Below are positions 1-64,000 of a stretch of 64,000 nt of DNA, in pieces. The translations under genes were made by a program, and so were the position numbers. Below the pieces are notes generated by a model, which saw only the letters and a program-made list of their open reading frames with translations, was not told the origin of the DNA and searched no databases. The stretch lies in IMG/VR virus record IMGVR_UViG_3300025012_000026, positions 124,001 through 188,000 of that record. One strand, 5' to 3'. Each line of letters opens with the position of its first letter. Position 1 is the stretch's first letter. This stretch comes from a virus.

Positions 1-48
1 TCTAACAATGTCTAAGATATCCATATTTCCATAATCCATTGTCATCAT
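1..48 (-). CDS. Partial gene leaving the left edge (first 16 codons)
   Basis: A start codon at 46-48 (minus strand) follows a near-perfect ribosome site, GGGAGGTGAT, at the usual distance. The first 16 codons stay open to the window edge and encode a Met/Asp-rich beginning (MMTMDYGNMDILDIVR). The product cannot be identified from so little sequence. Confidence 0.7.
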   Translation of the reverse strand, partial: MMTMDYGNMDILDIVR

Positions 49-69
49 ATTTCTATCACCTCCCTTCAA

Positions 70-309
70 TTACTTCCAGTGATTATTCTTCTTTAGAATA
101 TCAACAACCTCATCAGCATAATCAACATCAACATTAATAACAAGATATTTATTTCCTGTATTCTTATTGAATTTATATCTACTGATTCTAATATTTTTAA
201 GTATTCTAGCTAAATCTGTCCTATCTTGTTCTGAAGCATGTTTAATCACATCTTCTTGTTTAATGACAATGTATTTATTGAAGTCTGCACCACTTAAATT
301 AACACTCAA
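70..309 (-). CDS. Small hypothetical protein, 79 aa, TTG start
   Basis: I do not recognise the family. It is charged and soluble, with an alternating beta/alpha look and a C-terminal HWK. The frame is open to a GTG at 321, but that GTG lies inside the ribosome site AAGGTGG. The TTG at 307-309 sits 8 bases after that site and is the better start. It is the last complete gene before the partial one at the window edge. Confidence 0.65.
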   Translation of the reverse strand: MSVNLSGADFNKYIVIKQEDVIKHASEQDRTDLARILKNIRISRYKFNKNTGNKYLVINVDVDYADEVVDILKKNNHWK

Positions 310-328
310 ATGTTTTACCACCTTCTTT

Positions 329-490
329 CTATTTTAAATAACCATTAATTCTTTTATCATAAAGATATTCACCTAATGATGAACTTAATAAGTTTGCAAA
401 TATTCTCAATTCCTCTAATTGTTTAAAATTTAGAACAGGATAATTATTGAGTAACGGTTTCATTTGTTCGACAATATATATTTCTCTGAT
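329..490 (-). CDS. Small hypothetical protein, about 53 aa, apparent ATC start
   Basis: An open frame of 53 codons ends at 329 and is preceded by the site GAAGGTGAT. A stop just upstream leaves only ATA, ATC and ATT codons at translation-start distance. ATC at 488-490 is the best spaced. The first in-frame ATG is ten codons further on and has no ribosome site of its own. The frame overlaps the stop of the gene before it, as translationally coupled genes do. The start is uncertain; function unknown. Confidence 0.5.
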   Translation of the reverse strand: MREIYIVEQMKPLLNNYPVLNFKQLEELRIFANLLSSSLGEYLYDKRINGYLK

Positions 491-693
491 TATGTATCAC
501 CTTCTTTATCTTCGATTAATTCTACCTGAACCATCTTGCTCCTATCTCCATAAAACCATTGCCAATTGTTCTCTTTTGAACAAATGTTTTTAAATTTAAT
601 ATAAACAAGATTGGAGGAGTTTTTATATAAGAATCTACTACATACCATTGATTGTATGCAATCGGAGTATTCACATAAGCAGAAATCGAACAC
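490..693 (-). CDS. Small hypothetical protein, 67 aa, GTG start
   Basis: The frame begins with GTG directly after the stop of the preceding gene. It encodes a Cys/Phe/Trp-rich N-terminal half and a charged tail ending EDKEGDT. The sequence AAAGGATGG upstream can serve as ribosome site. No family recognised. Confidence 0.6.
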   Translation of the reverse strand: MFDFCLCEYSDCIQSMVCSRFLYKNSSNLVYIKFKNICSKENNWQWFYGDRSKMVQVELIEDKEGDT

Positions 694-696
694 TAA

Positions 697-894
697 TTAA
701 TCTTCCATCCTTTCATTTTTAATTTCTGACATTTCATTATCAAATACTTCAATTGCCACCTTTTTGTAATAATGACCTTTATTAGTGTCTTGATCTACAA
801 TGAATGCGTAATTAACTTTATCTGTATAGTTTTTCTCATACTCTTCAGAAGTGCACTGAATCCAATCACCATCTCTACCATGTAAAATTTTAAT
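697..894 (-). CDS. Small protein, paralogue of the gene at 1031-1177; apparent ATT start
   Basis: The segment GDWIQCTSEEYEK...YYKK matches the neighbouring 48-residue protein (GKWTTCTSQEYNS...YYKK), so this is a diverged tandem copy with about 20 extra C-terminal residues. The frame is open further upstream to 1071, but that stretch contains a perfect 16-bp inverted repeat and runs into the neighbour, so I do not think it is translated. AGAGGTGAT lies just upstream. The only well-spaced in-frame codon is ATT at 892-894; a GTG within the ribosome site itself (904-906) is the alternative. Function unknown. Confidence 0.55.
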   Translation of the reverse strand: MKILHGRDGDWIQCTSEEYEKNYTDKVNYAFIVDQDTNKGHYYKKVAIEVFDNEMSEIKNERMED

Positions 895-913
895 ATGTAT
901 CACCTCTTTTGAT

Positions 914-968
914 TTAGCAAGAATTTGATTAGTGGTATTAATAAGATATGTGATCAAATTCTTGCTAA
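914..968. repeat. Perfect 16-bp inverted repeat with 23-nt loop
   Basis: Arms at 914-929 and 953-968 are exact reverse complements (TTAGCAAGAATTTGAT and its complement) around a 23-nt loop. The hairpin lies between the two paralogous small genes, a few bases upstream of the second one's ribosome site. There is no U tract, so attenuation, RNA processing or translational control is more likely than simple termination. The hairpin at 39073-39127 has the same dimensions. Confidence 0.8.
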
Positions 969-1030
969 TATTTATTTTATGCTTATGTATGTTAATTATG
1001 TCAAGATTATTGAATAATAGAATATAGATA

Positions 1031-1177
1031 TTAACCGATTTTCTTATAATAAGTAGTGATATTTGTGTCATTATTTTTGCTGAACATGAAGTTTGCTTTG
1101 TCTTGGGAATTGTATTCTTGAGAAGTGCATGTAGTCCATTTTCCGTCGATGCGATTGATGAGTTTTGTGGGGTTCAT
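1031..1177 (-). CDS. Small hypothetical protein, 48 aa, first gene after a strong promoter
   Basis: The ATG follows GAGAGGAGGTG. The protein (begins MNPTKLINRIDGKW, ends YYKKIG) is paralogous to the next gene downstream. It is the first gene of the small operon driven by the promoter at 1208-1236. Function unknown. Confidence 0.75.
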   Translation of the reverse strand: MNPTKLINRIDGKWTTCTSQEYNSQDKANFMFSKNNDTNITTYYKKIG

Positions 1178-1207
1178 TTTTGTTTTTCACCTCCTCTCTA
1201 TGTGAAT

Positions 1208-1236
1208 ATTATAGCATGTGGGGAATGTGGTGTCAA
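1208..1236 (-). promoter_or_regulatory. Consensus sigma-A-type promoter
   Basis: On the minus strand, TTGACA (1231-1236) and TATAAT (1208-1213) are separated by 17 bp. The promoter lies between the RecD stop and the small-gene operon, so that operon is probably transcribed independently of the replication genes. Confidence 0.9.
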
Positions 1237-1242
1237 GGAATT

Positions 1243-3504
1243 TTATTTATTGGTTTGAGATAGTAGCAATTCTTTAAGATAAGTTTTTCTATTAAAGTCT
1301 GCTTTTTTCTTTATAGCTCTATTTACCGTTTCTATTTCACCAAAATGGAATACTTTTTGCTTTGCTCTCGTTTGCGAAACATAAATAAGATTGCTATTAA
1401 GCATAAAGGTGTGAGCTTTAGGAGTTATCATAATAACCTTTTCACATTGACCGCCTTGGCTCTTTAATATCGAAATACTATATGAAAGCTTAATATTAAT
1501 TAAATCACTTTTATTATAAATAACCAACTCATCAAATTGAATAATTAATTTACCATTCTTAATTTTTACGATTTTACCTATTTCTCCATTTGCAACAAAT
1601 GTTTTATCATCTTCGTCTATATAACTTTCATTATATCTTATCGCACTATAATTATTAACAACTTGAATAACAAGATCATTCTCATAAAATTTTGTATCTC
1701 CAAGTTGAACATGTATATTTCCTGATAATACATTAGGATTTGCTATAGGTTGCAAGTGCTTATTTATAGCAACCGTTCCATAATCACCTACATTATACGA
1801 TGACAATATCATTATATCTTCTTTTGATGTTCCAGATGATAATAATTTTTGATATAACGCCACAACATTTTTCATTATATTTTCTTGCAACATAGGTATA
1901 AACATATATCCTTTGTCATTACCAAACATTTGTGGATTTTTAGAATCTGCTAGGAATTTTTCACTATTTCTTGTTTTTGTTGCTACAGTTAATACTCCTC
2001 CTTCTCCATATCTAAATATTTGAGTAAGAGAAACTATTGGAATTAAATTTGAATTAATTAGATCATAAAAAACATTACCTGCTCCAACAGAAGGAACTTG
2101 AGCTGAATCTCCAATCATCAATAACTTAGTTTTAGAAAAATCAATTGCTTCTAATAGATGTTTCATTAAGAAAACATCACACATCGAAAATTCATCCACA
2201 CAAACGATAGAATAAGGTAATTTACTTTCTTCGTTATATCCCCATATTGGAGGTTTGTATAATAATCCTCTATGTATTGTTGATGCAGGTTCTTTTGCAT
2301 ATTCCGACAATATTTTTGCAGCCCTTCCTGTGGGAGCAAACAAACAAAATGATTTATTATTATCATTCAACATATCAATCAAAGATTTAGTTGTAGCACT
2401 CTTCCCACTCCCGCTAAACCCATTGAGAATACACACATTAGAATTACACACCATAGGTAAAACTTTATGTTGTTGCTCTGTGAGAGTAATATTCCCATTA
2501 TTCTTATATTTTTCCGTATCAATTTCCCATTTATTTTCCACCTTCAATCCTTCTAAAATCCTATTAGCAATATATAATTCTGTTTGATATGTTTCTTCTA
2601 ATGCAACAGTATTTAAACCTTTATCAAAATGAATATCTTTATCATTCTTAATAATATCAACAAAATGTTCAATACATTTCTTTGCTAGTGCTTCAGATTG
2701 TTTTCTTAGGACTTTGATATCAATTTTAGTATTTCCATCATTCTCATTTTCTTCTAGTAGAAACATAATTGCTGATTTTTGTCTTTGACTAGAAGTTTGT
2801 AAATCAAAAGTAAAATCAATTGGAGGAATTTCTCCTTTTGCTTTTGTTGTAATACAATCTTTGTTAAATTCAAGTAGTATCTTATCTGCAGTTTTGAATG
2901 AAATTCTTGACAATCCGCATAAACACATGTACGGATTGTCTTGTAGTTTTTCTTTAATCTTATCCACTGAACCATATTTATCATATAATGCCTTTAAGAT
3001 TTTGAATTCAATAAATCCTTTAAATTCTGTAACTAATTCTCCTAATACAAAATTCTCAACAATTTTTCTTTTAATGACCTCAAATCTAACTTCTCCAATA
3101 TTGTATAATTTCTTTAAATCAATGTCATCTAAGCGATTATTTATAACTCTATCAATAATATCTGGATATTCACGCATCACTTCATCAACCTGACTATTAC
3201 TATCTAATATGCTTTGTAAAAACAATCTAGTTGATGTCTCTGTTTTAGGCATATCCCTTCCTATATTAATTACTTTATACGATATTCCATTTTTCCCTTC
3301 TTTTTCTTCTGATTTTATACTATACTCTATGCCCGTTTCAAGGTCGGGTAAATTTCCTAGAATGCTGACATTTTGATAAGAGTTTTTAACTATATGAGGA
3401 TATTTAGTTTCATCAACATCTAGTGCATATATTTTATAATCGTCAGTATTATAAGGGTTTGCTACCACAACACCTTTAAATTCATAAATTATTTTATTTT
3501 TCAA
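1243..3504 (-). CDS. RecD-like (RecD2 family) superfamily 1B DNA helicase
   Basis: The 753-residue protein has the length and layout of Firmicute RecD2. It has an N-terminal region resembling the OB/helix-hairpin-helix part, then a Walker A motif GFSGSGKS (catalytic Lys about 368), a Walker B VDEFSMCD (Asp437/Glu438) and a later QIFRYGEGG motif. The C-terminal UvrD-like motif is SQGGQ...YVSQTRAK. Such enzymes unwind DNA 5'-3' and work in repair or at forks. It starts with TTG after AGGG and lies just downstream of the polymerase gene, so it probably belongs to the replication operon. Confidence 0.9.
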   Translation of the reverse strand: MKNKIIYEFKGVVVANPYNTDDYKIYALDVDETKYPHIVKNSYQNVSILGNLPDLETGIEYSIKSEEKEGKNGISYKVINIGRDMPKTETSTRLFLQSILDSNSQVDEVMREYPDIIDRVINNRLDDIDLKKLYNIGEVRFEVIKRKIVENFVLGELVTEFKGFIEFKILKALYDKYGSVDKIKEKLQDNPYMCLCGLSRISFKTADKILLEFNKDCITTKAKGEIPPIDFTFDLQTSSQRQKSAIMFLLEENENDGNTKIDIKVLRKQSEALAKKCIEHFVDIIKNDKDIHFDKGLNTVALEETYQTELYIANRILEGLKVENKWEIDTEKYKNNGNITLTEQQHKVLPMVCNSNVCILNGFSGSGKSATTKSLIDMLNDNNKSFCLFAPTGRAAKILSEYAKEPASTIHRGLLYKPPIWGYNEESKLPYSIVCVDEFSMCDVFLMKHLLEAIDFSKTKLLMIGDSAQVPSVGAGNVFYDLINSNLIPIVSLTQIFRYGEGGVLTVATKTRNSEKFLADSKNPQMFGNDKGYMFIPMLQENIMKNVVALYQKLLSSGTSKEDIMILSSYNVGDYGTVAINKHLQPIANPNVLSGNIHVQLGDTKFYENDLVIQVVNNYSAIRYNESYIDEDDKTFVANGEIGKIVKIKNGKLIIQFDELVIYNKSDLINIKLSYSISILKSQGGQCEKVIMITPKAHTFMLNSNLIYVSQTRAKQKVFHFGEIETVNRAIKKKADFNRKTYLKELLLSQTNK

Positions 3505-3520
3505 TTATTTACCCTGCTTT

Positions 3521-6500
3521 CTAATATACATCATAGTTGATAAGTATCTCTTCGTCCTCATCTGACTTCATCCACTTGCCGCCAACGTTCTTTGTCTTCT
3601 TTTGAGTTTTGAATTCATTGACTTTTAAGACATCGTACAACTTGAAGGGGTTTTGGGAGAATATCTTGCCATCCTTGATTTTTGTCTTCATTTCTTTGCC
3701 ATTATTTATTTGGCGTAATGTGACATATGGTTTAGTTTTATCCTTATATACTTCATACTTAATAATTATATAAAAACTATCTCCTGCTCCTTCATTGATA
3801 TACTTAACATATTCTAAATAATCCATTTCAAATTTAACTTGATCTTTAATTGACATTGATTTGTCTTCTATAGTTTGAATAACTTCTCTGACATATCCTA
3901 TCATATCTAATTCTTTATAAAGTGTTTCAGTTGTTTTATTACTATATTTTTTTAATGTATCTTCATTAATATTTAGTTTTGCAATATCTTTGAAATTTAT
4001 TTGTTTACGACTTGCAAAAGTATCATATATTTCAATTATTTGAAGAAGTTTTTTATTCTTGCCAAATTTTTTAAAGAAATCTAGTCCAGTTAATATTTTT
4101 AGCTGTCTTGAATTAGTTGAAGTATTTTTTATATCTTGCAATAGAGTTATAAAATTAGTATATTTAGTTTGTTGTGCTAAATTATATAACTCTATTGCCA
4201 CTTGACCATTGAGAAATTTAATTGAAGTTATAGATTTATAAATTGTATTTGTTTTCCTATCAAATGAATATGTATCTATTGAATTTCCAAATTCAATGTC
4301 TGATAATTTAATATTAAAATAAGGTAATTCTTCAAGAATCTTATGAGTTTTTTCTGTATCGGAATCATATTCATTTAATATAACCGTGTAGTATTCTAAG
4401 GGATAATTTGCTTTTAAATAAGCCCCATATAAACTATCCCAAGCTACAGAAAGGCTGTGACTGGCATTAAAAGAATATTTCGAGGCATCATTGACAACTT
4501 GCCATACATCCTCAAACTTTTCATCATTACCTACGTTTTTTATATATCCTGCAATTAATTCACTTTTAAGTTCTGCAATCTCTTCTTCTTTAAATTTCTT
4601 TTTTGCAATCTTTTTGATGATGTCGTAAGTATGATCTTCTTTAAGTCCACACCATACAAGAAATGCCATAATAGATTCTTGATAAAGCATGAAATGATAT
4701 GATGGTTCTAGAATATCATCTATTTCTTTAACTCCTGTTGAATATTCATTTCTCTCTAAAAATGTATTAAGTAAACTTGCGAACCCTGGCCTAATGGCAG
4801 CTACAAAACCAGAAATTTCTGCTACATTAATGGGGCAGTATCTTTTAACAAAAGTCGTACTTAAATCTGTGTCAACTTGATTAAGAGTTGCTGTCAATCC
4901 ATTTTTATATAAATCCCAAACCTTATCATTAAGGAGTTTTTTTAGTTCTCGAATATTCGGAATTGGTTTATCAAGTAATTTGAAAGTATCTGATACAATT
5001 TTCCAAACTTTTACAGTAAGAAAATCATTTTTAAGATATTTCCAATTATCGGATGTATACCCATCAATACATGCACAAATTTGATCCCCTACTCTTAGCA
5101 ATCCTAATTCTTTAGATATTGGTTTGTTCAACATAACAAAACTACATGGACTAGGAGATATACTATCTATTACTCCTATAAACTTTTTGGATTCTTCAAT
5201 TAAATCTTTCCATTGTGGATCTTTAACGTATTTCTCAACATCTTTACCAACTTCATTGTATTGATCCATTGGCATATCATATGCTCTACATAGGTTTCTA
5301 AAAGCAGAAGACTCTTTCATAGTTCCTATGGCATACATATAGTAAACATTGTCTTCTCCTAAAATATCTTTAGATGCTTTAATTGGAGCTTCTACGTCTG
5401 CCCAATTAAAATCTATATCGGGCAAACTTTTAGATTCAAGAATTCTTGAAACAGTCATAAATCTTGAAGGATATAGAGGAACTTCAGATTCAAATCTATC
5501 TATTTCTGTGAATCCTAGAAGTTTATTTACATAGAAGCTAACCGCACTGCCACGTCCCGTTCTAGTAAGAATTCCATCATATACATTAACTGCCCTATCA
5601 ATAATTCTTTCATTTAATAAAAAATAATCTGCCATATCTGTATCTTTAATGGTATTATATTCAAATGCGATTCCGTCTTGATATTCCTTATGTCTTTTTG
5701 GATCAATATTTTTCTTTTCTTCTTCCCATTTTTCTAAAATAATTGATTTAAGTTTTTTATTAGAATCTTCATTGGGATAAATTGTTGGCATTTTAATATC
5801 TTTTGTGAAAATTAAATCTTCACATTGATCGAATATTAATGTATTATTTAGTGACTGGATAATTTGATTACTTGATAAGACATTTTGATCTTTATATCTT
5901 TCAACGATAGTATCATAATCAGGATAATCTAAGATAAATCCTTCTTCCTCTTCATATCTTAAACCCTTTCCTCTTAGAAATAAATCTCTATCATGTCTTT
6001 GTTCTGGATAGATATAGTGAGAGTCGTTGGCATGAATAATTGGAATATTAAATTCTCTAGCTAATTTAGTTATTTTTAAATTATGTATAACTTGAATTTG
6101 ATGAGCATGCGCTTGTGTTTCTAGATAAAAATTATTACCAAAATGTTTTGCTATAGGTTCTAAAAATATATTTGTAGCATCTTCATCTCTTAATATTCCT
6201 GCAACACAAGCAGATGTAACTATAAAATTGTTTGGATTTAATGAAAGCAATAAGTTTAAATCGATTCTTGACTTATAATAAAATCCTGTCTTATTTGATT
6301 CAGACATTATCTCATTTAATTGATAAAAAGCATCTTGATTTTTACCAATAATAATAATATGGCTATTTCTATTGTCTTTTTCAAATCTATCTTTTACAAT
6401 ATAAAGTTCTGCCCCAAAAATCATTTTAATATCATTCTTTTGGCATAAATCATACATTTCTAAAAAGTTACCGCCCCACCCATGTTGAGTTGTAAATAGG

Positions 6501-6613
6501 GTGGTATGATTTAATTCTTTTGCTCTGTCTATATAATCTTGTGGTCTTACTATACAATCCAATGTCTTAACATTCGAGTAGTGACAATGTTTATGGTAAT
6601 TATTATATCTCAT
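3521..6613 (-). CDS. dnaE: DnaE-type DNA polymerase III alpha subunit
   Basis: At 1030 residues it is shorter than host DnaE (about 1100-1160) and lacks the PolC exonuclease insertion. Order: PHP domain from the N-terminus (HKHCHYSN at 7-14, later HANDSH), the polymerase signature GRGSAVS (353-359), the acid pair PDIDF (Asp399 and Asp401, matching the E. coli spacing), then the fingers/HhH region (YQESIMAF, FNASHSLSVAWDSLYGAYLKA). A strong GGAGG site precedes the ATG. This is the replicative polymerase of the phage, encoded between the nuclease and helicase genes. Whether the PHP domain is active cannot be judged from sequence alone. Confidence 0.95.
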   Translation of the reverse strand: MRYNNYHKHCHYSNVKTLDCIVRPQDYIDRAKELNHTTLFTTQHGWGGNFLEMYDLCQKNDIKMIFGAELYIVKDRFEKDNRNSHIIIIGKNQDAFYQLNEIMSESNKTGFYYKSRIDLNLLLSLNPNNFIVTSACVAGILRDEDATNIFLEPIAKHFGNNFYLETQAHAHQIQVIHNLKITKLAREFNIPIIHANDSHYIYPEQRHDRDLFLRGKGLRYEEEEGFILDYPDYDTIVERYKDQNVLSSNQIIQSLNNTLIFDQCEDLIFTKDIKMPTIYPNEDSNKKLKSIILEKWEEEKKNIDPKRHKEYQDGIAFEYNTIKDTDMADYFLLNERIIDRAVNVYDGILTRTGRGSAVSFYVNKLLGFTEIDRFESEVPLYPSRFMTVSRILESKSLPDIDFNWADVEAPIKASKDILGEDNVYYMYAIGTMKESSAFRNLCRAYDMPMDQYNEVGKDVEKYVKDPQWKDLIEESKKFIGVIDSISPSPCSFVMLNKPISKELGLLRVGDQICACIDGYTSDNWKYLKNDFLTVKVWKIVSDTFKLLDKPIPNIRELKKLLNDKVWDLYKNGLTATLNQVDTDLSTTFVKRYCPINVAEISGFVAAIRPGFASLLNTFLERNEYSTGVKEIDDILEPSYHFMLYQESIMAFLVWCGLKEDHTYDIIKKIAKKKFKEEEIAELKSELIAGYIKNVGNDEKFEDVWQVVNDASKYSFNASHSLSVAWDSLYGAYLKANYPLEYYTVILNEYDSDTEKTHKILEELPYFNIKLSDIEFGNSIDTYSFDRKTNTIYKSITSIKFLNGQVAIELYNLAQQTKYTNFITLLQDIKNTSTNSRQLKILTGLDFFKKFGKNKKLLQIIEIYDTFASRKQINFKDIAKLNINEDTLKKYSNKTTETLYKELDMIGYVREVIQTIEDKSMSIKDQVKFEMDYLEYVKYINEGAGDSFYIIIKYEVYKDKTKPYVTLRQINNGKEMKTKIKDGKIFSQNPFKLYDVLKVNEFKTQKKTKNVGGKWMKSDEDEEILINYDVY

Positions 6614-6623
6614 ATTTATCCTC

Positions 6624-7775
6624 CTAATCCATCAAATCCTTCATCCACGACAAATCCTCTTCATCTACTTTACTATCTTTATTATTAAACATCTCTAAAG
6701 TATCAAGATATGCCTTATATGGTGCGTGAATTTTTGCTGAATAACCATTCAAATTCGCCAAGAAATAACTTTCTGTATCTGTAACATCTTGCCACCATAT
6801 TTTATTATCCAATGTATTTTTATATTCAACTTGCTTAACCTTAATCTCTTCAACTGTCTTTACAATATCATCTAATAATTCTTGAATTGATTCATCATCT
6901 AGCGATATTTCAACATAACAATCTTTAACTACAAATTTACTCTTTACATCACCAGGTAAACATTCTATTGAATTGTCAACTACCATTTTATTAAGATAAT
7001 CATCTATTTCTTCTTCGCTGAATTTACTATCTGATTTCTTTAACCACATCTTAGCATTTGATGATAAACTACTTCCTATAGCATTTCTTTCAACGATTCT
7101 ACTTTTTAATTTGCCATTAGCTTGCATACATTCTACTTCTACATATTTAAGGAACGCCCATCTAGCAATAATTTGATCCATCGGTATGTTTAGTTTTTTG
7201 TGGACACCATAACTATAAAGTAGAAGTTGACCTTGCTCTTTCTCTATTTTTTTACCTTTATACAAGGAGCTTGTTTTCCAATCTGTGATTACGCAGATAT
7301 CTTTATCTTCTCTTTTTTCCATATGTATAGCATCTACATAAGCCTGTATTAGTATATTATTTATCTTTATTGGAACAAAGACTTCAAGTTTCAATTTATG
7401 AGGTATTCGTTGATGATTTTTAAAGAAGTGTCTCATACATGATTCATATTTATTTCCTATTTTTTTATTTTTGTCTTCATCACTTCTATCATATTTTAGA
7501 TTGCCAATAGTAAATTCAAATAGTTTTTCTTCAAATATTTCTATCATATCGGCGTAGGATATTTCTTTATTATAATATTTTTCTAATATATCATGAGAAG
7601 CGTTACCAAATACCCCGTATATTGAATCTTTTCTGTCCTCTGGTATTTTAAGAATATATCGTAAGAAGAAAGTATAAGTGTCTCCTTTGTATTGGTTATA
7701 TTTTGACCATGAATATATTTCATCACAATCTAATTTATTAGCTATTAATCTAATTTCTTCGCCTGTTTTACGCAT
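6624..7775 (-). CDS. PD-(D/E)XK nuclease, Cas4/RecB-like
   Basis: The 383-residue protein shows the RecB-type nuclease pattern: an N-terminal SKYNQYKGD segment, GNASHDILE (histidine motif), an acidic YVDAIH strand, the catalytic D165-W-K167 in ITDWKTSS, and the QLLLYSY helix (QxxxY motif). Phage homologues process DNA ends for recombination-dependent replication. No Fe-S cysteine cluster is obvious. Its start overlaps the stop of the homing endonuclease gene by 8 bases. Confidence 0.85.
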   Translation of the reverse strand: MRKTGEEIRLIANKLDCDEIYSWSKYNQYKGDTYTFFLRYILKIPEDRKDSIYGVFGNASHDILEKYYNKEISYADMIEIFEEKLFEFTIGNLKYDRSDEDKNKKIGNKYESCMRHFFKNHQRIPHKLKLEVFVPIKINNILIQAYVDAIHMEKREDKDICVITDWKTSSLYKGKKIEKEQGQLLLYSYGVHKKLNIPMDQIIARWAFLKYVEVECMQANGKLKSRIVERNAIGSSLSSNAKMWLKKSDSKFSEEEIDDYLNKMVVDNSIECLPGDVKSKFVVKDCYVEISLDDESIQELLDDIVKTVEEIKVKQVEYKNTLDNKIWWQDVTDTESYFLANLNGYSAKIHAPYKAYLDTLEMFNNKDSKVDEEDLSWMKDLMD

Positions 7776-8496
7776 TAGTTATAATCTCCTCTTTATCTAT
7801 ATCTTGAAATGTACATTGCCTATGAGTTTTTCTTTTACCTGCTAAACACTTATTAACATTAGCTTGTATTAAATCATATTTTTTACATATATCAGTTATT
7901 AAACCTATGTCACTTTCTCCAGAAGGTAAATTTATTTTAATGTATCTGTTACTTCTTTTATTTCTTGAATTTTCACTTCTTGTTACTATTCTAATATTTT
8001 CTTCTTCATAATTACCATTGTTATCAATTCTGTCTACTTCATATATTTTATGATTTTGTAATAAATCTTCATACTTATCAACATTTTGTAAATAATCAAT
8101 GAAATATTCAAAGCACAGCCAATTTTCTGAAACGAATATTCCTCTCCCTCCATAATCAATATAACTTTTAGTTGATGGATTGTAACATCTCTCTAACATT
8201 TGTTTCCAATGGGGATATAATTTATGGCGAGAAGACATATTACCCAAACACCCAACTCCACAAACTGCACCGTAATAATATGGATTTTTCAAAGTTCCGT
8301 TTTTTATATTATGATGTCTAGCCGATAATTGCGTACCATCATCAAATTCTACCAAAAAGGTATGATAATTACGGCGTTTTTCTATCATACCAACAATTCT
8401 ACATATACCATAATTATTTGTTTCCCATAAACTACCGTTATAATATGTAACGGAGGTGTTAGCTATTAATTGAATTTCTTCAAATTGTTTTCTCAA
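7768..8496 (-). CDS. HNH-type homing endonuclease between primase and nuclease genes
   Basis: The central HKLYPHWKQMLERCYNP...YGGRGI...W segment and the VDRIDNNGNYEEENIRIVTRSEN motif are typical of phage HNH homing endonucleases, followed by a DNA-binding C-terminus. The frame runs back to 8550 inside the primase gene. The ribosome site GAGAGGG favours the TTG at 8494-8496, giving 242 residues and a 17-base overlap with the primase. It separates two replication genes cleanly and probably moved in as a free-standing element. Confidence 0.85.
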   Translation of the reverse strand: MRKQFEEIQLIANTSVTYYNGSLWETNNYGICRIVGMIEKRRNYHTFLVEFDDGTQLSARHHNIKNGTLKNPYYYGAVCGVGCLGNMSSRHKLYPHWKQMLERCYNPSTKSYIDYGGRGIFVSENWLCFEYFIDYLQNVDKYEDLLQNHKIYEVDRIDNNGNYEEENIRIVTRSENSRNKRSNRYIKINLPSGESDIGLITDICKKYDLIQANVNKCLAGKRKTHRQCTFQDIDKEEIITNA

Positions 8497-9565
8497 GTCT
8501 TTTGTCCCTCTCTTTAATATATTTTTTATGTTCTGAGTCATCATATACAACTCTATGTTTTAGTAAATATCTATATACTTTCTCAGGTTTATCTGCTGGC
8601 GATTCTTTTTCTTCTAGTAATCCATATTTATCGAACACATAACTTACGGTACGGATTCCATAGAATTTATCGCACATACTTCTAATATGTTGTAAGGAAA
8701 CATCTTTGTCCATACAAATAATTATTTCTGTATTAAGAGAAATCAATATTTTTACTTGTTCCTCAGATATATCATGTGATCCTATAGACACACCAGTTCC
8801 ATCTTTTCTACTATGTCTTTTTAATGTTGATTTCTCCGATTCAAACGCAACAACTCTATTTTCTTCTTGAATAGTCTTATAGTTTTCTTGCAATCCGTAT
8901 AAATGTATTGATTTTGGAAACTTTTTTAAAGGAAAATATTTAGGAATGTCTAACATTTTATATTCAGGAATTGTGGTTCTCCCAATCACTCCAACAAAAT
9001 CATTTTCATCACCGCACCAATACCTCCAGGGAATTATAATTCTTTTCTTTTCTGCACTATAACCAATTTTAAATACTTCACAGGTAAAAGGAAGAATACC
9101 ATCTATTCTTATCCAATCAATATGAGGTAATGGAATATACTCCTTGATAATCTCATTGTCATACAACTCAATGTCGTCAATGTTTACAATGCATCTTTTT
9201 CTTTTAACCTTTTTGAATACATTTAATGGATCTTTCTTATCAGGTTTATCTTGTTTATTAGTTTTAAATTTATATTCTAAACCAAATAATTCATGTAAAT
9301 ATTTATTAGCTTTTGAAAATGAAATATTTTTTATAGTTTGGCAAAGAGTAAATATATCTCCTCTTATTATTTCACCATCAGATTGAAATATTTTAGTAGA
9401 AAGTGTTTCTTTGTTTATTGCAATATTATTATTTGATGCATGTTCGGGTAAACCAGACCTATATTCTTTTGTATATTCTTTAATACCATGACAATTTAGG
9501 GATTTAAGTACTTCTTGTGTTTTATCATTGTCTAATATGTATTGTTTAAGCTCAATATAATCCAT
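8480..9565 (-). CDS. DnaG-like DNA primase (Toprim)
   Basis: The 361-residue protein carries a Toprim core: a glutamate motif AFESEKST and an acidic ICMDKD motif, preceded by the IPWRYWCG...GRT region seen in phage primases. The N-terminal 80 residues resemble the CHC2 zinc-finger area, but the usual cysteine/histidine set is not intact, so zinc binding is doubtful. It sits between the helicase and the nuclease genes and should prime lagging-strand synthesis. Confidence 0.8.
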   Translation of the reverse strand: MDYIELKQYILDNDKTQEVLKSLNCHGIKEYTKEYRSGLPEHASNNNIAINKETLSTKIFQSDGEIIRGDIFTLCQTIKNISFSKANKYLHELFGLEYKFKTNKQDKPDKKDPLNVFKKVKRKRCIVNIDDIELYDNEIIKEYIPLPHIDWIRIDGILPFTCEVFKIGYSAEKKRIIIPWRYWCGDENDFVGVIGRTTIPEYKMLDIPKYFPLKKFPKSIHLYGLQENYKTIQEENRVVAFESEKSTLKRHSRKDGTGVSIGSHDISEEQVKILISLNTEIIICMDKDVSLQHIRSMCDKFYGIRTVSYVFDKYGLLEEKESPADKPEKVYRYLLKHRVVYDDSEHKKYIKERDKRLEKTI

Positions 9566-9585
9566 TCAAGTATATTCACCTACCT

Positions 9586-10333
9586 TTACTTAACTATTTT
9601 TGCATCAAATCCATATTTTTCATATAAATGACTATTGTTAAAATTTTTTATTTTTATCTCCTCCTTTAATCTTGCTATAATAGCATCATCTAATTCATCA
9701 AAATAACCTAAATGTTTTTTCTTTCCATAAAATATCTGTGAATGCCATTTATTCATCTGTTTGTTAAAATAAACTCCTTGGCAACCACTACTATTATTTA
9801 TATTTGGGTTCCTATTAACATTATTTTGTCTGTGATCTGTAGTTCTGAGATTATATTTACGATTATTACTTTTTTGTCTATCGATATGATCAACTTCTAT
9901 TTCTGGATTATTGACTCCCATAATAAGCCTATGTATTCTAATTGTTTGTTTTTCATCTTCATCATTTTCTGATATACTAGAAACAATATATCCTCGTTTG
10001 TTTTTATGCCAACAATATACTTGTATCTTATCATAGTCTTCTAAATCAAATTCAAAGTAATTATTTCTAAAATCATAACCTATACCATATTCACCAGTTA
10101 AATCATATGTATTAGTTTTGCTACACCTAGCAATATTAACTTCTTTTTGCAAACATCCACAACTTCGAGTATTTCCATTTCTTAAACTAGTGCCATTTAC
10201 TGTAAATATAGTTTTAAGAGGACAACTACATTGAACAATCCAATGACACACCCTATGTTTATTAATGTGAGAAAACTCTAAAACTAATAATCTATCAAAT
10301 GTTTTCCCTTTTAAATCAATTATTTTTCCCCAT
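9586..10333 (-). CDS. HNH/AP2-type homing endonuclease with a frameshift near its start
   Basis: The main frame has an N-terminal zinc-like segment (TSLRNGNTRSCGCLQKE), an HNH core (IHRLIMGV...EVDHIDRQKSNNRKYNLRTTDHRQNN) and a C-terminal AP2-like DNA-binding domain (GCQGVYFNKQMNKWHSQI). The natural beginning MGK-IIDLKGKTFDRL is split. ATG at 10331-10333 follows GGAG but runs out of frame after GGGGAAAAA, and removing one base from that run restores the whole protein. Either there is an indel (real or assembly), or translation starts at ATA or at a GTG at 10249-10251. It lies between the primase and helicase genes. Confidence 0.75.
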
Positions 10334-10344
10334 ATATAATCTCC

Positions 10345-11874
10345 TTACCAATCCATAGGTATATTAACTATACCTAATTCTTTATATACATTTCTCGAAT
10401 AATCATTTTCGCTGATAATCTGAAATTCATCTGTACTTCCAAATCTATTCTTAGTGACAAATATAATAGTATAAGACTTATTTTTGTCAAGTTTAAAGGG
10501 TATGCGAGTAAGTTTATTTTTACCTTCTAATCTAAAACATTTTAATTCATTTTTACCACCTTCAAATTCATCATCAAATGGTTTTCTTATCATTAAATTT
10601 GTTGATGCTACATCTACGATATTCTTAGCCAAACCAATATTATCATTTGTAAAATGCCTTTGTTTTGTACTACTTTTTCCTAATTGATATGTAATCCATA
10701 TATGTACATTTTTCCCTGCTGGTTTAATACAATCATAAATAGCAACACTATCCTTTGTCATTTCTGTCCATACTTGATCTGTTGAATTAATATCTGCACT
10801 AGCCTTCATTGTATCTAGTATGAACATTGAGCACCCTAATGAATGATATTTTTTGATAGTTTTAATTGCTAAAGACGCATTATATTTAGGAAATGGAATT
10901 ATAGTAATATTTTTATTCTGTTTCTTTTCTTCTATCCAGTCTGCACATTGATGTAATAATTCTTTATCTTCTGGAGAAAATTTACCATCTCGCAATCTAT
11001 ATTTTTGAAAATCTTTTTTGAATATATTATTAGCCACCCATATAATTAATTCTTTTCTCCATTTTGTCACATCTTCTTCATTTATCATTATGCATAATTT
11101 TTCATCATAAGTTATAACTTGTGGAAGAATTAATTCAATAGTTGTTGTGGTCTTACCTGCCCCACTTAAAGCTCCTAACATTGTAATATTACCTTCTAAA
11201 TTACCTCCAATTTCTTTATTTAGAATAGGGGAATTATACAAAGGCATCCCTACTGCCAATCCTTTATCCATTTCATCTACTAAATCATGAATCTCTTCGC
11301 ATAAATTATAACTCTTGACATCTCCTTCTGCATTGATAAATATATGATTTAAGTGAGTTTCATAATATGCATAAATTTGTTCAACATCCATATCCGCAAA
11401 CTTACTTAATTTATCATACACTGGAAATTTTGCTTTCAATAACCCCAACACAGCATTCCATTTATGTAGTTCACTTATATAACCAATTAAGTTTTCTTCC
11501 TTGACATACTCTTTAGCTTTTTCAATAGTATCATAACCACCATATTCTTCATATTTAATCTTCAATTTATTGTGTTTTTCAAGATATAATCCAACAGTTA
11601 TTTCATCTAATGATTGTTTTTTCTCTTTAATTACTACATCATGTGCAATTACAAAATAAATCTTCCATATATTATTACTAAACTCTTCTACTTTTAATTT
11701 CTCATTTGTATAAATTAATTCAGGATTCTTAAAAAATATAGAAGTTATATTGGCTTCTGCTGATAATTTAAACTCTTTTACTTTTTTTACAGCATCAATG
11801 AGTAATTGTTCATAAGGACTTATTTCTTTTTTTACAACAGTAGTTTTTGACTTTGTTTTTGTAGCAACAGCCAT
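10345..11874 (-). CDS. dnaB: Replicative DNA helicase, DnaB family
   Basis: A 509-residue protein with a DnaB N-terminal helical domain and a RecA-like C-terminal motor. Walker A is GALSGAGKT (Lys241), Walker B MFILDTMKAS, followed by WITYQLGKSS and NIGLAKNIVDVAS, as in the DnaB C-terminal domain. This hexameric helicase drives the phage fork with the primase and DnaE encoded beside it. The ATG immediately follows the stop of the upstream 156-residue protein, so the two are translationally coupled. Confidence 0.92.
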   Translation of the reverse strand: MAVATKTKSKTTVVKKEISPYEQLLIDAVKKVKEFKLSAEANITSIFFKNPELIYTNEKLKVEEFSNNIWKIYFVIAHDVVIKEKKQSLDEITVGLYLEKHNKLKIKYEEYGGYDTIEKAKEYVKEENLIGYISELHKWNAVLGLLKAKFPVYDKLSKFADMDVEQIYAYYETHLNHIFINAEGDVKSYNLCEEIHDLVDEMDKGLAVGMPLYNSPILNKEIGGNLEGNITMLGALSGAGKTTTTIELILPQVITYDEKLCIMINEEDVTKWRKELIIWVANNIFKKDFQKYRLRDGKFSPEDKELLHQCADWIEEKKQNKNITIIPFPKYNASLAIKTIKKYHSLGCSMFILDTMKASADINSTDQVWTEMTKDSVAIYDCIKPAGKNVHIWITYQLGKSSTKQRHFTNDNIGLAKNIVDVASTNLMIRKPFDDEFEGGKNELKCFRLEGKNKLTRIPFKLDKNKSYTIIFVTKNRFGSTDEFQIISENDYSRNVYKELGIVNIPMDW

Positions 11875-12345
11875 TTACCATAATTCCTCCAATTCCTTAT
11901 CAATATTTTTATCTTTTGATTTTGCTGTATATTCAGCTCCTTCATGTATTTGATTTTCTAATTCTATATGTATGGTTTTTTCTTCTGCTTTTTTAGAATT
12001 TTTTAATCTTAATACCACATTATTTATTTCATTTTCAACAAAACTCATAATAGTATTTATTAAATGCCGTTCATCTTTAATCTTATCTCTACTTGGGCCT
12101 AAATATTGAAGAATACTATATTTACAAAATTTACAAGTCAATAATATAATTTTATAATCATAATTTGCTTGTGGTTTCTGTTTTTTATTTGCCATAAATG
12201 TTCCTTTATGTAAACCTTTAAGTCTCAATGCTAAGTATCTTGGGAATTTTACACCCGTTTCATACTGTAAAATTTCTTTAAAAACATAGTTTGCTAATTC
12301 TAACCAATCCTCTTGTTCTTGTTTCTTGGTAATTTTCTCTTCCAT
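11875..12345 (-). CDS. Unknown replication-operon protein, 156 aa
   Basis: The ribosome site GAGGTGATT places the start at 12343-12345 (MEEKITKK), not at the longer frame reaching 12414 through a hairpin. The protein is charged, with a CKFC pair and a Lys/Glu-rich C-terminus. I do not recognise it. Its position directly before the DnaB gene is where a helicase loader or accessory factor is often encoded; that is inference only. Confidence 0.7.
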   Translation of the reverse strand: MEEKITKKQEQEDWLELANYVFKEILQYETGVKFPRYLALRLKGLHKGTFMANKKQKPQANYDYKIILLTCKFCKYSILQYLGPSRDKIKDERHLINTIMSFVENEINNVVLRLKNSKKAEEKTIHIELENQIHEGAEYTAKSKDKNIDKELEELW

Positions 12346-12374
12346 TAAATCACCTCTATTAGTTTTATTAGAAC

Positions 12375-12404
12375 TAGGGATTATTGACAAATCAATAATC
12401 CCTA
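12375..12404 (-). terminator. Hairpin, 13-bp stem and 4-nt loop
   Basis: TAGGGATTATTGA and its exact complement flank CAAA, between the Sak4-like gene and the 156-residue gene. No U tract follows on either strand, so it may be a weak terminator, an RNA-stability element or a processing site within the replication operon. Confidence 0.6.
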
Positions 12405-12432
12405 TTAAATTCATAGATATGTGTATATTTAT

Positions 12433-13413
12433 TTACAGCATTTCAGCGAATTCTAACACCTGATTCAATTTTTCAATATCATTATTAACTAAATCTTTGA
12501 TGTTGATTTCTAAATCTCTGATTTTCTTTCCAATCTTCTTTTGATTTTCCTCAGAACTAGTTTTTAGTAATGCTTTAATTTGGTTAGCAATATCTTCTGC
12601 TTGTTCATCTTCTGCTTCCATAAATTCAGTGTCTTTACTTACCCCTACTGATAAGTCTAATGCTTTTTTAACTCCAAATTTCTTTGTGCTTTCCCATTTT
12701 GCTCTCCAAATTTCAAAAGAAGGATTTTCAATGATCTCTCCTTTTTTGGTTACTCCAGTTCTATCTTTATAAATTTTACCAAAGTAAGTTACATTGCCAT
12801 CTTTGTCTTCTTTAGTAAACATTTGAAGTACAATATCAAAATCATGTTCTGCCTTCTTAGCTAAATCTGGTGCTTCTCCAATTTTCTTTTTATTAAGAGA
12901 AGATGGATCATCGAAAATATCTTTTTGATGAGCAATTTCAACTACCCACTTACCCATCGAAGAAAATATGATATAAGCAGTTTTTAGAGCTTGATTCCAT
13001 CTTTTAATATGACCCCAATCACGAGTCGCGAGGCCCAAATCTGACATATCCACTTCTTTGCCTTTTCTCATTTGTTTTCTTGATCTTTTTTCAACAACTT
13101 CGTATGCTGCTGCTTGCATGTTCTCATATAATTTTGTTCCACTATCAATTGCAATAGTATCAAAATCTTTTAATGCTTCCTCATCATTTAATTCATCTAG
13201 TGTTTCTTGAACTTCAGAGGCAGATGTGGTACGCATGACTCCAATGATATTAGGATTGCTTTCAAGATAATATGTATTACCATCTTCACTATCTACTAAA
13301 TTAATATTAGGAAATGTTCCTGCAAACGTTGATTTTCCTGACCCCGTGGCCCCAAATGCTAATACTTTACCACCAACATATGCTAAAATTTCTTCTTTTT
13401 TCTGAAAACCCAT
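12433..13413 (-). CDS. Sak4-like phage RecA-fold ATPase
   Basis: The 326-residue protein has Walker A GATGSGKST (21-29), Walker B FDTIAIDSG and the WVVEIAHQKD region typical of the phage nucleotide-binding (AAA_24/Sak4) family. The C-terminus is helical and charged. Family members assist single-strand annealing recombination together with a phage SSB, and here the probable SSB gene is directly upstream. The ATG is preceded by AAAGGAG. Confidence 0.85.
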   Translation of the reverse strand: MGFQKKEEILAYVGGKVLAFGATGSGKSTFAGTFPNINLVDSEDGNTYYLESNPNIIGVMRTTSASEVQETLDELNDEEALKDFDTIAIDSGTKLYENMQAAAYEVVEKRSRKQMRKGKEVDMSDLGLATRDWGHIKRWNQALKTAYIIFSSMGKWVVEIAHQKDIFDDPSSLNKKKIGEAPDLAKKAEHDFDIVLQMFTKEDKDGNVTYFGKIYKDRTGVTKKGEIIENPSFEIWRAKWESTKKFGVKKALDLSVGVSKDTEFMEAEDEQAEDIANQIKALLKTSSEENQKKIGKKIRDLEINIKDLVNNDIEKLNQVLEFAEML

Positions 13414-13462
13414 TTATTTAATCTCCTTTATTATTTATTTTATTATTTAAATGATTATTGTG

Positions 13463-13493
13463 TTTATCAGGAGGAATTTAACCTCCTGATAAA
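13463..13493 (-). terminator. Hairpin, 12-bp stem and 7-nt loop
   Basis: TTTATCAGGAGG and its exact complement lie between the SSB-like stop and the Sak4-like start. The stem is strong but has no U tract. It could reduce read-through or mark a processing site, adjusting the ratio of the two products. Confidence 0.6.
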
Positions 13494-13524
13494 TTCTGTG
13501 AAAATATTAATATATAACTATTAA

Positions 13525-14766
13525 TTATACATCTAACAATTTCATCCATGCTTCATCGTCAACTGCTTCTTCGTCCTCCTCAGTATCATCATCTTCTTTT
13601 TTATCTAGTGTTTTCTCAAATTTAGCAACACTTTCTTCTAAATCTTCTGTTTCTTCCTCCTTCTCTTCTTCAACTTCAATAAATTGAGAAAGAAAAACTA
13701 AATCGCTTTCTTTATATTTATCTTTATTGATTGCTAAAATTGGAACTTTTGTTTCTCCTTCGCCTTCAAATGTAATTAAAGGTCTTTTTATAAGCATTCT
13801 TTTTTCTTTATTACCACCAATTGCACATTTACTAAGAGCTTCTTCCTCTGTGATAACATTAAGTTCAATAAGTTCTTTAATATCTTCAGGAAGATCATCT
13901 AGAGTAATACTTACTACACTTGCCCCTTCAAGCATTTCTCCTTCTACAGTGACTTCTACAAGAGTGCCTTTTTTAGCAGGAGCAAAACATTTAGCAATGA
14001 GTTTCTTAGTATTTTCTGGTTTCACCTTATCTACTTCTAACTCAAATGTTTTTGTGAATGCTACTGTTTTCTTTATTTCTTTGCCGTCATATTTACCAAC
14101 ATAGTCAACTACATATCCCGTAATTGGAAATGATGCTTTTTCTCTATCTAATTTACCAACTGCATTTGCGTCACAAAGTATTGTTTGTGTAAATACTGCT
14201 TTATATTCTTCTGGTTTAGCTTTTGATAAGAATACAGAATTAACTTCTTTTTTAATAGAAACACTATCATTATATGCTTGATATTTCAATTTTCCTTTAA
14301 CATTTACTACCATTCCATTTTCAAGATGTTGTTGTATGTATTGAATTGCATCATATGCAGATAAAAATTTATTTTTGAATGTTTTATCTTTTGTATCTTT
14401 TTCTAAACCAACTTTGATGAAACAAGAGTCTGCTACTGATTCTAGAATTGTTTCGTCAAATCTATCATCCCAATCAATAGTGAATTTATTATCAAAATCT
14501 TCTTGTTTTTTACCATCTACTTCTTTTATACCATGAACATATACTACATTATCTCTTTCTGATCCATAACCACCCATCATATCTGAATAGATGACATTAC
14601 CATTTCCACAATCTACACCAAGATTCATTTGATTCCAAACCCAATCTGATTTTGTAGTATCTTTATCCATTGTGAAAGTATAATCATTTACTTTTGCTTC
14701 TCCGATGAGTAAGAATTGTGCTTTACCTTTTTTCAATCCTAATTGTTCCTCTTTAATTTTTGCCAT
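13525..14766 (-). CDS. Probable single-stranded DNA-binding protein, 413 aa
   Basis: The protein opens with a beta-rich region (MAKIKEEQLGLKKGKAQFLL). It ends in a long Glu/Asp-rich tail finishing EAWMKLLDV, an acidic tail with a hydrophobic tip like those SSBs use to recruit partners. I do not see a standard OB signature, so SSB is an inference from tail, size and position beside Sak4. GAAGGA places the start at 14764-14766. The long leader carries a structure that can hide this ribosome site. Confidence 0.65.
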   Translation of the reverse strand: MAKIKEEQLGLKKGKAQFLLIGEAKVNDYTFTMDKDTTKSDWVWNQMNLGVDCGNGNVIYSDMMGGYGSERDNVVYVHGIKEVDGKKQEDFDNKFTIDWDDRFDETILESVADSCFIKVGLEKDTKDKTFKNKFLSAYDAIQYIQQHLENGMVVNVKGKLKYQAYNDSVSIKKEVNSVFLSKAKPEEYKAVFTQTILCDANAVGKLDREKASFPITGYVVDYVGKYDGKEIKKTVAFTKTFELEVDKVKPENTKKLIAKCFAPAKKGTLVEVTVEGEMLEGASVVSITLDDLPEDIKELIELNVITEEEALSKCAIGGNKEKRMLIKRPLITFEGEGETKVPILAINKDKYKESDLVFLSQFIEVEEEKEEETEDLEESVAKFEKTLDKKEDDDTEEDEEAVDDEAWMKLLDV

Positions 14767-14776
14767 ATTATCTATT

Positions 14777-14842
14777 CCTTCTTTCAATAATTTTATTTTA
14801 TTATTTAATGCACATGATCTATTAAAATATATTGAAAGAAGG
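14777..14842 (-). promoter_or_regulatory. Leader structure that can sequester the SSB-like ribosome site
   Basis: CCTTCTTTCAATA in the transcript leader (14830-14842) is exactly complementary to TATTGAAAGAAGG (14777-14789), which contains the ribosome site of the SSB-like gene. The 13-bp pairing spans a 40-nt loop. It predicts translational control, possibly autoregulation as known for other phage ssDNA-binding proteins. Confidence 0.65.
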
Positions 14843-14943
14843 TGGAGATTTATTGAATTTGATTGGTCTTCTACATTTTCCTTTATTCTTCAACCACTCA
14901 GTCCTTTCTTAATAATTAACTATATTGTTTTAACCACTTAATA

Positions 14944-14972
14944 ATTATAACATAATCAAATTTTCATGTCAA
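14944..14972 (-). promoter_or_regulatory. Consensus promoter of the replication operon
   Basis: On the minus strand TTGACA (14967-14972), a 17-bp spacer and TATAAT (14944-14949). It lies about 180 bp upstream of the SSB-like gene and should drive the replication block. Confidence 0.9.
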
Positions 14973-15065
14973 CAAATATTATTTATTACTTTTAACAAAA
15001 CATAAATCGCATAAAATTCCACTTCTATTGGATGCAATATATAACATAATTATTTATGCCTATTT

Positions 15066-15146
15066 AAATGACCATAAACCCTTATGTAGCAACAGTTACA
15101 GGACTATTTTACTGATTTTATTGAAAATTTGAGTTTATGGTCATTT
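15066..15146. repeat. 14-bp inverted repeat around a repeated core; possible origin or regulatory site
   Basis: AAATGACCATAAAC at 15066-15079 is exactly mirrored at 15133-15146, with 53 bp between. The left arm runs into AAACCCTTATGTAGCAA (15076-15092), which recurs at 18385-18401. The element sits upstream of the replication-operon promoter in a 420-bp non-coding stretch. It contains no ORF; an origin, partition site or structured RNA are the options. Confidence 0.6.
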
Positions 15147-15189
15147 TAAGCATAACCCCATAAAATGAAAATTTCTTGAGTAATACAAT

Positions 15190-15462
15190 TTACATTACAA
15201 ATTGACTTAATTTATCCCTTAACTCCAAATGTGAATTAATCTTTGCTTCTGCGTCCTCTTTAACTTGCTTATGACTCAATAATTCTTGCTCTAATGCTTC
15301 GATCTTTGCTTGACTTTGTTCTTTTGATTGAGCCAACATCTCATTTGCCTGATCTATTTTAGCAACTGCAATTTTAAATGCGGTTACTGCATTATCTACA
15401 ATACCTACTGCATTGTCAATCATCATGGAAGGGGTTACTGCACTCTTTTTAAACATTTTCAT
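15190..15462 (-). CDS. Small coiled-coil protein, 90 aa
   Basis: Starts MKMFKKSAVTPSMMIDNAVG after GAAGGAAT. The second half is a continuous heptad-rich helix (KEQSQAKIEALEQELLSHKQ), so it probably forms a coiled-coil oligomer. No family recognised. It is the last gene before the non-coding regulatory region. Confidence 0.7.
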   Translation of the reverse strand: MKMFKKSAVTPSMMIDNAVGIVDNAVTAFKIAVAKIDQANEMLAQSKEQSQAKIEALEQELLSHKQVKEDAEAKINSHLELRDKLSQFVM

Positions 15463-15488
15463 TCTTATTCCTTCTTTCATTATTAATT

Positions 15489-15680
15489 TTACATATAAGT
15501 TGACACAAGCAAATATGTTCTCATTCTTCTTTGTTTAAAACTATAATCTGCAACATATTGACCATAACGTACAAAGCAAAATTCTTCAAAAGTATAGATA
15601 TCCATATCGCAACGAGAAAAATCTAAATATAATTTGTCTAATATTTCGTCTGGATAATTAATTTTAAATTTCTGTAACAT
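15489..15680 (-). CDS. Hypothetical protein, 63 aa
   Basis: Aromatic- and acid-rich small protein (MLQKFKINYPDEILDKLYLD...). A good ribosome site (AAAGGAG) precedes the ATG. No recognisable domain. Confidence 0.65.
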   Translation of the reverse strand: MLQKFKINYPDEILDKLYLDFSRCDMDIYTFEEFCFVRYGQYVADYSFKQRRMRTYLLVSTYM

Positions 15681-15703
15681 TTGTTTTCTCCTTTAAATTA
15701 TTA

Positions 15704-15880
15704 TTAACTCCTCTCTACTACTTGAAATAAAACACCACAATCTGCTTTATGTAACCAATATAACTCATCCCTATTCAAATTAACTTGAATACGATAATGC
15801 AATGTAGTTTCTTCCATAATCACTCGATACGTATCTTTCTTGAAGAAATTAAAATCTTTAAGGAATTTTACTTTTTGCAT
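15704..15880 (-). CDS. Hypothetical protein, 58 aa
   Basis: AGGAGGTTGATATA places the start at MQKVKFLKDF; the frame reaching 15907 overlaps the ribosome site. The content looks like a small beta-strand domain (YRIQVNLNRDELYWLHKADC). Not recognised. Confidence 0.65.
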   Translation of the reverse strand: MQKVKFLKDFNFFKKDTYRVIMEETTLHYRIQVNLNRDELYWLHKADCGVLFQVVERS

Positions 15881-15893
15881 TATATCAACCTCC

Positions 15894-16145
15894 TTAATTA
15901 TTTTCAATAGTTAAAGTTGATTCAATAATTAACCATTCTTTACTTTTGAGTTTTTCTTCAAGAAAATCAAATGTATATAAATCACTAGACCATGTATAAC
16001 CTTGACCTAAATCAGTTAAGAAGAAAAAGTTACCGTCTTTATTTTCCTTTTTTGTAACTAATCTAAAGTCTTTATAACTAACTGAAATTATAAAAGGCAT
16101 CTTTGGCAATTCAAAGTTCTTTTTCTCATTAATTACTATATTCAT
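15894..16145 (-). CDS. Hypothetical protein, 83 aa
   Basis: Soluble protein with alternating hydrophobic strands (MPFIISVSYKDFRLVTKKEN) and a terminal acidic ENN. It starts two bases after the stop of the 54-residue gene upstream. No family recognised. Confidence 0.65.
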   Translation of the reverse strand: MNIVINEKKNFELPKMPFIISVSYKDFRLVTKKENKDGNFFFLTDLGQGYTWSSDLYTFDFLEEKLKSKEWLIIESTLTIENN

Positions 16146-16146
16146 A

Positions 16147-16311
16147 TCAACCTTCCTCTCCTTCCATAATTAATTCTTGTAGTGCAATAAAAGCAACATT
16201 ATTAACCAATGGCCCACCTTGACATTCATACTCACAAAACTCTAATTGTTTAATTGCTTTTGCTGGATTATTTTTAAATTCATCAATCATTTTACGTGAT
16301 GTTGATTCCAT
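16147..16311 (-). CDS. Small hypothetical protein, 54 aa
   Basis: Encoded between its neighbours with the site GAGGTG. The sequence (MESTSRKMIDEFKNNPAKAI, then an ECQGGP motif and an acidic tail) is mostly helical. Not recognised. Confidence 0.65.
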   Translation of the reverse strand: MESTSRKMIDEFKNNPAKAIKQLEFCEYECQGGPLVNNVAFIALQELIMEGEEG

Positions 16312-16352
16312 ATGTATTCACCTCTTTAGATATTTAAAATAACTGTTTTAAA

Positions 16353-16706
16353 TTATTTTATCAAAGATTCAATAGTTCTCTCTAATCCTAATTCTTGTCT
16401 ACAATAATGTAAGAAATCTTTACTATTCATTAAACTTTGAAGTTCATTTAATGAGTAATTTTTGGTAGATGAATAACATACTACTTCTTTTGTAACATTT
16501 CTCCCTTCTGATTGCCAAAGACTTAATTCGCAATTATCAACCGCATATCTACTATTAAATAATTCGATTGCTTCTTCTTTAGATTCTGCGAATATTGGAG
16601 TAACCCATCTATATGAATGATCTTTTTCTTTGAATCTATATTTAAAGAAATATAATTTATACAGGTCATATGTAAACTTAACTGCAATAGTATAGACTTT
16701 TCCCAT
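16353..16706 (-). CDS. Hypothetical protein, 117 aa
   Basis: Basic, aromatic N-terminal strand region (MGKVYTIAVKFTYDLYKLYF) followed by FAESKEEAIELFNSR and helices. GGAGGTG precedes the ATG. No family recognised. Confidence 0.65.
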   Translation of the reverse strand: MGKVYTIAVKFTYDLYKLYFFKYRFKEKDHSYRWVTPIFAESKEEAIELFNSRYAVDNCELSLWQSEGRNVTKEVVCYSSTKNYSLNELQSLMNSKDFLHYCRQELGLERTIESLIK

Positions 16707-16747
16707 AATTCACCTCCAATATAGAATAAAACTAAACTTTGAACTAA

Positions 16748-16966
16748 TTAATATTCATCATCACTTTCTTCTGGTTCTTCTAATTCCATTCCAATAATAT
16801 TTCCGATAGAATATAACGCCCATGCCTCTCCATTGCTACAACCATCATTAAATACATCATTGCTGTTTCCTTCTGATCTAAGTTCTGTGTAACCACAACA
16901 ATATGCTTTATAATGTCCATTTATGTATTCTTTAATTTCTTCAAGTATTTCTAAACTATCATTCAT
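16748..16966 (-). CDS. Small acidic protein, 72 aa
   Basis: A Cys/Tyr-rich centre (HYKAYCCGYTELRSEGNSND) and a tail ending EEPEESDDEY. The highly acidic tail suggests a small inhibitor or DNA mimic only very loosely. Family unknown. Confidence 0.65.
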   Translation of the reverse strand: MNDSLEILEEIKEYINGHYKAYCCGYTELRSEGNSNDVFNDGCSNGEAWALYSIGNIIGMELEEPEESDDEY

Positions 16967-16996
16967 GAATTAATGCCTCCTATTTATTTCATACTT

Positions 16997-17560
16997 CTAC
17001 TTACTAAACTCAATGAAATTTCTCCAAAACAACAACTCACTACTACTTCGATAAGCAACTCTTTCCAAACTATCAGCACACCATTTACGATATTTTTCTT
17101 CACTTTTAAATCTTGAATCAATTCTTTTCTTTGCCCTTCGAACCAATGAAACGCCTTTCATATCAGATATCTTTTGTGAATACTTCTTTAACTCAAAATT
17201 ATCAAGATCAATTTCAATCAATCCAATATCTTTTGGAATTAAATCAATAGGAATAGTGTTAACTGGACTTATGATATATGTATAGGCACTTGCACAGCAA
17301 AACCCATTTTTAAAATCACTCAGACTTGCTTTTGCTTCAATTCCTTTAACATCGTAATGAAATTTTCTTGGTGCTACTCTAACCTTTTTGATACCTACAC
17401 AATCAATGATTTCTTTTCTCTTTTTGCCAATATCTAAGTCCCACATGCCACCTACTTCAGTAGCAAGCATTTTGTAACCCCATCCAAATAATATGTATTT
17501 AGATATTTCCTTTAATAGAAAGTGCGTTTCTGTTTCATTCTTTGGTCTATCGAAACTCAA
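16997..17560 (-). CDS. Putative PD-(D/E)XK nuclease-like protein (MmcB-like)
   Basis: The 187-residue protein contains HYDVKGIEAKASLSDFKNGF, which resembles the E-x-K strand and following helix of small PD-(D/E)XK repair nucleases of the MmcB type, preceded by an acidic GMWDLDIG segment. A strong promoter lies at 17620-17648, so it starts its own transcription unit. The nuclease assignment is tentative. Confidence 0.55.
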   Translation of the reverse strand: MSFDRPKNETETHFLLKEISKYILFGWGYKMLATEVGGMWDLDIGKKRKEIIDCVGIKKVRVAPRKFHYDVKGIEAKASLSDFKNGFCCASAYTYIISPVNTIPIDLIPKDIGLIEIDLDNFELKKYSQKISDMKGVSLVRRAKKRIDSRFKSEEKYRKWCADSLERVAYRSSSELLFWRNFIEFSK

Positions 17561-17619
17561 TTAATTATTATCACCTCGAATCATTATTTATTTATTTCAC
17601 ATAATCTAACCACATACTA

Positions 17620-17648
17620 AGTATAACATTTTCACAACCATATGTCAA
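17620..17648 (-). promoter_or_regulatory. Near-consensus promoter
   Basis: On the minus strand TTGACA (17643-17648), 17 bp, TATACT (17620-17625), just upstream of the MmcB-like gene. Confidence 0.85.
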
Positions 17649-17674
17649 ACATTTTATTTTAGTATTTAATAAAA

Positions 17675-17830
17675 TTATCCATCTTTATACCAATCACTAA
17701 TTCCATCTTCCTGTGTTTCACATTTGCCATTTTCATCGAGTGCAATAAGTTTTCTACTTTCTAAAGCAATTGTACAAGAATCCTCCCAATTATATTTACA
17801 ATCTGAGTTTTTACAATTGATTAATGTCAT
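17675..17830 (-). CDS. Small cysteine-rich protein, 51 aa, DUF1540-like
   Basis: The pattern NCKNSDCKYNWEDSCTIAL with a later KC resembles short DUF1540-type metal-binding proteins. AGGAGGT precedes the ATG. The gene ends just before the promoter at 17620-17648. Function unknown. Confidence 0.65.
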   Translation of the reverse strand: MTLINCKNSDCKYNWEDSCTIALESRKLIALDENGKCETQEDGISDWYKDG

Positions 17831-17860
17831 TTTATAATTTACCTCCTTTCTAATTATTTA

Positions 17861-18328
17861 TTAAGTATCCTTTATTTTTTGATTCCACAAACGAACATCT
17901 TTATTCAATTCATATATTGCACTATATAACAAATCACATTCATCGATATATTCACTATCATTGATTTCAGATATTGCTAATTCAATAAATTTAATTGAGT
18001 TTAAAATTCTTTGTCTTTGAAGATAGCAACTGTCTAAATTCATGTCTACTTCTTTTACACCATTACATTTATTATCAATAATCTCAACTGTCATTTCTTT
18101 TCTTGTTTCAAATTGTGTATTTTCTTTCATGAATATTTCTGCATCTTTCTGATCAAATGTGCTTGTATCTAATTCAAGACAATCATCATCATATTCGCAA
18201 GTGTATTGAGATGAATTTATCTTTTTCCAAGTTTCAGTAGTCCATTGATTACCAAATCCATCTGTTTGAGATTTATTGTAAGTGAATTTTAAGATGTTTC
18301 CTTCTTCTAATAATTTAAAATAATTCAT
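17861..18328 (-). CDS. Hypothetical protein, 155 aa
   Basis: A beta-rich N-terminal half (WTTETWKKINSSQYTCEYDD) and a helical C-terminal half with regular heptads. GGAGG precedes the ATG. Not recognised. Confidence 0.65.
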   Translation of the reverse strand: MNYFKLLEEGNILKFTYNKSQTDGFGNQWTTETWKKINSSQYTCEYDDDCLELDTSTFDQKDAEIFMKENTQFETRKEMTVEIIDNKCNGVKEVDMNLDSCYLQRQRILNSIKFIELAISEINDSEYIDECDLLYSAIYELNKDVRLWNQKIKDT

Positions 18329-18383
18329 AATTCCTCCTTTCTAAGCACATGAAAATATCCTTTTATTGGATTATTTGATTTTA

Positions 18384-18408
18384 GAAACCCTTATGTAGCA
18401 AGGGTTTC
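18384..18408. repeat. 9-bp hairpin sharing a 17-nt core with the 15.07-kb element
   Basis: GAAACCCTT (18384-18392), 7 nt, AAGGGTTTC (18400-18408). The segment AAACCCTTATGTAGCAA is identical at 15076-15092. It lies in a 157-bp intergenic gap upstream of the 155-residue gene. Confidence 0.65.
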
Positions 18409-18485
18409 AGGGTTTAGGATTTTAGATATTTACGTCTTTCTTGACAATTTGAGGTATTTTAGAATCAATTGAATGTTTAGATGAA

Positions 18486-18737
18486 TTATTCAAAAATTAA
18501 ATCCTTAAAAATAGTTGTTTCTCCACCATCTTTAGAAATATTATTTTTCAGTTCATCTAGTGAATCACTTTTATAAAAATATCCTTGTCCGTCTAATCTT
18601 ATTAAAACATAAATATGATGACCTACATTAATAAAATTAGGTAATGCAGAAACTATATACCACTGACCTGTATAATCACTATAAGCATAATTGCCAATTT
18701 GCATATCTTCAGTATTTAATTTATTAATTCCATACAT
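18486..18737 (-). CDS. Hypothetical protein, 83 aa
   Basis: AAAGGAG places the start at MYGINKLNTED rather than three codons upstream. The sequence suggests a small beta barrel (GQWYIVSALPNFINVGHHIY). No family recognised. Confidence 0.65.
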   Translation of the reverse strand: MYGINKLNTEDMQIGNYAYSDYTGQWYIVSALPNFINVGHHIYVLIRLDGQGYFYKSDSLDELKNNISKDGGETTIFKDLIFE

Positions 18738-18773
18738 ATTTATCATTCTCCTTTATTATTAAATGAATCAATC

Positions 18774-19316
18774 TTATTGTAAGTTTATTTTATACGTAGT
18801 ATCTATAGTTCCTTTTGGTACATAGATGTAATACTCTATTGCGCTTGGTTCTAACCAATAATTTGCTCTCTCGTCTTTATATTTCTCTTGTTTGCATATA
18901 ATTGATGGCGACTTTTCATTCGTCTCAACTACATATGTTTTATCCGATACCACTTTACCCATCATTTTACCTTTATCAGTTTCATACATGTAAAAGTAAT
19001 ACATTTGTTGTTCAATATATCCGCTACTTATAAATATCGATCCAGAAAACGATCCACTAATATTTGAATTATCTTTAAGTGCAATTATTTTTGATTCACT
19101 TAATATAATATATTCTTTTGGGGTTTTAGATAATTCATCTGCATGTTTTATTAGATATATAGATGGAACGATAAATATAGCAGAAATTATTAAACCAATA
19201 AGTAATGTTTTAACACTCTCAAGAAATCCATCGTCTATCCAAGTAAATATAAAGAATATTAATGTTGTTGCTATTGCTATCATTCCAAACAATAATAACC
19301 CACCTATTATTGCCAT
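18774..19316 (-). CDS. Membrane protein, 180 aa, two N-terminal helices
   Basis: Two hydrophobic segments (about 1-26 and 36-57) are followed by a soluble domain of about 120 residues with beta-strand character. A preceding lipoprotein cluster suggests envelope functions. Possibly superinfection-related, but nothing in the sequence proves it. Confidence 0.7.
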   Translation of the reverse strand: MAIIGGLLLFGMIAIATTLIFFIFTWIDDGFLESVKTLLIGLIISAIFIVPSIYLIKHADELSKTPKEYIILSESKIIALKDNSNISGSFSGSIFISSGYIEQQMYYFYMYETDKGKMMGKVVSDKTYVVETNEKSPSIICKQEKYKDERANYWLEPSAIEYYIYVPKGTIDTTYKINLQ

Positions 19317-19369
19317 TTAGTTTACCTCCTATTATTTCTTCTGCTCATATAAAACGGACATTTCGTTTA

Positions 19370-19774
19370 CTAATCAATCTTATCCACAGTAATTGGAATC
19401 CACATCTTAGGATTATAATTCAATGTGTATTTATATTTATCAACATTTTTACTTCTTAATTGTTCAACAACATAGGTTACATTGTCTGATAAACCAATAA
19501 AGTGTTTTTGATAACCACCATTCTCATCTTCTACTGTTACTTCAAGTTGATTATCTTCTCTATCAGCATTAATTGATATTCTTCCTGTCATCTGAAATAA
19601 TACATCACCTGTGATACAATCAATTACCGTAAGTTGACGTACAACATTAAAATTATCAGCTTCTAATGATAAATTGTAAGATACTTTTTCTGCTTGGGTT
19701 TGACCACAACCAGTAAGTGTAACTGATAACAAAACTGTACATAATGCAGTTGCAAATATTTTTTTATTTTTCAT
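19370..19774 (-). CDS. Lipoprotein, 134 aa
   Basis: A signal peptide ends in the lipobox LTGC (Cys about 23), after a basic KNKK start, so the mature protein should be lipid-anchored on the outer face of the cell membrane. The rest is a beta-rich domain. It resembles small phage or ICE lipoproteins but I cannot assign a function. Confidence 0.75.
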   Translation of the reverse strand: MKNKKIFATALCTVLLSVTLTGCGQTQAEKVSYNLSLEADNFNVVRQLTVIDCITGDVLFQMTGRISINADREDNQLEVTVEDENGGYQKHFIGLSDNVTYVVEQLRSKNVDKYKYTLNYNPKMWIPITVDKID

Positions 19775-19800
19775 TTTATATTACTCCTTCTTTTAATTTC

Positions 19801-19977
19801 TTATTTTACTTCCGCAACATAATTAATTTGCTCAATTTCTAAATTACCATCGTAATAATCAGTAGCATTATCTAATACCATTTCTTTTGCCTTTTGAATG
19901 GCAGTTACTTCATCAAATGCTTCAACCACTAAACTAGCACAATAACCAACTGCCATTTCGACTACAAACTTTTTCAT
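19801..19977 (-). CDS. Small hypothetical protein, 58 aa
   Basis: Begins MKKFVVEMAVGYCASLVVEA; a ferredoxin-like strand-helix-strand pattern seen in many small phage proteins. AAAGGAG precedes the ATG. Function unknown. Confidence 0.65.
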   Translation of the reverse strand: MKKFVVEMAVGYCASLVVEAFDEVTAIQKAKEMVLDNATDYYDGNLEIEQINYVAEVK

Positions 19978-20005
19978 TTAATTTAACTCCTTTCCTTTTT
20001 TTTAT

Positions 20006-20302
20006 TTATGGCACTAATTCAATATGGTCAATCTTCGAATTGAAAAATCCTACAGTATTTACCTTTACTCTGTCTCCATCTTTAGGATTAAGTTTGACTA
20101 TCTCTTCAATTCCTTTTTCTGTAAAGTCATAGTCTCTGAGCAACCAACTATAATTAGCATATTGATTAGCTATACCTTCTGTAAATACGACCTTAACTCC
20201 ATCATATTTATTTACTCTAGTTACATTTGTACCCTTACCACCACAACCAGTTAAACCAATTGATAAAATAATTGGCAATATTATATAGGTAAATTTTCTC
20301 AT
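20006..20302 (-). CDS. Lipoprotein, 98 aa
   Basis: Starting at MRKFTYIILPIILSIGLTGC, the protein has a classical lipoprotein signal with lipobox LTGC, then a soluble domain of about 75 residues. The longer frame to 20332 adds a non-signal extension and is less likely. It is the second lipoprotein in this cluster. Confidence 0.7.
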   Translation of the reverse strand: MRKFTYIILPIILSIGLTGCGGKGTNVTRVNKYDGVKVVFTEGIANQYANYSWLLRDYDFTEKGIEEIVKLNPKDGDRVKVNTVGFFNSKIDHIELVP

Positions 20303-20354
20303 ATTAAAACCACCCACATCTTTCCACACCAATTCTTAATTTTGACGGATATTA

Positions 20355-20555
20355 TCATAAAATAATCTCTCTAAATACAATTTTAAATTTATCTTCATCT
20401 AAAATAATCAATGGTTCATTTAAATAATTAATTTCCTTAATTTTGAAGTTATCGCCCTTAAAATATATCATATGATCAACTTCAATGCTTTTCCCTATGT
20501 CTAGAATATCAAAGTACAATCCTTCTTCATTCTTGGTTCTAATTAGAGTATTCAT
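20355..20555 (-). CDS. Hypothetical protein, 66 aa
   Basis: Hydrophobic/charged alternation (LIRTKNEEGLYFDILDIGKS) with a C-terminal LDEDKFKIVFREIIL. The ribosome site AAAGGAA is adequate. Not recognised. Confidence 0.6.
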   Translation of the reverse strand: MNTLIRTKNEEGLYFDILDIGKSIEVDHMIYFKGDNFKIKEINYLNEPLIILDEDKFKIVFREIIL

Positions 20556-20592
20556 TTTTAATCAATTCCTTTCTAATCTCTAGAAAAATCAT

Positions 20593-20745
20593 TTATTTGT
20601 CTAGAATAGTTATCGTTGGCAAAGGATTTATTATTTTATCTAATAATTCTTTCCTTATTGTTTTAGTAATTTTCTCTAAAATATCAGGGATATATTCTGC
20701 ATCAGATTCAAAAGTTAATTTATACTCAAATTTACTCATACTCAT
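20593..20745 (-). CDS. Small hypothetical protein, 50 aa
   Basis: Preceded by GGGAGGTGAATG; begins MSMSKFEYKLTFESDAEYIP and ends PTITILDK. The pattern recalls small phage proteins with one strand and a long helix. No family known. Confidence 0.65.
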   Translation of the reverse strand: MSMSKFEYKLTFESDAEYIPDILEKITKTIRKELLDKIINPLPTITILDK

Positions 20746-20752
20746 ATATCAT

Positions 20753-20902
20753 TCACCTCCCTATATATTTTCTTCTTCTCTTTTTTGCTTTATATACGCT
20801 ACCAATTATGTATCCTAATATATCCTGTTCTTTTGCTTTAGTTTTTCTCGCTACTTCTTTATCTGCTTCATTCTTAAGATATACAATGATCTTTTCAGCT
20901 AT
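20753..20902 (-). CDS. Small basic protein, 49 aa, apparent ATA start
   Basis: An open frame ending in a KKRRRK cluster overlaps the end of the preceding gene by 8 bases. The ribosome site GAGGTGG is positioned for ATA at 20900-20902; a TTG four codons upstream is in frame but overlaps the site. The internal helix KNEADKEVARKTKAKEQDIL suggests a small nucleic-acid-binding protein, tentatively. Confidence 0.5.
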   Translation of the reverse strand: MAEKIIVYLKNEADKEVARKTKAKEQDILGYIIGSVYKAKKRRRKYIGR

Positions 20903-21434
20903 TAGCCACCTCAATATAATAAATACTATTCTTAGTATAAATTATATATTCTGAACCAATAATATCTATATTAGTCACTCTGGATGTAGTAATTGGCCCT
21001 TTACCAGTTAACATAACTATACTTCTACCAATTAATATATCTTCGCCAAACTTAACTGATAAATTGATAAAATTACTATGTTTATCATTTCCTAATGAAT
21101 CAGTAACTTTAGTGATAACACCTTTGATTGTCAAAACTTTCCCATTGATAATATTGCCTTCATCATCTACATAAATTTTATATAAAGGATTACCATTAAT
21201 ACCGTACCAGCTACCATTAATATTTTCACGTTCTTTAGGGGTTAATGGTCTGCAATCTGATTTCTTAAATTTAACATCAATAAATCCATAACCTTCTTCA
21301 AAGTTTCCGATGTAATATGTATCATCTTCAGAATGGATTCTAATCTTATCATCAATATTGCGACCAATATTACCTAATTTATGTATCGCAGGACTATTTG
21401 TTTTAAGCATCATAATTTTGTTCATATTATTCAA
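20895..21434 (-). CDS. Hypothetical protein, 179 aa
   Basis: A beta-rich protein with two similar halves (YYIGNFEEGYGFIDVKF and IGSEYIIYTKNSIYYIEV). TTG start after GGGAGG, with an ATG three codons on. No recognised domain. Confidence 0.65.
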   Translation of the reverse strand: MNNMNKIMMLKTNSPAIHKLGNIGRNIDDKIRIHSEDDTYYIGNFEEGYGFIDVKFKKSDCRPLTPKERENINGSWYGINGNPLYKIYVDDEGNIINGKVLTIKGVITKVTDSLGNDKHSNFINLSVKFGEDILIGRSIVMLTGKGPITTSRVTNIDIIGSEYIIYTKNSIYYIEVANS

Positions 21435-21474
21435 TTGTTTACTTCCTCCCTTTATTATATATTTATTTTAGTAT

Positions 21475-21792
21475 TTAGTCAAATTTAAATTCTTTTGCAT
21501 TGTTGTCAATTCCTAATTGCTCATTTAATTTCTCATATTTCTTCATATCCTTAGTAAACCAAGAGGTATCTGTTCCTATGTAGTTTTTAATCCATAAAAC
21601 ACAATTTTCTCCTACTAGAAATGTTAGACACCCGTATAAACATAATTCTTGTGAACCAAGTTTTACTTTCTTTGATAAGTGATAATTACGAGTTAATTTC
21701 TTCTGAACCATCTCATATGTAAGATATTTATTTCCTTTTACTTTGTTGGTGTAAGTGTCATATACGTGATCGTGTAGATTTAATATTTCCAT
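21475..21792 (-). CDS. Hypothetical protein, 105 aa
   Basis: GGAGGAG places the start at MEILNLHDHVYD. Basic centre (VQKKLTRNYHLSKKVKLGSQ), CLYGC pair and charged C-terminus. Unknown. Confidence 0.65.
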   Translation of the reverse strand: MEILNLHDHVYDTYTNKVKGNKYLTYEMVQKKLTRNYHLSKKVKLGSQELCLYGCLTFLVGENCVLWIKNYIGTDTSWFTKDMKKYEKLNEQLGIDNNAKEFKFD

Positions 21793-21813
21793 TACAAGCA
21801 CTCCTCCTTTTAA

Positions 21814-22104
21814 TTAACATGGATACCCTTCATGTAAATTATCATTTTTGTCCGTATAAAAGAATCCATTAAATACATTACTCTCACAAACAATTTCTTC
21901 CGAAGATTTATAATCAATATTATTCTTATTCGCATACCCTAACGATTCTTCTAACTCTTCAAATCCTTCACGATTAGGACAGTAATAAATATCACCTGTT
22001 CTTTCGATCCAACTTCTTGGATGAATCCAATAATGCTCTGAGTATCTAGTTTTCCCATATGTATCACTTTGTATTAATTCTGATCCACAGTATGGACATT
22101 CCAT
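21814..22104 (-). CDS. Zinc-ribbon protein, 96 aa (paralogue at 62025)
   Basis: An N-terminal CPYC pair and a later YYCPN give a treble-clef-like zinc site around EHYWIHPRSWIERTGDI. The protein at 62025-62231 shares the same start (MECPYC), EHYW...SWIE...GDI and the end DxLHEGYPC, so the two are clear paralogues 40 kb apart. Role unknown. Confidence 0.75.
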   Translation of the reverse strand: MECPYCGSELIQSDTYGKTRYSEHYWIHPRSWIERTGDIYYCPNREGFEELEESLGYANKNNIDYKSSEEIVCESNVFNGFFYTDKNDNLHEGYPC

Positions 22105-22120
22105 TTAATTATCACTCTCC

Positions 22121-22456
22121 CTACCCTACTAATCTCTCATTAATTCTCTGAATATCTTCGATAATTCTCACATTTAGATACTTCTTATGAATGTTAAACT
22201 CCGATGAACAAGATGTGTATTCTAAATCTTCTTCTGCTATTAAATAACCACTTTCATCTAACATTAATCCACCAATTAAACATAATCCTTTATCGCCAAC
22301 CGTAGATCCTCTAAGGTATAATGTATCACCTAATTTTTCTTCTCCAACAATGATAATGTCACAATTTAATTCTTTTTGCATATAATCTTTCTTTGACCAT
22401 TGCTGATATGTTTTACTATCTTTCTTTAGTTTGAAAAGATTAAATTCAATATTCAT
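22121..22456 (-). CDS. Hypothetical protein, 111 aa
   Basis: Starts MNIEFNLFKLKKDSKTYQQW and contains a GLCLIGGLMLDESG turn-rich core. It overlaps the stop of the next upstream gene by four bases (ATGA-type coupling). Not recognised. Confidence 0.65.
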   Translation of the reverse strand: MNIEFNLFKLKKDSKTYQQWSKKDYMQKELNCDIIIVGEEKLGDTLYLRGSTVGDKGLCLIGGLMLDESGYLIAEEDLEYTSCSSEFNIHKKYLNVRIIEDIQRINERLVG

Positions 22457-22791
22457 TTAATTATTCTCTCCTTTACAAATTCGGCATTGTCTGGTAATAA
22501 CACCTTAAAATCATCTGGAATTTCACCATTATGCCAAAGGTTAGTAGAAACAATTTCTCTCCCATCGAAGAATTTAATAATGCATTTATCTCCACCAAAG
22601 CCCCTGAATGAACTTTTGCTATTTTCTTCTCCAATATGATAGTGTTTTCCGTCAATTCTTACAGTTTGTTTGTCATCTTTAATTTTCACCTTATCATTCC
22701 AAAAATCAATGTAAAAACATTTATCACCGCAAATTACTTTATGACTATAACAACTTTCTTCAATTTCTTTATCACATATTACACAATTCAA
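22453..22791 (-). CDS. Zinc-ribbon protein, 112 aa
   Basis: An N-terminal CVICDKEIEESCYSHKVICGDKC motif should bind zinc; the rest includes RIDGKHYHIGEENSK, similar to small phage proteins with a knuckle and a beta domain. Function unknown. Confidence 0.7.
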   Translation of the reverse strand: MNCVICDKEIEESCYSHKVICGDKCFYIDFWNDKVKIKDDKQTVRIDGKHYHIGEENSKSSFRGFGGDKCIIKFFDGREIVSTNLWHNGEIPDDFKVLLPDNAEFVKERIIK

Positions 22792-22847
22792 TATTATTTA
22801 CCTCCTTAAATTTTACTTACAGGATAAAATGGAATTTTCGAGGGAAG

Positions 22848-23126
22848 TTATTTTTGTCTTTTGAGTTTAAGCATTTCTACTAAAACAGTTTTTAATTCTC
22901 TTTCTTCTCCCATTATAGATGCTTTAATAAGACGTTTATGTAAATCTAAATTATTTAATAAAAATTCTTCATCTTCTTTAGACACACCATCTTTAGATAT
23001 TTCTGCAATCATTGTTTCCCTTAATAGTTCAAAATCTAATTTATCATCTTCATCTAGTGGAATATCTCCTACAATTTCTATTATACATTCATCGTATATT
23101 TTAACTAATTCGTCTTGATATTTCAT
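22848..23126 (-). CDS. Hypothetical helical protein, 92 aa
   Basis: Acidic, mostly helical (DELVKIYDECIIEIVGDIPL). It starts directly at the stop of the preceding gene. Not recognised. Confidence 0.6.
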   Translation of the reverse strand: MKYQDELVKIYDECIIEIVGDIPLDEDDKLDFELLRETMIAEISKDGVSKEDEEFLLNNLDLHKRLIKASIMGEERELKTVLVEMLKLKRQK

Positions 23127-23586
23127 TTATTTACCTCCCTTTAAACCATACAACCTATCATTCAACTCATCGCTCCACTTAATCATAAGTTCATAATCTA
23201 CTTCTTCAAAAATACTTCTTTCGTACAATGCTCTGCATAAATCTTGAACTCTTTTAAATTCATAAATGTCTTTTGGCATAACTCCTAATGGTGGTTTAGG
23301 TTTTTGAATGTGATTATATGTATCAAATCCAGTAAATTCTATACTTGTTTTTGACTCTACTTGTTGTACCATGCCATAATTATTCTTACTAACATATTTA
23401 TATCCAATAGAGTCATAACTATTGTCCCAACAATTTACTTTTACTAAACTTTCTCCAGAACTCCATTCTAATCCTTGGTCATAACAATATTTTAAAAATT
23501 CATTTGCAAGATTCTCAGTTTCACAACTTACATAAAATTCGCCATCCATAAATTTATCCCAGTGTTTTCAATAGTAAATATTTCCA
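23127..23586 (-). CDS. Hypothetical protein, about 150 aa, frameshifted near the N-terminus
   Basis: The main frame runs to an ATG at 23547-23549 that has no good ribosome site. A strong site (GAAGGA) precedes another ATG at 23584-23586, whose frame reads MEIFTIEN and then stops. Adding one base to the run GAAAAC (near 23564-23569) would join both parts as MEIFTIEN.HWDKFMDGEFYVSC. I therefore read it as one gene with a 1-nt deletion, real or artefactual. Function unknown. Confidence 0.55.
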
Positions 23587-23630
23587 TATTAATTCCTTCT
23601 TTCATTTAATTTATCGTTCGTCCCATAAAT

Positions 23631-24356
23631 CTAATTTTTCGTGCTATTCAACCAATCACAATACTTTTTGCATTCTTCTTTAATTATAAATCCAATTTTT
23701 GTATTATACTCTTTTTCTTCATGTAATAGCTTAATATCTTCGTTAAATTCATTTACTATCTGACAAAGTTTAAATTCATTATAACTATAATCATCTCTAT
23801 AACTAGATTCTTTTGATGGGATATAAGTTTTTGATATATAAAATTTTCTTTCTGATTGATATCGACTATCTCTTTTATTAAATTTAATTAGAGATAACTC
23901 TGATGCCTCTGGGACAAATTTATGTATCAAATTGCTACAATCACAGTTTGTTTCTGTTGTTTTACCATTTGGAAAATTGGCAACTAATTTACGTTTACCA
24001 TTGCATAGAGAACACTTATCTTGACGGAACCCTTTGCTATCAGCGAACCATACTTCTGATTTTTCTATGTAATCTTTTAAAGTATCACCTATGTTGCTTT
24101 CATAAAATTCTTTTTCGACTTCTCTTTTAAGATTATCTGTTTTATACTTTAAATCTCTTTCTTTATTGTTTATTTCTGATTCTCTTTTACTATATTCATT
24201 ATTTTTCTGTTTGAGTTCAAGATTTTCTTTATTGAGTCTTTCAATTTCTTCACGAATATTTGGCAATAAATGCTCTCTACATTTATCTCTAAATTCCTCA
24301 ACTAATTGATCTACCTCACTTGGTTCATAATAATTTTCATATTCATCGTAATCCAT
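23631..24356 (-). CDS. Coiled-coil protein with a zinc cluster, 241 aa
   Basis: An acidic N-terminus (MDYDEYENYYEPSE) leads into a long coiled coil (about 35-85), then a CSLCNG...CDC cluster resembling a DnaJ/FYVE-type zinc knuckle, then a mixed C-terminus. Likely an oligomeric adaptor; no family recognised. Confidence 0.7.
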   Translation of the reverse strand: MDYDEYENYYEPSEVDQLVEEFRDKCREHLLPNIREEIERLNKENLELKQKNNEYSKRESEINNKERDLKYKTDNLKREVEKEFYESNIGDTLKDYIEKSEVWFADSKGFRQDKCSLCNGKRKLVANFPNGKTTETNCDCSNLIHKFVPEASELSLIKFNKRDSRYQSERKFYISKTYIPSKESSYRDDYSYNEFKLCQIVNEFNEDIKLLHEEKEYNTKIGFIIKEECKKYCDWLNSTKN

Positions 24357-24403
24357 TTATTAAATCTCTCCTTCTTATTTTAAATTCCGTTCAAATCGAC
24401 TTT

Positions 24404-24610
24404 CTATTCTAAAACAAATTCATTATAATTTTTATGCCACAAAGTACATAATTCTTCACAATTATTTTTATTACAATCTTTACAAGTCATTGAACTTACT
24501 TCATCGCACTTTAACATATCGTTCATAGACGCTTGTGCAATTTCTACGGTTAATTTATACTCTTTTGCCAATTCTTTAACAATTGGATCGTTTATTGAAT
24601 AACCTTTCAT
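24404..24610 (-). CDS. Small cysteine-rich protein, 68 aa
   Basis: AAGGAGG selects the start MKGYSINDPIVKEL. The C-terminal half has CKDCNKNNCEELC, a likely metal site. It is the first protein gene after the RNA locus at 24.69-24.95 kb. Unknown function. Confidence 0.65.
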   Translation of the reverse strand: MKGYSINDPIVKELAKEYKLTVEIAQASMNDMLKCDEVSSMTCKDCNKNNCEELCTLWHKNYNEFVLE

Positions 24611-24689
24611 AACGTACATCCTCCTTCCTAAAGTCTATGAAAGAAATCTTTGTTTGGATTATTATTATTTTTACACTAACGAACTATGC

Positions 24690-24799
24690 AAAATTAATCA
24701 TGAGGCATGGGTCTCTCACCCACACGGATAACTGTTGTAGCCTGAAAAAGTTCCAAAAAATCATCTACAACCGCATTTACACTGTTAAAATTCCAGTTA
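24690..24799 (-). ncRNA. Structured RNA segment downstream of the tRNA-like element
   Basis: No ORF covers this stretch. On the minus strand GTTGTAG and CTACAAC pair (24-nt loop), followed immediately by AGTTAT, which can pair with ATAACT further upstream, giving a coaxially stacked pair of helices. Further on, GTGGG-TGAGAGA-CCCAT resembles a tRNA T-arm without the TTC, and ATGCGGT can pair with GCCTCAT as a near acceptor stem. It may be a second degenerate tRNA or another structured RNA. Confidence 0.4.
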
Positions 24800-24837
24800 T
24801 GCTTTTTTAATTATCTTTTCATTACTCACCAATCTTT

Positions 24838-24910
24838 TCACAATTAATGGATTTGAACCATCGATCTTCCCTGACTATGGGGATGCATTTTCCGACTATG
24901 CTATACTGTG
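24838..24910 (-). tRNA. tRNA-like gene with a non-canonical anticodon arm
   Basis: The 73 nt fit tRNA geometry: acceptor pairing CACAGTA/AATTGTG (one A-A mismatch), D-arm GCAT-loop-ATGC with GG in the loop, T-arm GATGG-TTCAAAT-CCATT and a discriminator base. The anticodon stem has a mismatch in the 7-nt-loop register (anticodon would read AGT, unusual C at 37); an 8-nt loop with a 4-bp stem pairs better. It is probably a degenerate or unusual phage tRNA. The promoter at 24957-24985 points at it. Confidence 0.55.
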
Positions 24911-24956
24911 AATTTATTTATTGTAACGACATCTTGCTCTGCCACCCATTACAATC

Positions 24957-24985
24957 ATTATACACTGCTTGATTGTTAATGTCAA
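24957..24985 (-). promoter_or_regulatory. Consensus promoter for the RNA locus
   Basis: On the minus strand TTGACA (24980-24985), 17 bp, TATAAT (24957-24962). The transcript would begin near 24950 and enter the tRNA-like element about 40 nt later. Confidence 0.9.
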
Positions 24986-24996
24986 CAATTATTATT

Positions 24997-25884
24997 TTAT
25001 AATTGTGAAGTATTAAGAGATAATAAATATTTTTGGATATCTTGTTCTAAATCTTTCCTTTTGTTCCCTTGTGCAAGTATATGTATTAATTTATATTGTT
25101 TGTCCATACTCCATAATTCATGATGATACGTTTTTCCATCTTCATTTTTCTTTCTTAGGATTCTATATAGAGGATTTTCTTCTATGTATAATTTATAATC
25201 TTCTTTTAACCATTTATTAAACTTATCTAACCGTTCCTGAGAAAATACTGGGTTATCATGAGTATACCATTCTTCTATAGTAGAAGAATGTTTAGAACTA
25301 TTACAACTATTACAAGATGGTATACAATTGTCTAACCCATTAGATCCTTTATCATCTGCATGTTCTCTATGTAAATCATGAGGTCTCACTATCCCACGAT
25401 ATTTTTTAAAATGTTTTTCAATTGAAAGTCCACAGAAAGCACAACAATTGTTGAAATAGTTCTTGCACAACCTCCATTCTTTTTCACTAATATAATGCAT
25501 CTTTTCTTTTCGTTTCTCGGTATATATCTTTGATTTTTCTTTTCCCACTTCGCTTTTCAACCATTCTGCATGTTTACCTTTTAATCTTCTTATTTTAGAA
25601 TGTTTTTTAGTACATTCTTTATCTTTTTTGTTTGTGTGATATGTGTTTTTTCTTTTTACTCTTCGTACTTCCTTGTCTGTATTAAAATATCTTTTCTGTA
25701 CATCTTTAATATTACATAATTTACATCTGGAACTTAAATTATCACTACTTTGATTCCATTCATAGAAATTATCTAAATTCATGGGAAACCACTGTTCGCA
25801 TTTAGTACATTGTTTATATTCAATTTCATCAATCATTTTATGACGCTTATTATAATTAAATTGATTTCTTTCTTCTCTTGTCAA
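24997..25884 (-). CDS. HNH homing endonuclease with N-terminal zinc domain
   Basis: 295 residues. An N-terminal cysteine-rich region (CTKCEQWFP...CKLCN) precedes a basic linker and an HNH core: CAFCG, LHREHADDKGSNGLDNCIPSC, CNSSKHS. The C-terminus (HELWSMDKQYKLIHILAQG) matches the protein at 37948-39036, which has the same architecture. It sits directly upstream of the RNA-locus promoter. Confidence 0.85.
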   Translation of the reverse strand: MTREERNQFNYNKRHKMIDEIEYKQCTKCEQWFPMNLDNFYEWNQSSDNLSSRCKLCNIKDVQKRYFNTDKEVRRVKRKNTYHTNKKDKECTKKHSKIRRLKGKHAEWLKSEVGKEKSKIYTEKRKEKMHYISEKEWRLCKNYFNNCCAFCGLSIEKHFKKYRGIVRPHDLHREHADDKGSNGLDNCIPSCNSCNSSKHSSTIEEWYTHDNPVFSQERLDKFNKWLKEDYKLYIEENPLYRILRKKNEDGKTYHHELWSMDKQYKLIHILAQGNKRKDLEQDIQKYLLSLNTSQL

Positions 25885-25923
25885 TTATAAATACTCCTTT
25901 TAATTTCCTATCATATTTGGATT

Positions 25924-26220
25924 CTAAGCTATTTTAATTGCATCATAATATCTATATATTATTCTTTCAAATATTGCTCTATTATGATCTATACAATCCC
26001 CTCCGAAGCATTCAATGAATTCTGAGCGTAAAAGAGTAATGATCTCATCTCTAGTGTAGTATTTTGAGTTGATGTAATATTCTTGTGTATCTTTTGCAAT
26101 TCTGCTCAATTCATGAGTGTATACCTCTTTGTAGGGGATGTCACATTCATCTTTTTCATTGCCAAAAATAGATATGATATGACTTTCTATTACATCCAAT
26201 AATACTAGTTTGCTCTTCAT
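25924..26220 (-). CDS. Small helical protein, 98 aa (paralogue at 26943)
   Basis: The C-terminal half, YYTRDEIITLLRSEFIECFGG then DCI.H...IFERII, is clearly repeated in the gene at 26943-27200 (FTNEEIATLLRAEFILAF...DCINHDCLIFERII). Start MKSKLVLLD chosen because the in-frame TTG and ATG upstream overlap the ribosome site AAAGGA. Function unknown. Confidence 0.7.
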   Translation of the reverse strand: MKSKLVLLDVIESHIISIFGNEKDECDIPYKEVYTHELSRIAKDTQEYYINSKYYTRDEIITLLRSEFIECFGGDCIDHNRAIFERIIYRYYDAIKIA

Positions 26221-26260
26221 ATTTAATATCATTCCTTTCAATATTGTGATTTATGGTATG

Positions 26261-26497
26261 TTAATTACCGAAATCAAACTTATTGCATATTACACAATAT
26301 ATATCGCTGAATGGTGGTGAAGTATAATCTATAGCACTTTTTCCATCTTCCCATTGATGGGTACATTGACTTTGAATATCTTTAAGTTGCTGTTTAAAAT
26401 CAGATTCTAACTTTTCTCGTTGTTGTCTTCGCCATGATTCTAAATCTATGCGTTTTCTTTGTAATGGATGAAAATTTAAACTAGATAAAATAGACAC
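26261..26497 (-). CDS. Hypothetical protein, 78 aa, GTG start
   Basis: A basic helix (RKRIDLESWRRQQREKLESD) then a zinc-like ending QCTHQW...IYCVICNKFDFGN. GTG immediately follows the stop of the upstream gene. Unknown. Confidence 0.6.
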   Translation of the reverse strand: MSILSSLNFHPLQRKRIDLESWRRQQREKLESDFKQQLKDIQSQCTHQWEDGKSAIDYTSPPFSDIYCVICNKFDFGN

Positions 26498-26656
26498 TTA
26501 CTCTACCTCTTTCGTTTTAATAATATCATCAAATTTGCGTATCAGTTTTTCATGCATTTTAGGATGCCTCATAGTTAATGTCTCTAAGTACCCTAAACCA
26601 TTCCTTATAAATATCATTTCATCTTTAGTTAATTCTAGTTTTAATAGTTTTGACAT
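26498..26656 (-). CDS. Small hypothetical protein, 52 aa
   Basis: Preceded by GGAGGGAG. Begins MSKLLKLELTKDEMIFIRNG and continues as a single helical hairpin. Unknown. Confidence 0.65.
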   Translation of the reverse strand: MSKLLKLELTKDEMIFIRNGLGYLETLTMRHPKMHEKLIRKFDDIIKTKEVE

Positions 26657-26684
26657 TTGTAACTGCTCCCTCCAAATAGCATTT

Positions 26685-26855
26685 TTATTGTGGATTCAAA
26701 TAATATTCCTTACCTAAAATACTCAAAGATTTCCTTCTTTGATATTCATCCCAACATTCTACACAACAGACAGGAACGCCTCTGTAATTAAAATCGTATT
26801 TAAAATTGATTCCACAGATACAACAAAACATTGGTTGTTTGGTGAATAATGCCAT
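26685..26855 (-). CDS. Small zinc-ribbon protein, 56 aa
   Basis: Two cysteine pairs, CCICG and CCVEC, with spacing typical of a zinc ribbon. AAGGAG precedes the ATG. Function unknown. Confidence 0.7.
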   Translation of the reverse strand: MALFTKQPMFCCICGINFKYDFNYRGVPVCCVECWDEYQRRKSLSILGKEYYLNPQ

Positions 26856-26942
26856 ACTTTATCTCCTTCCTATCCTATAAAACAGTGGTTTGCTAGGATC
26901 TTATAATTGATTCAGCCAATCCACACTAATCTTATCACTTGC

Positions 26943-27200
26943 TTACAACATCCTATTGTAATATTCATTTATAATTCTCTCAAAAATTAAACAATCATGA
27001 TTAATGCAATCTTCATTAAAAGCCAATATAAACTCTGCACGTAATAAAGTAGCAATTTCTTCGTTGGTAAATAGTTTACTATCAATATAATATTGAATTA
27101 TTTCTGTAATTTCTTTTATTTCATGCACTCCATAATCTTCTTCGATATATTCATCATCCCAGATGTATTTTAAATTATTATTAATAGTCGATAACAACAA
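26943..27200 (-). CDS. Small helical protein, 85 aa (paralogue of 25924-26220)
   Basis: Shares the xxEEIxTLLRxEFI, DCIxH and IFERII motifs with the gene at 25924. TTG start after AAAGGGATG. The two copies are separated by three unrelated small genes. Confidence 0.65.
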   Translation of the reverse strand: MLLSTINNNLKYIWDDEYIEEDYGVHEIKEITEIIQYYIDSKLFTNEEIATLLRAEFILAFNEDCINHDCLIFERIINEYYNRML

Positions 27201-27249
27201 TGACTTTCATCCCTTTCTTAATTGGACATAAAATATGAGTTCTAGTGTA

Positions 27250-27450
27250 TTATGTAAACATCCAAACCTTTGCATCGCAACTATTACAAGTTATCCAAAT
27301 TTGATCATGTTCACCAAGAATATCAAAACTTCCTAAATTATCTTCTGAGACATACCAACCATCACTTTCGCTATATGAACGCTCTTCTTTGTCTATTGGC
27401 CTAATTAGATTTACTTCATTTCCGCATGTGCTACAAATTATTTTAAACAT
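27250..27450 (-). CDS. Zinc-ribbon protein, 66 aa
   Basis: CSTCG near the N-terminus and CNSCD near the C-terminus form a likely four-cysteine zinc site around a DGWYVSEDNLGSFDIL core. Unknown role. Confidence 0.7.
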   Translation of the reverse strand: MFKIICSTCGNEVNLIRPIDKEERSYSESDGWYVSEDNLGSFDILGEHDQIWITCNSCDAKVWMFT

Positions 27451-27469
27451 TATTTAATCCTCCTCTTTG

Positions 27470-27700
27470 CTAGGATATTATCCATACTTTATTTGTTGTC
27501 TCAACTACAATAATATCTAGATCAAGCCAATGTTCCACATCAATGATATTTTCATGACTGAAAAATGACCCACCTTCATATACGATTAGTAATGGATTAT
27601 CTAATGTTAATTCGGTTTTTGCCATATCTAATTTCTTATGTAGGTATTGAGGACAGACATCATTTCCAGTGGGTTTGTTTTTAATTGAAGTTATTTCCAT
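27470..27700 (-). CDS. Hypothetical protein, 76 aa
   Basis: Begins MEITSIKNKPTGNDVCPQYL, ending with hydrophobic strands (LDIIVVETTNKVWIIS). AAAGGAT is the ribosome site. Not recognised. Confidence 0.65.
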   Translation of the reverse strand: MEITSIKNKPTGNDVCPQYLHKKLDMAKTELTLDNPLLIVYEGGSFFSHENIIDVEHWLDLDIIVVETTNKVWIIS

Positions 27701-27735
27701 ATATTTATCCTTTCAAATGGTTTGAAATTCTTTTT

Positions 27736-28218
27736 TTATTGCCAAAATTTATACCACTTTTTCGTTTCAGTTTTAGTATTTAAGCTTTTATTACAATTCC
27801 TTAATTCTTCTATTTGAATCCTCAACTCTACTCTTTCAAGTTCTCGTTGTAGTTCTTCAATTTGATCGTCTATATCTTTTTTGATTTTATTTTTTTCTTC
27901 TATATTATCATCTAATTTTAAAACTTTATCGGTATAATAGATAATATTTCCATCATCAGTACCCTCTACTGATTCAACTATATTACCATTAAATTTCTCC
28001 CCAATATTTAATCTGTAATCTAGATCCTTTAATTCAAAATATGTTTCATATGTGATTTCTTCATTTGAAATAATATCTCCCCATCTTAACATTTCAATCT
28101 TATGTTTAATTTGACGAACTTCATAAGAATCAAAATTAATACGACTAAAATACCAATAATTAACTACGCAAAATTTATAATTTAATTTTATATTTTTACC
28201 TTTAACAATTATTTTCAT
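27736..28218 (-). CDS. Hypothetical protein with C-terminal coiled coil, 160 aa
   Basis: A beta-strand N-terminal domain (MKIIVKGKNIKLNYKFCVVN) and a Glu/Leu-rich helix (DDQIEELQRELERVELRIQI) ending in KKWYKFWQ. Preceded by TTTGAAAGGATG, a leader that recurs before several genes. Function unknown. Confidence 0.65.
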   Translation of the reverse strand: MKIIVKGKNIKLNYKFCVVNYWYFSRINFDSYEVRQIKHKIEMLRWGDIISNEEITYETYFELKDLDYRLNIGEKFNGNIVESVEGTDDGNIIYYTDKVLKLDDNIEEKNKIKKDIDDQIEELQRELERVELRIQIEELRNCNKSLNTKTETKKWYKFWQ

Positions 28219-28282
28219 AATAACATCCTTTCAAATCAGTTTTTCGAGGGACTATTTAATTAAACCCCTCTTTCATTTGTTC

Positions 28283-28474
28283 TTATTTCATTTCAAGAGT
28301 TAGAGACATGCCGTTCTTTTTTACCCATTGAAATTTTCCATCTTTATTCACCATAACATTTTGATCTCCAAATGAGATTGTAAACTTTCTTTCTTCCATA
28401 AATGAATTTATTTCATCTTCGCTAATTCCTTGAGAAAGCATTTTTTCTTTTATTGCATTATATATTTTATACAT
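28283..28474 (-). CDS. Hypothetical protein, 63 aa
   Basis: Charged helical start (YNAIKEKMLSQGISEDEINS) then two short strands (GDQNVMVNKDGKFQW). Unknown. Confidence 0.65.
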   Translation of the reverse strand: MYKIYNAIKEKMLSQGISEDEINSFMEERKFTISFGDQNVMVNKDGKFQWVKKNGMSLTLEMK

Positions 28475-28575
28475 ACCATCAATCCCTTCATTTATTATTC
28501 AGTATCTTCTAAATCTAATGTCTACCTTGCAAATTTATGAAAACAATCTGATAAATATTGAATCTTTCCATAAAT

Positions 28576-28953
28576 TTAGTTGTTGCTAGGATTGCTTTTT
28601 ACATTTGATTTAACCTTAATTGTAAATATACTCAATATTGCGGTTAATACTACATATGTCCAGAATCCATTAATATAAAATCCTAACAAATAATTATCAA
28701 GCAACCACAGTTTCACTGGAGTTAATACAATTGCCACAAAAAATAGAATTATAGTAGTTAAACACCCTATCCCTAAAGGGATTGTTAAAACAGAGGCAAT
28801 CATAAGTAAACTAAACAAATATCCTATAGCGACCATAAGCAAAGTTGCAATAATCATAGTTTTTGTATCAGAGATAGATATATATTCTTTAAAATACTCG
28901 TTACCAACCCAGAACACTAAAAATGTTAATATTGCGTTTAATATATTTCTCAT
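28576..28953 (-). CDS. Membrane protein, 125 aa, about four helices
   Basis: Hydrophobic segments at about 5-20, 32-48, 52-78 and 92-112 with short loops. Resembles small multi-pass phage membrane proteins. No motif for transport or holin function can be assigned. Confidence 0.7.
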   Translation of the reverse strand: MRNILNAILTFLVFWVGNEYFKEYISISDTKTMIIATLLMVAIGYLFSLLMIASVLTIPLGIGCLTTIILFFVAIVLTPVKLWLLDNYLLGFYINGFWTYVVLTAILSIFTIKVKSNVKSNPSNN

Positions 28954-29010
28954 AACGCTCTCTCTCCTTTTATTTTTATAATCAATTCAATGGTTAATTT
29001 TAAGCCCAAT

Positions 29011-29262
29011 TTATTTTTCTTTATATCGATTACAATCTTTAATAATCTGAATATTAATTTGTTTAATATGTTTGCAATAATTTTTTGGTTGTAATATGAA
29101 TTGTTCAATATGTGATAATACAAAATAATGTCCTTTTTTATACCATTTTCCTAATCCAATGATCTTCAATGGATAATAAGGTAAATAAGTTATAAAATAG
29201 AATATCTGAGCAGGAATAACTACTAAAATTATAAACCACCAAGGGAAAGGATTAAAGAACAT
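29011..29262 (-). CDS. Small membrane protein, 83 aa
   Basis: One hydrophobic helix near the N-terminus (WWFIILVVIPAQIFYFITYL) and a basic tail. GGAGGTG precedes the ATG. Neighbour of another membrane protein; unknown function. Confidence 0.65.
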   Translation of the reverse strand: MFFNPFPWWFIILVVIPAQIFYFITYLPYYPLKIIGLGKWYKKGHYFVLSHIEQFILQPKNYCKHIKQINIQIIKDCNRYKEK

Positions 29263-29311
29263 ATTTTACACCTCCCTCCTTATTATCCTATGAAAGATTC
29301 GTTTCTTGGGG

Positions 29312-29764
29312 TTATCTCAACATCTTAAATCCACCCTTAACCAACCAATCTCTAACTTCTTTGACTTCTTCAATTGGTGTATTTTCTGGAACTAAAATAC
29401 TATTAATGTGTGCATAGGTCGAAGAATCTCCACCTCCCATATATTCATCTGAGATAATTATATAAAGCCAAATCTTATCATTGAAGATTATAAAATATTC
29501 TTTTGTACTATCAGGTAAAGGCATATCAAAATCATAAGCACTTTCCTCTAAGTCTACTTCTTTATTAAGATAGTAAATGAAATCTTCAACTTCTTCTGGT
29601 TCACTTCTATATGGATCTAAATCACTAAATTCCTTTCTAATTACTTTAAAATAATCTGGCTCTTTTCTACCTGTATTAGATATAGAAATCATTTTTCCTT
29701 CTTTGTCTAGTTCTTTATGTTTATACCACACTGCACCTTTACCATTATATTTAGTTACTTTCAT
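29312..29764 (-). CDS. Hypothetical protein, 150 aa
   Basis: Soluble and acidic, with a GGGDSS loop, an EEVEDFIYYLNKEVDLEE helix and an end WLVKGGFKMLR. Unknown family. Confidence 0.65.
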   Translation of the reverse strand: MKVTKYNGKGAVWYKHKELDKEGKMISISNTGRKEPDYFKVIRKEFSDLDPYRSEPEEVEDFIYYLNKEVDLEESAYDFDMPLPDSTKEYFIIFNDKIWLYIIISDEYMGGGDSSTYAHINSILVPENTPIEEVKEVRDWLVKGGFKMLR

Positions 29765-29777
29765 TATTACCTTCCCT

Positions 29778-29962
29778 TCATTTTCCTAATAATTTATTTC
29801 TTTTCTCTTGTAGCTCCAATATTTCATTAGAATATTCTTGTCCTAATACAATAAGTCCATTGCCATTCCAACATTTATCATCCATTAATATTTTTGCTTC
29901 AAACTCTTCTAATTCTAATAAATATTTTCAAGTTCTTCGATTCTTTTATGTAATGAATTCAT
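29778..29962 (-). CDS. Small frameshifted gene, about 61 aa if intact
   Basis: ATG at 29960-29962 follows GAAAGGAG and encodes MNSLHKRIEELENIY before a stop. A second frame continues at once with LLELEEFEAKILMDD and ends at 29778. Restoring one A in GAAAATA (near 29924-29929) joins them through ELEKYLLELEEF. Probably one small helical protein disrupted by a 1-nt deletion, or an assembly error. Confidence 0.5.
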
Positions 29963-29978
29963 ATTAATTTTCTCCTTT

Positions 29979-30623
29979 CTATTCGAATAACCCCTGAACT
30001 TTCGAATTAATTTCTTTTTCTTCCCTAATTGTAAATATACTTATACTTGGATTTACTTTTAAAACATTTGCTAAAGTCGATGAATAGTATACTCTAAGAA
30101 TTTCGCCATACATAATCATTTTTGATTTATTGGCAAGTTCGTTTACTAAATCCAAAGATTTTTTATTGTCTGAACCGATATTATCACCATCTGTTAAATG
30201 TAGAATATAGATATCTAAATCTTTATTATCAATAATATCAATAATTTCTAATGCTTTTTGATAAGCAGGAGAACACCTAGTTCCACCAGTTTCTTGTCCA
30301 TCACTAAAATCTGCTAATTTATTAACTACAAAAGCCTCAGTATTATGTAAAATATAACAAACATCTAAATTTTTATAACTTACTGATAAAATATCAAATA
30401 TCTGATTATAAATTTCAGAAGATATTTTTCTTTCCCATGTTCCCATAGACCCTGAACAATCTCTAATTGCGATTAGTAAAGATGGTTTATCGTTTGTCAG
30501 ACTAAATTTATTAATAGTTTCTATGGCTTGTTCAATTTCTTTAATTTCCTCATTAATTATTTGAATTTCATTTCTTTTAGTTCTTAGCACATTAGTTAAA
30601 TTAATAATTTGTTTATTTATCAT
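29979..30623 (-). CDS. von Willebrand factor A protein, YhbH/DUF444-like
   Basis: 214 residues with a complete MIDAS metal site: D55-x-S57-x-S59 (RDCSGSMG), T115 (ETGGTRCSPAYQKAL) and D145 (LTDGDN). The Ser-Gly-Ser start and the GGT and DGDN segments match the YeaH/YhbH (DUF444) group, which in bacteria is normally much longer and paired with a PrkA-type kinase. Here it is short, preceded by a coiled coil (15-38) and without a kinase nearby. Role in the phage unknown. Confidence 0.75.
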   Translation of the reverse strand: MINKQIINLTNVLRTKRNEIQIINEEIKEIEQAIETINKFSLTNDKPSLLIAIRDCSGSMGTWERKISSEIYNQIFDILSVSYKNLDVCYILHNTEAFVVNKLADFSDGQETGGTRCSPAYQKALEIIDIIDNKDLDIYILHLTDGDNIGSDNKKSLDLVNELANKSKMIMYGEILRVYYSSTLANVLKVNPSISIFTIREEKEINSKVQGLFE

Positions 30624-30655
30624 ATTATTTCTTCCTTCCTAAATAAAATATTATT

Positions 30656-30793
30656 TCATCCTTGTCTTTCTTCACATTTATCTTCAAATGCACAACCATT
30701 ACATAACCACACTTTACAGTTTTCACAAAAACAAGATTCTGAAGTTAATGTATTGCCACAAATATCACATTGAAAATCATTTGGATCGCTCAT
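30656..30793 (-). CDS. Small cysteine-rich protein, 45 aa
   Basis: Four CxxC/CxC clusters (CDICG, CFCENC, CNGC) indicate a zinc-binding mini-protein. GGAG precedes the ATG. Unknown. Confidence 0.7.
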   Translation of the reverse strand: MSDPNDFQCDICGNTLTSESCFCENCKVWLCNGCAFEDKCEERQG

Positions 30794-30829
30794 TTTGATT
30801 CTCCTTTCATAAGATAAGTTGTATCATTG

Positions 30830-30849
30830 AAGGGGTTGTTACACCCCTT
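30830..30849 (-). terminator. Short GC-rich hairpin
   Basis: AAGGGGT-6 nt-ACCCCTT just downstream of the 134-residue gene. No U tract follows, so termination would be weak. Confidence 0.5.
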
Positions 30850-30855
30850 ATTCTA

Positions 30856-31260
30856 TTACAAATTTTTCATAATCTCATCAATCTCAAGTTCAACTTTCTT
30901 CTCATTAGAAAGTAATTGATGTAATTTAGATTCCATAACTTTCAACTTATTTTCTTCTTCTTTACGACTTACAAAATCTAATTTTGACTTAATATCAGTA
31001 ATCCATTCCATAACATGATACCCTGAAATAACAAAATCAATTTCTAATTCTTTTGCAGATTTAGCATATGAATTTAGTTTTACTAATAGATAAGTTAATT
31101 GCTCTTTATTAAGGACTTGAATATTAACTCTTATGCTGTCTAGTTCAATTGAACAATTAGTAATTGGATTAAATTTCTGAGACTTTCCTAATTTGATTTT
31201 CTTACCCTCAATTTGTTTTTTGAGTTCCATAATTTTAAGATCATTTGTTTCAGTTTTCAT
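30856..31260 (-). CDS. Coiled-coil protein, 134 aa
   Basis: Heptad-rich helices at both ends (LKIMELKKQIEGKKIKLGKS; EEENKLKVMESKLHQLLSNE) around a beta-like middle. Starts two bases after the stop of the next upstream gene. Not recognised. Confidence 0.65.
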   Translation of the reverse strand: MKTETNDLKIMELKKQIEGKKIKLGKSQKFNPITNCSIELDSIRVNIQVLNKEQLTYLLVKLNSYAKSAKELEIDFVISGYHVMEWITDIKSKLDFVSRKEEENKLKVMESKLHQLLSNEKKVELEIDEIMKNL

Positions 31261-31261
31261 T

Positions 31262-32383
31262 TTATTTCACCATCCTATAAATTTTTCCATTTTCTAAATA
31301 CTCATTTTTATAAACAGGATTATATTTTTTAAATACATCTTCAATAGTACCTATATTATTATGAACATAAGAATTTGTTGATCTTACATAATCTCCTCTT
31401 AAATAATATAAGTTATATTCTTTATCAAATCTAATTTCTGCAATTACTTCTTCAAAATCTTTTTGTGATTTAATATTAAGAGTACGCCAGTTCTCGTCTA
31501 AATCAAGACTATTAACATATTCGATAAATTCCTCAAAAGTGTATTGAATATATTCATCTTTGCTTTTATCATATGGAGAATATTCAGTTTTACATTCAAG
31601 TTTCTCAAATAACTCTGCGTAATTTTCTACACAATTAGTTGAAATAGTATCTATAAACCTTTCTCCTAGTGATTTGATAGTTAAGATGCTTAAATATGAT
31701 TCATCTCGATAATCTTTGGTTTCCCTAGCAAAGAAATGATGTTTACCTTTATTAACATCTTTCTTTACACTTTTATAACTCACACCTCCCCAATTAGTTC
31801 TTCCTTCGGGAATACTATCATATTCAGTGGTATGATAATCGAATCTGCCCATATAAACCCATTCTTCATTTGATTTAGTTTTATATGTAGCACCTAAGAT
31901 TAATTCTTTTGCCTTAACATAACTATTTTTAAGAATCATTTCACTATATTCAGTAATCTCTTTATAGTCAGGTGAATCTACTGGCATTAACAATAAATCC
32001 TTGCCATCCCAACCATAGACAAATTCACCTTCCAAACCCTTACCTTTGATAGAACTAGCATTTTCAAGAATATAGAGTAAGTTCTCTATTGTGACTTCGA
32101 ACTCAAAATTACGAGGATCGTATACCCTTACATACGCCTGTCTATGACTCCAATGGCTTGAATAGTCGCCTACTTTCTTATTTAATACAAATCCACTAGT
32201 TGGTTCATTGGTGAATTCTTGTGGTTCAATTTTATTATCCCTCCAACTATTCCAAGATGCTTCTTTTCTTAATTTACCTTTTTGATCAATGTAAATAACA
32301 TAAGCTAGTTGACCTGTATATGTATCAGAACGTGTTTGATAACCTACTTTAATTGTTTTAGGCAAAAATATTGTAGTATTCAA
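31262..32383 (-). CDS. Large hypothetical phage protein, 373 aa
   Basis: Mainly beta-rich: MNTTIFLPKTIKVGYQTRSD start, aromatic motifs (WNSWRDNKIEPQEFTN; WSHRQAYVRVYDPR) and a second domain with a YTFEEFIEYVNSL helix. No catalytic motif stands out. I have the impression of a phage-specific family, but cannot name it. Confidence 0.7.
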   Translation of the reverse strand: MNTTIFLPKTIKVGYQTRSDTYTGQLAYVIYIDQKGKLRKEASWNSWRDNKIEPQEFTNEPTSGFVLNKKVGDYSSHWSHRQAYVRVYDPRNFEFEVTIENLLYILENASSIKGKGLEGEFVYGWDGKDLLLMPVDSPDYKEITEYSEMILKNSYVKAKELILGATYKTKSNEEWVYMGRFDYHTTEYDSIPEGRTNWGGVSYKSVKKDVNKGKHHFFARETKDYRDESYLSILTIKSLGERFIDTISTNCVENYAELFEKLECKTEYSPYDKSKDEYIQYTFEEFIEYVNSLDLDENWRTLNIKSQKDFEEVIAEIRFDKEYNLYYLRGDYVRSTNSYVHNNIGTIEDVFKKYNPVYKNEYLENGKIYRMVK

Positions 32384-32393
32384 TTTTAGTTTG

Positions 32394-32570
32394 TCACTCC
32401 TTTATTTCATTATTATTTTCATCAACCAATTTTAAGAAACCACATTCACAACTAATTGTTACAATTTCATCTTTTACACTTACTTGTAATTTTGTGTCTT
32501 TCCAACTGCTTCCGCAATTCGGACATTTCTTATATTTTCTAGTGATATTGACAAATTTAAATGCATCCAT
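32394..32570 (-). CDS. Zinc-ribbon protein, 58 aa
   Basis: Start MDAFKFVNITRKYK after GGGAGGTGAT. CPNCG and CECG pairs form a zinc ribbon. Possibly a regulator; no target visible. Confidence 0.7.
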   Translation of the reverse strand: MDAFKFVNITRKYKKCPNCGSSWKDTKLQVSVKDEIVTISCECGFLKLVDENNNEIKE

Positions 32571-32615
32571 TAAATATATCACCTCCCTTCATTCAATTAA
32601 ATATGCAATTTCAAA

Positions 32616-33116
32616 CTAATTAACAACTTCAATTCTTATTTTCTTGCCGTAAAATCTTCTACATATTTCATCCATTTCAAGATTGTCTACTATATACCTA
32701 TCTCTACCCCAATCTGAATATTTAGTACGCAATTCACCTTCATAAAAAGTATTTAAATATGGCAATATTAATTTACTTTCGATGTAATTATAAAAAGTAT
32801 TTACGGAATAATCTTCTTCCGAATCCACACTAAAATAAGGATCATCATCTTCAATAATATGTCCATTAGGTAAACTACCTTGCAATCCAATTTGAATAAA
32901 TTTACTTATCCAACCATCACAATCTTCTACTCTTATATTAGCGTAACTTTGGGATATATTTAAGTTGTGTGTCTGTTTTAATTTAGATAGAGCTTCTTTA
33001 TAATTTAAATTAATAATATCTTGTTCATTAATACATTCTGACTCATGACTTACACAATCATATCTCTCTTCAAATTCAACTCCACATTTCTCACACTTAA
33101 AAACTTCTTTAGGCAT
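32616..33116 (-). CDS. Hypothetical protein with N-terminal zinc finger, 166 aa
   Basis: FKCEKCGVEFEERYDCVSHE gives a Cys2-His-Cys finger at the N-terminus, followed by an acidic domain (EDDDPYFSVDSEEDY). Unknown function. Confidence 0.65.
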   Translation of the reverse strand: MPKEVFKCEKCGVEFEERYDCVSHESECINEQDIINLNYKEALSKLKQTHNLNISQSYANIRVEDCDGWISKFIQIGLQGSLPNGHIIEDDDPYFSVDSEEDYSVNTFYNYIESKLILPYLNTFYEGELRTKYSDWGRDRYIVDNLEMDEICRRFYGKKIRIEVVN

Positions 33117-33165
33117 TTAATACTTCCTTTCTAATTTAGCATGAATTGTTCTTTTGATTTGGTTT

Positions 33166-33369
33166 TTATTTGAACCCTTTATCATAAATATCTTTTCTAA
33201 CCCATGCCCACCTATGATCTCCTTGCCCACAATAGTATCCATACAATCCCGTCTCTGGAATAAGGCATCTAATATATTCATACCCATTCCATTTTGCTTT
33301 TCTATCATCCCATTCTTGTTGTGTATATTGATACTCTTCTGCCCAAAAACATTCTGAAGAACTAAACAT
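33166..33369 (-). CDS. Hypothetical protein, 67 aa
   Basis: AAAGGAG precedes the ATG. Trp/Tyr-rich protein (YTQQEWDDRKAKWNGYEYIR) with a CGQGDHRWAW motif. The overlapping open frame at 33117-33308 is judged not coding. Confidence 0.65.
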   Translation of the reverse strand: MFSSSECFWAEEYQYTQQEWDDRKAKWNGYEYIRCLIPETGLYGYYCGQGDHRWAWVRKDIYDKGFK

Positions 33370-33393
33370 TAATTTAATTCATCTCCTTTTATT

Positions 33394-33639
33394 TTATCTT
33401 ACACAACCATTAGGGACTATACTAAAAGATAAATTATCAAACATCAAATCTTCTAATCGTAAAGTTTTAATAATTGTTGCCCCTTTTAAGATACTTATTG
33501 ATTGCCCAATATTTCCTGAAATTTGATAATTGTATTTATGTATCTCATTCATTTCTTCTTCTGGTATAATTGCATCTAATCGTCCAATAGAATTAAGAAA
33601 TTCAAATACCTCATGTTTATAAACTCTTACTTCACTCAT
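33394..33639 (-). CDS. Hypothetical protein, 81 aa
   Basis: MSEVRVYKHEVFEFLNSIGR start, strand-rich end (LSFSIVPNGCVR). Ribosome site AAAGGGG. Not recognised. Confidence 0.65.
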   Translation of the reverse strand: MSEVRVYKHEVFEFLNSIGRLDAIIPEEEMNEIHKYNYQISGNIGQSISILKGATIIKTLRLEDLMFDNLSFSIVPNGCVR

Positions 33640-33701
33640 TTGTTTATCCCCTTTATTTTATCATAAATCCATAATTTCATCGTGTTTTGTTATTTTCTGT
33701 T

Positions 33702-33736
33702 ATCCAAGCCTACCGCCTATCTCAGTAGGCTTGGAT
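33702..33736. terminator. Intergenic hairpin, 12-bp stem
   Basis: ATCCAAGCCTAC at 33702-33713 and its complement at 33725-33736 flank an 11-nt loop, downstream of the 139-residue gene. GC-rich for this region, but with no U tract. Confidence 0.65.
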
Positions 33737-33756
33737 TAATTATTTATGCCTATCTA

Positions 33757-34176
33757 TTAAGCGAAATACAGAACAATGTCATCTGGATGCACAATTTTAT
33801 CTGATTCATTTGATATAAATTGATGAGTATTAGAAATGATCAATTGCTTTTTATTTAATGTTGGCACATGACATACAGCCACCGACTCACCATTAATATT
33901 TAAAGAAAAACTCTTTTCATCTTTATGAACCATACCAGCCATAGGAGTTAATTTACTTAGGGCAAAATTTCCACATCTGATACTGACTAAATCTTTATCT
34001 CCAACATTCATATCACATATGTATTGATATAACACCCACTTAACATCGCCAAGATAATGTTTTGTATCTTTAATTCCCTCAAGTGATTTTAAAGCATCAA
34101 AAACAGATTGACATTCTTCTAAAGTACACCACTTATCAAACATTTTTATATTATGAGTATTTTGAAATTCTAACAT
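33757..34176 (-). CDS. Hypothetical protein, 139 aa
   Basis: Begins MLEFQNTHNIKMFDKWCTLE; a conserved-looking PTLNKKQLIISNTHQFISNE segment near the end. GAAGGAG site. Not recognised. Its stop lies just before the hairpin at 33702-33736. Confidence 0.65.
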   Translation of the reverse strand: MLEFQNTHNIKMFDKWCTLEECQSVFDALKSLEGIKDTKHYLGDVKWVLYQYICDMNVGDKDLVSIRCGNFALSKLTPMAGMVHKDEKSFSLNINGESVAVCHVPTLNKKQLIISNTHQFISNESDKIVHPDDIVLYFA

Positions 34177-34289
34177 ATTAAATCTCTCCTTCTTTTATAG
34201 CTGTCGCTCGACATGCTTTTTGGAATTTATTTATATAAACACTCGATAGGAAAGTGTAGATACCATTATGTTAAATTATTTATGTATAG

Positions 34290-35495
34290 TTATATCGCTG
34301 TTTCGAGTGGAATAGGGTTTGATTTTATGTATTCATCGTAATATTGCCATTTGAGAGGTTCATTGGTGATTGGATGCTTCCCTGCAGACTTTCTTTTATT
34401 TAAACATACTAAACTGATATTTTTAAAAGAGGTATTGGTTTTTTCGCCAGCATCAGATAAGGAGTCGTACACTGTATTTGTGTTTATGCATATAACTTTT
34501 CGTTTATTAATTGGATTTCTTTTATATTCCTTTAACTCTATAGGGTTGTTTAACTTGTTATAATCTTCTAAATACATCCAATAATAACCACCTGAGATAT
34601 TCCTTTCTCCACGACATACCAAACTAATATTGCTACAATTACATAATCTTTCTGCATCTGCAATCGATGGGTATATTACAAGTGTATTTAAGTTTATAAC
34701 TTGTTTTTTAATAACATAACTGGATAAAATTTTACCTTTTTCTGTCATTTTAGCTTTATATATTTTTTTATGTCTTATCTTTCTTTTAAGAATTTTTTCA
34801 TCAATATTTCCATTGATGTCTATATAATTCCAATCACGTCCACCAGCAGAAATACGATTGCCTCTACATACATCTCCAATATTTGTCCAATTGACCCCTG
34901 TTATTTTGCCAGCATCGTGTAAACTATTATATATTTCTTTTGTATTCATATCTATTACTTTTTTAGCACTTATAGGTATTTTACCATACATAGGATTTTT
35001 ATTTCCTAATTTTTGTTGTCTAAGAGTATTTATTAACTCTTGTGTGTAAACAATATTGTTAGGTTTACCTTTATGTAAGTCACTTAGTTTCTTTTTATGT
35101 TCATCGGAAAATTTTTTACCTTTATTAACACCTTCTTTGCCTAACCAATAATTATTTAATGATATTTTCTTTTTGCTTTCTTCTGTATGTTTATAGCCAC
35201 TACACCCATCCCCACCAGAAGTTAAATTATAACCATTTGGAGATACGGCATTAAGTTCTTTAATCCAATACTTTTCTTTTTCGTTTAACTCTTGTTCTGT
35301 ATTTGCTACATCTATTACTTCCCATTTAAAATTTTCTTTACCATATTTTCTAATAGCATTGTAGAAATGATAGTTTAATTTCTTTTTAGTATTTACACTA
35401 GAAAGATGTTTCTTTTTTCTTATATCCATTGTATAAATAGTTTTACCTATGTATAATTTATTGTTTATTATATTAGTTGCTTTATAAATTACCAT
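34290..35495 (-). CDS. GIY-YIG homing endonuclease with NUMOD repeats
   Basis: Start MVIYKATNIINNKLYIGKT after GGAGGAG; GIY-YIG catalytic domain to about residue 95 (KYGKENFKWEVID, then E in LNEKEKYWI). Next come NUMOD3 repeats (GYKHTEESKKKIS, GKKFSDEHKKKLSDLHKG) and at least three NUMOD1 DNA-binding repeats (V.C.NT..VY.SL.DA). 401 residues. A tightly folded 43-bp element lies immediately upstream (35514-35556). Not inside a recognisable host gene. Confidence 0.9.
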   Translation of the reverse strand: MVIYKATNIINNKLYIGKTIYTMDIRKKKHLSSVNTKKKLNYHFYNAIRKYGKENFKWEVIDVANTEQELNEKEKYWIKELNAVSPNGYNLTSGGDGCSGYKHTEESKKKISLNNYWLGKEGVNKGKKFSDEHKKKLSDLHKGKPNNIVYTQELINTLRQQKLGNKNPMYGKIPISAKKVIDMNTKEIYNSLHDAGKITGVNWTNIGDVCRGNRISAGGRDWNYIDINGNIDEKILKRKIRHKKIYKAKMTEKGKILSSYVIKKQVINLNTLVIYPSIADAERLCNCSNISLVCRGERNISGGYYWMYLEDYNKLNNPIELKEYKRNPINKRKVICINTNTVYDSLSDAGEKTNTSFKNISLVCLNKRKSAGKHPITNEPLKWQYYDEYIKSNPIPLETAI

Positions 35496-35513
35496 AATTC
35501 TCTCCTCCTGATC

Positions 35514-35556
35514 AGTGGAGGCGTAGCCACGCTCTACAACTTGCAAGTTCTCCACT
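35514..35556. repeat. Compact three-way-junction element upstream of the GIY-YIG gene
   Basis: The outer stem AGTGGAG (35514-35520)/CTCCACT (35550-35556) encloses two inner self-complementary units, GCGTAGCCACGC (35521-35532) and the perfect palindrome AACTTGCAAGTT (35538-35549), with only five unpaired bases between them. It is GC-rich against its surroundings. Possible mobile-element end, recognition site or RNA regulatory fold. Confidence 0.65.
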
Positions 35557-35585
35557 AATTTATTTATTATTTGTTTTTATATACA

Positions 35586-35789
35586 CTACCAATTCCAATC
35601 TTCTACAATATCTTGTTCTGCTTTTATTCGATTTTTGATTTGTACTGGTAATTCTTCAACTCTATTATCCCATTCATTTAATTTACTAAGTAAGTCAATA
35701 ATTTGTTGACCACTCTTTTTATATGGATATTTACTATTTAATAATTTGTAGTATTTAAAATAAGTATTAAACCTAATAACTTTATCCAT
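35586..35789 (-). CDS. Hypothetical protein, 67 aa
   Basis: Start MDKVIRFNTYFKYYKLLNSK after GGTGGAGAG. Basic N-terminus and an acidic end (EQDIVEDWNW). Unknown. Confidence 0.65.
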   Translation of the reverse strand: MDKVIRFNTYFKYYKLLNSKYPYKKSGQQIIDLLSKLNEWDNRVEELPVQIKNRIKAEQDIVEDWNW

Positions 35790-35825
35790 ATTTCTCTCCA
35801 CCCTATAAAAGTTAAATTTGATGGA

Positions 35826-36029
35826 TTATGTATGTAATTTAGATAATCTACATTCTTCTAATTGTTTCTGTAATTCCGCTTTTGACACCATATCTCTATA
35901 ATACTCACACTTAGTTGTAATAGTAAATGGTAAACCAAGCATATTTATATCTTTAATCTTACGCTCGACATCAATAGCATAAGGACGTAACCTACATAAA
36001 TCAGTTATTTCACATTTTGCACAATCCAT
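35826..36029 (-). CDS. Small cysteine-rich protein, 67 aa
   Basis: MDCAKCEITDLCRLRPYAID start with later TKCEYYRD, then KAELQKQLEECRL helix. The cysteine spacing suggests a metal site. Unknown. Confidence 0.65.
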   Translation of the reverse strand: MDCAKCEITDLCRLRPYAIDVERKIKDINMLGLPFTITTKCEYYRDMVSKAELQKQLEECRLSKLHT

Positions 36030-36064
36030 TTACTACCTCCTTTCTGCCAAATAAAATAATCCTT

Positions 36065-36262
36065 TTAAATGAAGTGTGGAACCCTAATACTTTCACGAAT
36101 TCTTTCATATTCTTCTTCAGAAACTTCCATAAGTATTTCGTCAGAACCTCTTGCTTTAATATACTGTTGCAATTTTACTTTTTCTTTTTCTCCACCAATG
36201 CAAATCATTACATAATTATTAATTCTTGCAGAATATGTTACTAAAAATTTATCGCCTTTCAT
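36065..36262 (-). CDS. Hypothetical protein, 65 aa
   Basis: Start MKGDKFLVTYSARINNYVMI after TTGAAAGGATGATTATT, a leader nearly identical to that of the next upstream gene. Strand-helix pattern; unknown. Confidence 0.65.
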   Translation of the reverse strand: MKGDKFLVTYSARINNYVMICIGGEKEKVKLQQYIKARGSDEILMEVSEEEYERIRESIRVPHFI

Positions 36263-36293
36263 AATAATCATCCTTTCAATTAATCTCCTTAAA

Positions 36294-37079
36294 TTAATCT
36301 TCTTCCTCTTCATTTATGTCCAAATAATAAGTTGTTTTAACTTCTTTCCTTTGAATAAGTTTAATAATATTCCCCAAATATTTATTATTAATTGTAAAAT
36401 ATAAATCTCCATAATCATCATCAATAGTTATTTCAAAATCATCTAACTCATAATTATTTGCTTTAATATTTAGAACAACAGATTCTTTTAATTCCTCAAG
36501 AGTTATGCGTCTTTGTTCAATATCATAGTATTTTTCATCAATTAGTTTACCTATAATATTTTTATATACAGTATTTTTGATATATTTTATAACAGTAGAA
36601 ATATTATTTAAACCAAATAGATGTTCATTTATAATAAAATTTCTTCCTATTTCTTCGTAAGTATCAAATAAAGTAAAAAGATTTGAGAGTTGTTGTAGTA
36701 ATAATTTTCTTTGAGTTAAAAATATCCTCATGGAAAATGTTCCAGAACCACCTCCTCGTTTATATCCTGCATCGCCTTTAAATGGTCTCATAGAACATAG
36801 CCTATAATTAAAACTCATATCTTCCTCAAAATAATGATCTAAATCAGATTTAAATTCATATAATTGTTGTTTTTCTATTGATCTAAAATGATTATATATT
36901 TCACTAATAAAACCTATGTAATTCATATTATTTAATTCTTCTGATGTATACAATTTACTATCTGGCAAATCTTTTAATTCACTATTATAATCTATAGATA
37001 TTTCAAGTTCATATCCTTTATCTATAGATTCTTTAATAGTTTGTAATATTTCATTTAATTCTACATCTTTTTTATTCAT
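36294..37079 (-). CDS. Hypothetical protein, 261 aa
   Basis: Start MNKKDVELNEILQTIKESID. Contains a glycine-rich loop (GDAGYKRGGGSGTFSMR) and a basic helix RIFLTQRKLLLQQLSNLF; ends EEEED. I see no enzyme motif. The TGAAAAGGATGATTATT leader matches that of its downstream neighbour. Confidence 0.65.
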   Translation of the reverse strand: MNKKDVELNEILQTIKESIDKGYELEISIDYNSELKDLPDSKLYTSEELNNMNYIGFISEIYNHFRSIEKQQLYEFKSDLDHYFEEDMSFNYRLCSMRPFKGDAGYKRGGGSGTFSMRIFLTQRKLLLQQLSNLFTLFDTYEEIGRNFIINEHLFGLNNISTVIKYIKNTVYKNIIGKLIDEKYYDIEQRRITLEELKESVVLNIKANNYELDDFEITIDDDYGDLYFTINNKYLGNIIKLIQRKEVKTTYYLDINEEEED

Positions 37080-37110
37080 AATAATCATCCTTTTCATATT
37101 TTACATTCAA

Positions 37111-37359
37111 TTAATTCTTAACTAACCCCATATACTTTACCATATTACTTCTAAACTCTACAACTAAGCTCATCAAATCGCTTTTCATCTGCTCTTCTGC
37201 TTTTTCTAATACATCTCTAGAACATCCTTCTGTGATACCATATATTTTCTTTAAAGCCTTTTGCAATAATTCAGTATCCTCATCCGTCGATCCATATCCA
37301 TCAACATACACATCGCTTTCAAGTAATGCACCATAAAGTAAGATATCAGTTTTTGTCAT
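37111..37359 (-). CDS. Hypothetical protein, 82 aa
   Basis: Acidic helical protein (GSTDEDTELLQKALKKIYGI). AAAGGATG ribosome site. Unknown. Confidence 0.65.
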   Translation of the reverse strand: MTKTDILLYGALLESDVYVDGYGSTDEDTELLQKALKKIYGITEGCSRDVLEKAEEQMKSDLMSLVVEFRSNMVKYMGLVKN

Positions 37360-37385
37360 TGTTTTATCATCCTTTCTTTCTATAA

Positions 37386-37565
37386 TTAAATACTCTTATA
37401 CCATTCGCTTAAAGCTAGTGAAAATTCTTGCTCTTTATTATTAAGATATGTTCCATCTTGAAAAAGCTTTTCCATTAACTCTGCTTTGAGTTCAAAAGAT
37501 GCATTTAGAAATCTTTCAAATAGTTTTTGTTTATCTTCTTGAGAGTAAATAGTTTCTGAATCCAT
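37386..37565 (-). CDS. Small helical protein, 59 aa
   Basis: Preceded by GAGAGGAGGAA; MDSETIYSQEDKQKLFERFL start. Entirely helical appearance. Unknown. Confidence 0.65.
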   Translation of the reverse strand: MDSETIYSQEDKQKLFERFLNASFELKAELMEKLFQDGTYLNNKEQEFSLALSEWYKSI

Positions 37566-37588
37566 TTTAGATATTCCTCCTCTCCTTA

Positions 37589-37741
37589 TTAATCTTTATG
37601 AACGCTTAATAAACCATTTTCACAATCATTGTATCTTGGGCAAGAATCTTCTGTACAAACTTCAGAAGCACATTTAACTTGATTATCTTCTATCCATACT
37701 CTAACCACATAGAATTTAGATTCTGTACGTGTAAAACTCAT
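37589..37741 (-). CDS. Small cysteine-containing protein, 50 aa
   Basis: Strand VVRVWIEDNQVKCASEVCTE then DSCPRYNDCENG: four cysteines that may bind metal. GGAG site before ATG. Unknown. Confidence 0.65.
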   Translation of the reverse strand: MSFTRTESKFYVVRVWIEDNQVKCASEVCTEDSCPRYNDCENGLLSVHKD

Positions 37742-37748
37742 TTTAATT

Positions 37749-37919
37749 TTACTCCTTTCTTTGCTTGAAATTTTTACATTCTATTATTGGAAGAGATAAC
37801 GCATCATTATCGTTTTTACCATCAGGAGCAAATTCACACAAATACCAATCATAAAATATCCAATTATCACACTTTCTACATATAGAACCGATAAGTCCTT
37901 CGTCTATCCAGAAACTCAT
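37749..37919 (-). CDS. Small Trp/Cys-rich protein, 56 aa
   Basis: MSFWIDEGLIGSICRKCDNW then YLCEF and IIECKNF; shares the style of its neighbour and probably binds zinc. Unknown. Confidence 0.65.
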   Translation of the reverse strand: MSFWIDEGLIGSICRKCDNWIFYDWYLCEFAPDGKNDNDALSLPIIECKNFKQRKE

Positions 37920-37947
37920 TTAGATTCATTCCTTTCATTTAAAAGTT

Positions 37948-39036
37948 TTATTTAATAATTTTAAATAATGTCTCAATATGTATATCTAAATCCTTTTTCT
38001 TTTTACCAGTAGCAAGGACTTCGATTGTATTTCTTTTCTCATCCACAGACCATAATTGATAAAAATATGTAGTCAATCCTTCTATTCTTTTTCTTTTGAC
38101 TTTATAAGGAGGTTTATCTTCGATAAATTCTTTATGCCCTTCATCCAACCACCATCTAATAAATGATAACATTTCTTTATCGAAATAGTCTTGCTTTCTA
38201 TACCATTCTTCCATATTGCTTGTATGTTTGCCACAATTACATCGTCTACAAGCAGGAATAGCATTACTTAAATCATTATAACCTTCGGGATCGGAATGTT
38301 CTTTATGTAATACTTGACCATGTATAACAAGATGATCTTTTTCAGAAATACTACAATATGCACAACTATAATCAAATATACTCAAACAACTACGCCATTC
38401 TTCTTCTGAAATATCGTGGTCGCGATGATTGGCTGTATATATTCTTACTTTATCTGGATTGTTTTTTACCCATATCTTATAATCACTAATTACTTTATCT
38501 TTATGTTCTTTATTATAAGCTTTTGCTCTAGTATTATAAATTTCTTTATGTCTATAATAATGATCTTGAATACTTTTTCTTGCTCTTTCAACATTTAAAA
38601 GTCTGTGTGCTATTGATTTTGCAGTAAGACAAATTTTACATCCCGAAGAATATCCCAGTTCGGGTTTCTTTTTATTTATCATATAGAAATTATCATAATT
38701 TTCTTCTAACCAATTCTCACATATTGTACATCTTCTTTCTACTATTCCTTGATTATTAATCCTATGATTTAATTTATACATCTCATGCGTATTTATTACT
38801 TTAATACTCTGTTGTTTCGGTGTCTTATTCTTTATTTTTGTATCTTTAAATATTTTTGCTTGATTATCGTCTTTTACTTTTCCTCTCTTAAAGTTTCCAT
38901 ATTGCGTGTGAATGCAATTTCCACTAACTAGAAATTTTACTATTACATTATCACAATTTTGATAATCAACAATTTCCATTTCTTTTCCTTCTTTATTGAA
39001 TCCTACTTCTCCAACTCTATTATTTAAACTTGCCAA
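37948..39036 (-). CDS. HNH homing endonuclease (paralogue of 24997-25884)
   Basis: 362 residues. An N-terminal beta domain (VGEVGFNKEGKEMEIVDYQN) is followed by a zinc-like region (CTICENWLEENYDNF...CKICL), a basic linker and an HNH core CAYCS...VLHKEHSDPEGYNDLSNAIPAC...CNCGKHTS. The C-terminal QLWSVDEKRNTIEVLATGKK matches the 25-kb homologue. TTG start. A 16-bp inverted repeat lies between it and the ligase gene. Confidence 0.85.
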   Translation of the reverse strand: MASLNNRVGEVGFNKEGKEMEIVDYQNCDNVIVKFLVSGNCIHTQYGNFKRGKVKDDNQAKIFKDTKIKNKTPKQQSIKVINTHEMYKLNHRINNQGIVERRCTICENWLEENYDNFYMINKKKPELGYSSGCKICLTAKSIAHRLLNVERARKSIQDHYYRHKEIYNTRAKAYNKEHKDKVISDYKIWVKNNPDKVRIYTANHRDHDISEEEWRSCLSIFDYSCAYCSISEKDHLVIHGQVLHKEHSDPEGYNDLSNAIPACRRCNCGKHTSNMEEWYRKQDYFDKEMLSFIRWWLDEGHKEFIEDKPPYKVKRKRIEGLTTYFYQLWSVDEKRNTIEVLATGKKKKDLDIHIETLFKIIK

Positions 39037-39072
39037 ACTATTCTCATTCTCCTTTTGTTTTATATATTAGGT

Positions 39073-39127
39073 ATATGTGAGCAATTGACAAAATTTTGCA
39101 TGATTTTATTATCAATTGCTCACATAT
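39073..39127. repeat. Perfect 16-bp inverted repeat with 23-nt loop
   Basis: ATATGTGAGCAATTGA (39073-39088) is exactly mirrored at 39112-39127. Same stem and loop lengths as the repeat at 914-968 although the sequences differ. It lies directly after the ligase stop and upstream of the HNH gene. Confidence 0.8.
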
Positions 39128-39131
39128 TTTC

Positions 39132-41093
39132 CTATTGTTTGTTAATCATAACTAAAAATTCATCTTCTTGTAATACTTTAATTCCTGCATCTAACGCCTT
39201 CTGAGTTTTTGATGAACCTTTTAATTTCCCTACTACTAAAAAATCTAAAGACTTATTAAAACCATTTGCGAATTCTCCACCTAGACTTTCAACAATGCTT
39301 TTAAGTTCTTCCTTCTTATGCGATTCAAACGTTCCTGTACAGTAAAGTTTGAGTCCATTGAGTACGCTATCCACATTAACCACTTCCTTCTTTTCTTCTT
39401 TAATAATATTCACACATTCCAACAACTCCAAAAACATATTCATATTTTCTTCGTTTTGGAAATATTCATAAATTGAAGTTGCAGTAATATCCCCGAAATC
39501 ATTAATGTTTACAAAGTTCATATATGATTTTGTTGCTTTTAAGAATAAATCAATGTCATTATTAAAATGTTTAGTAAGTCTCTTTGATGATCCAAAACCA
39601 ACATTTTTTATGCCAAGGGATGCAATCAATGAAGTCATACTTATTTGTTTTGATTTTTCTAAAGCAGTCATTAAATTGTTAAAAGATTTAACCCCAAATC
39701 CACTAAGTTTTACTAATTCTTTCTTATGTTCTTCCAATTTAAAGATGTCCATGTAATTCTCAATAAACCCTTTATCAATGAACATTTCTAAAGTTGCTTC
39801 ACCAAGATCACCAATATTAAAACATTGCTTGCTCACAAAATGTTTAAGTTTCTGTGTTAATTTAGCTTCACAATCAGGATTAAGACAAAACAAGTCGTGA
39901 GTTTTTACAACCAATTTAACTTCTACATCACCACCACAGGTAGGACATTTTGTAGGCAATTGTTCTGTGTTACTTCTGGTGATATTATTCTCAATGGCAG
40001 GGATAATTTTGTTTCTCTTCGTTATTTCAATGACATCATCCTTTCCAAGTTTTAAATCCCAAAATCTATTTAAGTTATGTGTTGTTGCTCTGGATACTTC
40101 TGACCCTTCAATATTGACAGGTTGGAAGATTCCAGTGCCTATGATTTTACCGAACCTACTTGTATTCCATTCTGTGTATAAATATTTCGTCTTAAACCAT
40201 GAGTCTTCGAATTTAAAAGAAACAGAATGCTTTGGATGGTGAGCCACTTGCCCTAAAGACAATCCATATTCTATATCATTAAACGATAAAACGAGGCCAT
40301 CAATTGGAAAATCGAGAATAGGAATATCTTCTATAATTTTATTCATTGTTTCTTCAATATTATTTTTTGTAACCATCCAATATTGTACAACATAGAATCC
40401 TTGTGATTTCAACCACTCTAATTGCTCTTGTTTTGTTTTGAATTTATTTCCTTTGATAATATTAAATGCACAAAATTCTATATTGCGTTCTTTGCATATT
40501 TTGCTATTTAATAAACCCGTAGATCCATTTGCTAAGTTCCTTGGATTTGCATATTTATCATCTTGATTTAATATTTTTGAATTAATTTCATTGAATGAAG
40601 AATATTTCATGAAATTCTCACCAACGACTATAATATCATCGTTGTCATCAATGCTTAGTGGAATATTTTTTATGCTATGTACGTTGTGCGAAATATCTTC
40701 ACCAATGTTTGTTTCAGAATCACCCCTAGTAACTAATTGTTTAAATTCCTTTTTATAATGTACAGCCCCAGTACCACCATCCATTTTTAACATTAATACA
40801 CCTTGTTTATCCCCTAACCATTTTACTAGTTTAGGAATTTCTTTGACTTTTCCTAAAGATAAGAGTGGGATTTCATGTTTAACTTTTGGCAAATCTGACA
40901 CCACAGGATATCCAGCTCTTTGAGTAGGAGAATCACTCATAACTACTCCTAATTGTTGTTCTAAGGACTCTAATTCATCAAAGAGTAGATTGTATTCTCT
41001 ATTCTCCATAATTGGTTTATTCAGGTTATAATAGGCATTACAGGCGATATTAAGTTGTGTTACTAATTCTTTAATCCGATCTACATTATTCAT
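39132..41093 (-). CDS. ligA: NAD-dependent DNA ligase
   Basis: 653 residues, full length for LigA. Order: NAD-binding Ia region (AYYNLNKPIMENREYNLL), adenylation domain with KMDGG (Lys103), OB fold (GKIIGTGIFQPVNIEG), a four-cysteine zinc finger (CPTCG...CLNPDC), helix-hairpin-helix repeats and a C-terminal BRCT domain (LYCTGTFESHKKEELKSIVE). It seals nicks using NAD+. Own promoter at 41141-41169, embedded in an inverted repeat. With the NAMPT at 62317 the phage makes its own NAD precursor. Confidence 0.96.
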   Translation of the reverse strand: MNNVDRIKELVTQLNIACNAYYNLNKPIMENREYNLLFDELESLEQQLGVVMSDSPTQRAGYPVVSDLPKVKHEIPLLSLGKVKEIPKLVKWLGDKQGVLMLKMDGGTGAVHYKKEFKQLVTRGDSETNIGEDISHNVHSIKNIPLSIDDNDDIIVVGENFMKYSSFNEINSKILNQDDKYANPRNLANGSTGLLNSKICKERNIEFCAFNIIKGNKFKTKQEQLEWLKSQGFYVVQYWMVTKNNIEETMNKIIEDIPILDFPIDGLVLSFNDIEYGLSLGQVAHHPKHSVSFKFEDSWFKTKYLYTEWNTSRFGKIIGTGIFQPVNIEGSEVSRATTHNLNRFWDLKLGKDDVIEITKRNKIIPAIENNITRSNTEQLPTKCPTCGGDVEVKLVVKTHDLFCLNPDCEAKLTQKLKHFVSKQCFNIGDLGEATLEMFIDKGFIENYMDIFKLEEHKKELVKLSGFGVKSFNNLMTALEKSKQISMTSLIASLGIKNVGFGSSKRLTKHFNNDIDLFLKATKSYMNFVNINDFGDITATSIYEYFQNEENMNMFLELLECVNIIKEEKKEVVNVDSVLNGLKLYCTGTFESHKKEELKSIVESLGGEFANGFNKSLDFLVVGKLKGSSKTQKALDAGIKVLQEDEFLVMINKQ

Positions 41094-41118
41094 TTATTTA
41101 TCCTTCTTTCTTAAATTT

Positions 41119-41169
41119 ATATCTCTTTTGTACTACCTTAATAATAACACAAAAGAGATATTCTGTCAA
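41119..41169 (-). promoter_or_regulatory. Ligase promoter inside a 13-bp inverted repeat
   Basis: On the minus strand TTGACA (41164-41169), 17 bp, TATTAT (41141-41146). The arms ATATCTCTTTTGT (41119-41131) and its complement (41149-41161) flank the -10 box symmetrically, the outer arm falling in the spacer. This could be an operator for a dimeric repressor or a 5' hairpin. Confidence 0.8.
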
Positions 41170-41197
41170 ATAATTTTATTTATTGATTTATACCTAA

Positions 41198-41632
41198 CTA
41201 ATCCTTAACAATCTTCTTACTCAAACATTTCCTACCATCCCGATATCCAATCACAAATCCTAATTTTCTTAATCCGTGTTCATATACATCCCTACGTCTA
41301 TTATCTGTCCAATAAACACTAATAAAATCTCCATCTTTACAATAAACTGATTTCTCAAACTCAATTATTTGATTCTTGCCCCATAGCAAACCTTCCAATC
41401 CACATTTACCAGTTTCATGATCGGTTAGAATATCTTTTTCACCTAATATCAATTGCCTGAGATGCTTTTTCTTATTAGCAATTGCTAATAGTATTACATA
41501 TTCATTAGATTTGCTTTGCTCATGTTTCCAAAAATATATTCCTATGGTTTGATTATTTTTAAGTTTATGTGTTTTGTAAAGACCATAAATATGTTTGTCT
41601 TCATCGAATTTTATTCTTTCAAAGTCATCCAT
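41198..41632 (-). CDS. Hypothetical protein, 144 aa
   Basis: Start MDDFERIKFDEDKHIYGLYK after GAAAGGAG. Basic C-terminus (NRRRDVYEHGLRKLGFVIGY). Beta-rich, with no motif recognised. Confidence 0.65.
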   Translation of the reverse strand: MDDFERIKFDEDKHIYGLYKTHKLKNNQTIGIYFWKHEQSKSNEYVILLAIANKKKHLRQLILGEKDILTDHETGKCGLEGLLWGKNQIIEFEKSVYCKDGDFISVYWTDNRRRDVYEHGLRKLGFVIGYRDGRKCLSKKIVKD

Positions 41633-41678
41633 ATAATCTCCTTTCTTATGGCATAAAATCACAAACTTATCCTATTGT

Positions 41679-42257
41679 TTAATTCCGCCAATTGCTAGAT
41701 AAATTACCCATACTAATATCAAAACAACTTGCAATATATTTATTATCAATATACAAATGATCAACACTCAATTTTTCTTTTAAACATTTCTCTTCCTTCT
41801 CAATTTCATCAATAAAACTATCCCAATTATCACTTATAAACTTGATAAATCCTTCATCATTGCCCCTTTCCCTAAAACGCCTTATCCATTCATCCTTCAT
41901 GCTCTTATCTGGGTAAACCATGAAGAAATTAATATTATTCTTATTTAATGCTTTTCTCACAATATCGTGACTTGATACAAAGATAACATCTACTTTGCCA
42001 ATATTATCCTTAATATGTTTGATATAATTTGTAGGAAAGTTAGGATCTCTTTCTTTTGTATTTTCTCCATTTTCATCTTTAATCCAACTAAAATTACTCG
42101 AATCAGAATCTAACATTGCAAATGGTTTGCCATTATAATTATTGAACATGTAGGACTTGCCACAGGCAGGAAATGCACTTACTATGATTGTTGGTTTGTA
42201 TCTTGTGTTTATAGATTCACAAATTTTATTCCATTCTTTTGTAGGCATAATACACAT
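41679..42257 (-). CDS. P-loop nucleotide kinase-like protein, 192 aa
   Basis: Walker A SAFPACGKSY (27-36) and later LDSDSSNFSW, VIFVSSHDIVRKAL and MVYPDKSMKDEWIRRFRERG, a pattern shared by a common phage P-loop family resembling nucleotide or polynucleotide kinases. The substrate is unknown. GGAG precedes the ATG. Confidence 0.7.
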   Translation of the reverse strand: MCIMPTKEWNKICESINTRYKPTIIVSAFPACGKSYMFNNYNGKPFAMLDSDSSNFSWIKDENGENTKERDPNFPTNYIKHIKDNIGKVDVIFVSSHDIVRKALNKNNINFFMVYPDKSMKDEWIRRFRERGNDEGFIKFISDNWDSFIDEIEKEEKCLKEKLSVDHLYIDNKYIASCFDISMGNLSSNWRN

Positions 42258-42313
42258 AATTTTAAATCTCCTTTATTACTTATAATCCTTTAAAACTTCT
42301 CTTTCCTAGTATC

Positions 42314-42781
42314 TCAATGATCAATCGTAATCTTACCCAATTTCACACAATGTTCACATCTACAAATTTTCCATCTATAGTAGTCCTCTGCTCCCATTAA
42401 ACAATAATAAGGTTTTTTAGAATCATGATTCATATTATTAAATATGTGCCCATTTTTATGATTCAATTGTTTCTTCCTATCTACATAATCTCTAAAACTT
42501 TCTTCAACTTCCGAATTTGTATCAAATTGATTATAAGTATAATGATTAAACCAATTGCAACACCAAGTTTCATCTTCTACAAATTTATATTCAGCATTCT
42601 TAAATACAACTCCATTATGTTTTGCTAATATACCAAGTTTAAACTCTTGTAATTCATTTTCTAATTGACTAGCAGATGGATTATCTTTGTACATAATTGA
42701 ATATCCTGTGCCATTGTTTTCAAAATCATCTTGATCCCAAGTTGCATAAAATTTGTAGATTGGAAATTTATTTTCCATCAT
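42314..42781 (-). CDS. Hypothetical protein, 155 aa
   Basis: Begins MMENKFPIYKFYATWDQDDF; contains CCNWFNHYTYN and a final CRCEHCVKLG, a likely metal site. Starts at the stop of the upstream gene. Unknown. Confidence 0.65.
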   Translation of the reverse strand: MMENKFPIYKFYATWDQDDFENNGTGYSIMYKDNPSASQLENELQEFKLGILAKHNGVVFKNAEYKFVEDETWCCNWFNHYTYNQFDTNSEVEESFRDYVDRKKQLNHKNGHIFNNMNHDSKKPYYCLMGAEDYYRWKICRCEHCVKLGKITIDH

Positions 42782-43000
42782 TTAATTATCAATCCCTTCC
42801 ACGTTATAATCACCATATCCCATATTTTCATCTGATAAACACTTCTTACTAACTGGATACCCTAACTCTTTTAATAATCTAATCCAATCTTCATTAGAAA
42901 TTCTATGCCCTTCTCGTATAAAATCTTCACCTAGATTTACCTGCAATACTTCCCAGTCACCAGATTTACAAGTAATCAATTCAATTAATGGTTTAATCAT
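42782..43000 (-). CDS. Hypothetical protein, 72 aa
   Basis: MIKPLIELITCKSGDWEVLQ start, SNEDWIRLLKELGY helix. Directly coupled to the following gene. Unknown. Confidence 0.65.
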   Translation of the reverse strand: MIKPLIELITCKSGDWEVLQVNLGEDFIREGHRISNEDWIRLLKELGYPVSKKCLSDENMGYGDYNVEGIDN

Positions 43001-43047
43001 ATTAATACTTCATTCCTTTCCCATACAATACATTATTTAATTGATCA

Positions 43048-43218
43048 TTAATCTCTCACTTTAAACAAATACTTAATACCATCTCTAATCGTCATTCCAT
43101 TTTCCAAAGAATATTGAGTAATCATATCTTCATTATTCTTCATAAATTTAAATACCTCTCCCTCATCTTCAAACCATAATTCAGCATCTTGCCAATTATA
43201 AGGATTTAATTTTATCAA
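43048..43218 (-). CDS. Small hypothetical protein, 56 aa, TTG start
   Basis: Overlaps the end of the preceding gene; TTG at 43216-43218 lies 8 bases after TTGGAG. Begins MIKLNPYNWQDAELWFEDEG. Acidic helix-turn-strand protein, unknown. Confidence 0.65.
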   Translation of the reverse strand: MIKLNPYNWQDAELWFEDEGEVFKFMKNNEDMITQYSLENGMTIRDGIKYLFKVRD

Positions 43219-43420
43219 TTAATTCGCTCCAATCCTCAACATTGTTTTCAAAAACTTCTTCAAATAACTTACATTTTCTAATTAAATCATCTCTAGATTT
43301 TTTAATATTCTCAAGCAGATTACACTCAGAACTTACATCAATTCTGTATGTAGTTTCTAAGCAAATTGGATAGAAATAGTCCGTATTGTAACTACCACAA
43401 GTTTCACCTATACATTTCAT
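43196..43420 (-). CDS. Small cysteine protein, 74 aa (paralogue of next gene)
   Basis: Starts MKCIGETCGSYNT with later CLETTYR...CNLLENI and a helical end. Shares the MKCIxExCG beginning and overall layout with the gene at 43426, so they are tandem paralogues. Unknown. Confidence 0.65.
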   Translation of the reverse strand: MKCIGETCGSYNTDYFYPICLETTYRIDVSSECNLLENIKKSRDDLIRKCKLFEEVFENNVEDWSELIDKIKSL

Positions 43421-43425
43421 TATTA

Positions 43426-43644
43426 TTAATTTTCCTTTCCATCATTCTTAGCATGATAAACAATCACTTTGTCTAAAGCACATTTATAATGATTTAATTC
43501 TTTTTCCATTTGTGAAATCTTATCTGGTAAAGAGCATTTTAATTCATTGCTATCTACTGCAAAAACAAAAGCGTCGAGTATGTTACAGAATCCACAATTA
43601 TTTGAAAAATATGATAAACCGCAGTTTTCTTTTATACATTTCAT
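43426..43644 (-). CDS. Small cysteine protein, 72 aa
   Basis: MKCIKENCGLSYFSNNCGFC start, then CSLPDKISQMEKELNHYKCA. Tandem paralogue of 43196-43420. Possibly metal-binding. Unknown. Confidence 0.65.
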   Translation of the reverse strand: MKCIKENCGLSYFSNNCGFCNILDAFVFAVDSNELKCSLPDKISQMEKELNHYKCALDKVIVYHAKNDGKEN

Positions 43645-43668
43645 TATTTTTTCACTCCATTATATTTA

Positions 43669-43833
43669 TTATTCCATTCTGAAATAAGTATCGCAAAATT
43701 TACAAAACCAACATGCAAAATCAACTGTCTTCTCAACTTCTATTATTTTTGCTGAACAAAATGGGCAGATATCACTCCATAGAATATCTTGCTGATGTTC
43801 ATTAAGTTGAAATGTGTAAATTAATCTACTCAT
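43669..43833 (-). CDS. Small zinc-ribbon protein, 54 aa
   Basis: CPFC and CWFCKFC pairs. AGGAG precedes ATG. Overlaps the end of the next upstream gene by 8 bases. Unknown. Confidence 0.65.
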   Translation of the reverse strand: MSRLIYTFQLNEHQQDILWSDICPFCSAKIIEVEKTVDFACWFCKFCDTYFRME

Positions 43834-44059
43834 ATTGTTTCTGCTCCTCTCTTATCATATCTCCATATTCTTTAAGCATAATTTTCAATTCTTCTAATGC
43901 CACATTTTCTTCTAATTTTTCAAGTTGCAATTCCATTTTGTCAAGATCACAACCATCAAAGAAACTTCTAAAATCATCCTCTGACATTGTTCCATGGTCT
44001 ATGCATTGATAAGCAACTTCTGTCAATCCTAATAAAATTACAATATCTCTGTTTTTTAT
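43826..44059 (-). CDS. Acidic helical protein, 77 aa, apparent ATA start
   Basis: The site AAGAAAGGAA is ideally spaced for ATA at 44057-44059, giving IKNRDIVILLGLTEVAYQCI. No ATG, GTG or TTG occurs before a TTG eleven codons in, which has no site. A G-to-A change of an original ATG would explain this. The C-terminus is a Glu-rich helix. Unknown. Confidence 0.55.
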   Translation of the reverse strand: MKNRDIVILLGLTEVAYQCIDHGTMSEDDFRSFFDGCDLDKMELQLEKLEENVALEELKIMLKEYGDMIREEQKQYE

Positions 44060-44145
44060 TTAATTTTCCTTCTTTCTTCTTGTATAATAATTTACATTAT
44101 GGATATATTACTATCGTCAACTAAAACGTTCTCGTCCTACATCAA

Positions 44146-44174
44146 ACCTTGCCTTCTGGCAGGGTCTTTTTATT
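44146..44174 (+). terminator. Rho-independent terminator on the plus strand
   Basis: An 8-bp stem ACCTTGCC/GGCAGGGT (one G-U) with loop TTCT is followed by CTTTTTATT. The U tract is on the plus strand, opposite to all genes. It implies a short plus-strand RNA or protection against antisense transcription. Confidence 0.7.
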
Positions 44175-44182
44175 CCACAGAT

Positions 44183-44365
44183 TTAAATTAATTTAAACAA
44201 TAATACAATTGGTATAGCAAATAATGCTAATATTCCTCCGAAAATTATTGTGTATATTAATCCAACAACCACATATCCGAATAATTTAATAAGTATTGAT
44301 AATGCTTTAAATAATTTACTTTGTATACTTAGTTTAAATAATAATAATTTCCATTTTATTTCCAT
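44183..44365 (-). CDS. Small membrane protein, 60 aa
   Basis: Basic N-terminus then two hydrophobic stretches ending LFAIPIVLLFKLI. AGGGA site before ATG. Unknown. Confidence 0.65.
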   Translation of the reverse strand: MEIKWKLLLFKLSIQSKLFKALSILIKLFGYVVVGLIYTIIFGGILALFAIPIVLLFKLI

Positions 44366-44385
44366 TAATATTATCCCTCTTTCTC

Positions 44386-45042
44386 TTAAATTATATTAAA
44401 CACAACCTGCTCATGCCCCAAACCTAAGACCAATCCCTCAATATCTTCTTGCAAATTAATCATAGCATCATCAAACAATTTCCTATCTTTACCAATTGTA
44501 TTAACAACATTTTGCTGTGCTTGCATAGATAATATTTGAGTGTCAGATGGACTAAATTGATCGAATAGAAACATTGTATTTCCATCTGTAATTTTAGAGT
44601 TTTGAGTGTTTTGTTCAATATATAATAATTGGACTCGATTCTTTGGGATGCTTATGTATACTTTCCCATCTTCGATTTTCAGAACTTTTATGTATTCAAG
44701 ACTGTTGATTCCAATTCCAAAATTATATTCGAAGTCAAGAGTGATTTCTCTTAAAGTGAACTTATCAAAGAATTTATCTTTATTAGTTATTTTGCTAAAA
44801 TAATTGTATTTACCTTTTAATGATGTAATTTCACCTACTTTTCTTAATTCATTTTGGATTAGAGTTGGGTCTTGCATCTTCTTTAATTCTGCTGTTCTTT
44901 CAATATCTTTTTGATAATCTCTTAGTTGCACTTGTTCAACTGGTATAGGTTTTGGTATAGATAGATTGTGATATTTCATATAAATATTTGTAGCAAATAA
45001 AGTTCCTAATATTGTTAAAGCAATAATTGTTGGTTTTTTCAT
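44386..45042 (-). CDS. Membrane-anchored DUF4230-like protein, 218 aa
   Basis: An N-terminal anchor (about 5-22) is followed by an exposed domain: YNYFSKITN...DFEYNFGIGINSLEYIKVLK..IEDGKVYISIPKN, then a helix-rich tail. This resembles DUF4230 proteins. Topology suggests it faces outward. Function unknown. Confidence 0.6.
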   Translation of the reverse strand: MKKPTIIALTILGTLFATNIYMKYHNLSIPKPIPVEQVQLRDYQKDIERTAELKKMQDPTLIQNELRKVGEITSLKGKYNYFSKITNKDKFFDKFTLREITLDFEYNFGIGINSLEYIKVLKIEDGKVYISIPKNRVQLLYIEQNTQNSKITDGNTMFLFDQFSPSDTQILSMQAQQNVVNTIGKDRKLFDDAMINLQEDIEGLVLGLGHEQVVFNII

Positions 45043-45077
45043 TCAACTCACTTCCTAGATTTTATTTTATGATTTAA

Positions 45078-45419
45078 TTAATCATTGTTAGGCATAGGCC
45101 CACGATGTAACTTAACCCAATCAGGCTTATATCTTTCAAGCAATTTAAACATATTGTCTCTTCCTACTCCATCTGCTGTATGAAGAAATATTTGTTTAGG
45201 ATAAATATTTGGATTATATTGTCCTAATTCAATAAGATATTTTACAAAATCATATCCAGTTGGCTCATTTTCGCCTAAATCGTGATCCAAACTAATAATG
45301 TTCACCTCTTGATCTAATTCTTTTAATTCGTCAAGTTTATAAATTAATTGACTTACTGTTTTTACTAATATAAACCCATCTGGGCAATCGCGCAAATCGT
45401 CAAGATATAGTGATATCAT
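45078..45419 (-). CDS. Cyclic-phosphate processing receiver (cREC) domain protein
   Basis: A 113-residue stand-alone domain. It begins MISLYLDDLRDCPDGF, then ISLDHDLGENEPTGYDFVKYL, then FLHTADGVGRDNMFKLLERY. These LDD.R, DHDLG, TGYD and GR.NM motifs define the cREC receiver family, predicted to act on cyclic phosphates or nucleotides. No histidine kinase is nearby. Confidence 0.75.
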   Translation of the reverse strand: MISLYLDDLRDCPDGFILVKTVSQLIYKLDELKELDQEVNIISLDHDLGENEPTGYDFVKYLIELGQYNPNIYPKQIFLHTADGVGRDNMFKLLERYKPDWVKLHRGPMPNND

Positions 45420-45435
45420 TTATTTTCTCCCCTTT

Positions 45436-45699
45436 CTATAATTTCCAATCAGAAATCTTATCCTTAACCATATCTTTTAATTTTTCATAAACCATTTCAT
45501 GAACTGCTCCATTGTCTAAAAGTTGATAGCTTACACTTTCTGATATTGCTTCAGGTAATAGTTTGTCAATTTCCATTTCAATTATTTGTTGAATATTTTC
45601 ATTAGACATTTTACTGCGAACAATGTCTTTTATGATTTGAGTTAGTCCTTTTTCTTGAATTACAGTTTCAATTTCATCTTTAATGACTTGTTCTAACAT
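45436..45699 (-). CDS. Hypothetical helical protein, 87 aa
   Basis: Amphipathic helices (LEQVIKDEIETVIQEKGLTQ). AAGGAAA site. Unknown. Confidence 0.65.
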   Translation of the reverse strand: MLEQVIKDEIETVIQEKGLTQIIKDIVRSKMSNENIQQIIEMEIDKLLPEAISESVSYQLLDNGAVHEMVYEKLKDMVKDKISDWKL

Positions 45700-45716
45700 T
45701 TTATTTTCCTTCTTTC

Positions 45717-45935
45717 TTAAATTTTGATAATTTCATTTTCTTTAGTTAACCAAGCAATTTCCATATCTAAATATTCTTCTTCTGGGACAATATAATAGAA
45801 TTTTTTACCTAATTTTTCAGGCGTTCTATTTTTACTTTCTGCTTTTAATATTAAAATATCTTGATAAAATTTAGATGATAAAAACATTCCTCCAATACCA
45901 ATACATAACCCAATGGCAATCCCCTCTAATATCAT
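45717..45935 (-). CDS. Small membrane-anchored protein, 72 aa
   Basis: One N-terminal helix (LEGIAIGLCIGIGGMFLSSK) and a charged tail. Unknown. Confidence 0.65.
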   Translation of the reverse strand: MILEGIAIGLCIGIGGMFLSSKFYQDILILKAESKNRTPEKLGKKFYYIVPEEEYLDMEIAWLTKENEIIKI

Positions 45936-45979
45936 ATAATTACTCCCTTATTCCCATTAGAATAAACCATAGATTTTAT

Positions 45980-46333
45980 CTACCAATCTTTATGTTCAAA
46001 GATAAACTTACTAGGTAATATTTCTAATATTCTCCCCATTTCTTCCGAAGTAATTTCAATATTATCTTTATCTGTATTATAAAAATACCACCAAAATGAT
46101 TCTAAAAATTCATCAATTTCAATCCAAGTCACTAAATCTGGTTCTAATAAAATATTGAAATAATCATTATATTTATTTAATACATTTAATATAGAATTTA
46201 TTAAATCTTCGTTATTAACTTTTAAAGTGTAAAATAATCTACTTTTGCACGATGTAGAGGTTAGGAAATCAGCATTGGTATAATAATAAGGTTTAAATCC
46301 TTTATTTAATAATTTCTTATACATATTTTTCAT
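45980..46333 (-). CDS. Hypothetical protein, 117 aa
   Basis: Aromatic helical protein (WIEIDEFLESFWWYFYNTDK). Leader TTTGAAAGGATG as in other genes. Unknown. Confidence 0.65.
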   Translation of the reverse strand: MKNMYKKLLNKGFKPYYYTNADFLTSTSCKSRLFYTLKVNNEDLINSILNVLNKYNDYFNILLEPDLVTWIEIDEFLESFWWYFYNTDKDNIEITSEEMGRILEILPSKFIFEHKDW

Positions 46334-46368
46334 CCTTTCAAATAGTCATTTTAATAACTTTGTTCCAA

Positions 46369-46722
46369 TTACTTTCTTCTAATATGCCAACTATAATTAT
46401 CTGAAAGACATTCCAATTCCTCATCCCCTTCTAAACGGCATCTTTTTAATTTCCTATCACTGTTTTTACAGTTTATGCAATTATCAATAATTCTCGCATT
46501 AAATAAATCATCTTTTAAACTCTCAATAGTATCAAACAAATCTCTAACCATTTCCATTGCTCCATCTACAAAATTAAATGAACCATATTTATTACATGCA
46601 CTAATTAAATTACAGCAAGGATTTTTTGGAGTACATTCCATACAATTATCATTATATTCTTCGTCTAATTGACCAAGAATCAAAACCTTTAATTTGATTA
46701 ATTCCTCATTGCTTAATATCAT
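46369..46722 (-). CDS. Cysteine-rich protein, 117 aa
   Basis: CMECTPKNPCCNLISAC and CINCKNSDRKLKRCR clusters flank a helix. Likely metal-binding. Its frame ends the small-gene run that begins with YqeY. Unknown. Confidence 0.65.
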   Translation of the reverse strand: MILSNEELIKLKVLILGQLDEEYNDNCMECTPKNPCCNLISACNKYGSFNFVDGAMEMVRDLFDTIESLKDDLFNARIIDNCINCKNSDRKLKRCRLEGDEELECLSDNYSWHIRRK

Positions 46723-46724
46723 AA

Positions 46725-47168
46725 TTAATTTGCCAACTCCTTCTTTACAATTTCACTAGCAATTTTACCGTCATAAGTCCCACCATAGGAGTTCTTCAGT
46801 ACAGACATAACTTTGCCCATTTGCACTTCTGAATTAATATCTTTCAATGCTTCAATAATATCTCTAACAACATTTTCTAACTCCTCTCTACTCATTTTCT
46901 GAGGCAAATACTTACTTAAAACTAAAATCTCAGAAACAATATTACTTGTATTCTTATTATTTTTCAAAAGAATTGTTTGAATCTCATTTGCATTTTTAAT
47001 AAATTTCTCAATGACTTGCAACACTTCTGCATCTGTAGATTGTCTATTTCCAAGGTTTTTACCTATCATAGAGGCTTCAGAATATAGGGTTGTTAATAAT
47101 GTTGCAGTATCAATTTTACGAGCCTTGCGTGCGATAAGAGCATCTGATTTAATTTGATTGATTAACAT
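46725..47168 (-). CDS. GatB/YqeY-domain protein
   Basis: 147 residues. The helical N-terminal LINQIKSDALIARKARKIDT and the C-terminal MGKVMSVLKNSYGGTYDGKI with the final ASEIVKKEL match the YqeY family (about 150 aa), related to the tail of GatB and thought to touch tRNA. With the tRNA-like element and the PTH2 gene it adds to possible translation-related functions. Confidence 0.75.
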   Translation of the reverse strand: MLINQIKSDALIARKARKIDTATLLTTLYSEASMIGKNLGNRQSTDAEVLQVIEKFIKNANEIQTILLKNNKNTSNIVSEILVLSKYLPQKMSREELENVVRDIIEALKDINSEVQMGKVMSVLKNSYGGTYDGKIASEIVKKELAN

Positions 47169-47186
47169 TTATTTCACTCCTTCTTT

Positions 47187-47795
47187 CTAATTTTTATAAT
47201 TATCAAAATCATTTGATATGGAATTGGAATATTGTTTAACAATTAAAATTCCTTTACCATATTCGGTTCCATAACAACGATAATTAATAGAGACTCCAAA
47301 ATTATTCTTTTTCAAAGTAAGATTAATATCTGAAATCTTTCTACCATATTCATAAGTCCTAATTTCTGCTTTTGCATATCCTAAAACTGGTATTAAAAAT
47401 TCACAGATTTTATTTAGTTTCTCTGTGCCATCATCTCCTTCTTCACTTTCAACACTCATATTAAAATTCAACCCATCATTAGTAGGATATAATTTGAGTG
47501 CATTAAAGAATGCTGTAGCAATTTCTTTTTCTATTTCTGCTTGATCTACTGCCTTCTTATTTTTCTCATCAAGATATTGTGGATTCTTCTCTAGATAATG
47601 TTTACATTCTCTGACACCAAATTTAGTTTCTTCATAAAAGTACACATCTGCTTTGTTAATATAATGCATATCATCTAATAAAGAGTATTGTAATTTATAT
47701 GCTTGAGAGTGTAATTCTTGTTTTACTTCTACGACTTTAGCATTTACTACGCAGATATTACTTTTAACACAATTATCACATTTATTTTTATACAT
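47187..47795 (-). CDS. Hypothetical protein, 202 aa
   Basis: CDNCVKSNICVVNAK near the N-terminus (zinc-like), then a beta-rich C-terminus. GGGAG site. Unknown. Confidence 0.65.
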   Translation of the reverse strand: MYKNKCDNCVKSNICVVNAKVVEVKQELHSQAYKLQYSLLDDMHYINKADVYFYEETKFGVRECKHYLEKNPQYLDEKNKKAVDQAEIEKEIATAFFNALKLYPTNDGLNFNMSVESEEGDDGTEKLNKICEFLIPVLGYAKAEIRTYEYGRKISDINLTLKKNNFGVSINYRCYGTEYGKGILIVKQYSNSISNDFDNYKN

Positions 47796-47829
47796 TTTAT
47801 CTTCTCTCCCTTTCAGTTAGATATCCAAT

Positions 47830-48132
47830 TCACTGTAACAAATCAACCAATATTATCCTATGTTCTAAAATAAAATCCAATATATCTTGATAATAAACAT
47901 CTTCTGGACAATTTTCACTAACAAATTTAAGCAATTCTTTATCAATATCTTCGATAATTTGATATTCTCCCTTATAAACTTTTACTGATCCATTTTCATC
48001 ATTAAAACATACTCCAATAGAACCATCATCATATACTCTATCATCTTCGACTGTATAAACCTTACCAATATATTTACTAATATCTGAGGCAGTACTACTA
48101 GATGGAGCATTTGCGATAATTTTTACTTTCAT
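47830..48132 (-). CDS. Hypothetical protein, 100 aa
   Basis: A small barrel-like N-terminus (KVKIIANAPSSSTASDISKY; GSVKVYKGEYQIIED) then an acidic helix. AAAGGAG site. Unknown. Confidence 0.65.
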   Translation of the reverse strand: MKVKIIANAPSSSTASDISKYIGKVYTVEDDRVYDDGSIGVCFNDENGSVKVYKGEYQIIEDIDKELLKFVSENCPEDVYYQDILDFILEHRIILVDLLQ

Positions 48133-48187
48133 TATTTTCTCTCCTTTGTTTTTTTTATTAAAATTAACATTATGCTCTACATTATGA

Positions 48188-48637
48188 CTACTTTACTAAT
48201 CTCAAAATATTAGTATGTAATGGTTTCCTATTTTCTATTGCATCTGAAATTTCTTCATACTCTAAAAAATCCTCATCGTAAAAATTATTGTACGGATCTT
48301 CTTCGTCATAATCCCATTCGTTTGTTTCTTTCCATACTTCAAATGCCCCTTGATGTAAATCATGGTTGTTATCGTATTTTGATATAAATGATTTATCAAT
48401 CATAAAATTTTCGGGAACAATTTTAAATGTTTTAACAAATTTAATTAAACATATTTCACACATTTGCGCTTTCCATGAATTATTATTATCAAATATGCTA
48501 TTATAACCAAATGAAAAATTAAGTTGCTGAATTGAATCTAATTTATCTTGTTCAACTGGTTTACCGCAACAGTTGCAAATAACGCCTACGATGACTTGCT
48601 CTGTTCTTGTAATCTCTACACTTTTTGTTATAATCAT
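48188..48637 (-). CDS. Hypothetical zinc-binding protein, 149 aa
   Basis: Start MIITKSVEITRTEQ after GAGTGTGG. CNCCG and CEIC pairs indicate a zinc site; the C-terminus is strongly acidic (DYDEEDPYNNFYDEDFLEYE). Unknown. Confidence 0.65.
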   Translation of the reverse strand: MIITKSVEITRTEQVIVGVICNCCGKPVEQDKLDSIQQLNFSFGYNSIFDNNNSWKAQMCEICLIKFVKTFKIVPENFMIDKSFISKYDNNHDLHQGAFEVWKETNEWDYDEEDPYNNFYDEDFLEYEEISDAIENRKPLHTNILRLVK

Positions 48638-48756
48638 TAAATCCACACTCTTTTCTAATTAATTTATACTTTATAAGATTATACGAATAAGAATTATAAA
48701 TTAAGGGTGTATTGGAAAGTTTTATGAAAATATTTTATGTCTTCTTTTATGTATCA

Positions 48757-48945
48757 CTATCGATTAATAAGTTCTCGTTCATTTATATGTTCTACTATTA
48801 CAAAAGAATTATCAAAAGTTATTTTAAACTTGAAATCATCTGGTTTATTTTTACCAAATCTTTTTATCATTTCCTTCTTTAGTTCATCTTGTTTTCTAAG
48901 TCTATCTCTGAATCCATCAAACTGAACATATACATAATCTCTCAT
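48757..48945 (-). CDS. Small hypothetical protein, 62 aa
   Basis: AAGGAG selects MRDYVYVQFDGFRDRLRKQD. Basic helix then strands. Downstream lies a 110-bp gap without a confident feature. Unknown. Confidence 0.6.
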   Translation of the reverse strand: MRDYVYVQFDGFRDRLRKQDELKKEMIKRFGKNKPDDFKFKITFDNSFVIVEHINERELINR

Positions 48946-49006
48946 AATATTAAACATCTCCTTAAATTTTATTTTTATATTTTACTAATTTGTTCACATG
49001 ATTATG

Positions 49007-49534
49007 CTAATTTTCTAAAATTGTTACTGTAGCATATCCAATACCGAAATCAATTGATTTTTTACTCGGGTTACTACTATGAAAATCTCCCAGAAACAAA
49101 TCCACTCTATTTCCAATTATTCCTGAACCTGTATCTACTGTTGTATAATTGTCTGAATATTTCTTATGTTTATGATCTATAAATGTCAATTTTACTTTTT
49201 TATTTAATGGAATTACTCTAGTATCAACTGATATGAATCTAGCACCAGTATTTTCCCATGACTTATTTTTTAAGTTTGTACCATTTTTTGTAATACCAAA
49301 ACCACTTTCTCCTCTTGATTTGGTGCATGATTGGACAGATAAATCATAACTAGTCACTTTAAATATGGATTTATCTTCTTCGCTAATTATCTCTTTCTTA
49401 GTAGGAGTCACTATGTATTGCTTTCTTAGTTCTTTCAAAACATTAGCATCACTTCCTTTGTAATTATTAATATGATTTGATCCCATACTACTTATGATAA
49501 TAAAAGCACTAAGTAAAATACTAAGTTTTCTCAT
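49007..49534 (-). CDS. Secreted 3D-domain protein, 175 aa
   Basis: Start MRKLSILLSAFIIISSMGSN gives a signal peptide. The C-terminal domain carries ISVDTRVIPLNKKVKL and TVDTGSGIIGNRVDLFLGD, the three-aspartate (3D) signature of MltA-like barrels such as Bacillus YorM/YabE tails. It probably acts on the cell wall. Confidence 0.8.
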   Translation of the reverse strand: MRKLSILLSAFIIISSMGSNHINNYKGSDANVLKELRKQYIVTPTKKEIISEEDKSIFKVTSYDLSVQSCTKSRGESGFGITKNGTNLKNKSWENTGARFISVDTRVIPLNKKVKLTFIDHKHKKYSDNYTTVDTGSGIIGNRVDLFLGDFHSSNPSKKSIDFGIGYATVTILEN

Positions 49535-49595
49535 TTTGTAACTTCTCTTTTCTGTCAAGTTTTATTTTGGGTTTTATAGATTAAGAGAAAGGGGA

Positions 49596-49994
49596 TTAAA
49601 TCCCCACTTCTACCATTGCTCTGTAATCCATCAAAATACTTTTAATTCCTATGGAATCAACCACTGGATGATCTATTTCTATTTCATTGATCACTATGTG
49701 TTTAAATGGGCAAGTTTTAACAATGCCTAGTTTAACTTCACTTCTTGAAACTTCTAACATATTAACTCTTTCAATATGGAATGCAATCCCAAATTTTATT
49801 TTTATTCCCTTTTCTTGGAGAAGATTTAATTCATTTTTGGCATCCAATTCATCTGTATATGTATAATATCCATTCGAAAGCGTTTCAGAATAAGAATATA
49901 TATATCTCCTAATTTGTTTGTCATATGAGATTGAGTTAACTCCTACAAAATTTCCTCTACTATCTTTTAATACAAATACTTCTAATTCTGTCAT
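49596..49994 (-). CDS. Hypothetical protein, 132 aa
   Basis: AAAGGGGG favours the start MTELEVFVLKDSRGNFVGVN. The frame is open to a TTG at 50087, but that start has a poor site and overlaps a short leader ORF. Beta-rich; a CPFKHIVINEIEIDHPV segment near the end. The stop codon lies inside the hairpin GGGGATTTAATCCCC. Unknown. Confidence 0.6.
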   Translation of the reverse strand: MTELEVFVLKDSRGNFVGVNSISYDKQIRRYIYSYSETLSNGYYTYTDELDAKNELNLLQEKGIKIKFGIAFHIERVNMLEVSRSEVKLGIVKTCPFKHIVINEIEIDHPVVDSIGIKSILMDYRAMVEVGI

Positions 49995-50020
49995 TAATTC
50001 AACTGCCCCCTTTATATTTT

Positions 50021-50068
50021 TTAGTGAAACCAAATGCTTGTTCCTTTCTGAGCATATTTTAGGAACAT
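50021..50068 (-). CDS. Possible 15-codon leader peptide
   Basis: ATG at 50066-50068 follows AAAGGGAG with ideal spacing and encodes MFLKYAQKGTSIWFH, ending 26 bases before the start of the 132-residue protein. It is overlapped by the longer open frame of that protein. It could couple or attenuate its translation. Confidence 0.35.
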   Translation of the reverse strand: MFLKYAQKGTSIWFH

Positions 50069-50127
50069 ATATTCTCCCTTTGCCCAATTACATTATCCCA
50101 CTTTGTCCATCCAATTGCAAAACAAAA

Positions 50128-50157
50128 ATTATATGCATATAACCATTCTTTCGACAA
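50128..50157 (-). promoter_or_regulatory. Promoter for the 132-residue gene
   Basis: On the minus strand TTGTCG (50152-50157), 18 bp, TATAAT (50128-50133). Confidence 0.7.
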
Positions 50158-50226
50158 AATAATTTTAAATTAGATTTAATTATTTTTATACTCTCATGTA
50201 TTTTAAGTTTAGACTGATATAATTGG

Positions 50227-50258
50227 GTCTACAGTCCCATCACTTAGGGACTGTAGAC
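50227..50258 (-). terminator. Strong hairpin at the end of the MrpR-like gene
   Basis: GTCTACAGTCCC (50227-50238) and its exact complement (50247-50258) enclose an 8-nt loop containing the stop codon of the repressor-like gene. No U tract follows. It should end or stabilise the yopQ-mrpR-like transcript. Confidence 0.75.
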
Positions 50259-51250
50259 TTAGTTTGTGTTTGCTTATAAGTCTCATACATTTCTTTTAAT
50301 CCTTGCCAACCCCTTTCATCCAATTCTAAGTCTTTAAATAATTGCTTAAAATCTTCAGATTTTAATTCACCAAGTTCTATTTCTTTTTGTAAACATCTGT
50401 CAAGCATACCGGATTGAAATATAAGAGTTGGATTTAAAAATTTAATACCTGTATAAGTTCTAAAGTTTTTAAATCTCGAACTTATATTTCCAACAGTAAT
50501 TTTTTCATCATTGTCACTACTTTTCCTGTCAAGTGTTCTAAGAATATATGGAGTATCTTTAACAGGCATAATAGCAAATCTTCCGGTATCTTCTCCATTT
50601 GATTTATGATAAGTGTCTTCAATGCAAGCCATTCGCAATATTTCCATAGTCCTTGGATCTACAGTTATAGGTCTTGGTCGAGGATTTTTAATTTTGTCAT
50701 CTGGATCTCTAGTTATAATAACTATATTTGATTCAGGGTCTAGATCACTCATTTTTAGATTTCTTAATTCTTCATAGGTGTGTCCTTTTATTGTTCTGCC
50801 TCTGATATTTTCATATAATGATGCCATTAATGCTTTATCGACATAATTATACAATCCGTCACAATAATCATACATTTGTTCTCTAGTGATATAGGAATTT
50901 CTCTGAGCTACTTGATGGATATATTTTGGTAAATCTTCTTTTTTATCAACTAATTTCAATACGTTCATTGAACTGTAATTGTTAAATAAACACCAATCAA
51001 GATATTGCATGATAATTGTATAAGATACACCTAATGATTTAAGAGATTTCTTTTTCATTCCAATTAGTAATTCTTTTACTTCCTCGTAACTAAATTTGCT
51101 CAAATCTTTGTTTTTTTCATGCTCGAATCTACTAACACTTTTTAAGATAGAGGTATTTGTCACTCTAGTGCTTTCATTAGGATATTTCTCATCAAGAAAA
51201 CGATTTTTCAATTCTTCGTTAAATAAAGTTCTTTCAATAGTTAATGACAT
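50240..51250 (-). CDS. MrpR/YopR-like tyrosine-recombinase-fold protein (candidate lysogeny repressor)
   Basis: 336 residues. An N-terminal SAM-like helical domain (LKNRFLDEKYPNESTRV...LDWCLFNNY) is followed by an integrase-like domain (MASLYENIRGRTIKGHTYEELRNLKMSDLD...RPRPITVDPRT). The layout matches SPbeta YopR/MrpR, a recombinase-derived DNA-binding repressor of lytic genes, and the gene follows a YopQ-like gene as in SPbeta. GGAGGT precedes the ATG, which overlaps the upstream stop. A true integrase is possible but less likely. Confidence 0.7.
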   Translation of the reverse strand: MSLTIERTLFNEELKNRFLDEKYPNESTRVTNTSILKSVSRFEHEKNKDLSKFSYEEVKELLIGMKKKSLKSLGVSYTIIMQYLDWCLFNNYSSMNVLKLVDKKEDLPKYIHQVAQRNSYITREQMYDYCDGLYNYVDKALMASLYENIRGRTIKGHTYEELRNLKMSDLDPESNIVIITRDPDDKIKNPRPRPITVDPRTMEILRMACIEDTYHKSNGEDTGRFAIMPVKDTPYILRTLDRKSSDNDEKITVGNISSRFKNFRTYTGIKFLNPTLIFQSGMLDRCLQKEIELGELKSEDFKQLFKDLELDERGWQGLKEMYETYKQTQTKSTVPK

Positions 51251-52605
51251 TATGATACCTCCTTCTGAAGTTGATAAACAACATCTTTAAAATAATCAGA
51301 AATCTTTTTAAATGTAGATAAATTTACATGATTTTCGATTCCAATTTTTTTCCAAATTTTATTTGATTTATCGAAATCTAAAGAGTTTAATACTTTTACT
51401 AATCTAGGTTTCCAGTCATCACCATATTCTTGTCTTAATAAATCTCCTAAAATAATATACCCCATAAACATGTTGTTATGTGCAAGATATGAATTTTCTT
51501 TGGTATTAGATAATTCTGTTTTAAACTTTGAATAATTGAGTCCAATAATATTATTGAACAACTCTACAATATCATTTTCAACTTGTGCGGTTCTAATAAC
51601 TGGCTCCTCTTTAAGATCATAAAGAAATTCAATGGATTTTGATAAAGTATCAAATGTCATTAATTTGTTTTCAATAATCAATTCCTTTTCATTTAAGGCT
51701 ATACGATTAAACATTTCGTTTGCCCTTTGTCTAGAATTAATAGCTTTTGCTACTTCCATATTTGGATTGGCTGTATTTTTAAAATCAACCCATTCAGTTT
51801 CAATTTGTGTACTTTTACTTTCTTGTCGAATTATTTCATTGGCACGCTCTTCTGTAACGTGGTGAATATAAATTGATGTAACCCTATCTATGTCATTCTT
51901 AATTTCAACAGTTTTTAACATGCCACAGGTTCTATTTGCACCATCAATTATGTCTACTAACGTAGACGCATTATCTGGTTCAATTAATAACGTTCTAGTT
52001 TTAAGATCATACTTAAACTTTTCTTGTCCATTTATTTTGCGAATGTTCCACATAATAGCATTAGTGCAAAAAGAACCATCTATCATTGACTCTGTAATTT
52101 CTGATACCTTTTTGCTGTCAATATTAATAGATTCAACAATTCTGTTTCCACTTCGTCTTTTTAAAAGTTGTCTTTGAGTATTTGGATTATATGTTAATAG
52201 TCCATTACCCATATAAAGATTAATATTTTGATAAGTTTCCTTTGTACATAACCATTGACTATCATCTATTTGATCGACATTATGAAGTAAAATATACTTA
52301 ACTTTTTCTTTATCAAGTTTTTTGTAATAATCAGCAGAAGACAATTCAATCTCTGTAAAGAACTCATCTGGATTTATTTCTGTTCGGTGAGTGTATCCAT
52401 AAAGATATTTTGTAAATAAACATAGTTCAATTTCTTCAACATAAACCAAAGGAATTGCTTTAGTGAATATACCTGTAGTTCTGCCCCTCGGTATACCTCT
52501 TTCTAATAATTTGCCTATGACTTGCTCTTGAATTTGATTGTCATTTGAATAATCTTCAATGACTAAATTAAGAATATCCTCAAGAATTTGACGATCTTGT
52601 TTCAT
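51250..52605 (-). CDS. YopQ-like protein with ParB/DGQHR-type core
   Basis: 451 residues from the start after AAAGGAGG (MKQDRQILEDIL). The central TLVDIIDGANRTCGMLKTVE and the TEERANEIIRQESKSTQIE segment resemble ParB/DndB-like DGQHR proteins. Length and position before an MrpR-like gene match SPbeta YopQ as I remember it (about 460 aa). Its biochemical role is unknown; a cofactor of the repressor is plausible. Driven by two promoters at 52.68 and 52.75 kb. Confidence 0.65.
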   Translation of the reverse strand: MKQDRQILEDILNLVIEDYSNDNQIQEQVIGKLLERGIPRGRTTGIFTKAIPLVYVEEIELCLFTKYLYGYTHRTEINPDEFFTEIELSSADYYKKLDKEKVKYILLHNVDQIDDSQWLCTKETYQNINLYMGNGLLTYNPNTQRQLLKRRSGNRIVESINIDSKKVSEITESMIDGSFCTNAIMWNIRKINGQEKFKYDLKTRTLLIEPDNASTLVDIIDGANRTCGMLKTVEIKNDIDRVTSIYIHHVTEERANEIIRQESKSTQIETEWVDFKNTANPNMEVAKAINSRQRANEMFNRIALNEKELIIENKLMTFDTLSKSIEFLYDLKEEPVIRTAQVENDIVELFNNIIGLNYSKFKTELSNTKENSYLAHNNMFMGYIILGDLLRQEYGDDWKPRLVKVLNSLDFDKSNKIWKKIGIENHVNLSTFKKISDYFKDVVYQLQKEVS

Positions 52606-52678
52606 AATATTTATTCCTCCTTTTGACATATCAGCAACAAGTTATGTTGCTATGTATTGGTTAATAATACGCAATGCT

Positions 52679-52708
52679 ATTATAATATATAATATGCCAA
52701 TACGTCAA
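52679..52708 (-). promoter_or_regulatory. Promoter P1 of the yopQ-mrpR-like operon, with inverted repeats
   Basis: TTGACG (52703-52708), 18 bp, TATAAT (52679-52684) on the minus strand. CCAATAC at 52697-52703 overlaps the -35 side and is mirrored at 52654-52660. A second repeat, AGCAACA/TGTTGCT (52633-52639, 52645-52651), lies in the leader. These are candidate operators. Confidence 0.8.
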
Positions 52709-52747
52709 GAAGAATGCCTGATTAGTTTTATTATTTATGATTATATC

Positions 52748-52777
52748 ATTATAACATTATTGATTGCATAATGTCAA
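52748..52777 (-). promoter_or_regulatory. Promoter P2 of the yopQ-mrpR-like operon
   Basis: TTGACA (52772-52777), 18 bp, TATAAT (52748-52753) on the minus strand. The spacer contains CATTAT-7 nt-ATAATG (52755-52773), a possible operator. Confidence 0.8.
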
Positions 52778-52816
52778 ATAATTTATTTTATACACTTGAT
52801 TATCATATCTCTCACC

Positions 52817-53626
52817 TTAATTAATCATATTCTCATAATCTTGATTCCCAACATTTTCACAAACCATTTGTGCTGTTTTTTCTTTGCATAAATAATGATT
52901 AATTACCATTAGTAACCATGTTAAAAATATTACTGGAATAGATGTTATTATAACAATAGCAATTAGTTCATCAATAAATTGTAATTTAATTATAATGCTA
53001 TTGTTTTCTACTAATTTGTTCATATAATTTACCACTAGAACTCTAGTTGACAATACTAACAACAAACCACTAATAATAAATTTATTTCTGATAACCGAAC
53101 TAAATAGATTAATTTTTACTTTGCTGTTTTTTCTAACTAGAATTAAGGAAACAATACATAGATGCAAAATTTTGATTGGAATGGCCCATAAGATATTGTA
53201 CATGACATTATCATTAAAAAAACTATATGGCTTATCTAATAACGATAATAGAAGTGGACAGTATGCGTATTCTATTATTCCTACAATGACGAAGCTTCCG
53301 ACTGTATAGATTGCTGTTTTAAATATTAATGATATGTTTATGTCAAAACTGTTTGTGATGACTATGTATTCCATTAAGATTATCATTAGAAACATAATTG
53401 ATAATATAGAATTTTGTTTTGGTACTATGATAATATACTTGAAGATATTTGCCATTATTGCTACTGGTAATGCTGTGAGCATAATCCATGTTAGACTACG
53501 TTTCCACATTAAAATATCTAGTAGATCATTAATTTTTAAAAGTGATAATGCGATGATTACAATGAACATTTGTTCAGGGAGGCCAACAAATATGGTGTTT
53601 AGGATGGCATTTGTTATGGATTGCAT
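52817..53626 (-). CDS. AgrC-like sensor membrane protein without kinase (receptor B)
   Basis: 269 residues, start MQSITNAILNTIFVGLPEQM after AAAGGAG. Six or seven hydrophobic segments, then a cytosolic tail of about 25 residues. The N-terminal 70 residues align with the protein at 55463-56248 (ITNAIL..., LPEQMF/LPEEIF, LLDI.MW, IFKYIII.PK). It resembles AgrC sensor domains but no HisKA or HATPase part follows. It starts 7 bases after the AgrB stop, so it is co-translated with the peptide processor. Confidence 0.7.
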   Translation of the reverse strand: MQSITNAILNTIFVGLPEQMFIVIIALSLLKINDLLDILMWKRSLTWIMLTALPVAIMANIFKYIIIVPKQNSILSIMFLMIILMEYIVITNSFDINISLIFKTAIYTVGSFVIVGIIEYAYCPLLLSLLDKPYSFFNDNVMYNILWAIPIKILHLCIVSLILVRKNSKVKINLFSSVIRNKFIISGLLLVLSTRVLVVNYMNKLVENNSIIIKLQFIDELIAIVIITSIPVIFLTWLLMVINHYLCKEKTAQMVCENVGNQDYENMIN

Positions 53627-53644
53627 ATGGGTGTTCACTCCTTT

Positions 53645-54277
53645 TTATTTTATTTTTGAATCTAGCGCAGAATAAACAATTTGCCCTATTCTGCTTATAC
53701 TAAATAATTCTAATAATAATCCAAAACAACTTGAAATTACAATAATCTTTAGATTGAAAAGTAGGGAGATGGTCATTATGATTGTCCATATAAATAGATA
53801 ATATGATGACCATCTTTTGAATTTTTTGATTTCTAATGGCTCTGTGATTGGTTTATTTGGTGTATCTCTAGGTACATAACGATAAATTATATACATTGTC
53901 ATTACAACACAGAAATTGAATAAATACCACATGTCTATAAATGACCAATATTGGAGTGTATATTTGATTAATAATGCTGATCCAATGAACTGAATGGTTG
54001 AAAAAGTTATACATTTATTATATTCCCCGAAATGGTATCCACCTGCTATGATACGTAAACTACTGAAGGTCAAGGCGATTATTAGGGTAGGAAGCTTTAT
54101 GCTAAAAATAGATGCTAAAGATACCATTAACATAGCCTTAAAAATAGCACCCCAAACTACCATGAAACCATATGTGAAAACCTCAATCTGATCTTCTACG
54201 GTAGGATATTTATCATTAGGTACTTTTTTTGCTAACCACTTAGCAGAATGATTTGATACAAATTCTATAAAACTCAT
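53645..54277 (-). CDS. agrB: AgrB-type autoinducer-processing cysteine protease
   Basis: 210 residues, multi-pass membrane protein. The catalytic motif LRIIAGGYHFGEYNKCI carries His82 and Cys89 at the AgrB spacing, and PRDTPNKPI is the conserved AgrB loop. It should cut the C-terminal tail of AgrD and form the ring of the signal peptide. It lies in the same operon as the HTH-MazF gene and receptor B, whereas agrD is in the neighbouring operon. Confidence 0.92.
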   Translation of the reverse strand: MSFIEFVSNHSAKWLAKKVPNDKYPTVEDQIEVFTYGFMVVWGAIFKAMLMVSLASIFSIKLPTLIIALTFSSLRIIAGGYHFGEYNKCITFSTIQFIGSALLIKYTLQYWSFIDMWYLFNFCVVMTMYIIYRYVPRDTPNKPITEPLEIKKFKRWSSYYLFIWTIIMTISLLFNLKIIVISSCFGLLLELFSISRIGQIVYSALDSKIK

Positions 54278-54304
54278 TAAATTATTTAATCTTCCTTTCT
54301 TTTA

Positions 54305-55108
54305 TCATGCATAAGCCACCTGTTGCCCTACACTAGTATAATTATTTTCTTGTATATTCTGTCTGATTGGTTTAACTTTATTTAGATTTTTCAAAGTCTC
54401 TATTGCTTCCTCTTCGTTTACATGTAATTCTAAAATACCCTCAGATTTCATAAGGGCAATTTCAACTTTCAACATTATATTTGAAGGACATTCAGCGACT
54501 TTTTGAAATACTCCATTCTTTCCTATTAATCTTCTTTTTGATATTGTGTTTGGTAATTCACAACATATAATAGAGTCCTGTGGGATATTACATTCTTTAC
54601 TGCTTGCGAAAACGTGAGTCGGCATCTTAGCTTTGGATCTAGTTGTCATCGCTATGACAATAGAGTTGCTAGAGCAAGCATTCCCCTTATTATTTTGCAC
54701 CACAAGCACCATTCTTGGGCCGCCTACTTCACTATCTATCCCTTTGTCACCAAAGTCTGCGAAACAAAAATCTCCTCTTCTGACACGAATATTTTTTATT
54801 TGCTCTAAATCATTATTTGCATATAAAGAGTATCCACATGCTATTTTTAGATCCTGCAACGAAACCCTACCTTCTGAATTATTTGCGAAAACATTGAGGG
54901 TTTGAACGTTCGGATAAACATTTATTTTTTCACGAACGATAAGTTCTATGTACCCTCCTTCAATTTTGCAGTCTGCTCCAAAATTATTGATTGTCCTATG
55001 GGTTCCTTTAGCAAGCATAATTAAACTAGCTAGTTTCTTAAAATCCTTTTTGGCATTTACCTCAGTGTTGGTGGTATTAGTTGATTTGGCAAATAATTTG
55101 TTGAACAT
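54305..55108 (-). CDS. HTH (XRE-like) - MazF/PemK fusion protein
   Basis: 267 residues from MFNKLFAKS. The N-terminal region DFKKLASLIMLAKGTHRTIN...LQDLKIACGYS reads like an XRE-type helix-turn-helix domain. The C-terminal part RRGDFCFADFGDKG...GGPRMVLVVQN...VIAMTTRSKAK matches the MazF/PemK barrel (endoribonuclease family). It is first in the operon with agrB. A DNA-binding toxin-derived regulator or a quorum-controlled mRNA interferase are the two readings. The promoter is at 55172-55201. Confidence 0.7.
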   Translation of the reverse strand: MFNKLFAKSTNTTNTEVNAKKDFKKLASLIMLAKGTHRTINNFGADCKIEGGYIELIVREKINVYPNVQTLNVFANNSEGRVSLQDLKIACGYSLYANNDLEQIKNIRVRRGDFCFADFGDKGIDSEVGGPRMVLVVQNNKGNACSSNSIVIAMTTRSKAKMPTHVFASSKECNIPQDSIICCELPNTISKRRLIGKNGVFQKVAECPSNIMLKVEIALMKSEGILELHVNEEEAIETLKNLNKVKPIRQNIQENNYTSVGQQVAYA

Positions 55109-55171
55109 AATAATGCACATCCTTTTCATATTTAATAAGATATAAAATAATTTTCTTTAACTGATAGTATA

Positions 55172-55201
55172 ATTATATCTTATTATGTATGGATATGTCA
55201 A
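55172..55201 (-). promoter_or_regulatory. Promoter of the mazF-fusion/agrB/receptor B operon
   Basis: TTGACA (55196-55201), 18 bp, TATAAT (55172-55177) on the minus strand, directly after the agrD hairpin. Confidence 0.9.
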
Positions 55202-55240
55202 CATAATTATTTTCAATTGTCTATTAATTTATATTATGGT

Positions 55241-55270
55241 TATAGGAGAGAACCGAAGTCCTCTCCTATA
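55241..55270 (-). terminator. Long hairpin with TTCG tetraloop after agrD
   Basis: A 13-bp stem (one G-U) TATAGGAGAGGAC/GTTCTCTCCTATA capped by TTCG, between the agrD stop and the next promoter. No U tract, but a very stable fold that should end or protect the receptor A-agrD transcript. Confidence 0.7.
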
Positions 55271-55287
55271 TGTAAAAGTGATTAAAA

Positions 55288-55407
55288 TTATTTATTTAGA
55301 CATTTAGGATCTTTTGGTTGATAAGAAAACGCCCAAGAAGCCATATTTGATGTAAATAGTGCTAACATAGATACTAATCCAGCAAGAACAATATATACTT
55401 TCTTCAT
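55288..55407 (-). CDS. agrD: AgrD-like autoinducing peptide precursor with serine at the ring position
   Basis: 39 residues after GGAGGTGACATTAAC. The layout is typical of clostridial AgrD: a hydrophobic leader (KKVYIVLAGLVSMLALF), a core SWAFS and the conserved tail YQPKDPKCL. Aligned to C. perfringens-type precursors (CLWFT before HQPEEPKSL), Ser replaces the ring cysteine, so the predicted signal is a five-residue lactone rather than a thiolactone. It follows receptor A and ends before a strong hairpin. Confidence 0.85.
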   Translation of the reverse strand: MKKVYIVLAGLVSMLALFTSNMASWAFSYQPKDPKCLNK

Positions 55408-55462
55408 GTTAATGTCACCTCCTTTCCAAGAATTTATTTATATAACAAATGCCTTAATCATC

Positions 55463-56248
55463 TTAATCAATAAGATTTTCTTGCGTTTGCTGTATACGTT
55501 TTTCTATACCGACTACACAATTTATCATATACCACAACACCATAAGAAATATAGTTGGTAGACTTAGAATGAATCCTATTGATAATATTTGTTCCCAAAT
55601 TGGCAATGTGCTTAAGATATTATTATATCCTATCAATTTCACAACATAAATTGTAAATAGTGTTAAGAAAGATATTATAAAAATTATCATATTGGTTAAT
55701 GGTTTATTTTTGAACACTAAATTGTACAATTTGATATTTACTTGTTCATTCATCTTAACTATAAAAAATATTATTATTGAGAATTCTAAAATTCTAGAAG
55801 GAATTACTAGTAAAAACATATAAGAAATATTTTGATTAAAATATTCATAAGGAATTTTTAACAATGAAAACGTTAGTGGCATATAAGCTAATTCAATTAA
55901 ACTGACTATTATTAGAGTAATCATTGAGTAAACTATGGTTTTAAATATTAGTTTATTTTCTTGAGTTATTTCAGTAATTCTTATTATGTAAATAATCGCC
56001 AACCAAAATATTATTAATGAGATTATTGATGTTAATAATTTAGGCAAAATTATAATATACTTAAAAATACTTATACACATTGCCATCAGCAATGAAGGTA
56101 TTATAATCCACTTAATATTTATTCTCCACATTCTTATGTCAAGTAAATCAAATCTTTTGAACAATATTAATGTCATACATGTTACAAATATTTCTTCAGG
56201 TAAGGATATAAGAACCATGTTCAATAAAGCATTTGTTACACCTTGCAT
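55463..56248 (-). CDS. AgrC-like sensor membrane protein without kinase (receptor A)
   Basis: 261 residues, start MQGVTNALLNMVLISLPEEI after AAAGAGGT. Six or seven transmembrane segments and a short charged tail ending IEKRIQQTQENLID. Paralogue of 52817-53626. Encoded just upstream of agrD, so each of the two operons pairs one such protein with one half of the signal-making machinery. The missing kinase means signalling must go through another partner. Confidence 0.7.
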   Translation of the reverse strand: MQGVTNALLNMVLISLPEEIFVTCMTLILFKRFDLLDIRMWRINIKWIIIPSLLMAMCISIFKYIIILPKLLTSIISLIIFWLAIIYIIRITEITQENKLIFKTIVYSMITLIIVSLIELAYMPLTFSLLKIPYEYFNQNISYMFLLVIPSRILEFSIIIFFIVKMNEQVNIKLYNLVFKNKPLTNMIIFIISFLTLFTIYVVKLIGYNNILSTLPIWEQILSIGFILSLPTIFLMVLWYMINCVVGIEKRIQQTQENLID

Positions 56249-56288
56249 ATGTATTACCTCTTTCTTATTCATTTCTTAACCTGTAATA

Positions 56289-56317
56289 AGTATACCATAA
56301 GACAAGGTGTAACGCAA
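56289..56317 (-). promoter_or_regulatory. Promoter of the receptor A-agrD operon
   Basis: TTGCGT (56312-56317), 17 bp, TATACT (56289-56294) on the minus strand, in the short gap after the DUF5317-like gene. Confidence 0.75.
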
Positions 56318-56329
56318 GTATTATTTTAT

Positions 56330-56941
56330 TTATTGATTCATATATACCTTATTAATTTCTTTGACTGAACAGTAAACTATTATAAAAGCAAATATTCTTA
56401 TTAAAATATCACCAATACTCCAAATTGACATACCAAATATATCAAATATATCGGACAAAAATATTAGATTTGTCATATGATCACCTAAAACATGAAAATC
56501 ATTAAACTTAGAAGCATTCATAATCATATCATACTGAGTGTAACCAGTTGAATAAGATACATCTGGGAAAATAGGCATCATCCCATGATTAAAGTACATT
56601 ACAATATAATTCAATACAAATCCACACAAGAGACTACAACAAGCGATAATATACTCTTTATACTTCTCATGCCTAAATAGAACATCAAGTCCTAGAATCA
56701 TATATGATCCTAATATAGCATTCTTTATTATGTGTTGATATTGAAGAAAGTAGTAATTTTGATTCATTATTGTATATTGTAGATAGATGTAAAATATAGA
56801 CATTAATATAACTGGATAGATACTCCATCTTTTTAGTATTGGTTTTATATTGTATGATTCTTTATGTATTTGGAATTTTCCTAGTTTTATGTAAAGATAT
56901 ATTTTAGAGAATATGAGCGATGCTATTAGTGTCTCGACCAT
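56330..56941 (-). CDS. DUF5317-like membrane protein, 203 aa
   Basis: Multi-pass membrane protein with the pattern NHGMMPIFP...H...T...FLSDIFDIFG...SIGDILIRI, matching DUF5317 (consensus NxGxMPV, then LxD and SxGDxL). It sits beside the agr-like genes and may belong to the same system. Function unknown. Confidence 0.65.
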   Translation of the reverse strand: MVETLIASLIFSKIYLYIKLGKFQIHKESYNIKPILKRWSIYPVILMSIFYIYLQYTIMNQNYYFLQYQHIIKNAILGSYMILGLDVLFRHEKYKEYIIACCSLLCGFVLNYIVMYFNHGMMPIFPDVSYSTGYTQYDMIMNASKFNDFHVLGDHMTNLIFLSDIFDIFGMSIWSIGDILIRIFAFIIVYCSVKEINKVYMNQ

Positions 56942-57001
56942 TTATTGTATTATCTCCTTTGTATTATTTTGTAATAATTTATTTATTTACAATCATGTAT
57001 T

Positions 57002-58738
57002 CTACGGAGGTTTATTATTTTGATCTTTAATCATATTCTCATAATCTACTAAATACATCCATTTAAGTAATTCACCAGTCTCAAGATCTTTACCACATGT
57101 TTTTTGTTTATTTTTGCAACATCTTCCAATTCCGACACGATTTATATTATATTCTTTTGATGCGTTTGCAATAGAATTGAATACTTTGTTTGTTGTCAAA
57201 CATATTATCTTCATATCTCTTGAACTATGTAGTATATACTTTATTTCTTGTTTATCTTTAAAAATATATTCTTCGTAATACATCCAAACCATCTTTTCCC
57301 CTGTTTCGGGATGTTTTCCTGCCGATTTTTGTATACCTAAACAACATGATGAAATATCACTATTCCTTATATTATACTTACTTGTTGCATCAGTTATAGA
57401 ATTAAAAATTTCATTAGTTGTTAAACAAACAACTTTTGTTTGCATTACTTCTTTAGTATCATAATCACACCACCCCAATTCTACACCTTGTTTTAAATAT
57501 CTAGAAACTGTAGAGGTATGAACCTTTATTATATCTGCTATTTCTACAGTCCTTTTAATTCCACTATTCCATAAATTACATGAAATTTTAACTAAACTTG
57601 AACATCCAGCCTCATGACACTTCAACCAATCTATATCTTTTTCTTTAAAATTAAGTAATATGGGCAATCTAGACCTCATTATGCTATTCTTTATCCACTC
57701 TAACTCAGACTTTCTACAATCGATTATTATGTAATTATTAATATTGTTTGTTCTCGCTAACCACTCTTTATCAAAATCATTTTCCTGAACTTCTGCTAAT
57801 GAAACTTTCCAATTACCTGTTATTTCTTCATAATGCTGAATTCCTTGAATTTCAATGACAATTTTATCTAATTTTTCTATGTAAAAATCATATCTGTATC
57901 CACCACACCATTTAAAAGTTATTTTACTCAATTGAGATTTAAAATTTAGATGTAATTGTTCTAAAAAAGATAGAAAGAACTTCTCTGGATAACTCACACC
58001 ATCGGAACATCTAGGGCAAGCAAATCCATGTACTACTAAGGTGCTAAAATTTAAATTTTTATCATATCCACAATCTGGACATTTCATAGGTATTTTTGGA
58101 TTTGATCCAAAAGAATGTTTATTTGCATCTTCTTTATTTACCAAATACTTAATTAAATGTGGATGAGTTGTCACAACCATATTACACATATTGCAATCAA
58201 GACTTCCATTTTGTCCATTTGTAAAACTACTAATACTTTTTAATTCACTTTCATGTTCTGGATGTTCTAAACACTTAAACCAATAACCTTTTTTATTAAA
58301 ACCTGCGGAACTAAAGCTTACATCATTAGGGCTTAATACTTTCCCATTTTTTATATTTTTTGCATCATCCCATCTAGATAATATCCAATCTGCCAATTCT
58401 TTAGGGAGATTATCGTAACACCATTGATAAAAAGATTTACTATTTTTTAATTTTGTAATTCTTCCATTTTCACTCACAAACAGTTTTATGGCACATTTTA
58501 TACAATAATATTTTTCACCCTCATGTCTTAAATCTATATAATGTCGCCATATGACATTTTTTATAATTTCTCCGCAACCATCACACTGAATATCGACTAA
58601 TGCGTGTGAACTATGAGGTAAATCCTCTACTTTCACTTCGAATTCATTGCCCATTTTTGTAAAGATATAATCTCTTTGTTCATAATATTTTTTAATACTT
58701 GCATTCCATTTCATTTTTACGGTTTTAGTTATTAACAA
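57002..58738 (-). CDS. Homing endonuclease with Vsr-like (EDxHD) nuclease and NUMOD1 repeats
   Basis: 578 residues. Zinc modules (CDGCG...CIKC; CNMC; CPDCG; CPRC) lead to a nuclease domain YPEKFFLSFLEQL...YRYDFYIEKLDKIVIEIQGIQHYEE with the Vsr/EDxHD signature. It is followed by an HTH (VEIADIIKVHTSTVSRYLKQ) and two NUMOD1 repeats. Start is TTG (58736-58738), inside a hairpin stem whose loop contains AAAGGTG. Confidence 0.85.
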   Translation of the reverse strand: MLITKTVKMKWNASIKKYYEQRDYIFTKMGNEFEVKVEDLPHSSHALVDIQCDGCGEIIKNVIWRHYIDLRHEGEKYYCIKCAIKLFVSENGRITKLKNSKSFYQWCYDNLPKELADWILSRWDDAKNIKNGKVLSPNDVSFSSAGFNKKGYWFKCLEHPEHESELKSISSFTNGQNGSLDCNMCNMVVTTHPHLIKYLVNKEDANKHSFGSNPKIPMKCPDCGYDKNLNFSTLVVHGFACPRCSDGVSYPEKFFLSFLEQLHLNFKSQLSKITFKWCGGYRYDFYIEKLDKIVIEIQGIQHYEEITGNWKVSLAEVQENDFDKEWLARTNNINNYIIIDCRKSELEWIKNSIMRSRLPILLNFKEKDIDWLKCHEAGCSSLVKISCNLWNSGIKRTVEIADIIKVHTSTVSRYLKQGVELGWCDYDTKEVMQTKVVCLTTNEIFNSITDATSKYNIRNSDISSCCLGIQKSAGKHPETGEKMVWMYYEEYIFKDKQEIKYILHSSRDMKIICLTTNKVFNSIANASKEYNINRVGIGRCCKNKQKTCGKDLETGELLKWMYLVDYENMIKDQNNKPP

Positions 58739-58771
58739 TTAGCAACACCTTTTTGCCAATTGTTAATAACT
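58727..58771 (-). promoter_or_regulatory. Hairpin with ribosome site in the loop and start codon in the stem
   Basis: 14-bp arms AGTTATTAACAATT (58727-58740) and its complement (58758-58771); the 17-nt loop holds the ribosome site, and the TTG start lies in the 3' arm. It predicts translational repression of the homing endonuclease. Confidence 0.75.
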
Positions 58772-58805
58772 TTATATTTTTCAATAAACATCCTTCTCCT
58801 TTTAT

Positions 58806-59216
58806 TTATGCATACACAATATTCTTATCTTTCTGACCTATTGAGAATTGAATAAGTATACCTTGATTTATACGTTCCATAGTTTCAGAATTACAATATC
58901 CAACTTTCTTCAAAAATATATCTTCATTTTTGTTAACTAACATAACTTGTTCACAGAGAGCAATAGAATCTCTTAATAGTCCTGAAGAGTTTTTATTTAT
59001 GCTTTTGTGAGTTGGTAATTTTGACTTCGTGCCGATAGAACTAATTGGACATATATGCACAACTGGACTGTAGCGATTTGCCATATTATTACTTACAATT
59101 ATGCATGGACGCAATTTTCCTTGGATAGATCCCTTGCCTTCTCCTAGATCAACTAACCATATCTCTCCTCGATTAAATTGTTGTGGTTGTTGAACATTAT
59201 TTATTACATTTTGCAT
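58806..59216 (-). CDS. Solitary MazF/PemK-family endoribonuclease
   Basis: 136 residues, start MQNVINNVQQPQQFNRGEIW after GAAGGAG. RGEIWLVDLGEGKGS...GKLRPCIIVSNN...CPISSIGTKSKLPTH and SGLLRDSIALCEQV follow the MazF pattern. Expected to cut mRNA. No MazE-like antitoxin gene is adjacent; translation may instead be limited by the start-region hairpin (59215-59260). Confidence 0.85.
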   Translation of the reverse strand: MQNVINNVQQPQQFNRGEIWLVDLGEGKGSIQGKLRPCIIVSNNMANRYSPVVHICPISSIGTKSKLPTHKSINKNSSGLLRDSIALCEQVMLVNKNEDIFLKKVGYCNSETMERINQGILIQFSIGQKDKNIVYA

Positions 59217-59260
59217 AATAATTATCACTCCTTCTTATTTAACCTTGTGATAATTATTAT
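59215..59260 (-). promoter_or_regulatory. Hairpin enclosing the MazF ribosome site, start in the stem
   Basis: 14-bp arms ATAATAATTATCAC (59215-59228) and its complement (59247-59260) around an 18-nt loop containing GAAGGA; the first two bases of the ATG pair in the stem. Same design as at 58727-58771. Confidence 0.75.
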
Positions 59261-59340
59261 TCCCCACAGCTTGGATAATATACGTTGTCCAACAAAACTT
59301 TTATTTCTACATTCTAATCACCCCCTTACATTCTAATACT

Positions 59341-59611
59341 TTACCACCATAAACTAGGCAAACACAATGCAAATATATTAACTATATCTTCTACTTTTTC
59401 TTTCTGCTCGTCAGTCCTTTTCATTGTACATAGATAATCTTTCATATAACCATAGTTTAAATGTGAAGTCCATTGACCAAGTTTCTTTTTCATCAAAACC
59501 ATATATTTCTCTTTCTTTAATCCATCGTTCTTGCCTTGAATCATCTTTATTCCAACCTTGAGGAGTATTGTCTTCTAATATACCAAGGTCTTTAAGATAT
59601 TTACCTAACAT
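59341..59611 (-). CDS. Hypothetical phage protein, frameshifted
   Basis: The first part (MLGKYLKDLGILEDNTPQGW...FDEKETWSMDFTFKLWLYERL) resembles a familiar phage family (FDE.ETW..D.TF..WLYERL). It stops early at 59411, and the matching C-terminus (RTDEQKEKVEDIVNIF) continues in another frame to 59341. Deleting one A from the run GAAAAGG (59418-59421) restores a single protein of about 89 residues. Indel real or artefactual. Confidence 0.6.
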
Positions 59612-60318
59612 TTATTTTCCTCCTCTAACCCCTTAAATGCCATAATAGCAACCTCTAATTGTTCCACACTTGGTTCCTTTGTGAAAATATATTTCTGCAA
59701 TAAACTTCCTACAAAATAAATTGGCTTAACAAACCACTTAATAATCCTATTATCAGATCTCATTACTTCATATGTAATTCCCCATCCTAATAACATTGCT
59801 CCAGAATGAACTAATGAAACTAATAATCCACTAATTATAATTAATCCAATATACAAATTAGTTCCACAATTATCATTTACACAACTTTGATTCATTGATG
59901 TTTCAATCGACACTTTACCATTTATTTCGTAATCATTTACCACTTTATGTTCTGCTCCATGATAATATTTCGTTTTACTACATTTATTAAATAACAACAT
60001 AAAAATAGGCAATATAATGAAATTATGATAGTTACTGTTTTGTAGACTGCTTGGTTCAAAATTGTATAGACCATAAGAATAAATAAGACTTAGTGCCAAT
60101 AATAACAAACCAAATTTTGTAAAAATTAATTTTAATATAATCCAATATGCTCTAGCAAAAGGTATTCTGTAAAGAAAATTCTCTAAAATATTTTGCTTAT
60201 CATCTTTGAGTATTTTATTTACAATAATATTATTGCCTTTTCTTATTGCTGTTGAAGTATGAGTTTCTGATTCAAACATTACATTATTGTATCCTGCTCT
60301 ACCACCTAGTAAATTCAT
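59605..60318 (-). CDS. DUF1385 (YqhQ-like) membrane protein
   Basis: 237 residues. An N-terminal LLGGRAGYNNVMFES...TAIRKG segment and the motif YYHGAEHKVVNDYEIN match DUF1385 (GGQAVIEGVMM, then YHGAEHK). Several transmembrane segments follow. The family's role is not settled; a phage copy is unusual. Confidence 0.75.
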   Translation of the reverse strand: MNLLGGRAGYNNVMFESETHTSTAIRKGNNIIVNKILKDDKQNILENFLYRIPFARAYWIILKLIFTKFGLLLLALSLIYSYGLYNFEPSSLQNSNYHNFIILPIFMLLFNKCSKTKYYHGAEHKVVNDYEINGKVSIETSMNQSCVNDNCGTNLYIGLIIISGLLVSLVHSGAMLLGWGITYEVMRSDNRIIKWFVKPIYFVGSLLQKYIFTKEPSVEQLEVAIMAFKGLEEENKC

Positions 60319-60330
60319 ATTCTATCCACC

Positions 60331-60594
60331 TCAAATCCCCTTAATATCATTCGGAATCCCAAATTCCCACTTATCACAACCTACAACCGGATAAATCTTA
60401 ATTATAAACCCATGTTGTACATTCATTTGCTCTCCTACTCTGCAATATTGTAATCTCCCATCTCTCATTCTAGCATTTTTACAAGTCAAACAAGTTTTAT
60501 TTATCACATTATAATCACAAACTTTTTCATGGATTTCCATTTCTTCTTTTGGGAGTAACATAGTACAGAAATCACATTTGAATATTGGTTTCAT
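60331..60594 (-). CDS. Cysteine-rich zinc-finger protein, 87 aa
   Basis: KCDFCTMLLPKEEMEIHEKVC is a C2HC-type finger and is followed by CLTCKNA...CRVG. Unknown role. Confidence 0.7.
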   Translation of the reverse strand: MKPIFKCDFCTMLLPKEEMEIHEKVCDYNVINKTCLTCKNARMRDGRLQYCRVGEQMNVQHGFIIKIYPVVGCDKWEFGIPNDIKGI

Positions 60595-60641
60595 ATTTAA
60601 TCACTCTCCTTTCTTTAATACAACAAGACAAAAGACTTGTT

Positions 60642-60818
60642 CTAAACCAACAACTTCTTTAATTCATGTTCAAAATAAAATGTTGCAGGATTTTCAATTA
60701 TAGTATAAGTATATCTAGCTTGTTTCAGTGTATAACCCCATTCATTTACCGTGACAATTTTACCATCTAATAATACTTTTTCTCCATCTTGAAATTTTGG
60801 ATTAAATTCATTAATCAA
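60642..60818 (-). CDS. Small hypothetical protein, 58 aa, TTG start
   Basis: TTG at 60816-60818 lies 7 bases after AAAGGAG. MINEFNPKFQDGEKVLLDGK start with a small SH3-like strand pattern. Unknown. Confidence 0.65.
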   Translation of the reverse strand: MINEFNPKFQDGEKVLLDGKIVTVNEWGYTLKQARYTYTIIENPATFYFEHELKKLLV

Positions 60819-60832
60819 TTTAATTCTCCTTT

Positions 60833-61285
60833 CTACTCAAACATTTTAACAGTATTCTTAAATATCCCTGCCATATCACAAGAATAACCAAATCTATCAT
60901 GATTTTTATCAATATCAATAAGAATATTTCCATCATTGTGTCTTAATGACGATGCTTTCCAATCACAAACCATTTCAATTAAATCTACTAAATCCATATC
61001 TTTAATTCCATTAGGCCAATGTTGGGGGTGATGTCTATTTTTTGCATAATGATGATCTAATGCTTCTTTAAGTTCTTCAAGAGTCTTTTTATCTTCTTCG
61101 CTTCCATAGGTGCAACCAGCCAATTTTGAATTATGTTGAGCAAAAATATCTGCTTCAAAGTCCTCTAGTTTTGAATTATCATGATTGATTGCTCTTTCAC
61201 CTAATTTCTGGATAACTTTATTCATAAACTTATTGACCAATTGCTTATGTTTGTATGTGTCACACATTGTTTCATATTTTGTCAT
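60833..61285 (-). CDS. DUF5662-like HD-type protein, 150 aa
   Basis: The HDNSKLEDFEADIF motif, HHYAKNRHHPQHW and DLIEMVCDWKASSLR follow the DUF5662 consensus, a histidine/aspartate-rich family probably binding metal. Function unknown. Confidence 0.75.
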   Translation of the reverse strand: MTKYETMCDTYKHKQLVNKFMNKVIQKLGERAINHDNSKLEDFEADIFAQHNSKLAGCTYGSEEDKKTLEELKEALDHHYAKNRHHPQHWPNGIKDMDLVDLIEMVCDWKASSLRHNDGNILIDIDKNHDRFGYSCDMAGIFKNTVKMFE

Positions 61286-61288
61286 TAT

Positions 61289-61411
61289 TTATTTTCCTCC
61301 CAATGCACAAGCAAAAAATATTCCAATCCACATTATGAAAAACCAAGCAACAGGACTTTGAGGTAAAATATTAATCGTAATATGCTTTGCTTCTTTATTA
61401 TTCTCACACAT
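61289..61411 (-). CDS. Small membrane protein, 40 aa
   Basis: GGAG precedes the ATG. A short soluble start (MCENNKEAKHITINI) and one transmembrane helix (VAWFFIMWIGIFFACALG). Unknown. Confidence 0.65.
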   Translation of the reverse strand: MCENNKEAKHITINILPQSPVAWFFIMWIGIFFACALGGK

Positions 61412-61457
61412 AATTAAACACTCCTATTCCGATCAAACTATTCTTTGAATTGATAAC

Positions 61458-61814
61458 TCATCTACATAACTTTAAATTTTTTAACCAATTTAATTCTTTT
61501 GGAAAATCATCATAATCGATAATTCCCATATTAATACATGTCAATGTATTAGGTTCTAAATCCGTCCATCCTCTATCTCTGATAGCGATATAACCTTTAA
61601 CTTCTAATTCCTCTAATTTTGATTGCGGAGCATAAAGAATAATTTTCTTTTGATAATTCGTCATATATAATTCAATAGTTGAATCGTATTCCTTACTCTC
61701 ATCAATCATAAAATTATAAAAATATACTGCTACTGCGTGTCCGACTTGACCTGCAAGTTTTCCTTTATTGATTTCAATATCTTCATTAACTAATATATAC
61801 ATTCTTAAATCCAT
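61458..61814 (-). CDS. Peptidyl-tRNA hydrolase 2 (PTH2) family protein
   Basis: 118 residues. INKGKLAGQVGHAVAVYF is the PTH2 signature (GKxAxQ.xHA); AIRDRGWTDLEPNTLTCINM matches the later D.G.T......T motif. The archaeal/eukaryotic-type enzyme frees tRNA from peptides. A phage copy next to a tRNA-like locus and YqeY is notable. Start after GGAG. Confidence 0.8.
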   Translation of the reverse strand: MDLRMYILVNEDIEINKGKLAGQVGHAVAVYFYNFMIDESKEYDSTIELYMTNYQKKIILYAPQSKLEELEVKGYIAIRDRGWTDLEPNTLTCINMGIIDYDDFPKELNWLKNLKLCR

Positions 61815-61828
61815 AATTAAATCTCCTA

Positions 61829-62010
61829 TCAATCTCTAAAAATCAATTCTTTATCTTGATAATCCTGACTAATAACTTCATACTTAAACTCAGTCAATAT
61901 TGCATAATTTCTACAAGTCCTTCATTTTCTTGATTAAAAGACACCCAAATTACTTCTTTTATATTTGTGTCTTTACTTTTACAGTAAGGGCATGGGATGT
62001 TGTTTATCAT
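61829..62010 (-). CDS. Small zinc-ribbon gene, frameshifted
   Basis: ATG at 62008-62010 begins MINNIPCPYCKSKDTNIKEV and stops after EIMQY. The next frame carries TCRNYAILTEFKYEVISQDY to a stop at 61829. Adding one A in GGACT (near 61915-61920) joins both into about 60 residues with a CPYC...C zinc site. Confidence 0.5.
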
Positions 62011-62024
62011 TATTTACTCCTTTT

Positions 62025-62231
62025 CTAACATGGATAACCTTCATGTAATTCATCTCTTGAATCAGTATAAAAACTTTCTTGATACATGTCGCACTCTTCA
62101 TTATCGCATTTGAAAATATCTCCCTCTTTCTCTATCCAAGATTGAGGGTACGACCAATAATGTTCTGCTACTTGACGCTTACCATAGTAATCTGTGCATT
62201 TTAATTCATAACTACAATATGGACATTCCAT
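62025..62231 (-). CDS. Zinc-ribbon protein, 68 aa (paralogue of 21814-22104)
   Basis: MECPYC start, EHYWSYPQSWIEKEGDI, CDNEEC and the final LHEGYPC are shared with the copy at 21.8 kb, which has about 25 extra residues in the middle. Unknown role. Confidence 0.75.
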   Translation of the reverse strand: MECPYCSYELKCTDYYGKRQVAEHYWSYPQSWIEKEGDIFKCDNEECDMYQESFYTDSRDELHEGYPC

Positions 62232-62316
62232 AAAAAAATATCACATCCAAATCTTTATCAGGAAGATATACTTCGTTTATCTCCATATATCTTCCATTTA
62301 CTCCACTTTCTAAATC

Positions 62317-63972
62317 TTATTTCAAAACTCTCGCTCTAATTTCTGCTAAACTTTCATCTCTTACTAATTTTCCATCAATAAATACATCTTCAAGTAAATC
62401 AATAATATCAATTGCATCTTTTTCCATTTCATTTAATCCATCAACCAAATAGATACCATTTTCACCATCAACTACTGCAACCATTCCTTTTTGAGATTTT
62501 TTGATTCCACCAATATCGGTTTTAGGATCTTTAAAGATAAACTTTTCAACTCCATCAATAACCGTATAAGTGGCCTTTAAAGCGAACGAAAATGTGTCTC
62601 TGGTGTGATAACCTAAAGAATAACTTCCAACTCCGTATACGATGTTTTCTGCTGAAAACCCCTTTGCTTCTAATTGTTTGAAAGTTTCTTCTGCAATTTC
62701 TGGACTTATGCTATCTCCATATATTAAGCCCACATGACTATCTAGTACCTTATACCCTTTACTATTAATAGTTCCTCCAAAGGTATCCCATAATGCTTCT
62801 ACAGAACCCTTTTGCTCTATAGTTAATTTTACTTCTTTACAAATATGAACATTAGCACCATCAATATAATAATATTGTTTATCATGTCTATTCCAATCAA
62901 TTTCAATAACAATTTCATAATGCTTATCTTGAAATTTAAAAATTGCATCTTGCCTAGAAATACCATGTTCTCCATGAGGTGTATCATTTCTTATATCGTC
63001 AATTATTCTCTCCAACATAATTTCCTTGCAATCTTCCAGATTATCACAATATTCTTCATTGGTTAAATCTTCAACAATCACATTACCGCAAATAATCTTT
63101 ATTGGACTTCCAGAATCAGGACGAATGACACACTTACCATTTCTACTCATAATATCATCTTTCAATGAAGGTAAAATATTCCCCAAGACATTAAAATAAT
63201 CATACCCATCACTAACTATACTTACAATTCCACTAGGGGCAACTTCAGTAATCATTCTCTTAAAATATCTCAAATCATCTTGATATCCACATTGAATACT
63301 ATGTTCCGTTGCTAACACACTTGCTGAAACTAATTCCTTTTCCACATTAACACCATAATATTGCTCTAAATATTGAATACTTGGAATCGTATCACTACCA
63401 GTAAAATATAATAAATGTCCTGCTCCTGTAGTTACTGCATCTTCATGACCACTCATACCTCTATAACTAAAATTATGACATTGCCATTGAATATGATCTT
63501 TACTATCACATGTTTTCTCAGCCCACTTTTCACAAATGTCTCTATATTTCTTTACAATTGTTGTTGCAGTAATTACTTTCCACATATTTGCGGAAATCAA
63601 TGTCTCTAAGAAATTAGTCAACCAATAGAACTCTTTTTTAGTATTTTCAATTGTAAACACAGGAACTTTCATTGGAATCAATGTGCCTTCTTTTACTGCC
63701 TTGATTTTAATAGGAAGGTATCCTAAATCATGTAATGCTTCAATATGAGTTGTATCTGCACAATTATCTCCTAGAGAATTTTTAATGATTCTTTTATAAT
63801 CTGCAACTACTATTGATTTATCAACATTGAAAAAGTTTTCATTGAAATTATCAATTAGATAATCTTTAATAAATCCTTGTAAACCAAAGAATACTACTTC
63901 ATTAATTCCTTCAATTCTTGAATGTCTAGGCGTAAATGTAGAATAAATTTTTTCTGTACCTTTTTCACTCAT
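62317..63972 (-). CDS. nadV: Nicotinamide phosphoribosyltransferase (NAMPT/NadV)
   Basis: 551 residues, full length. HNFSYRGMSGHEDAVTTGAGHLL, GSDT, ATEHS (catalytic His), VSDGYD and IRPDSGSP are the NAMPT motifs. It makes NMN from nicotinamide and PRPP, a salvage route to NAD that also feeds the phage's NAD-dependent ligase. The ribosome site upstream of the ATG is poor, so the start is less certain. A partner enzyme may lie beyond the window. Confidence 0.93.
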   Translation of the reverse strand: MSEKGTEKIYSTFTPRHSRIEGINEVVFFGLQGFIKDYLIDNFNENFFNVDKSIVVADYKRIIKNSLGDNCADTTHIEALHDLGYLPIKIKAVKEGTLIPMKVPVFTIENTKKEFYWLTNFLETLISANMWKVITATTIVKKYRDICEKWAEKTCDSKDHIQWQCHNFSYRGMSGHEDAVTTGAGHLLYFTGSDTIPSIQYLEQYYGVNVEKELVSASVLATEHSIQCGYQDDLRYFKRMITEVAPSGIVSIVSDGYDYFNVLGNILPSLKDDIMSRNGKCVIRPDSGSPIKIICGNVIVEDLTNEEYCDNLEDCKEIMLERIIDDIRNDTPHGEHGISRQDAIFKFQDKHYEIVIEIDWNRHDKQYYYIDGANVHICKEVKLTIEQKGSVEALWDTFGGTINSKGYKVLDSHVGLIYGDSISPEIAEETFKQLEAKGFSAENIVYGVGSYSLGYHTRDTFSFALKATYTVIDGVEKFIFKDPKTDIGGIKKSQKGMVAVVDGENGIYLVDGLNEMEKDAIDIIDLLEDVFIDGKLVRDESLAEIRARVLK

Positions 63973-64000
63973 AATGAGGTGGCTTATTTTGTACGAATCT

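Follow-up and report, generated by a model that had tools for sequence, protein, structure and literature searches.

A PTH2-type peptidyl-tRNA hydrolase gene in an exchangeable block of a large phage genome

Introduction

Enzymes of the Pth2 family, which form homodimers, cleave the ester bond of peptidyl-tRNA and so free the tRNA. The archaeal and eukaryotic members (1xty of S. solfataricus, 3erj of A. fulgidus, 2zv3 of M. jannaschii and 1q7s, human Bit1) share their length, their fold and the positions of a Lys, a Gln, a His, an Asp and a Thr with the phage protein described here.

Phage PTH2 is already in print, and the present gene adds one member. The published cases include Klebsiella phage RaK2 (PMC3622015) and the plasmid-phages of C. 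difficile, in which Pth is encoded with an RNA 2'-phosphotransferase and a tRNA-splicing ligase (PMC5786514). Pth has been described as unexpectedly prevalent in viruses, with the avoidance of peptidyl-tRNA toxicity as its proposed role (PMC12487901), and the same general peptidyl-tRNA role has been proposed for phage and viral Pth elsewhere (PMC7824862). The host enzyme can matter to a phage, since the bar minigenes of lambda are toxic to Pth-deficient cells (PMC8012679). Bacterial Pth, which is Pth1 and not Pth2, undoes the acetylation of tRNA by TacT (PMC9241777). In the literature consulted no bench test of any phage PTH2 was found; searches on peptidyl-tRNA hydrolases encoded by phages, and on this enzyme in defence against phages, returned no paper in the collection searched.

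The gene analysed here lies in a stretch of 64,000 nucleotides (the window), which corresponds to bases 124001-188000 of a viral record of 227,247 bases (G000). The G+C content of 28% and the relatedness to C. difficile phages suggest a clostridium-like host.

Results and discussion

The window encodes an apparently intact PTH2-type hydrolase

61458..61814, minus strand: PTH2-type peptidyl-tRNA hydrolase, 118 aa (Pfam, phrog_1866, PDB sequences, alignments, model, Foldseek)
61823..61827, minus strand: AGGAG, ribosome-binding-site-like, eight bases 5' of the ATG (read from the sequence)

The open reading frame occupies exactly 61458-61814 and starts with ATG; the earliest in-frame start, a TTG at 61832, would give a protein of 124 aa. 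Its product scores 49.5 bits in the Pfam family PTH2 (PF01981), for which the cut-off is 23 (E 5.9e-13, model positions 2-98 of 115), and also matches phrog_1866, a family without a stated function (E 1.9e-14). When PDB sequences were searched, six distinct ones were matched at E <=0.01: five archaeal Pth2 proteins and 24bt, titled 'peptidyl-tRNA hydrolase'. A monomer model was built with 35 sequences from the window and from viral contigs, broken and near-identical ones being omitted, and reached a mean pLDDT of 95.0 and a pTM of 0.87. In Foldseek at E <=0.001 it retrieved 13 chains from seven entries, all of the Pth2 family (query TM 0.43-0.74); 1rlk and 1q7s bear other titles and are Pth2 proteins as well, in line with the PDB sequence matches. 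The best matches by sequence and by fold are both Pth2 structures, to the seven of which the phage-borne window protein, known from its sequence and model, is about 19-27% identical. The assignment to the PTH2 family made in the preliminary description is far beyond chance, and the structural prediction that it had called for returned the Pth2 fold.

Gly18, Lys19, Gln23, His26, Asp80 and Thr92 (ORF numbering) are invariant in all 35 aligned proteins, some of which have as little as 23% identity to the window protein; Gly82 is present in 34 of the 35 rows and Thr84 in 31. The conserved Lys, Gln, His, Asp and Thr align with those of 1xty and other structures, and we take these positions to be the active-site residues of Pth2. 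The loss of catalytic residues had been named beforehand as evidence against the gene, and all five are in place. Thus, by its family, predicted fold and conserved residues, the ORF is a genuine and apparently intact PTH2-type hydrolase gene, whose product would be expected to be catalytically active. The record holds a single PTH2, and no bacterial-type Pth1 was matched in it.

The same alignment bears on whether PTH2 is a passenger, an often-moved and dispensable cargo gene with little effect on the phage. It lies in an exchangeable block, described below, and some C. difficile-type copies have broken frames, with open frames of 87 aa (L057, in G037) and 71 aa (L059, in G039, where the gene is in two pieces). 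The invariance of five positions down to 23% identity, and the recurrence of intact PTH2 genes in many viral contigs, point instead to selection, and we regard the passenger reading as unlikely.

PTH2 in other phages, plasmids and cellular genomes

The preliminary description had called PTH2 rare in Firmicute phages. Window-like PTH2 was found in 11 of 50,697 phage records by a single-sequence search, which undercounts phage PTH2, so that the gene is infrequent in absolute terms; in relative terms the statement fails, as eight of the 11 are Enterococcus or C. difficile phages. PTH2 was also found in 12 plasmid records and, among the best 80 of 356 confirmed loci, in genomes of Bacilli and archaea. 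Two viral contigs carry two PTH2 genes each (L052 and L056 in G033; L048 and L050 in G030).

In the C. difficile plasmid-phages (phiCDIF1296T and relatives), PTH2 is 34% and the DnaE polymerase 48% identical to their counterparts in the window. The PTH2 genes of jumbo, Enterococcus, Brevundimonas and Sinorhizobium phages belong to the same family but differ in hosts and neighbours, and several of them lie near tRNA genes. The PTH2 of an Alkaliphilus plasmid is 57% identical to that of the window, and the Bacilli copies are 30-41% identical (best 80 of 356 loci); the neighbours of the plasmid and Bacilli genes differ from those in the window and include, for example, NUDIX hydrolase genes. In a tree of 69 PTH2 rows the window protein grouped with eight others, seven of them viral and one the Alkaliphilus plasmid copy (support 97/94). 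With 125 columns kept, an unsettled bootstrap and open deep forks, the tree says nothing firm on origin; one Bacillus row (L185) was assigned to no group by the label matching.

PTH2 does not track YqeY, tRNA or MazF

24837..24911, minus strand: single tRNA-like gene with anticodon AGU (ARAGORN tRNA-Thr(AGU); Rfam; fold)
46725..47168, minus strand: YqeY-family protein, 147 aa (Pfam 73.1 bits against a cut-off of 27; phrog_1460)
54305..55129, minus strand: protein of 274 aa, PemK-like in its C-terminal domain (Pfam 64 bits)
58806..59228, minus strand: MazF/PemK-like protein, 140 aa (Pfam 84.7 bits; phrog_1936)

The preliminary description had joined PTH2 to a YqeY at about 46.7 kb and to a tRNA-like locus, as a set for management of the tRNA pool that would, for example, rescue peptidyl-tRNA once MazF has cut mRNA. 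Both companion loci were recovered. A tblastn search placed relatives of YqeY in 60 phage records, of which Caulobacter and Pseudomonas phages account for 38. The tRNA-like locus is weak, yet at 38.5 bits (E 1.4e-4) it exceeds the Rfam gathering score of 29 and is the sole Rfam match of the window. Its folding moderately beats that of shuffled sequences (z -1.88, 11 of 200 as good), and a C:A mismatch is seen by eye in the anticodon stem. ARAGORN, run over stretches covering the remainder of the record, found no second tRNA.

All parts of the proposed set are thus present in one record, where they lie 2 to 37 kb apart. In a distant relative (G033), with two PTH2 genes about 33% identical to that of the window, the order PTH2, MazF, PemK fusion, YqeY is the same as in the window. 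This stretch of G033 also shares AgrB, DndB-like, integrase-like, ligase and more genes with the window. Because so many other genes are conserved there, the common order is explained by phage ancestry and needs no functional bond.

The co-occurrence of PTH2 and MazF in related phages, which had been put forward as a check, was examined in two sets of records. From 68 PTH2 loci in viral contigs, the records of 49 were searched for partners; second loci of contigs already included (L050, L056) and 17 weaker loci were omitted. MazF/PemK was present in 8 of the 49 records, two of which are near-identical to the window (G001, G002) and one related to it (G003). YqeY was present in four, three of them above the cut-off and G001 and G002 among them, and tRNA in 21, with 20 or more tRNA genes in some.

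A matched set was built on relatives of the window DnaE. Of 84 loci 80 were kept, and the 40 whose contigs measure 40 kb or more supplied its records; one of these 40 (L166) matches DnaE at only 25%. G015, G016, G025 and G039 belong to both sets. PTH2 was found in six of the 40 (in one of them, G039, as two pieces below the cut-off), MazF in 11, YqeY in two, RtcB in six and tRNA in 21. Records with and without PTH2 did not differ for MazF (2/6 against 9/34), YqeY (0/6 against 2/34) or tRNA (3/6 against 18/34; Fisher p = 1 in each case), a comparison in which many records are fragments, so that absences are soft, and in which six PTH2 records give little power. Among its relatives, PTH2 tracks none of MazF, YqeY and tRNA. 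MazF and YqeY were rejected as partners on co-occurrence and on the sibling record described below, and tRNA on its counts in PTH2-bearing records (21/49) and in matched records (21/40; 3/6 against 18/34). A tie of PTH2 to the tRNA pool in general follows from its family. Its joint action with YqeY, tRNA and MazF, which these counts and the sibling oppose, is very improbable.

PTH2 lies in a block that is replaced in a near-identical phage record

60834..64000, strand not assigned: window part of the block replaced in the sibling record (BLAST of the window and L013 against L174 and L175)

A sibling record (G053; 230,300 bases) has a DnaE 100% identical to that of the window. In the part compared by BLAST it is 100% identical to window positions 45185-60833 (15,649 bases) and then diverges without transition where the DUF5662 gene ends. 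It retains both MazF-like genes, YqeY and, at the collinear place, a tRNA of the same score; PTH2 was not found in it. The block contains, within the window, DUF5662, PTH2, a small cysteine-rich protein and a NAMPT-like gene. It continues past the window end with a deoxyribosyltransferase-like and then a PRPP-synthetase-like gene, up to about 195.2 kb of G000, where similarity to the sibling resumes at 88% identity. The replacement (L174 from 15650 to about 7970 of L175) carries kinase-like, PP2C-like and nucleotidyltransferase-like genes among others. One further protein in it appears VWA-like by eye and has no Pfam match above the cut-off.

The window arrangement recurs in L003 and L004, and that of the sibling is represented by one metagenome contig only, possibly an assembly chimera. 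Elsewhere, PTH2 genes 90% (L005) and 72% (L022) identical to that of the window have other immediate neighbours. Since the sibling keeps the MazF-like genes, YqeY and the tRNA while PTH2 is missing and the block is replaced, PTH2 behaves as an exchangeable accessory gene that forms no fixed unit with them. The two nearly identical phage records, one with PTH2 and one without, constitute a natural comparison.

On balance, PTH2 is probably an accessory gene of a large phage that serves general peptidyl-tRNA recycling, carried in an exchangeable block outside any fixed unit with YqeY, tRNA or MazF. During infection, peptidyl-tRNAs would drop off or leave ribosomes. PTH2, if active at the right time, would cut their ester bond so that tRNAs are not trapped, to the presumed benefit of the phage, and would supplement the unrelated Pth1 of the host. 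Such a supplementary hydrolase would be the simplest benefit, and a counter-defence against tRNA damage may be considered its main rival.

A possible counter-defence role and the RtcB-bearing relatives

As a counter-defence, PTH2 would act where host defences cleave or acetylate tRNA: it would clear the resulting peptidyl-tRNAs or N-blocked aminoacyl-tRNAs and so restore phage translation. The reversal of TacT acetylation by Pth1 (PMC9241777) is in keeping with such a role, as are the large tRNA complements of some PTH2-bearing records. In the C. difficile phages, RtcB lies about 1 kb from PTH2 and Tpt1 in the same region, an association that agrees with the published description of these phages (PMC5786514). 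RtcB was found in 15 of the 49 PTH2-bearing records, and in the matched set it was commoner with PTH2 than without (4/6 against 2/34, p = 0.002). This excess would favour a role in tRNA damage and counts against general recycling. However, near-copies of the C. difficile type make up 14 of the 15 records, and the four matched records with both genes (G015, G016, G025 and G039) are near-copies from one C. difficile lineage, on which the RtcB link was set aside. The window record is unlike these phages: RtcB and Tpt1 of the C. difficile phage, compared by blastp with the 299 ORFs of G000, gave no match at E 1e-3. We consider counter-defence possible, with a rather low probability.

The NAMPT-like and PRPP-synthetase-like neighbours

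In a row, NAMPT-like, deoxyribosyltransferase-like and PRPP-synthetase-like genes occupy window positions 62317-63972 and positions 1028-2410 of L013. The NAMPT-like gene scores 98.9 bits in Pfam; the PRPP-synthetase-like gene, two genes away on the same strand, scores 28.1 bits against a cut-off of 27, barely above it. The trio resembles NARP1 (Adps and Namat, PRPP-synthetase-like and NAMPT-like; Namat is told from Nampt by a selectivity clamp), a known counter-defence (PMC12774641). Its place in the exchangeable block with PTH2 would fit a counter-defence function. A joint version would make PTH2 and the NARP1-like NAD+ pair one block that frees tRNAs blocked by tRNA-cleaving or tRNA-acetylating host defences and restores NAD+, for which siblings swap in the kinase-like, PP2C-like and nucleotidyltransferase-like set. 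L003 and L004, both near-identical to the window, are the only loci where the two neighbours were seen close to PTH2, and the link of NAMPT with PTH2 was not retained; the joint block is a doubtful proposal. Of ten proteins submitted to PADLOC, the kinase-like protein of the sibling matched kinase-containing models and the other nine gave no match. General recycling of peptidyl-tRNA is kept as the preferred role of PTH2.

Other features of the phage record

Window positions 52817-56941 contain AgrB (119.5 bits) beside two membrane proteins that are 39% identical to each other and look like AgrC sensors without the kinase, one of them with no Pfam match. The PemK fusion and a membrane protein of 203 aa lie in the same segment, which recurs in L005 and in L052/L056 and is possibly a phage quorum-sensing block. 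At 50240-52629, a DndB-like protein (31.1 bits, barely above the cut-off) adjoins an integrase-like protein (phrog_5830), and this pair is 65% identical in L052. At about 93-104 kb of G000 (L010, L011), genes resembling those of a conjugation apparatus (type IV secretion) and of partition proteins of the ParM type were recognised by eye only, which suggests a plasmid-like prophage.
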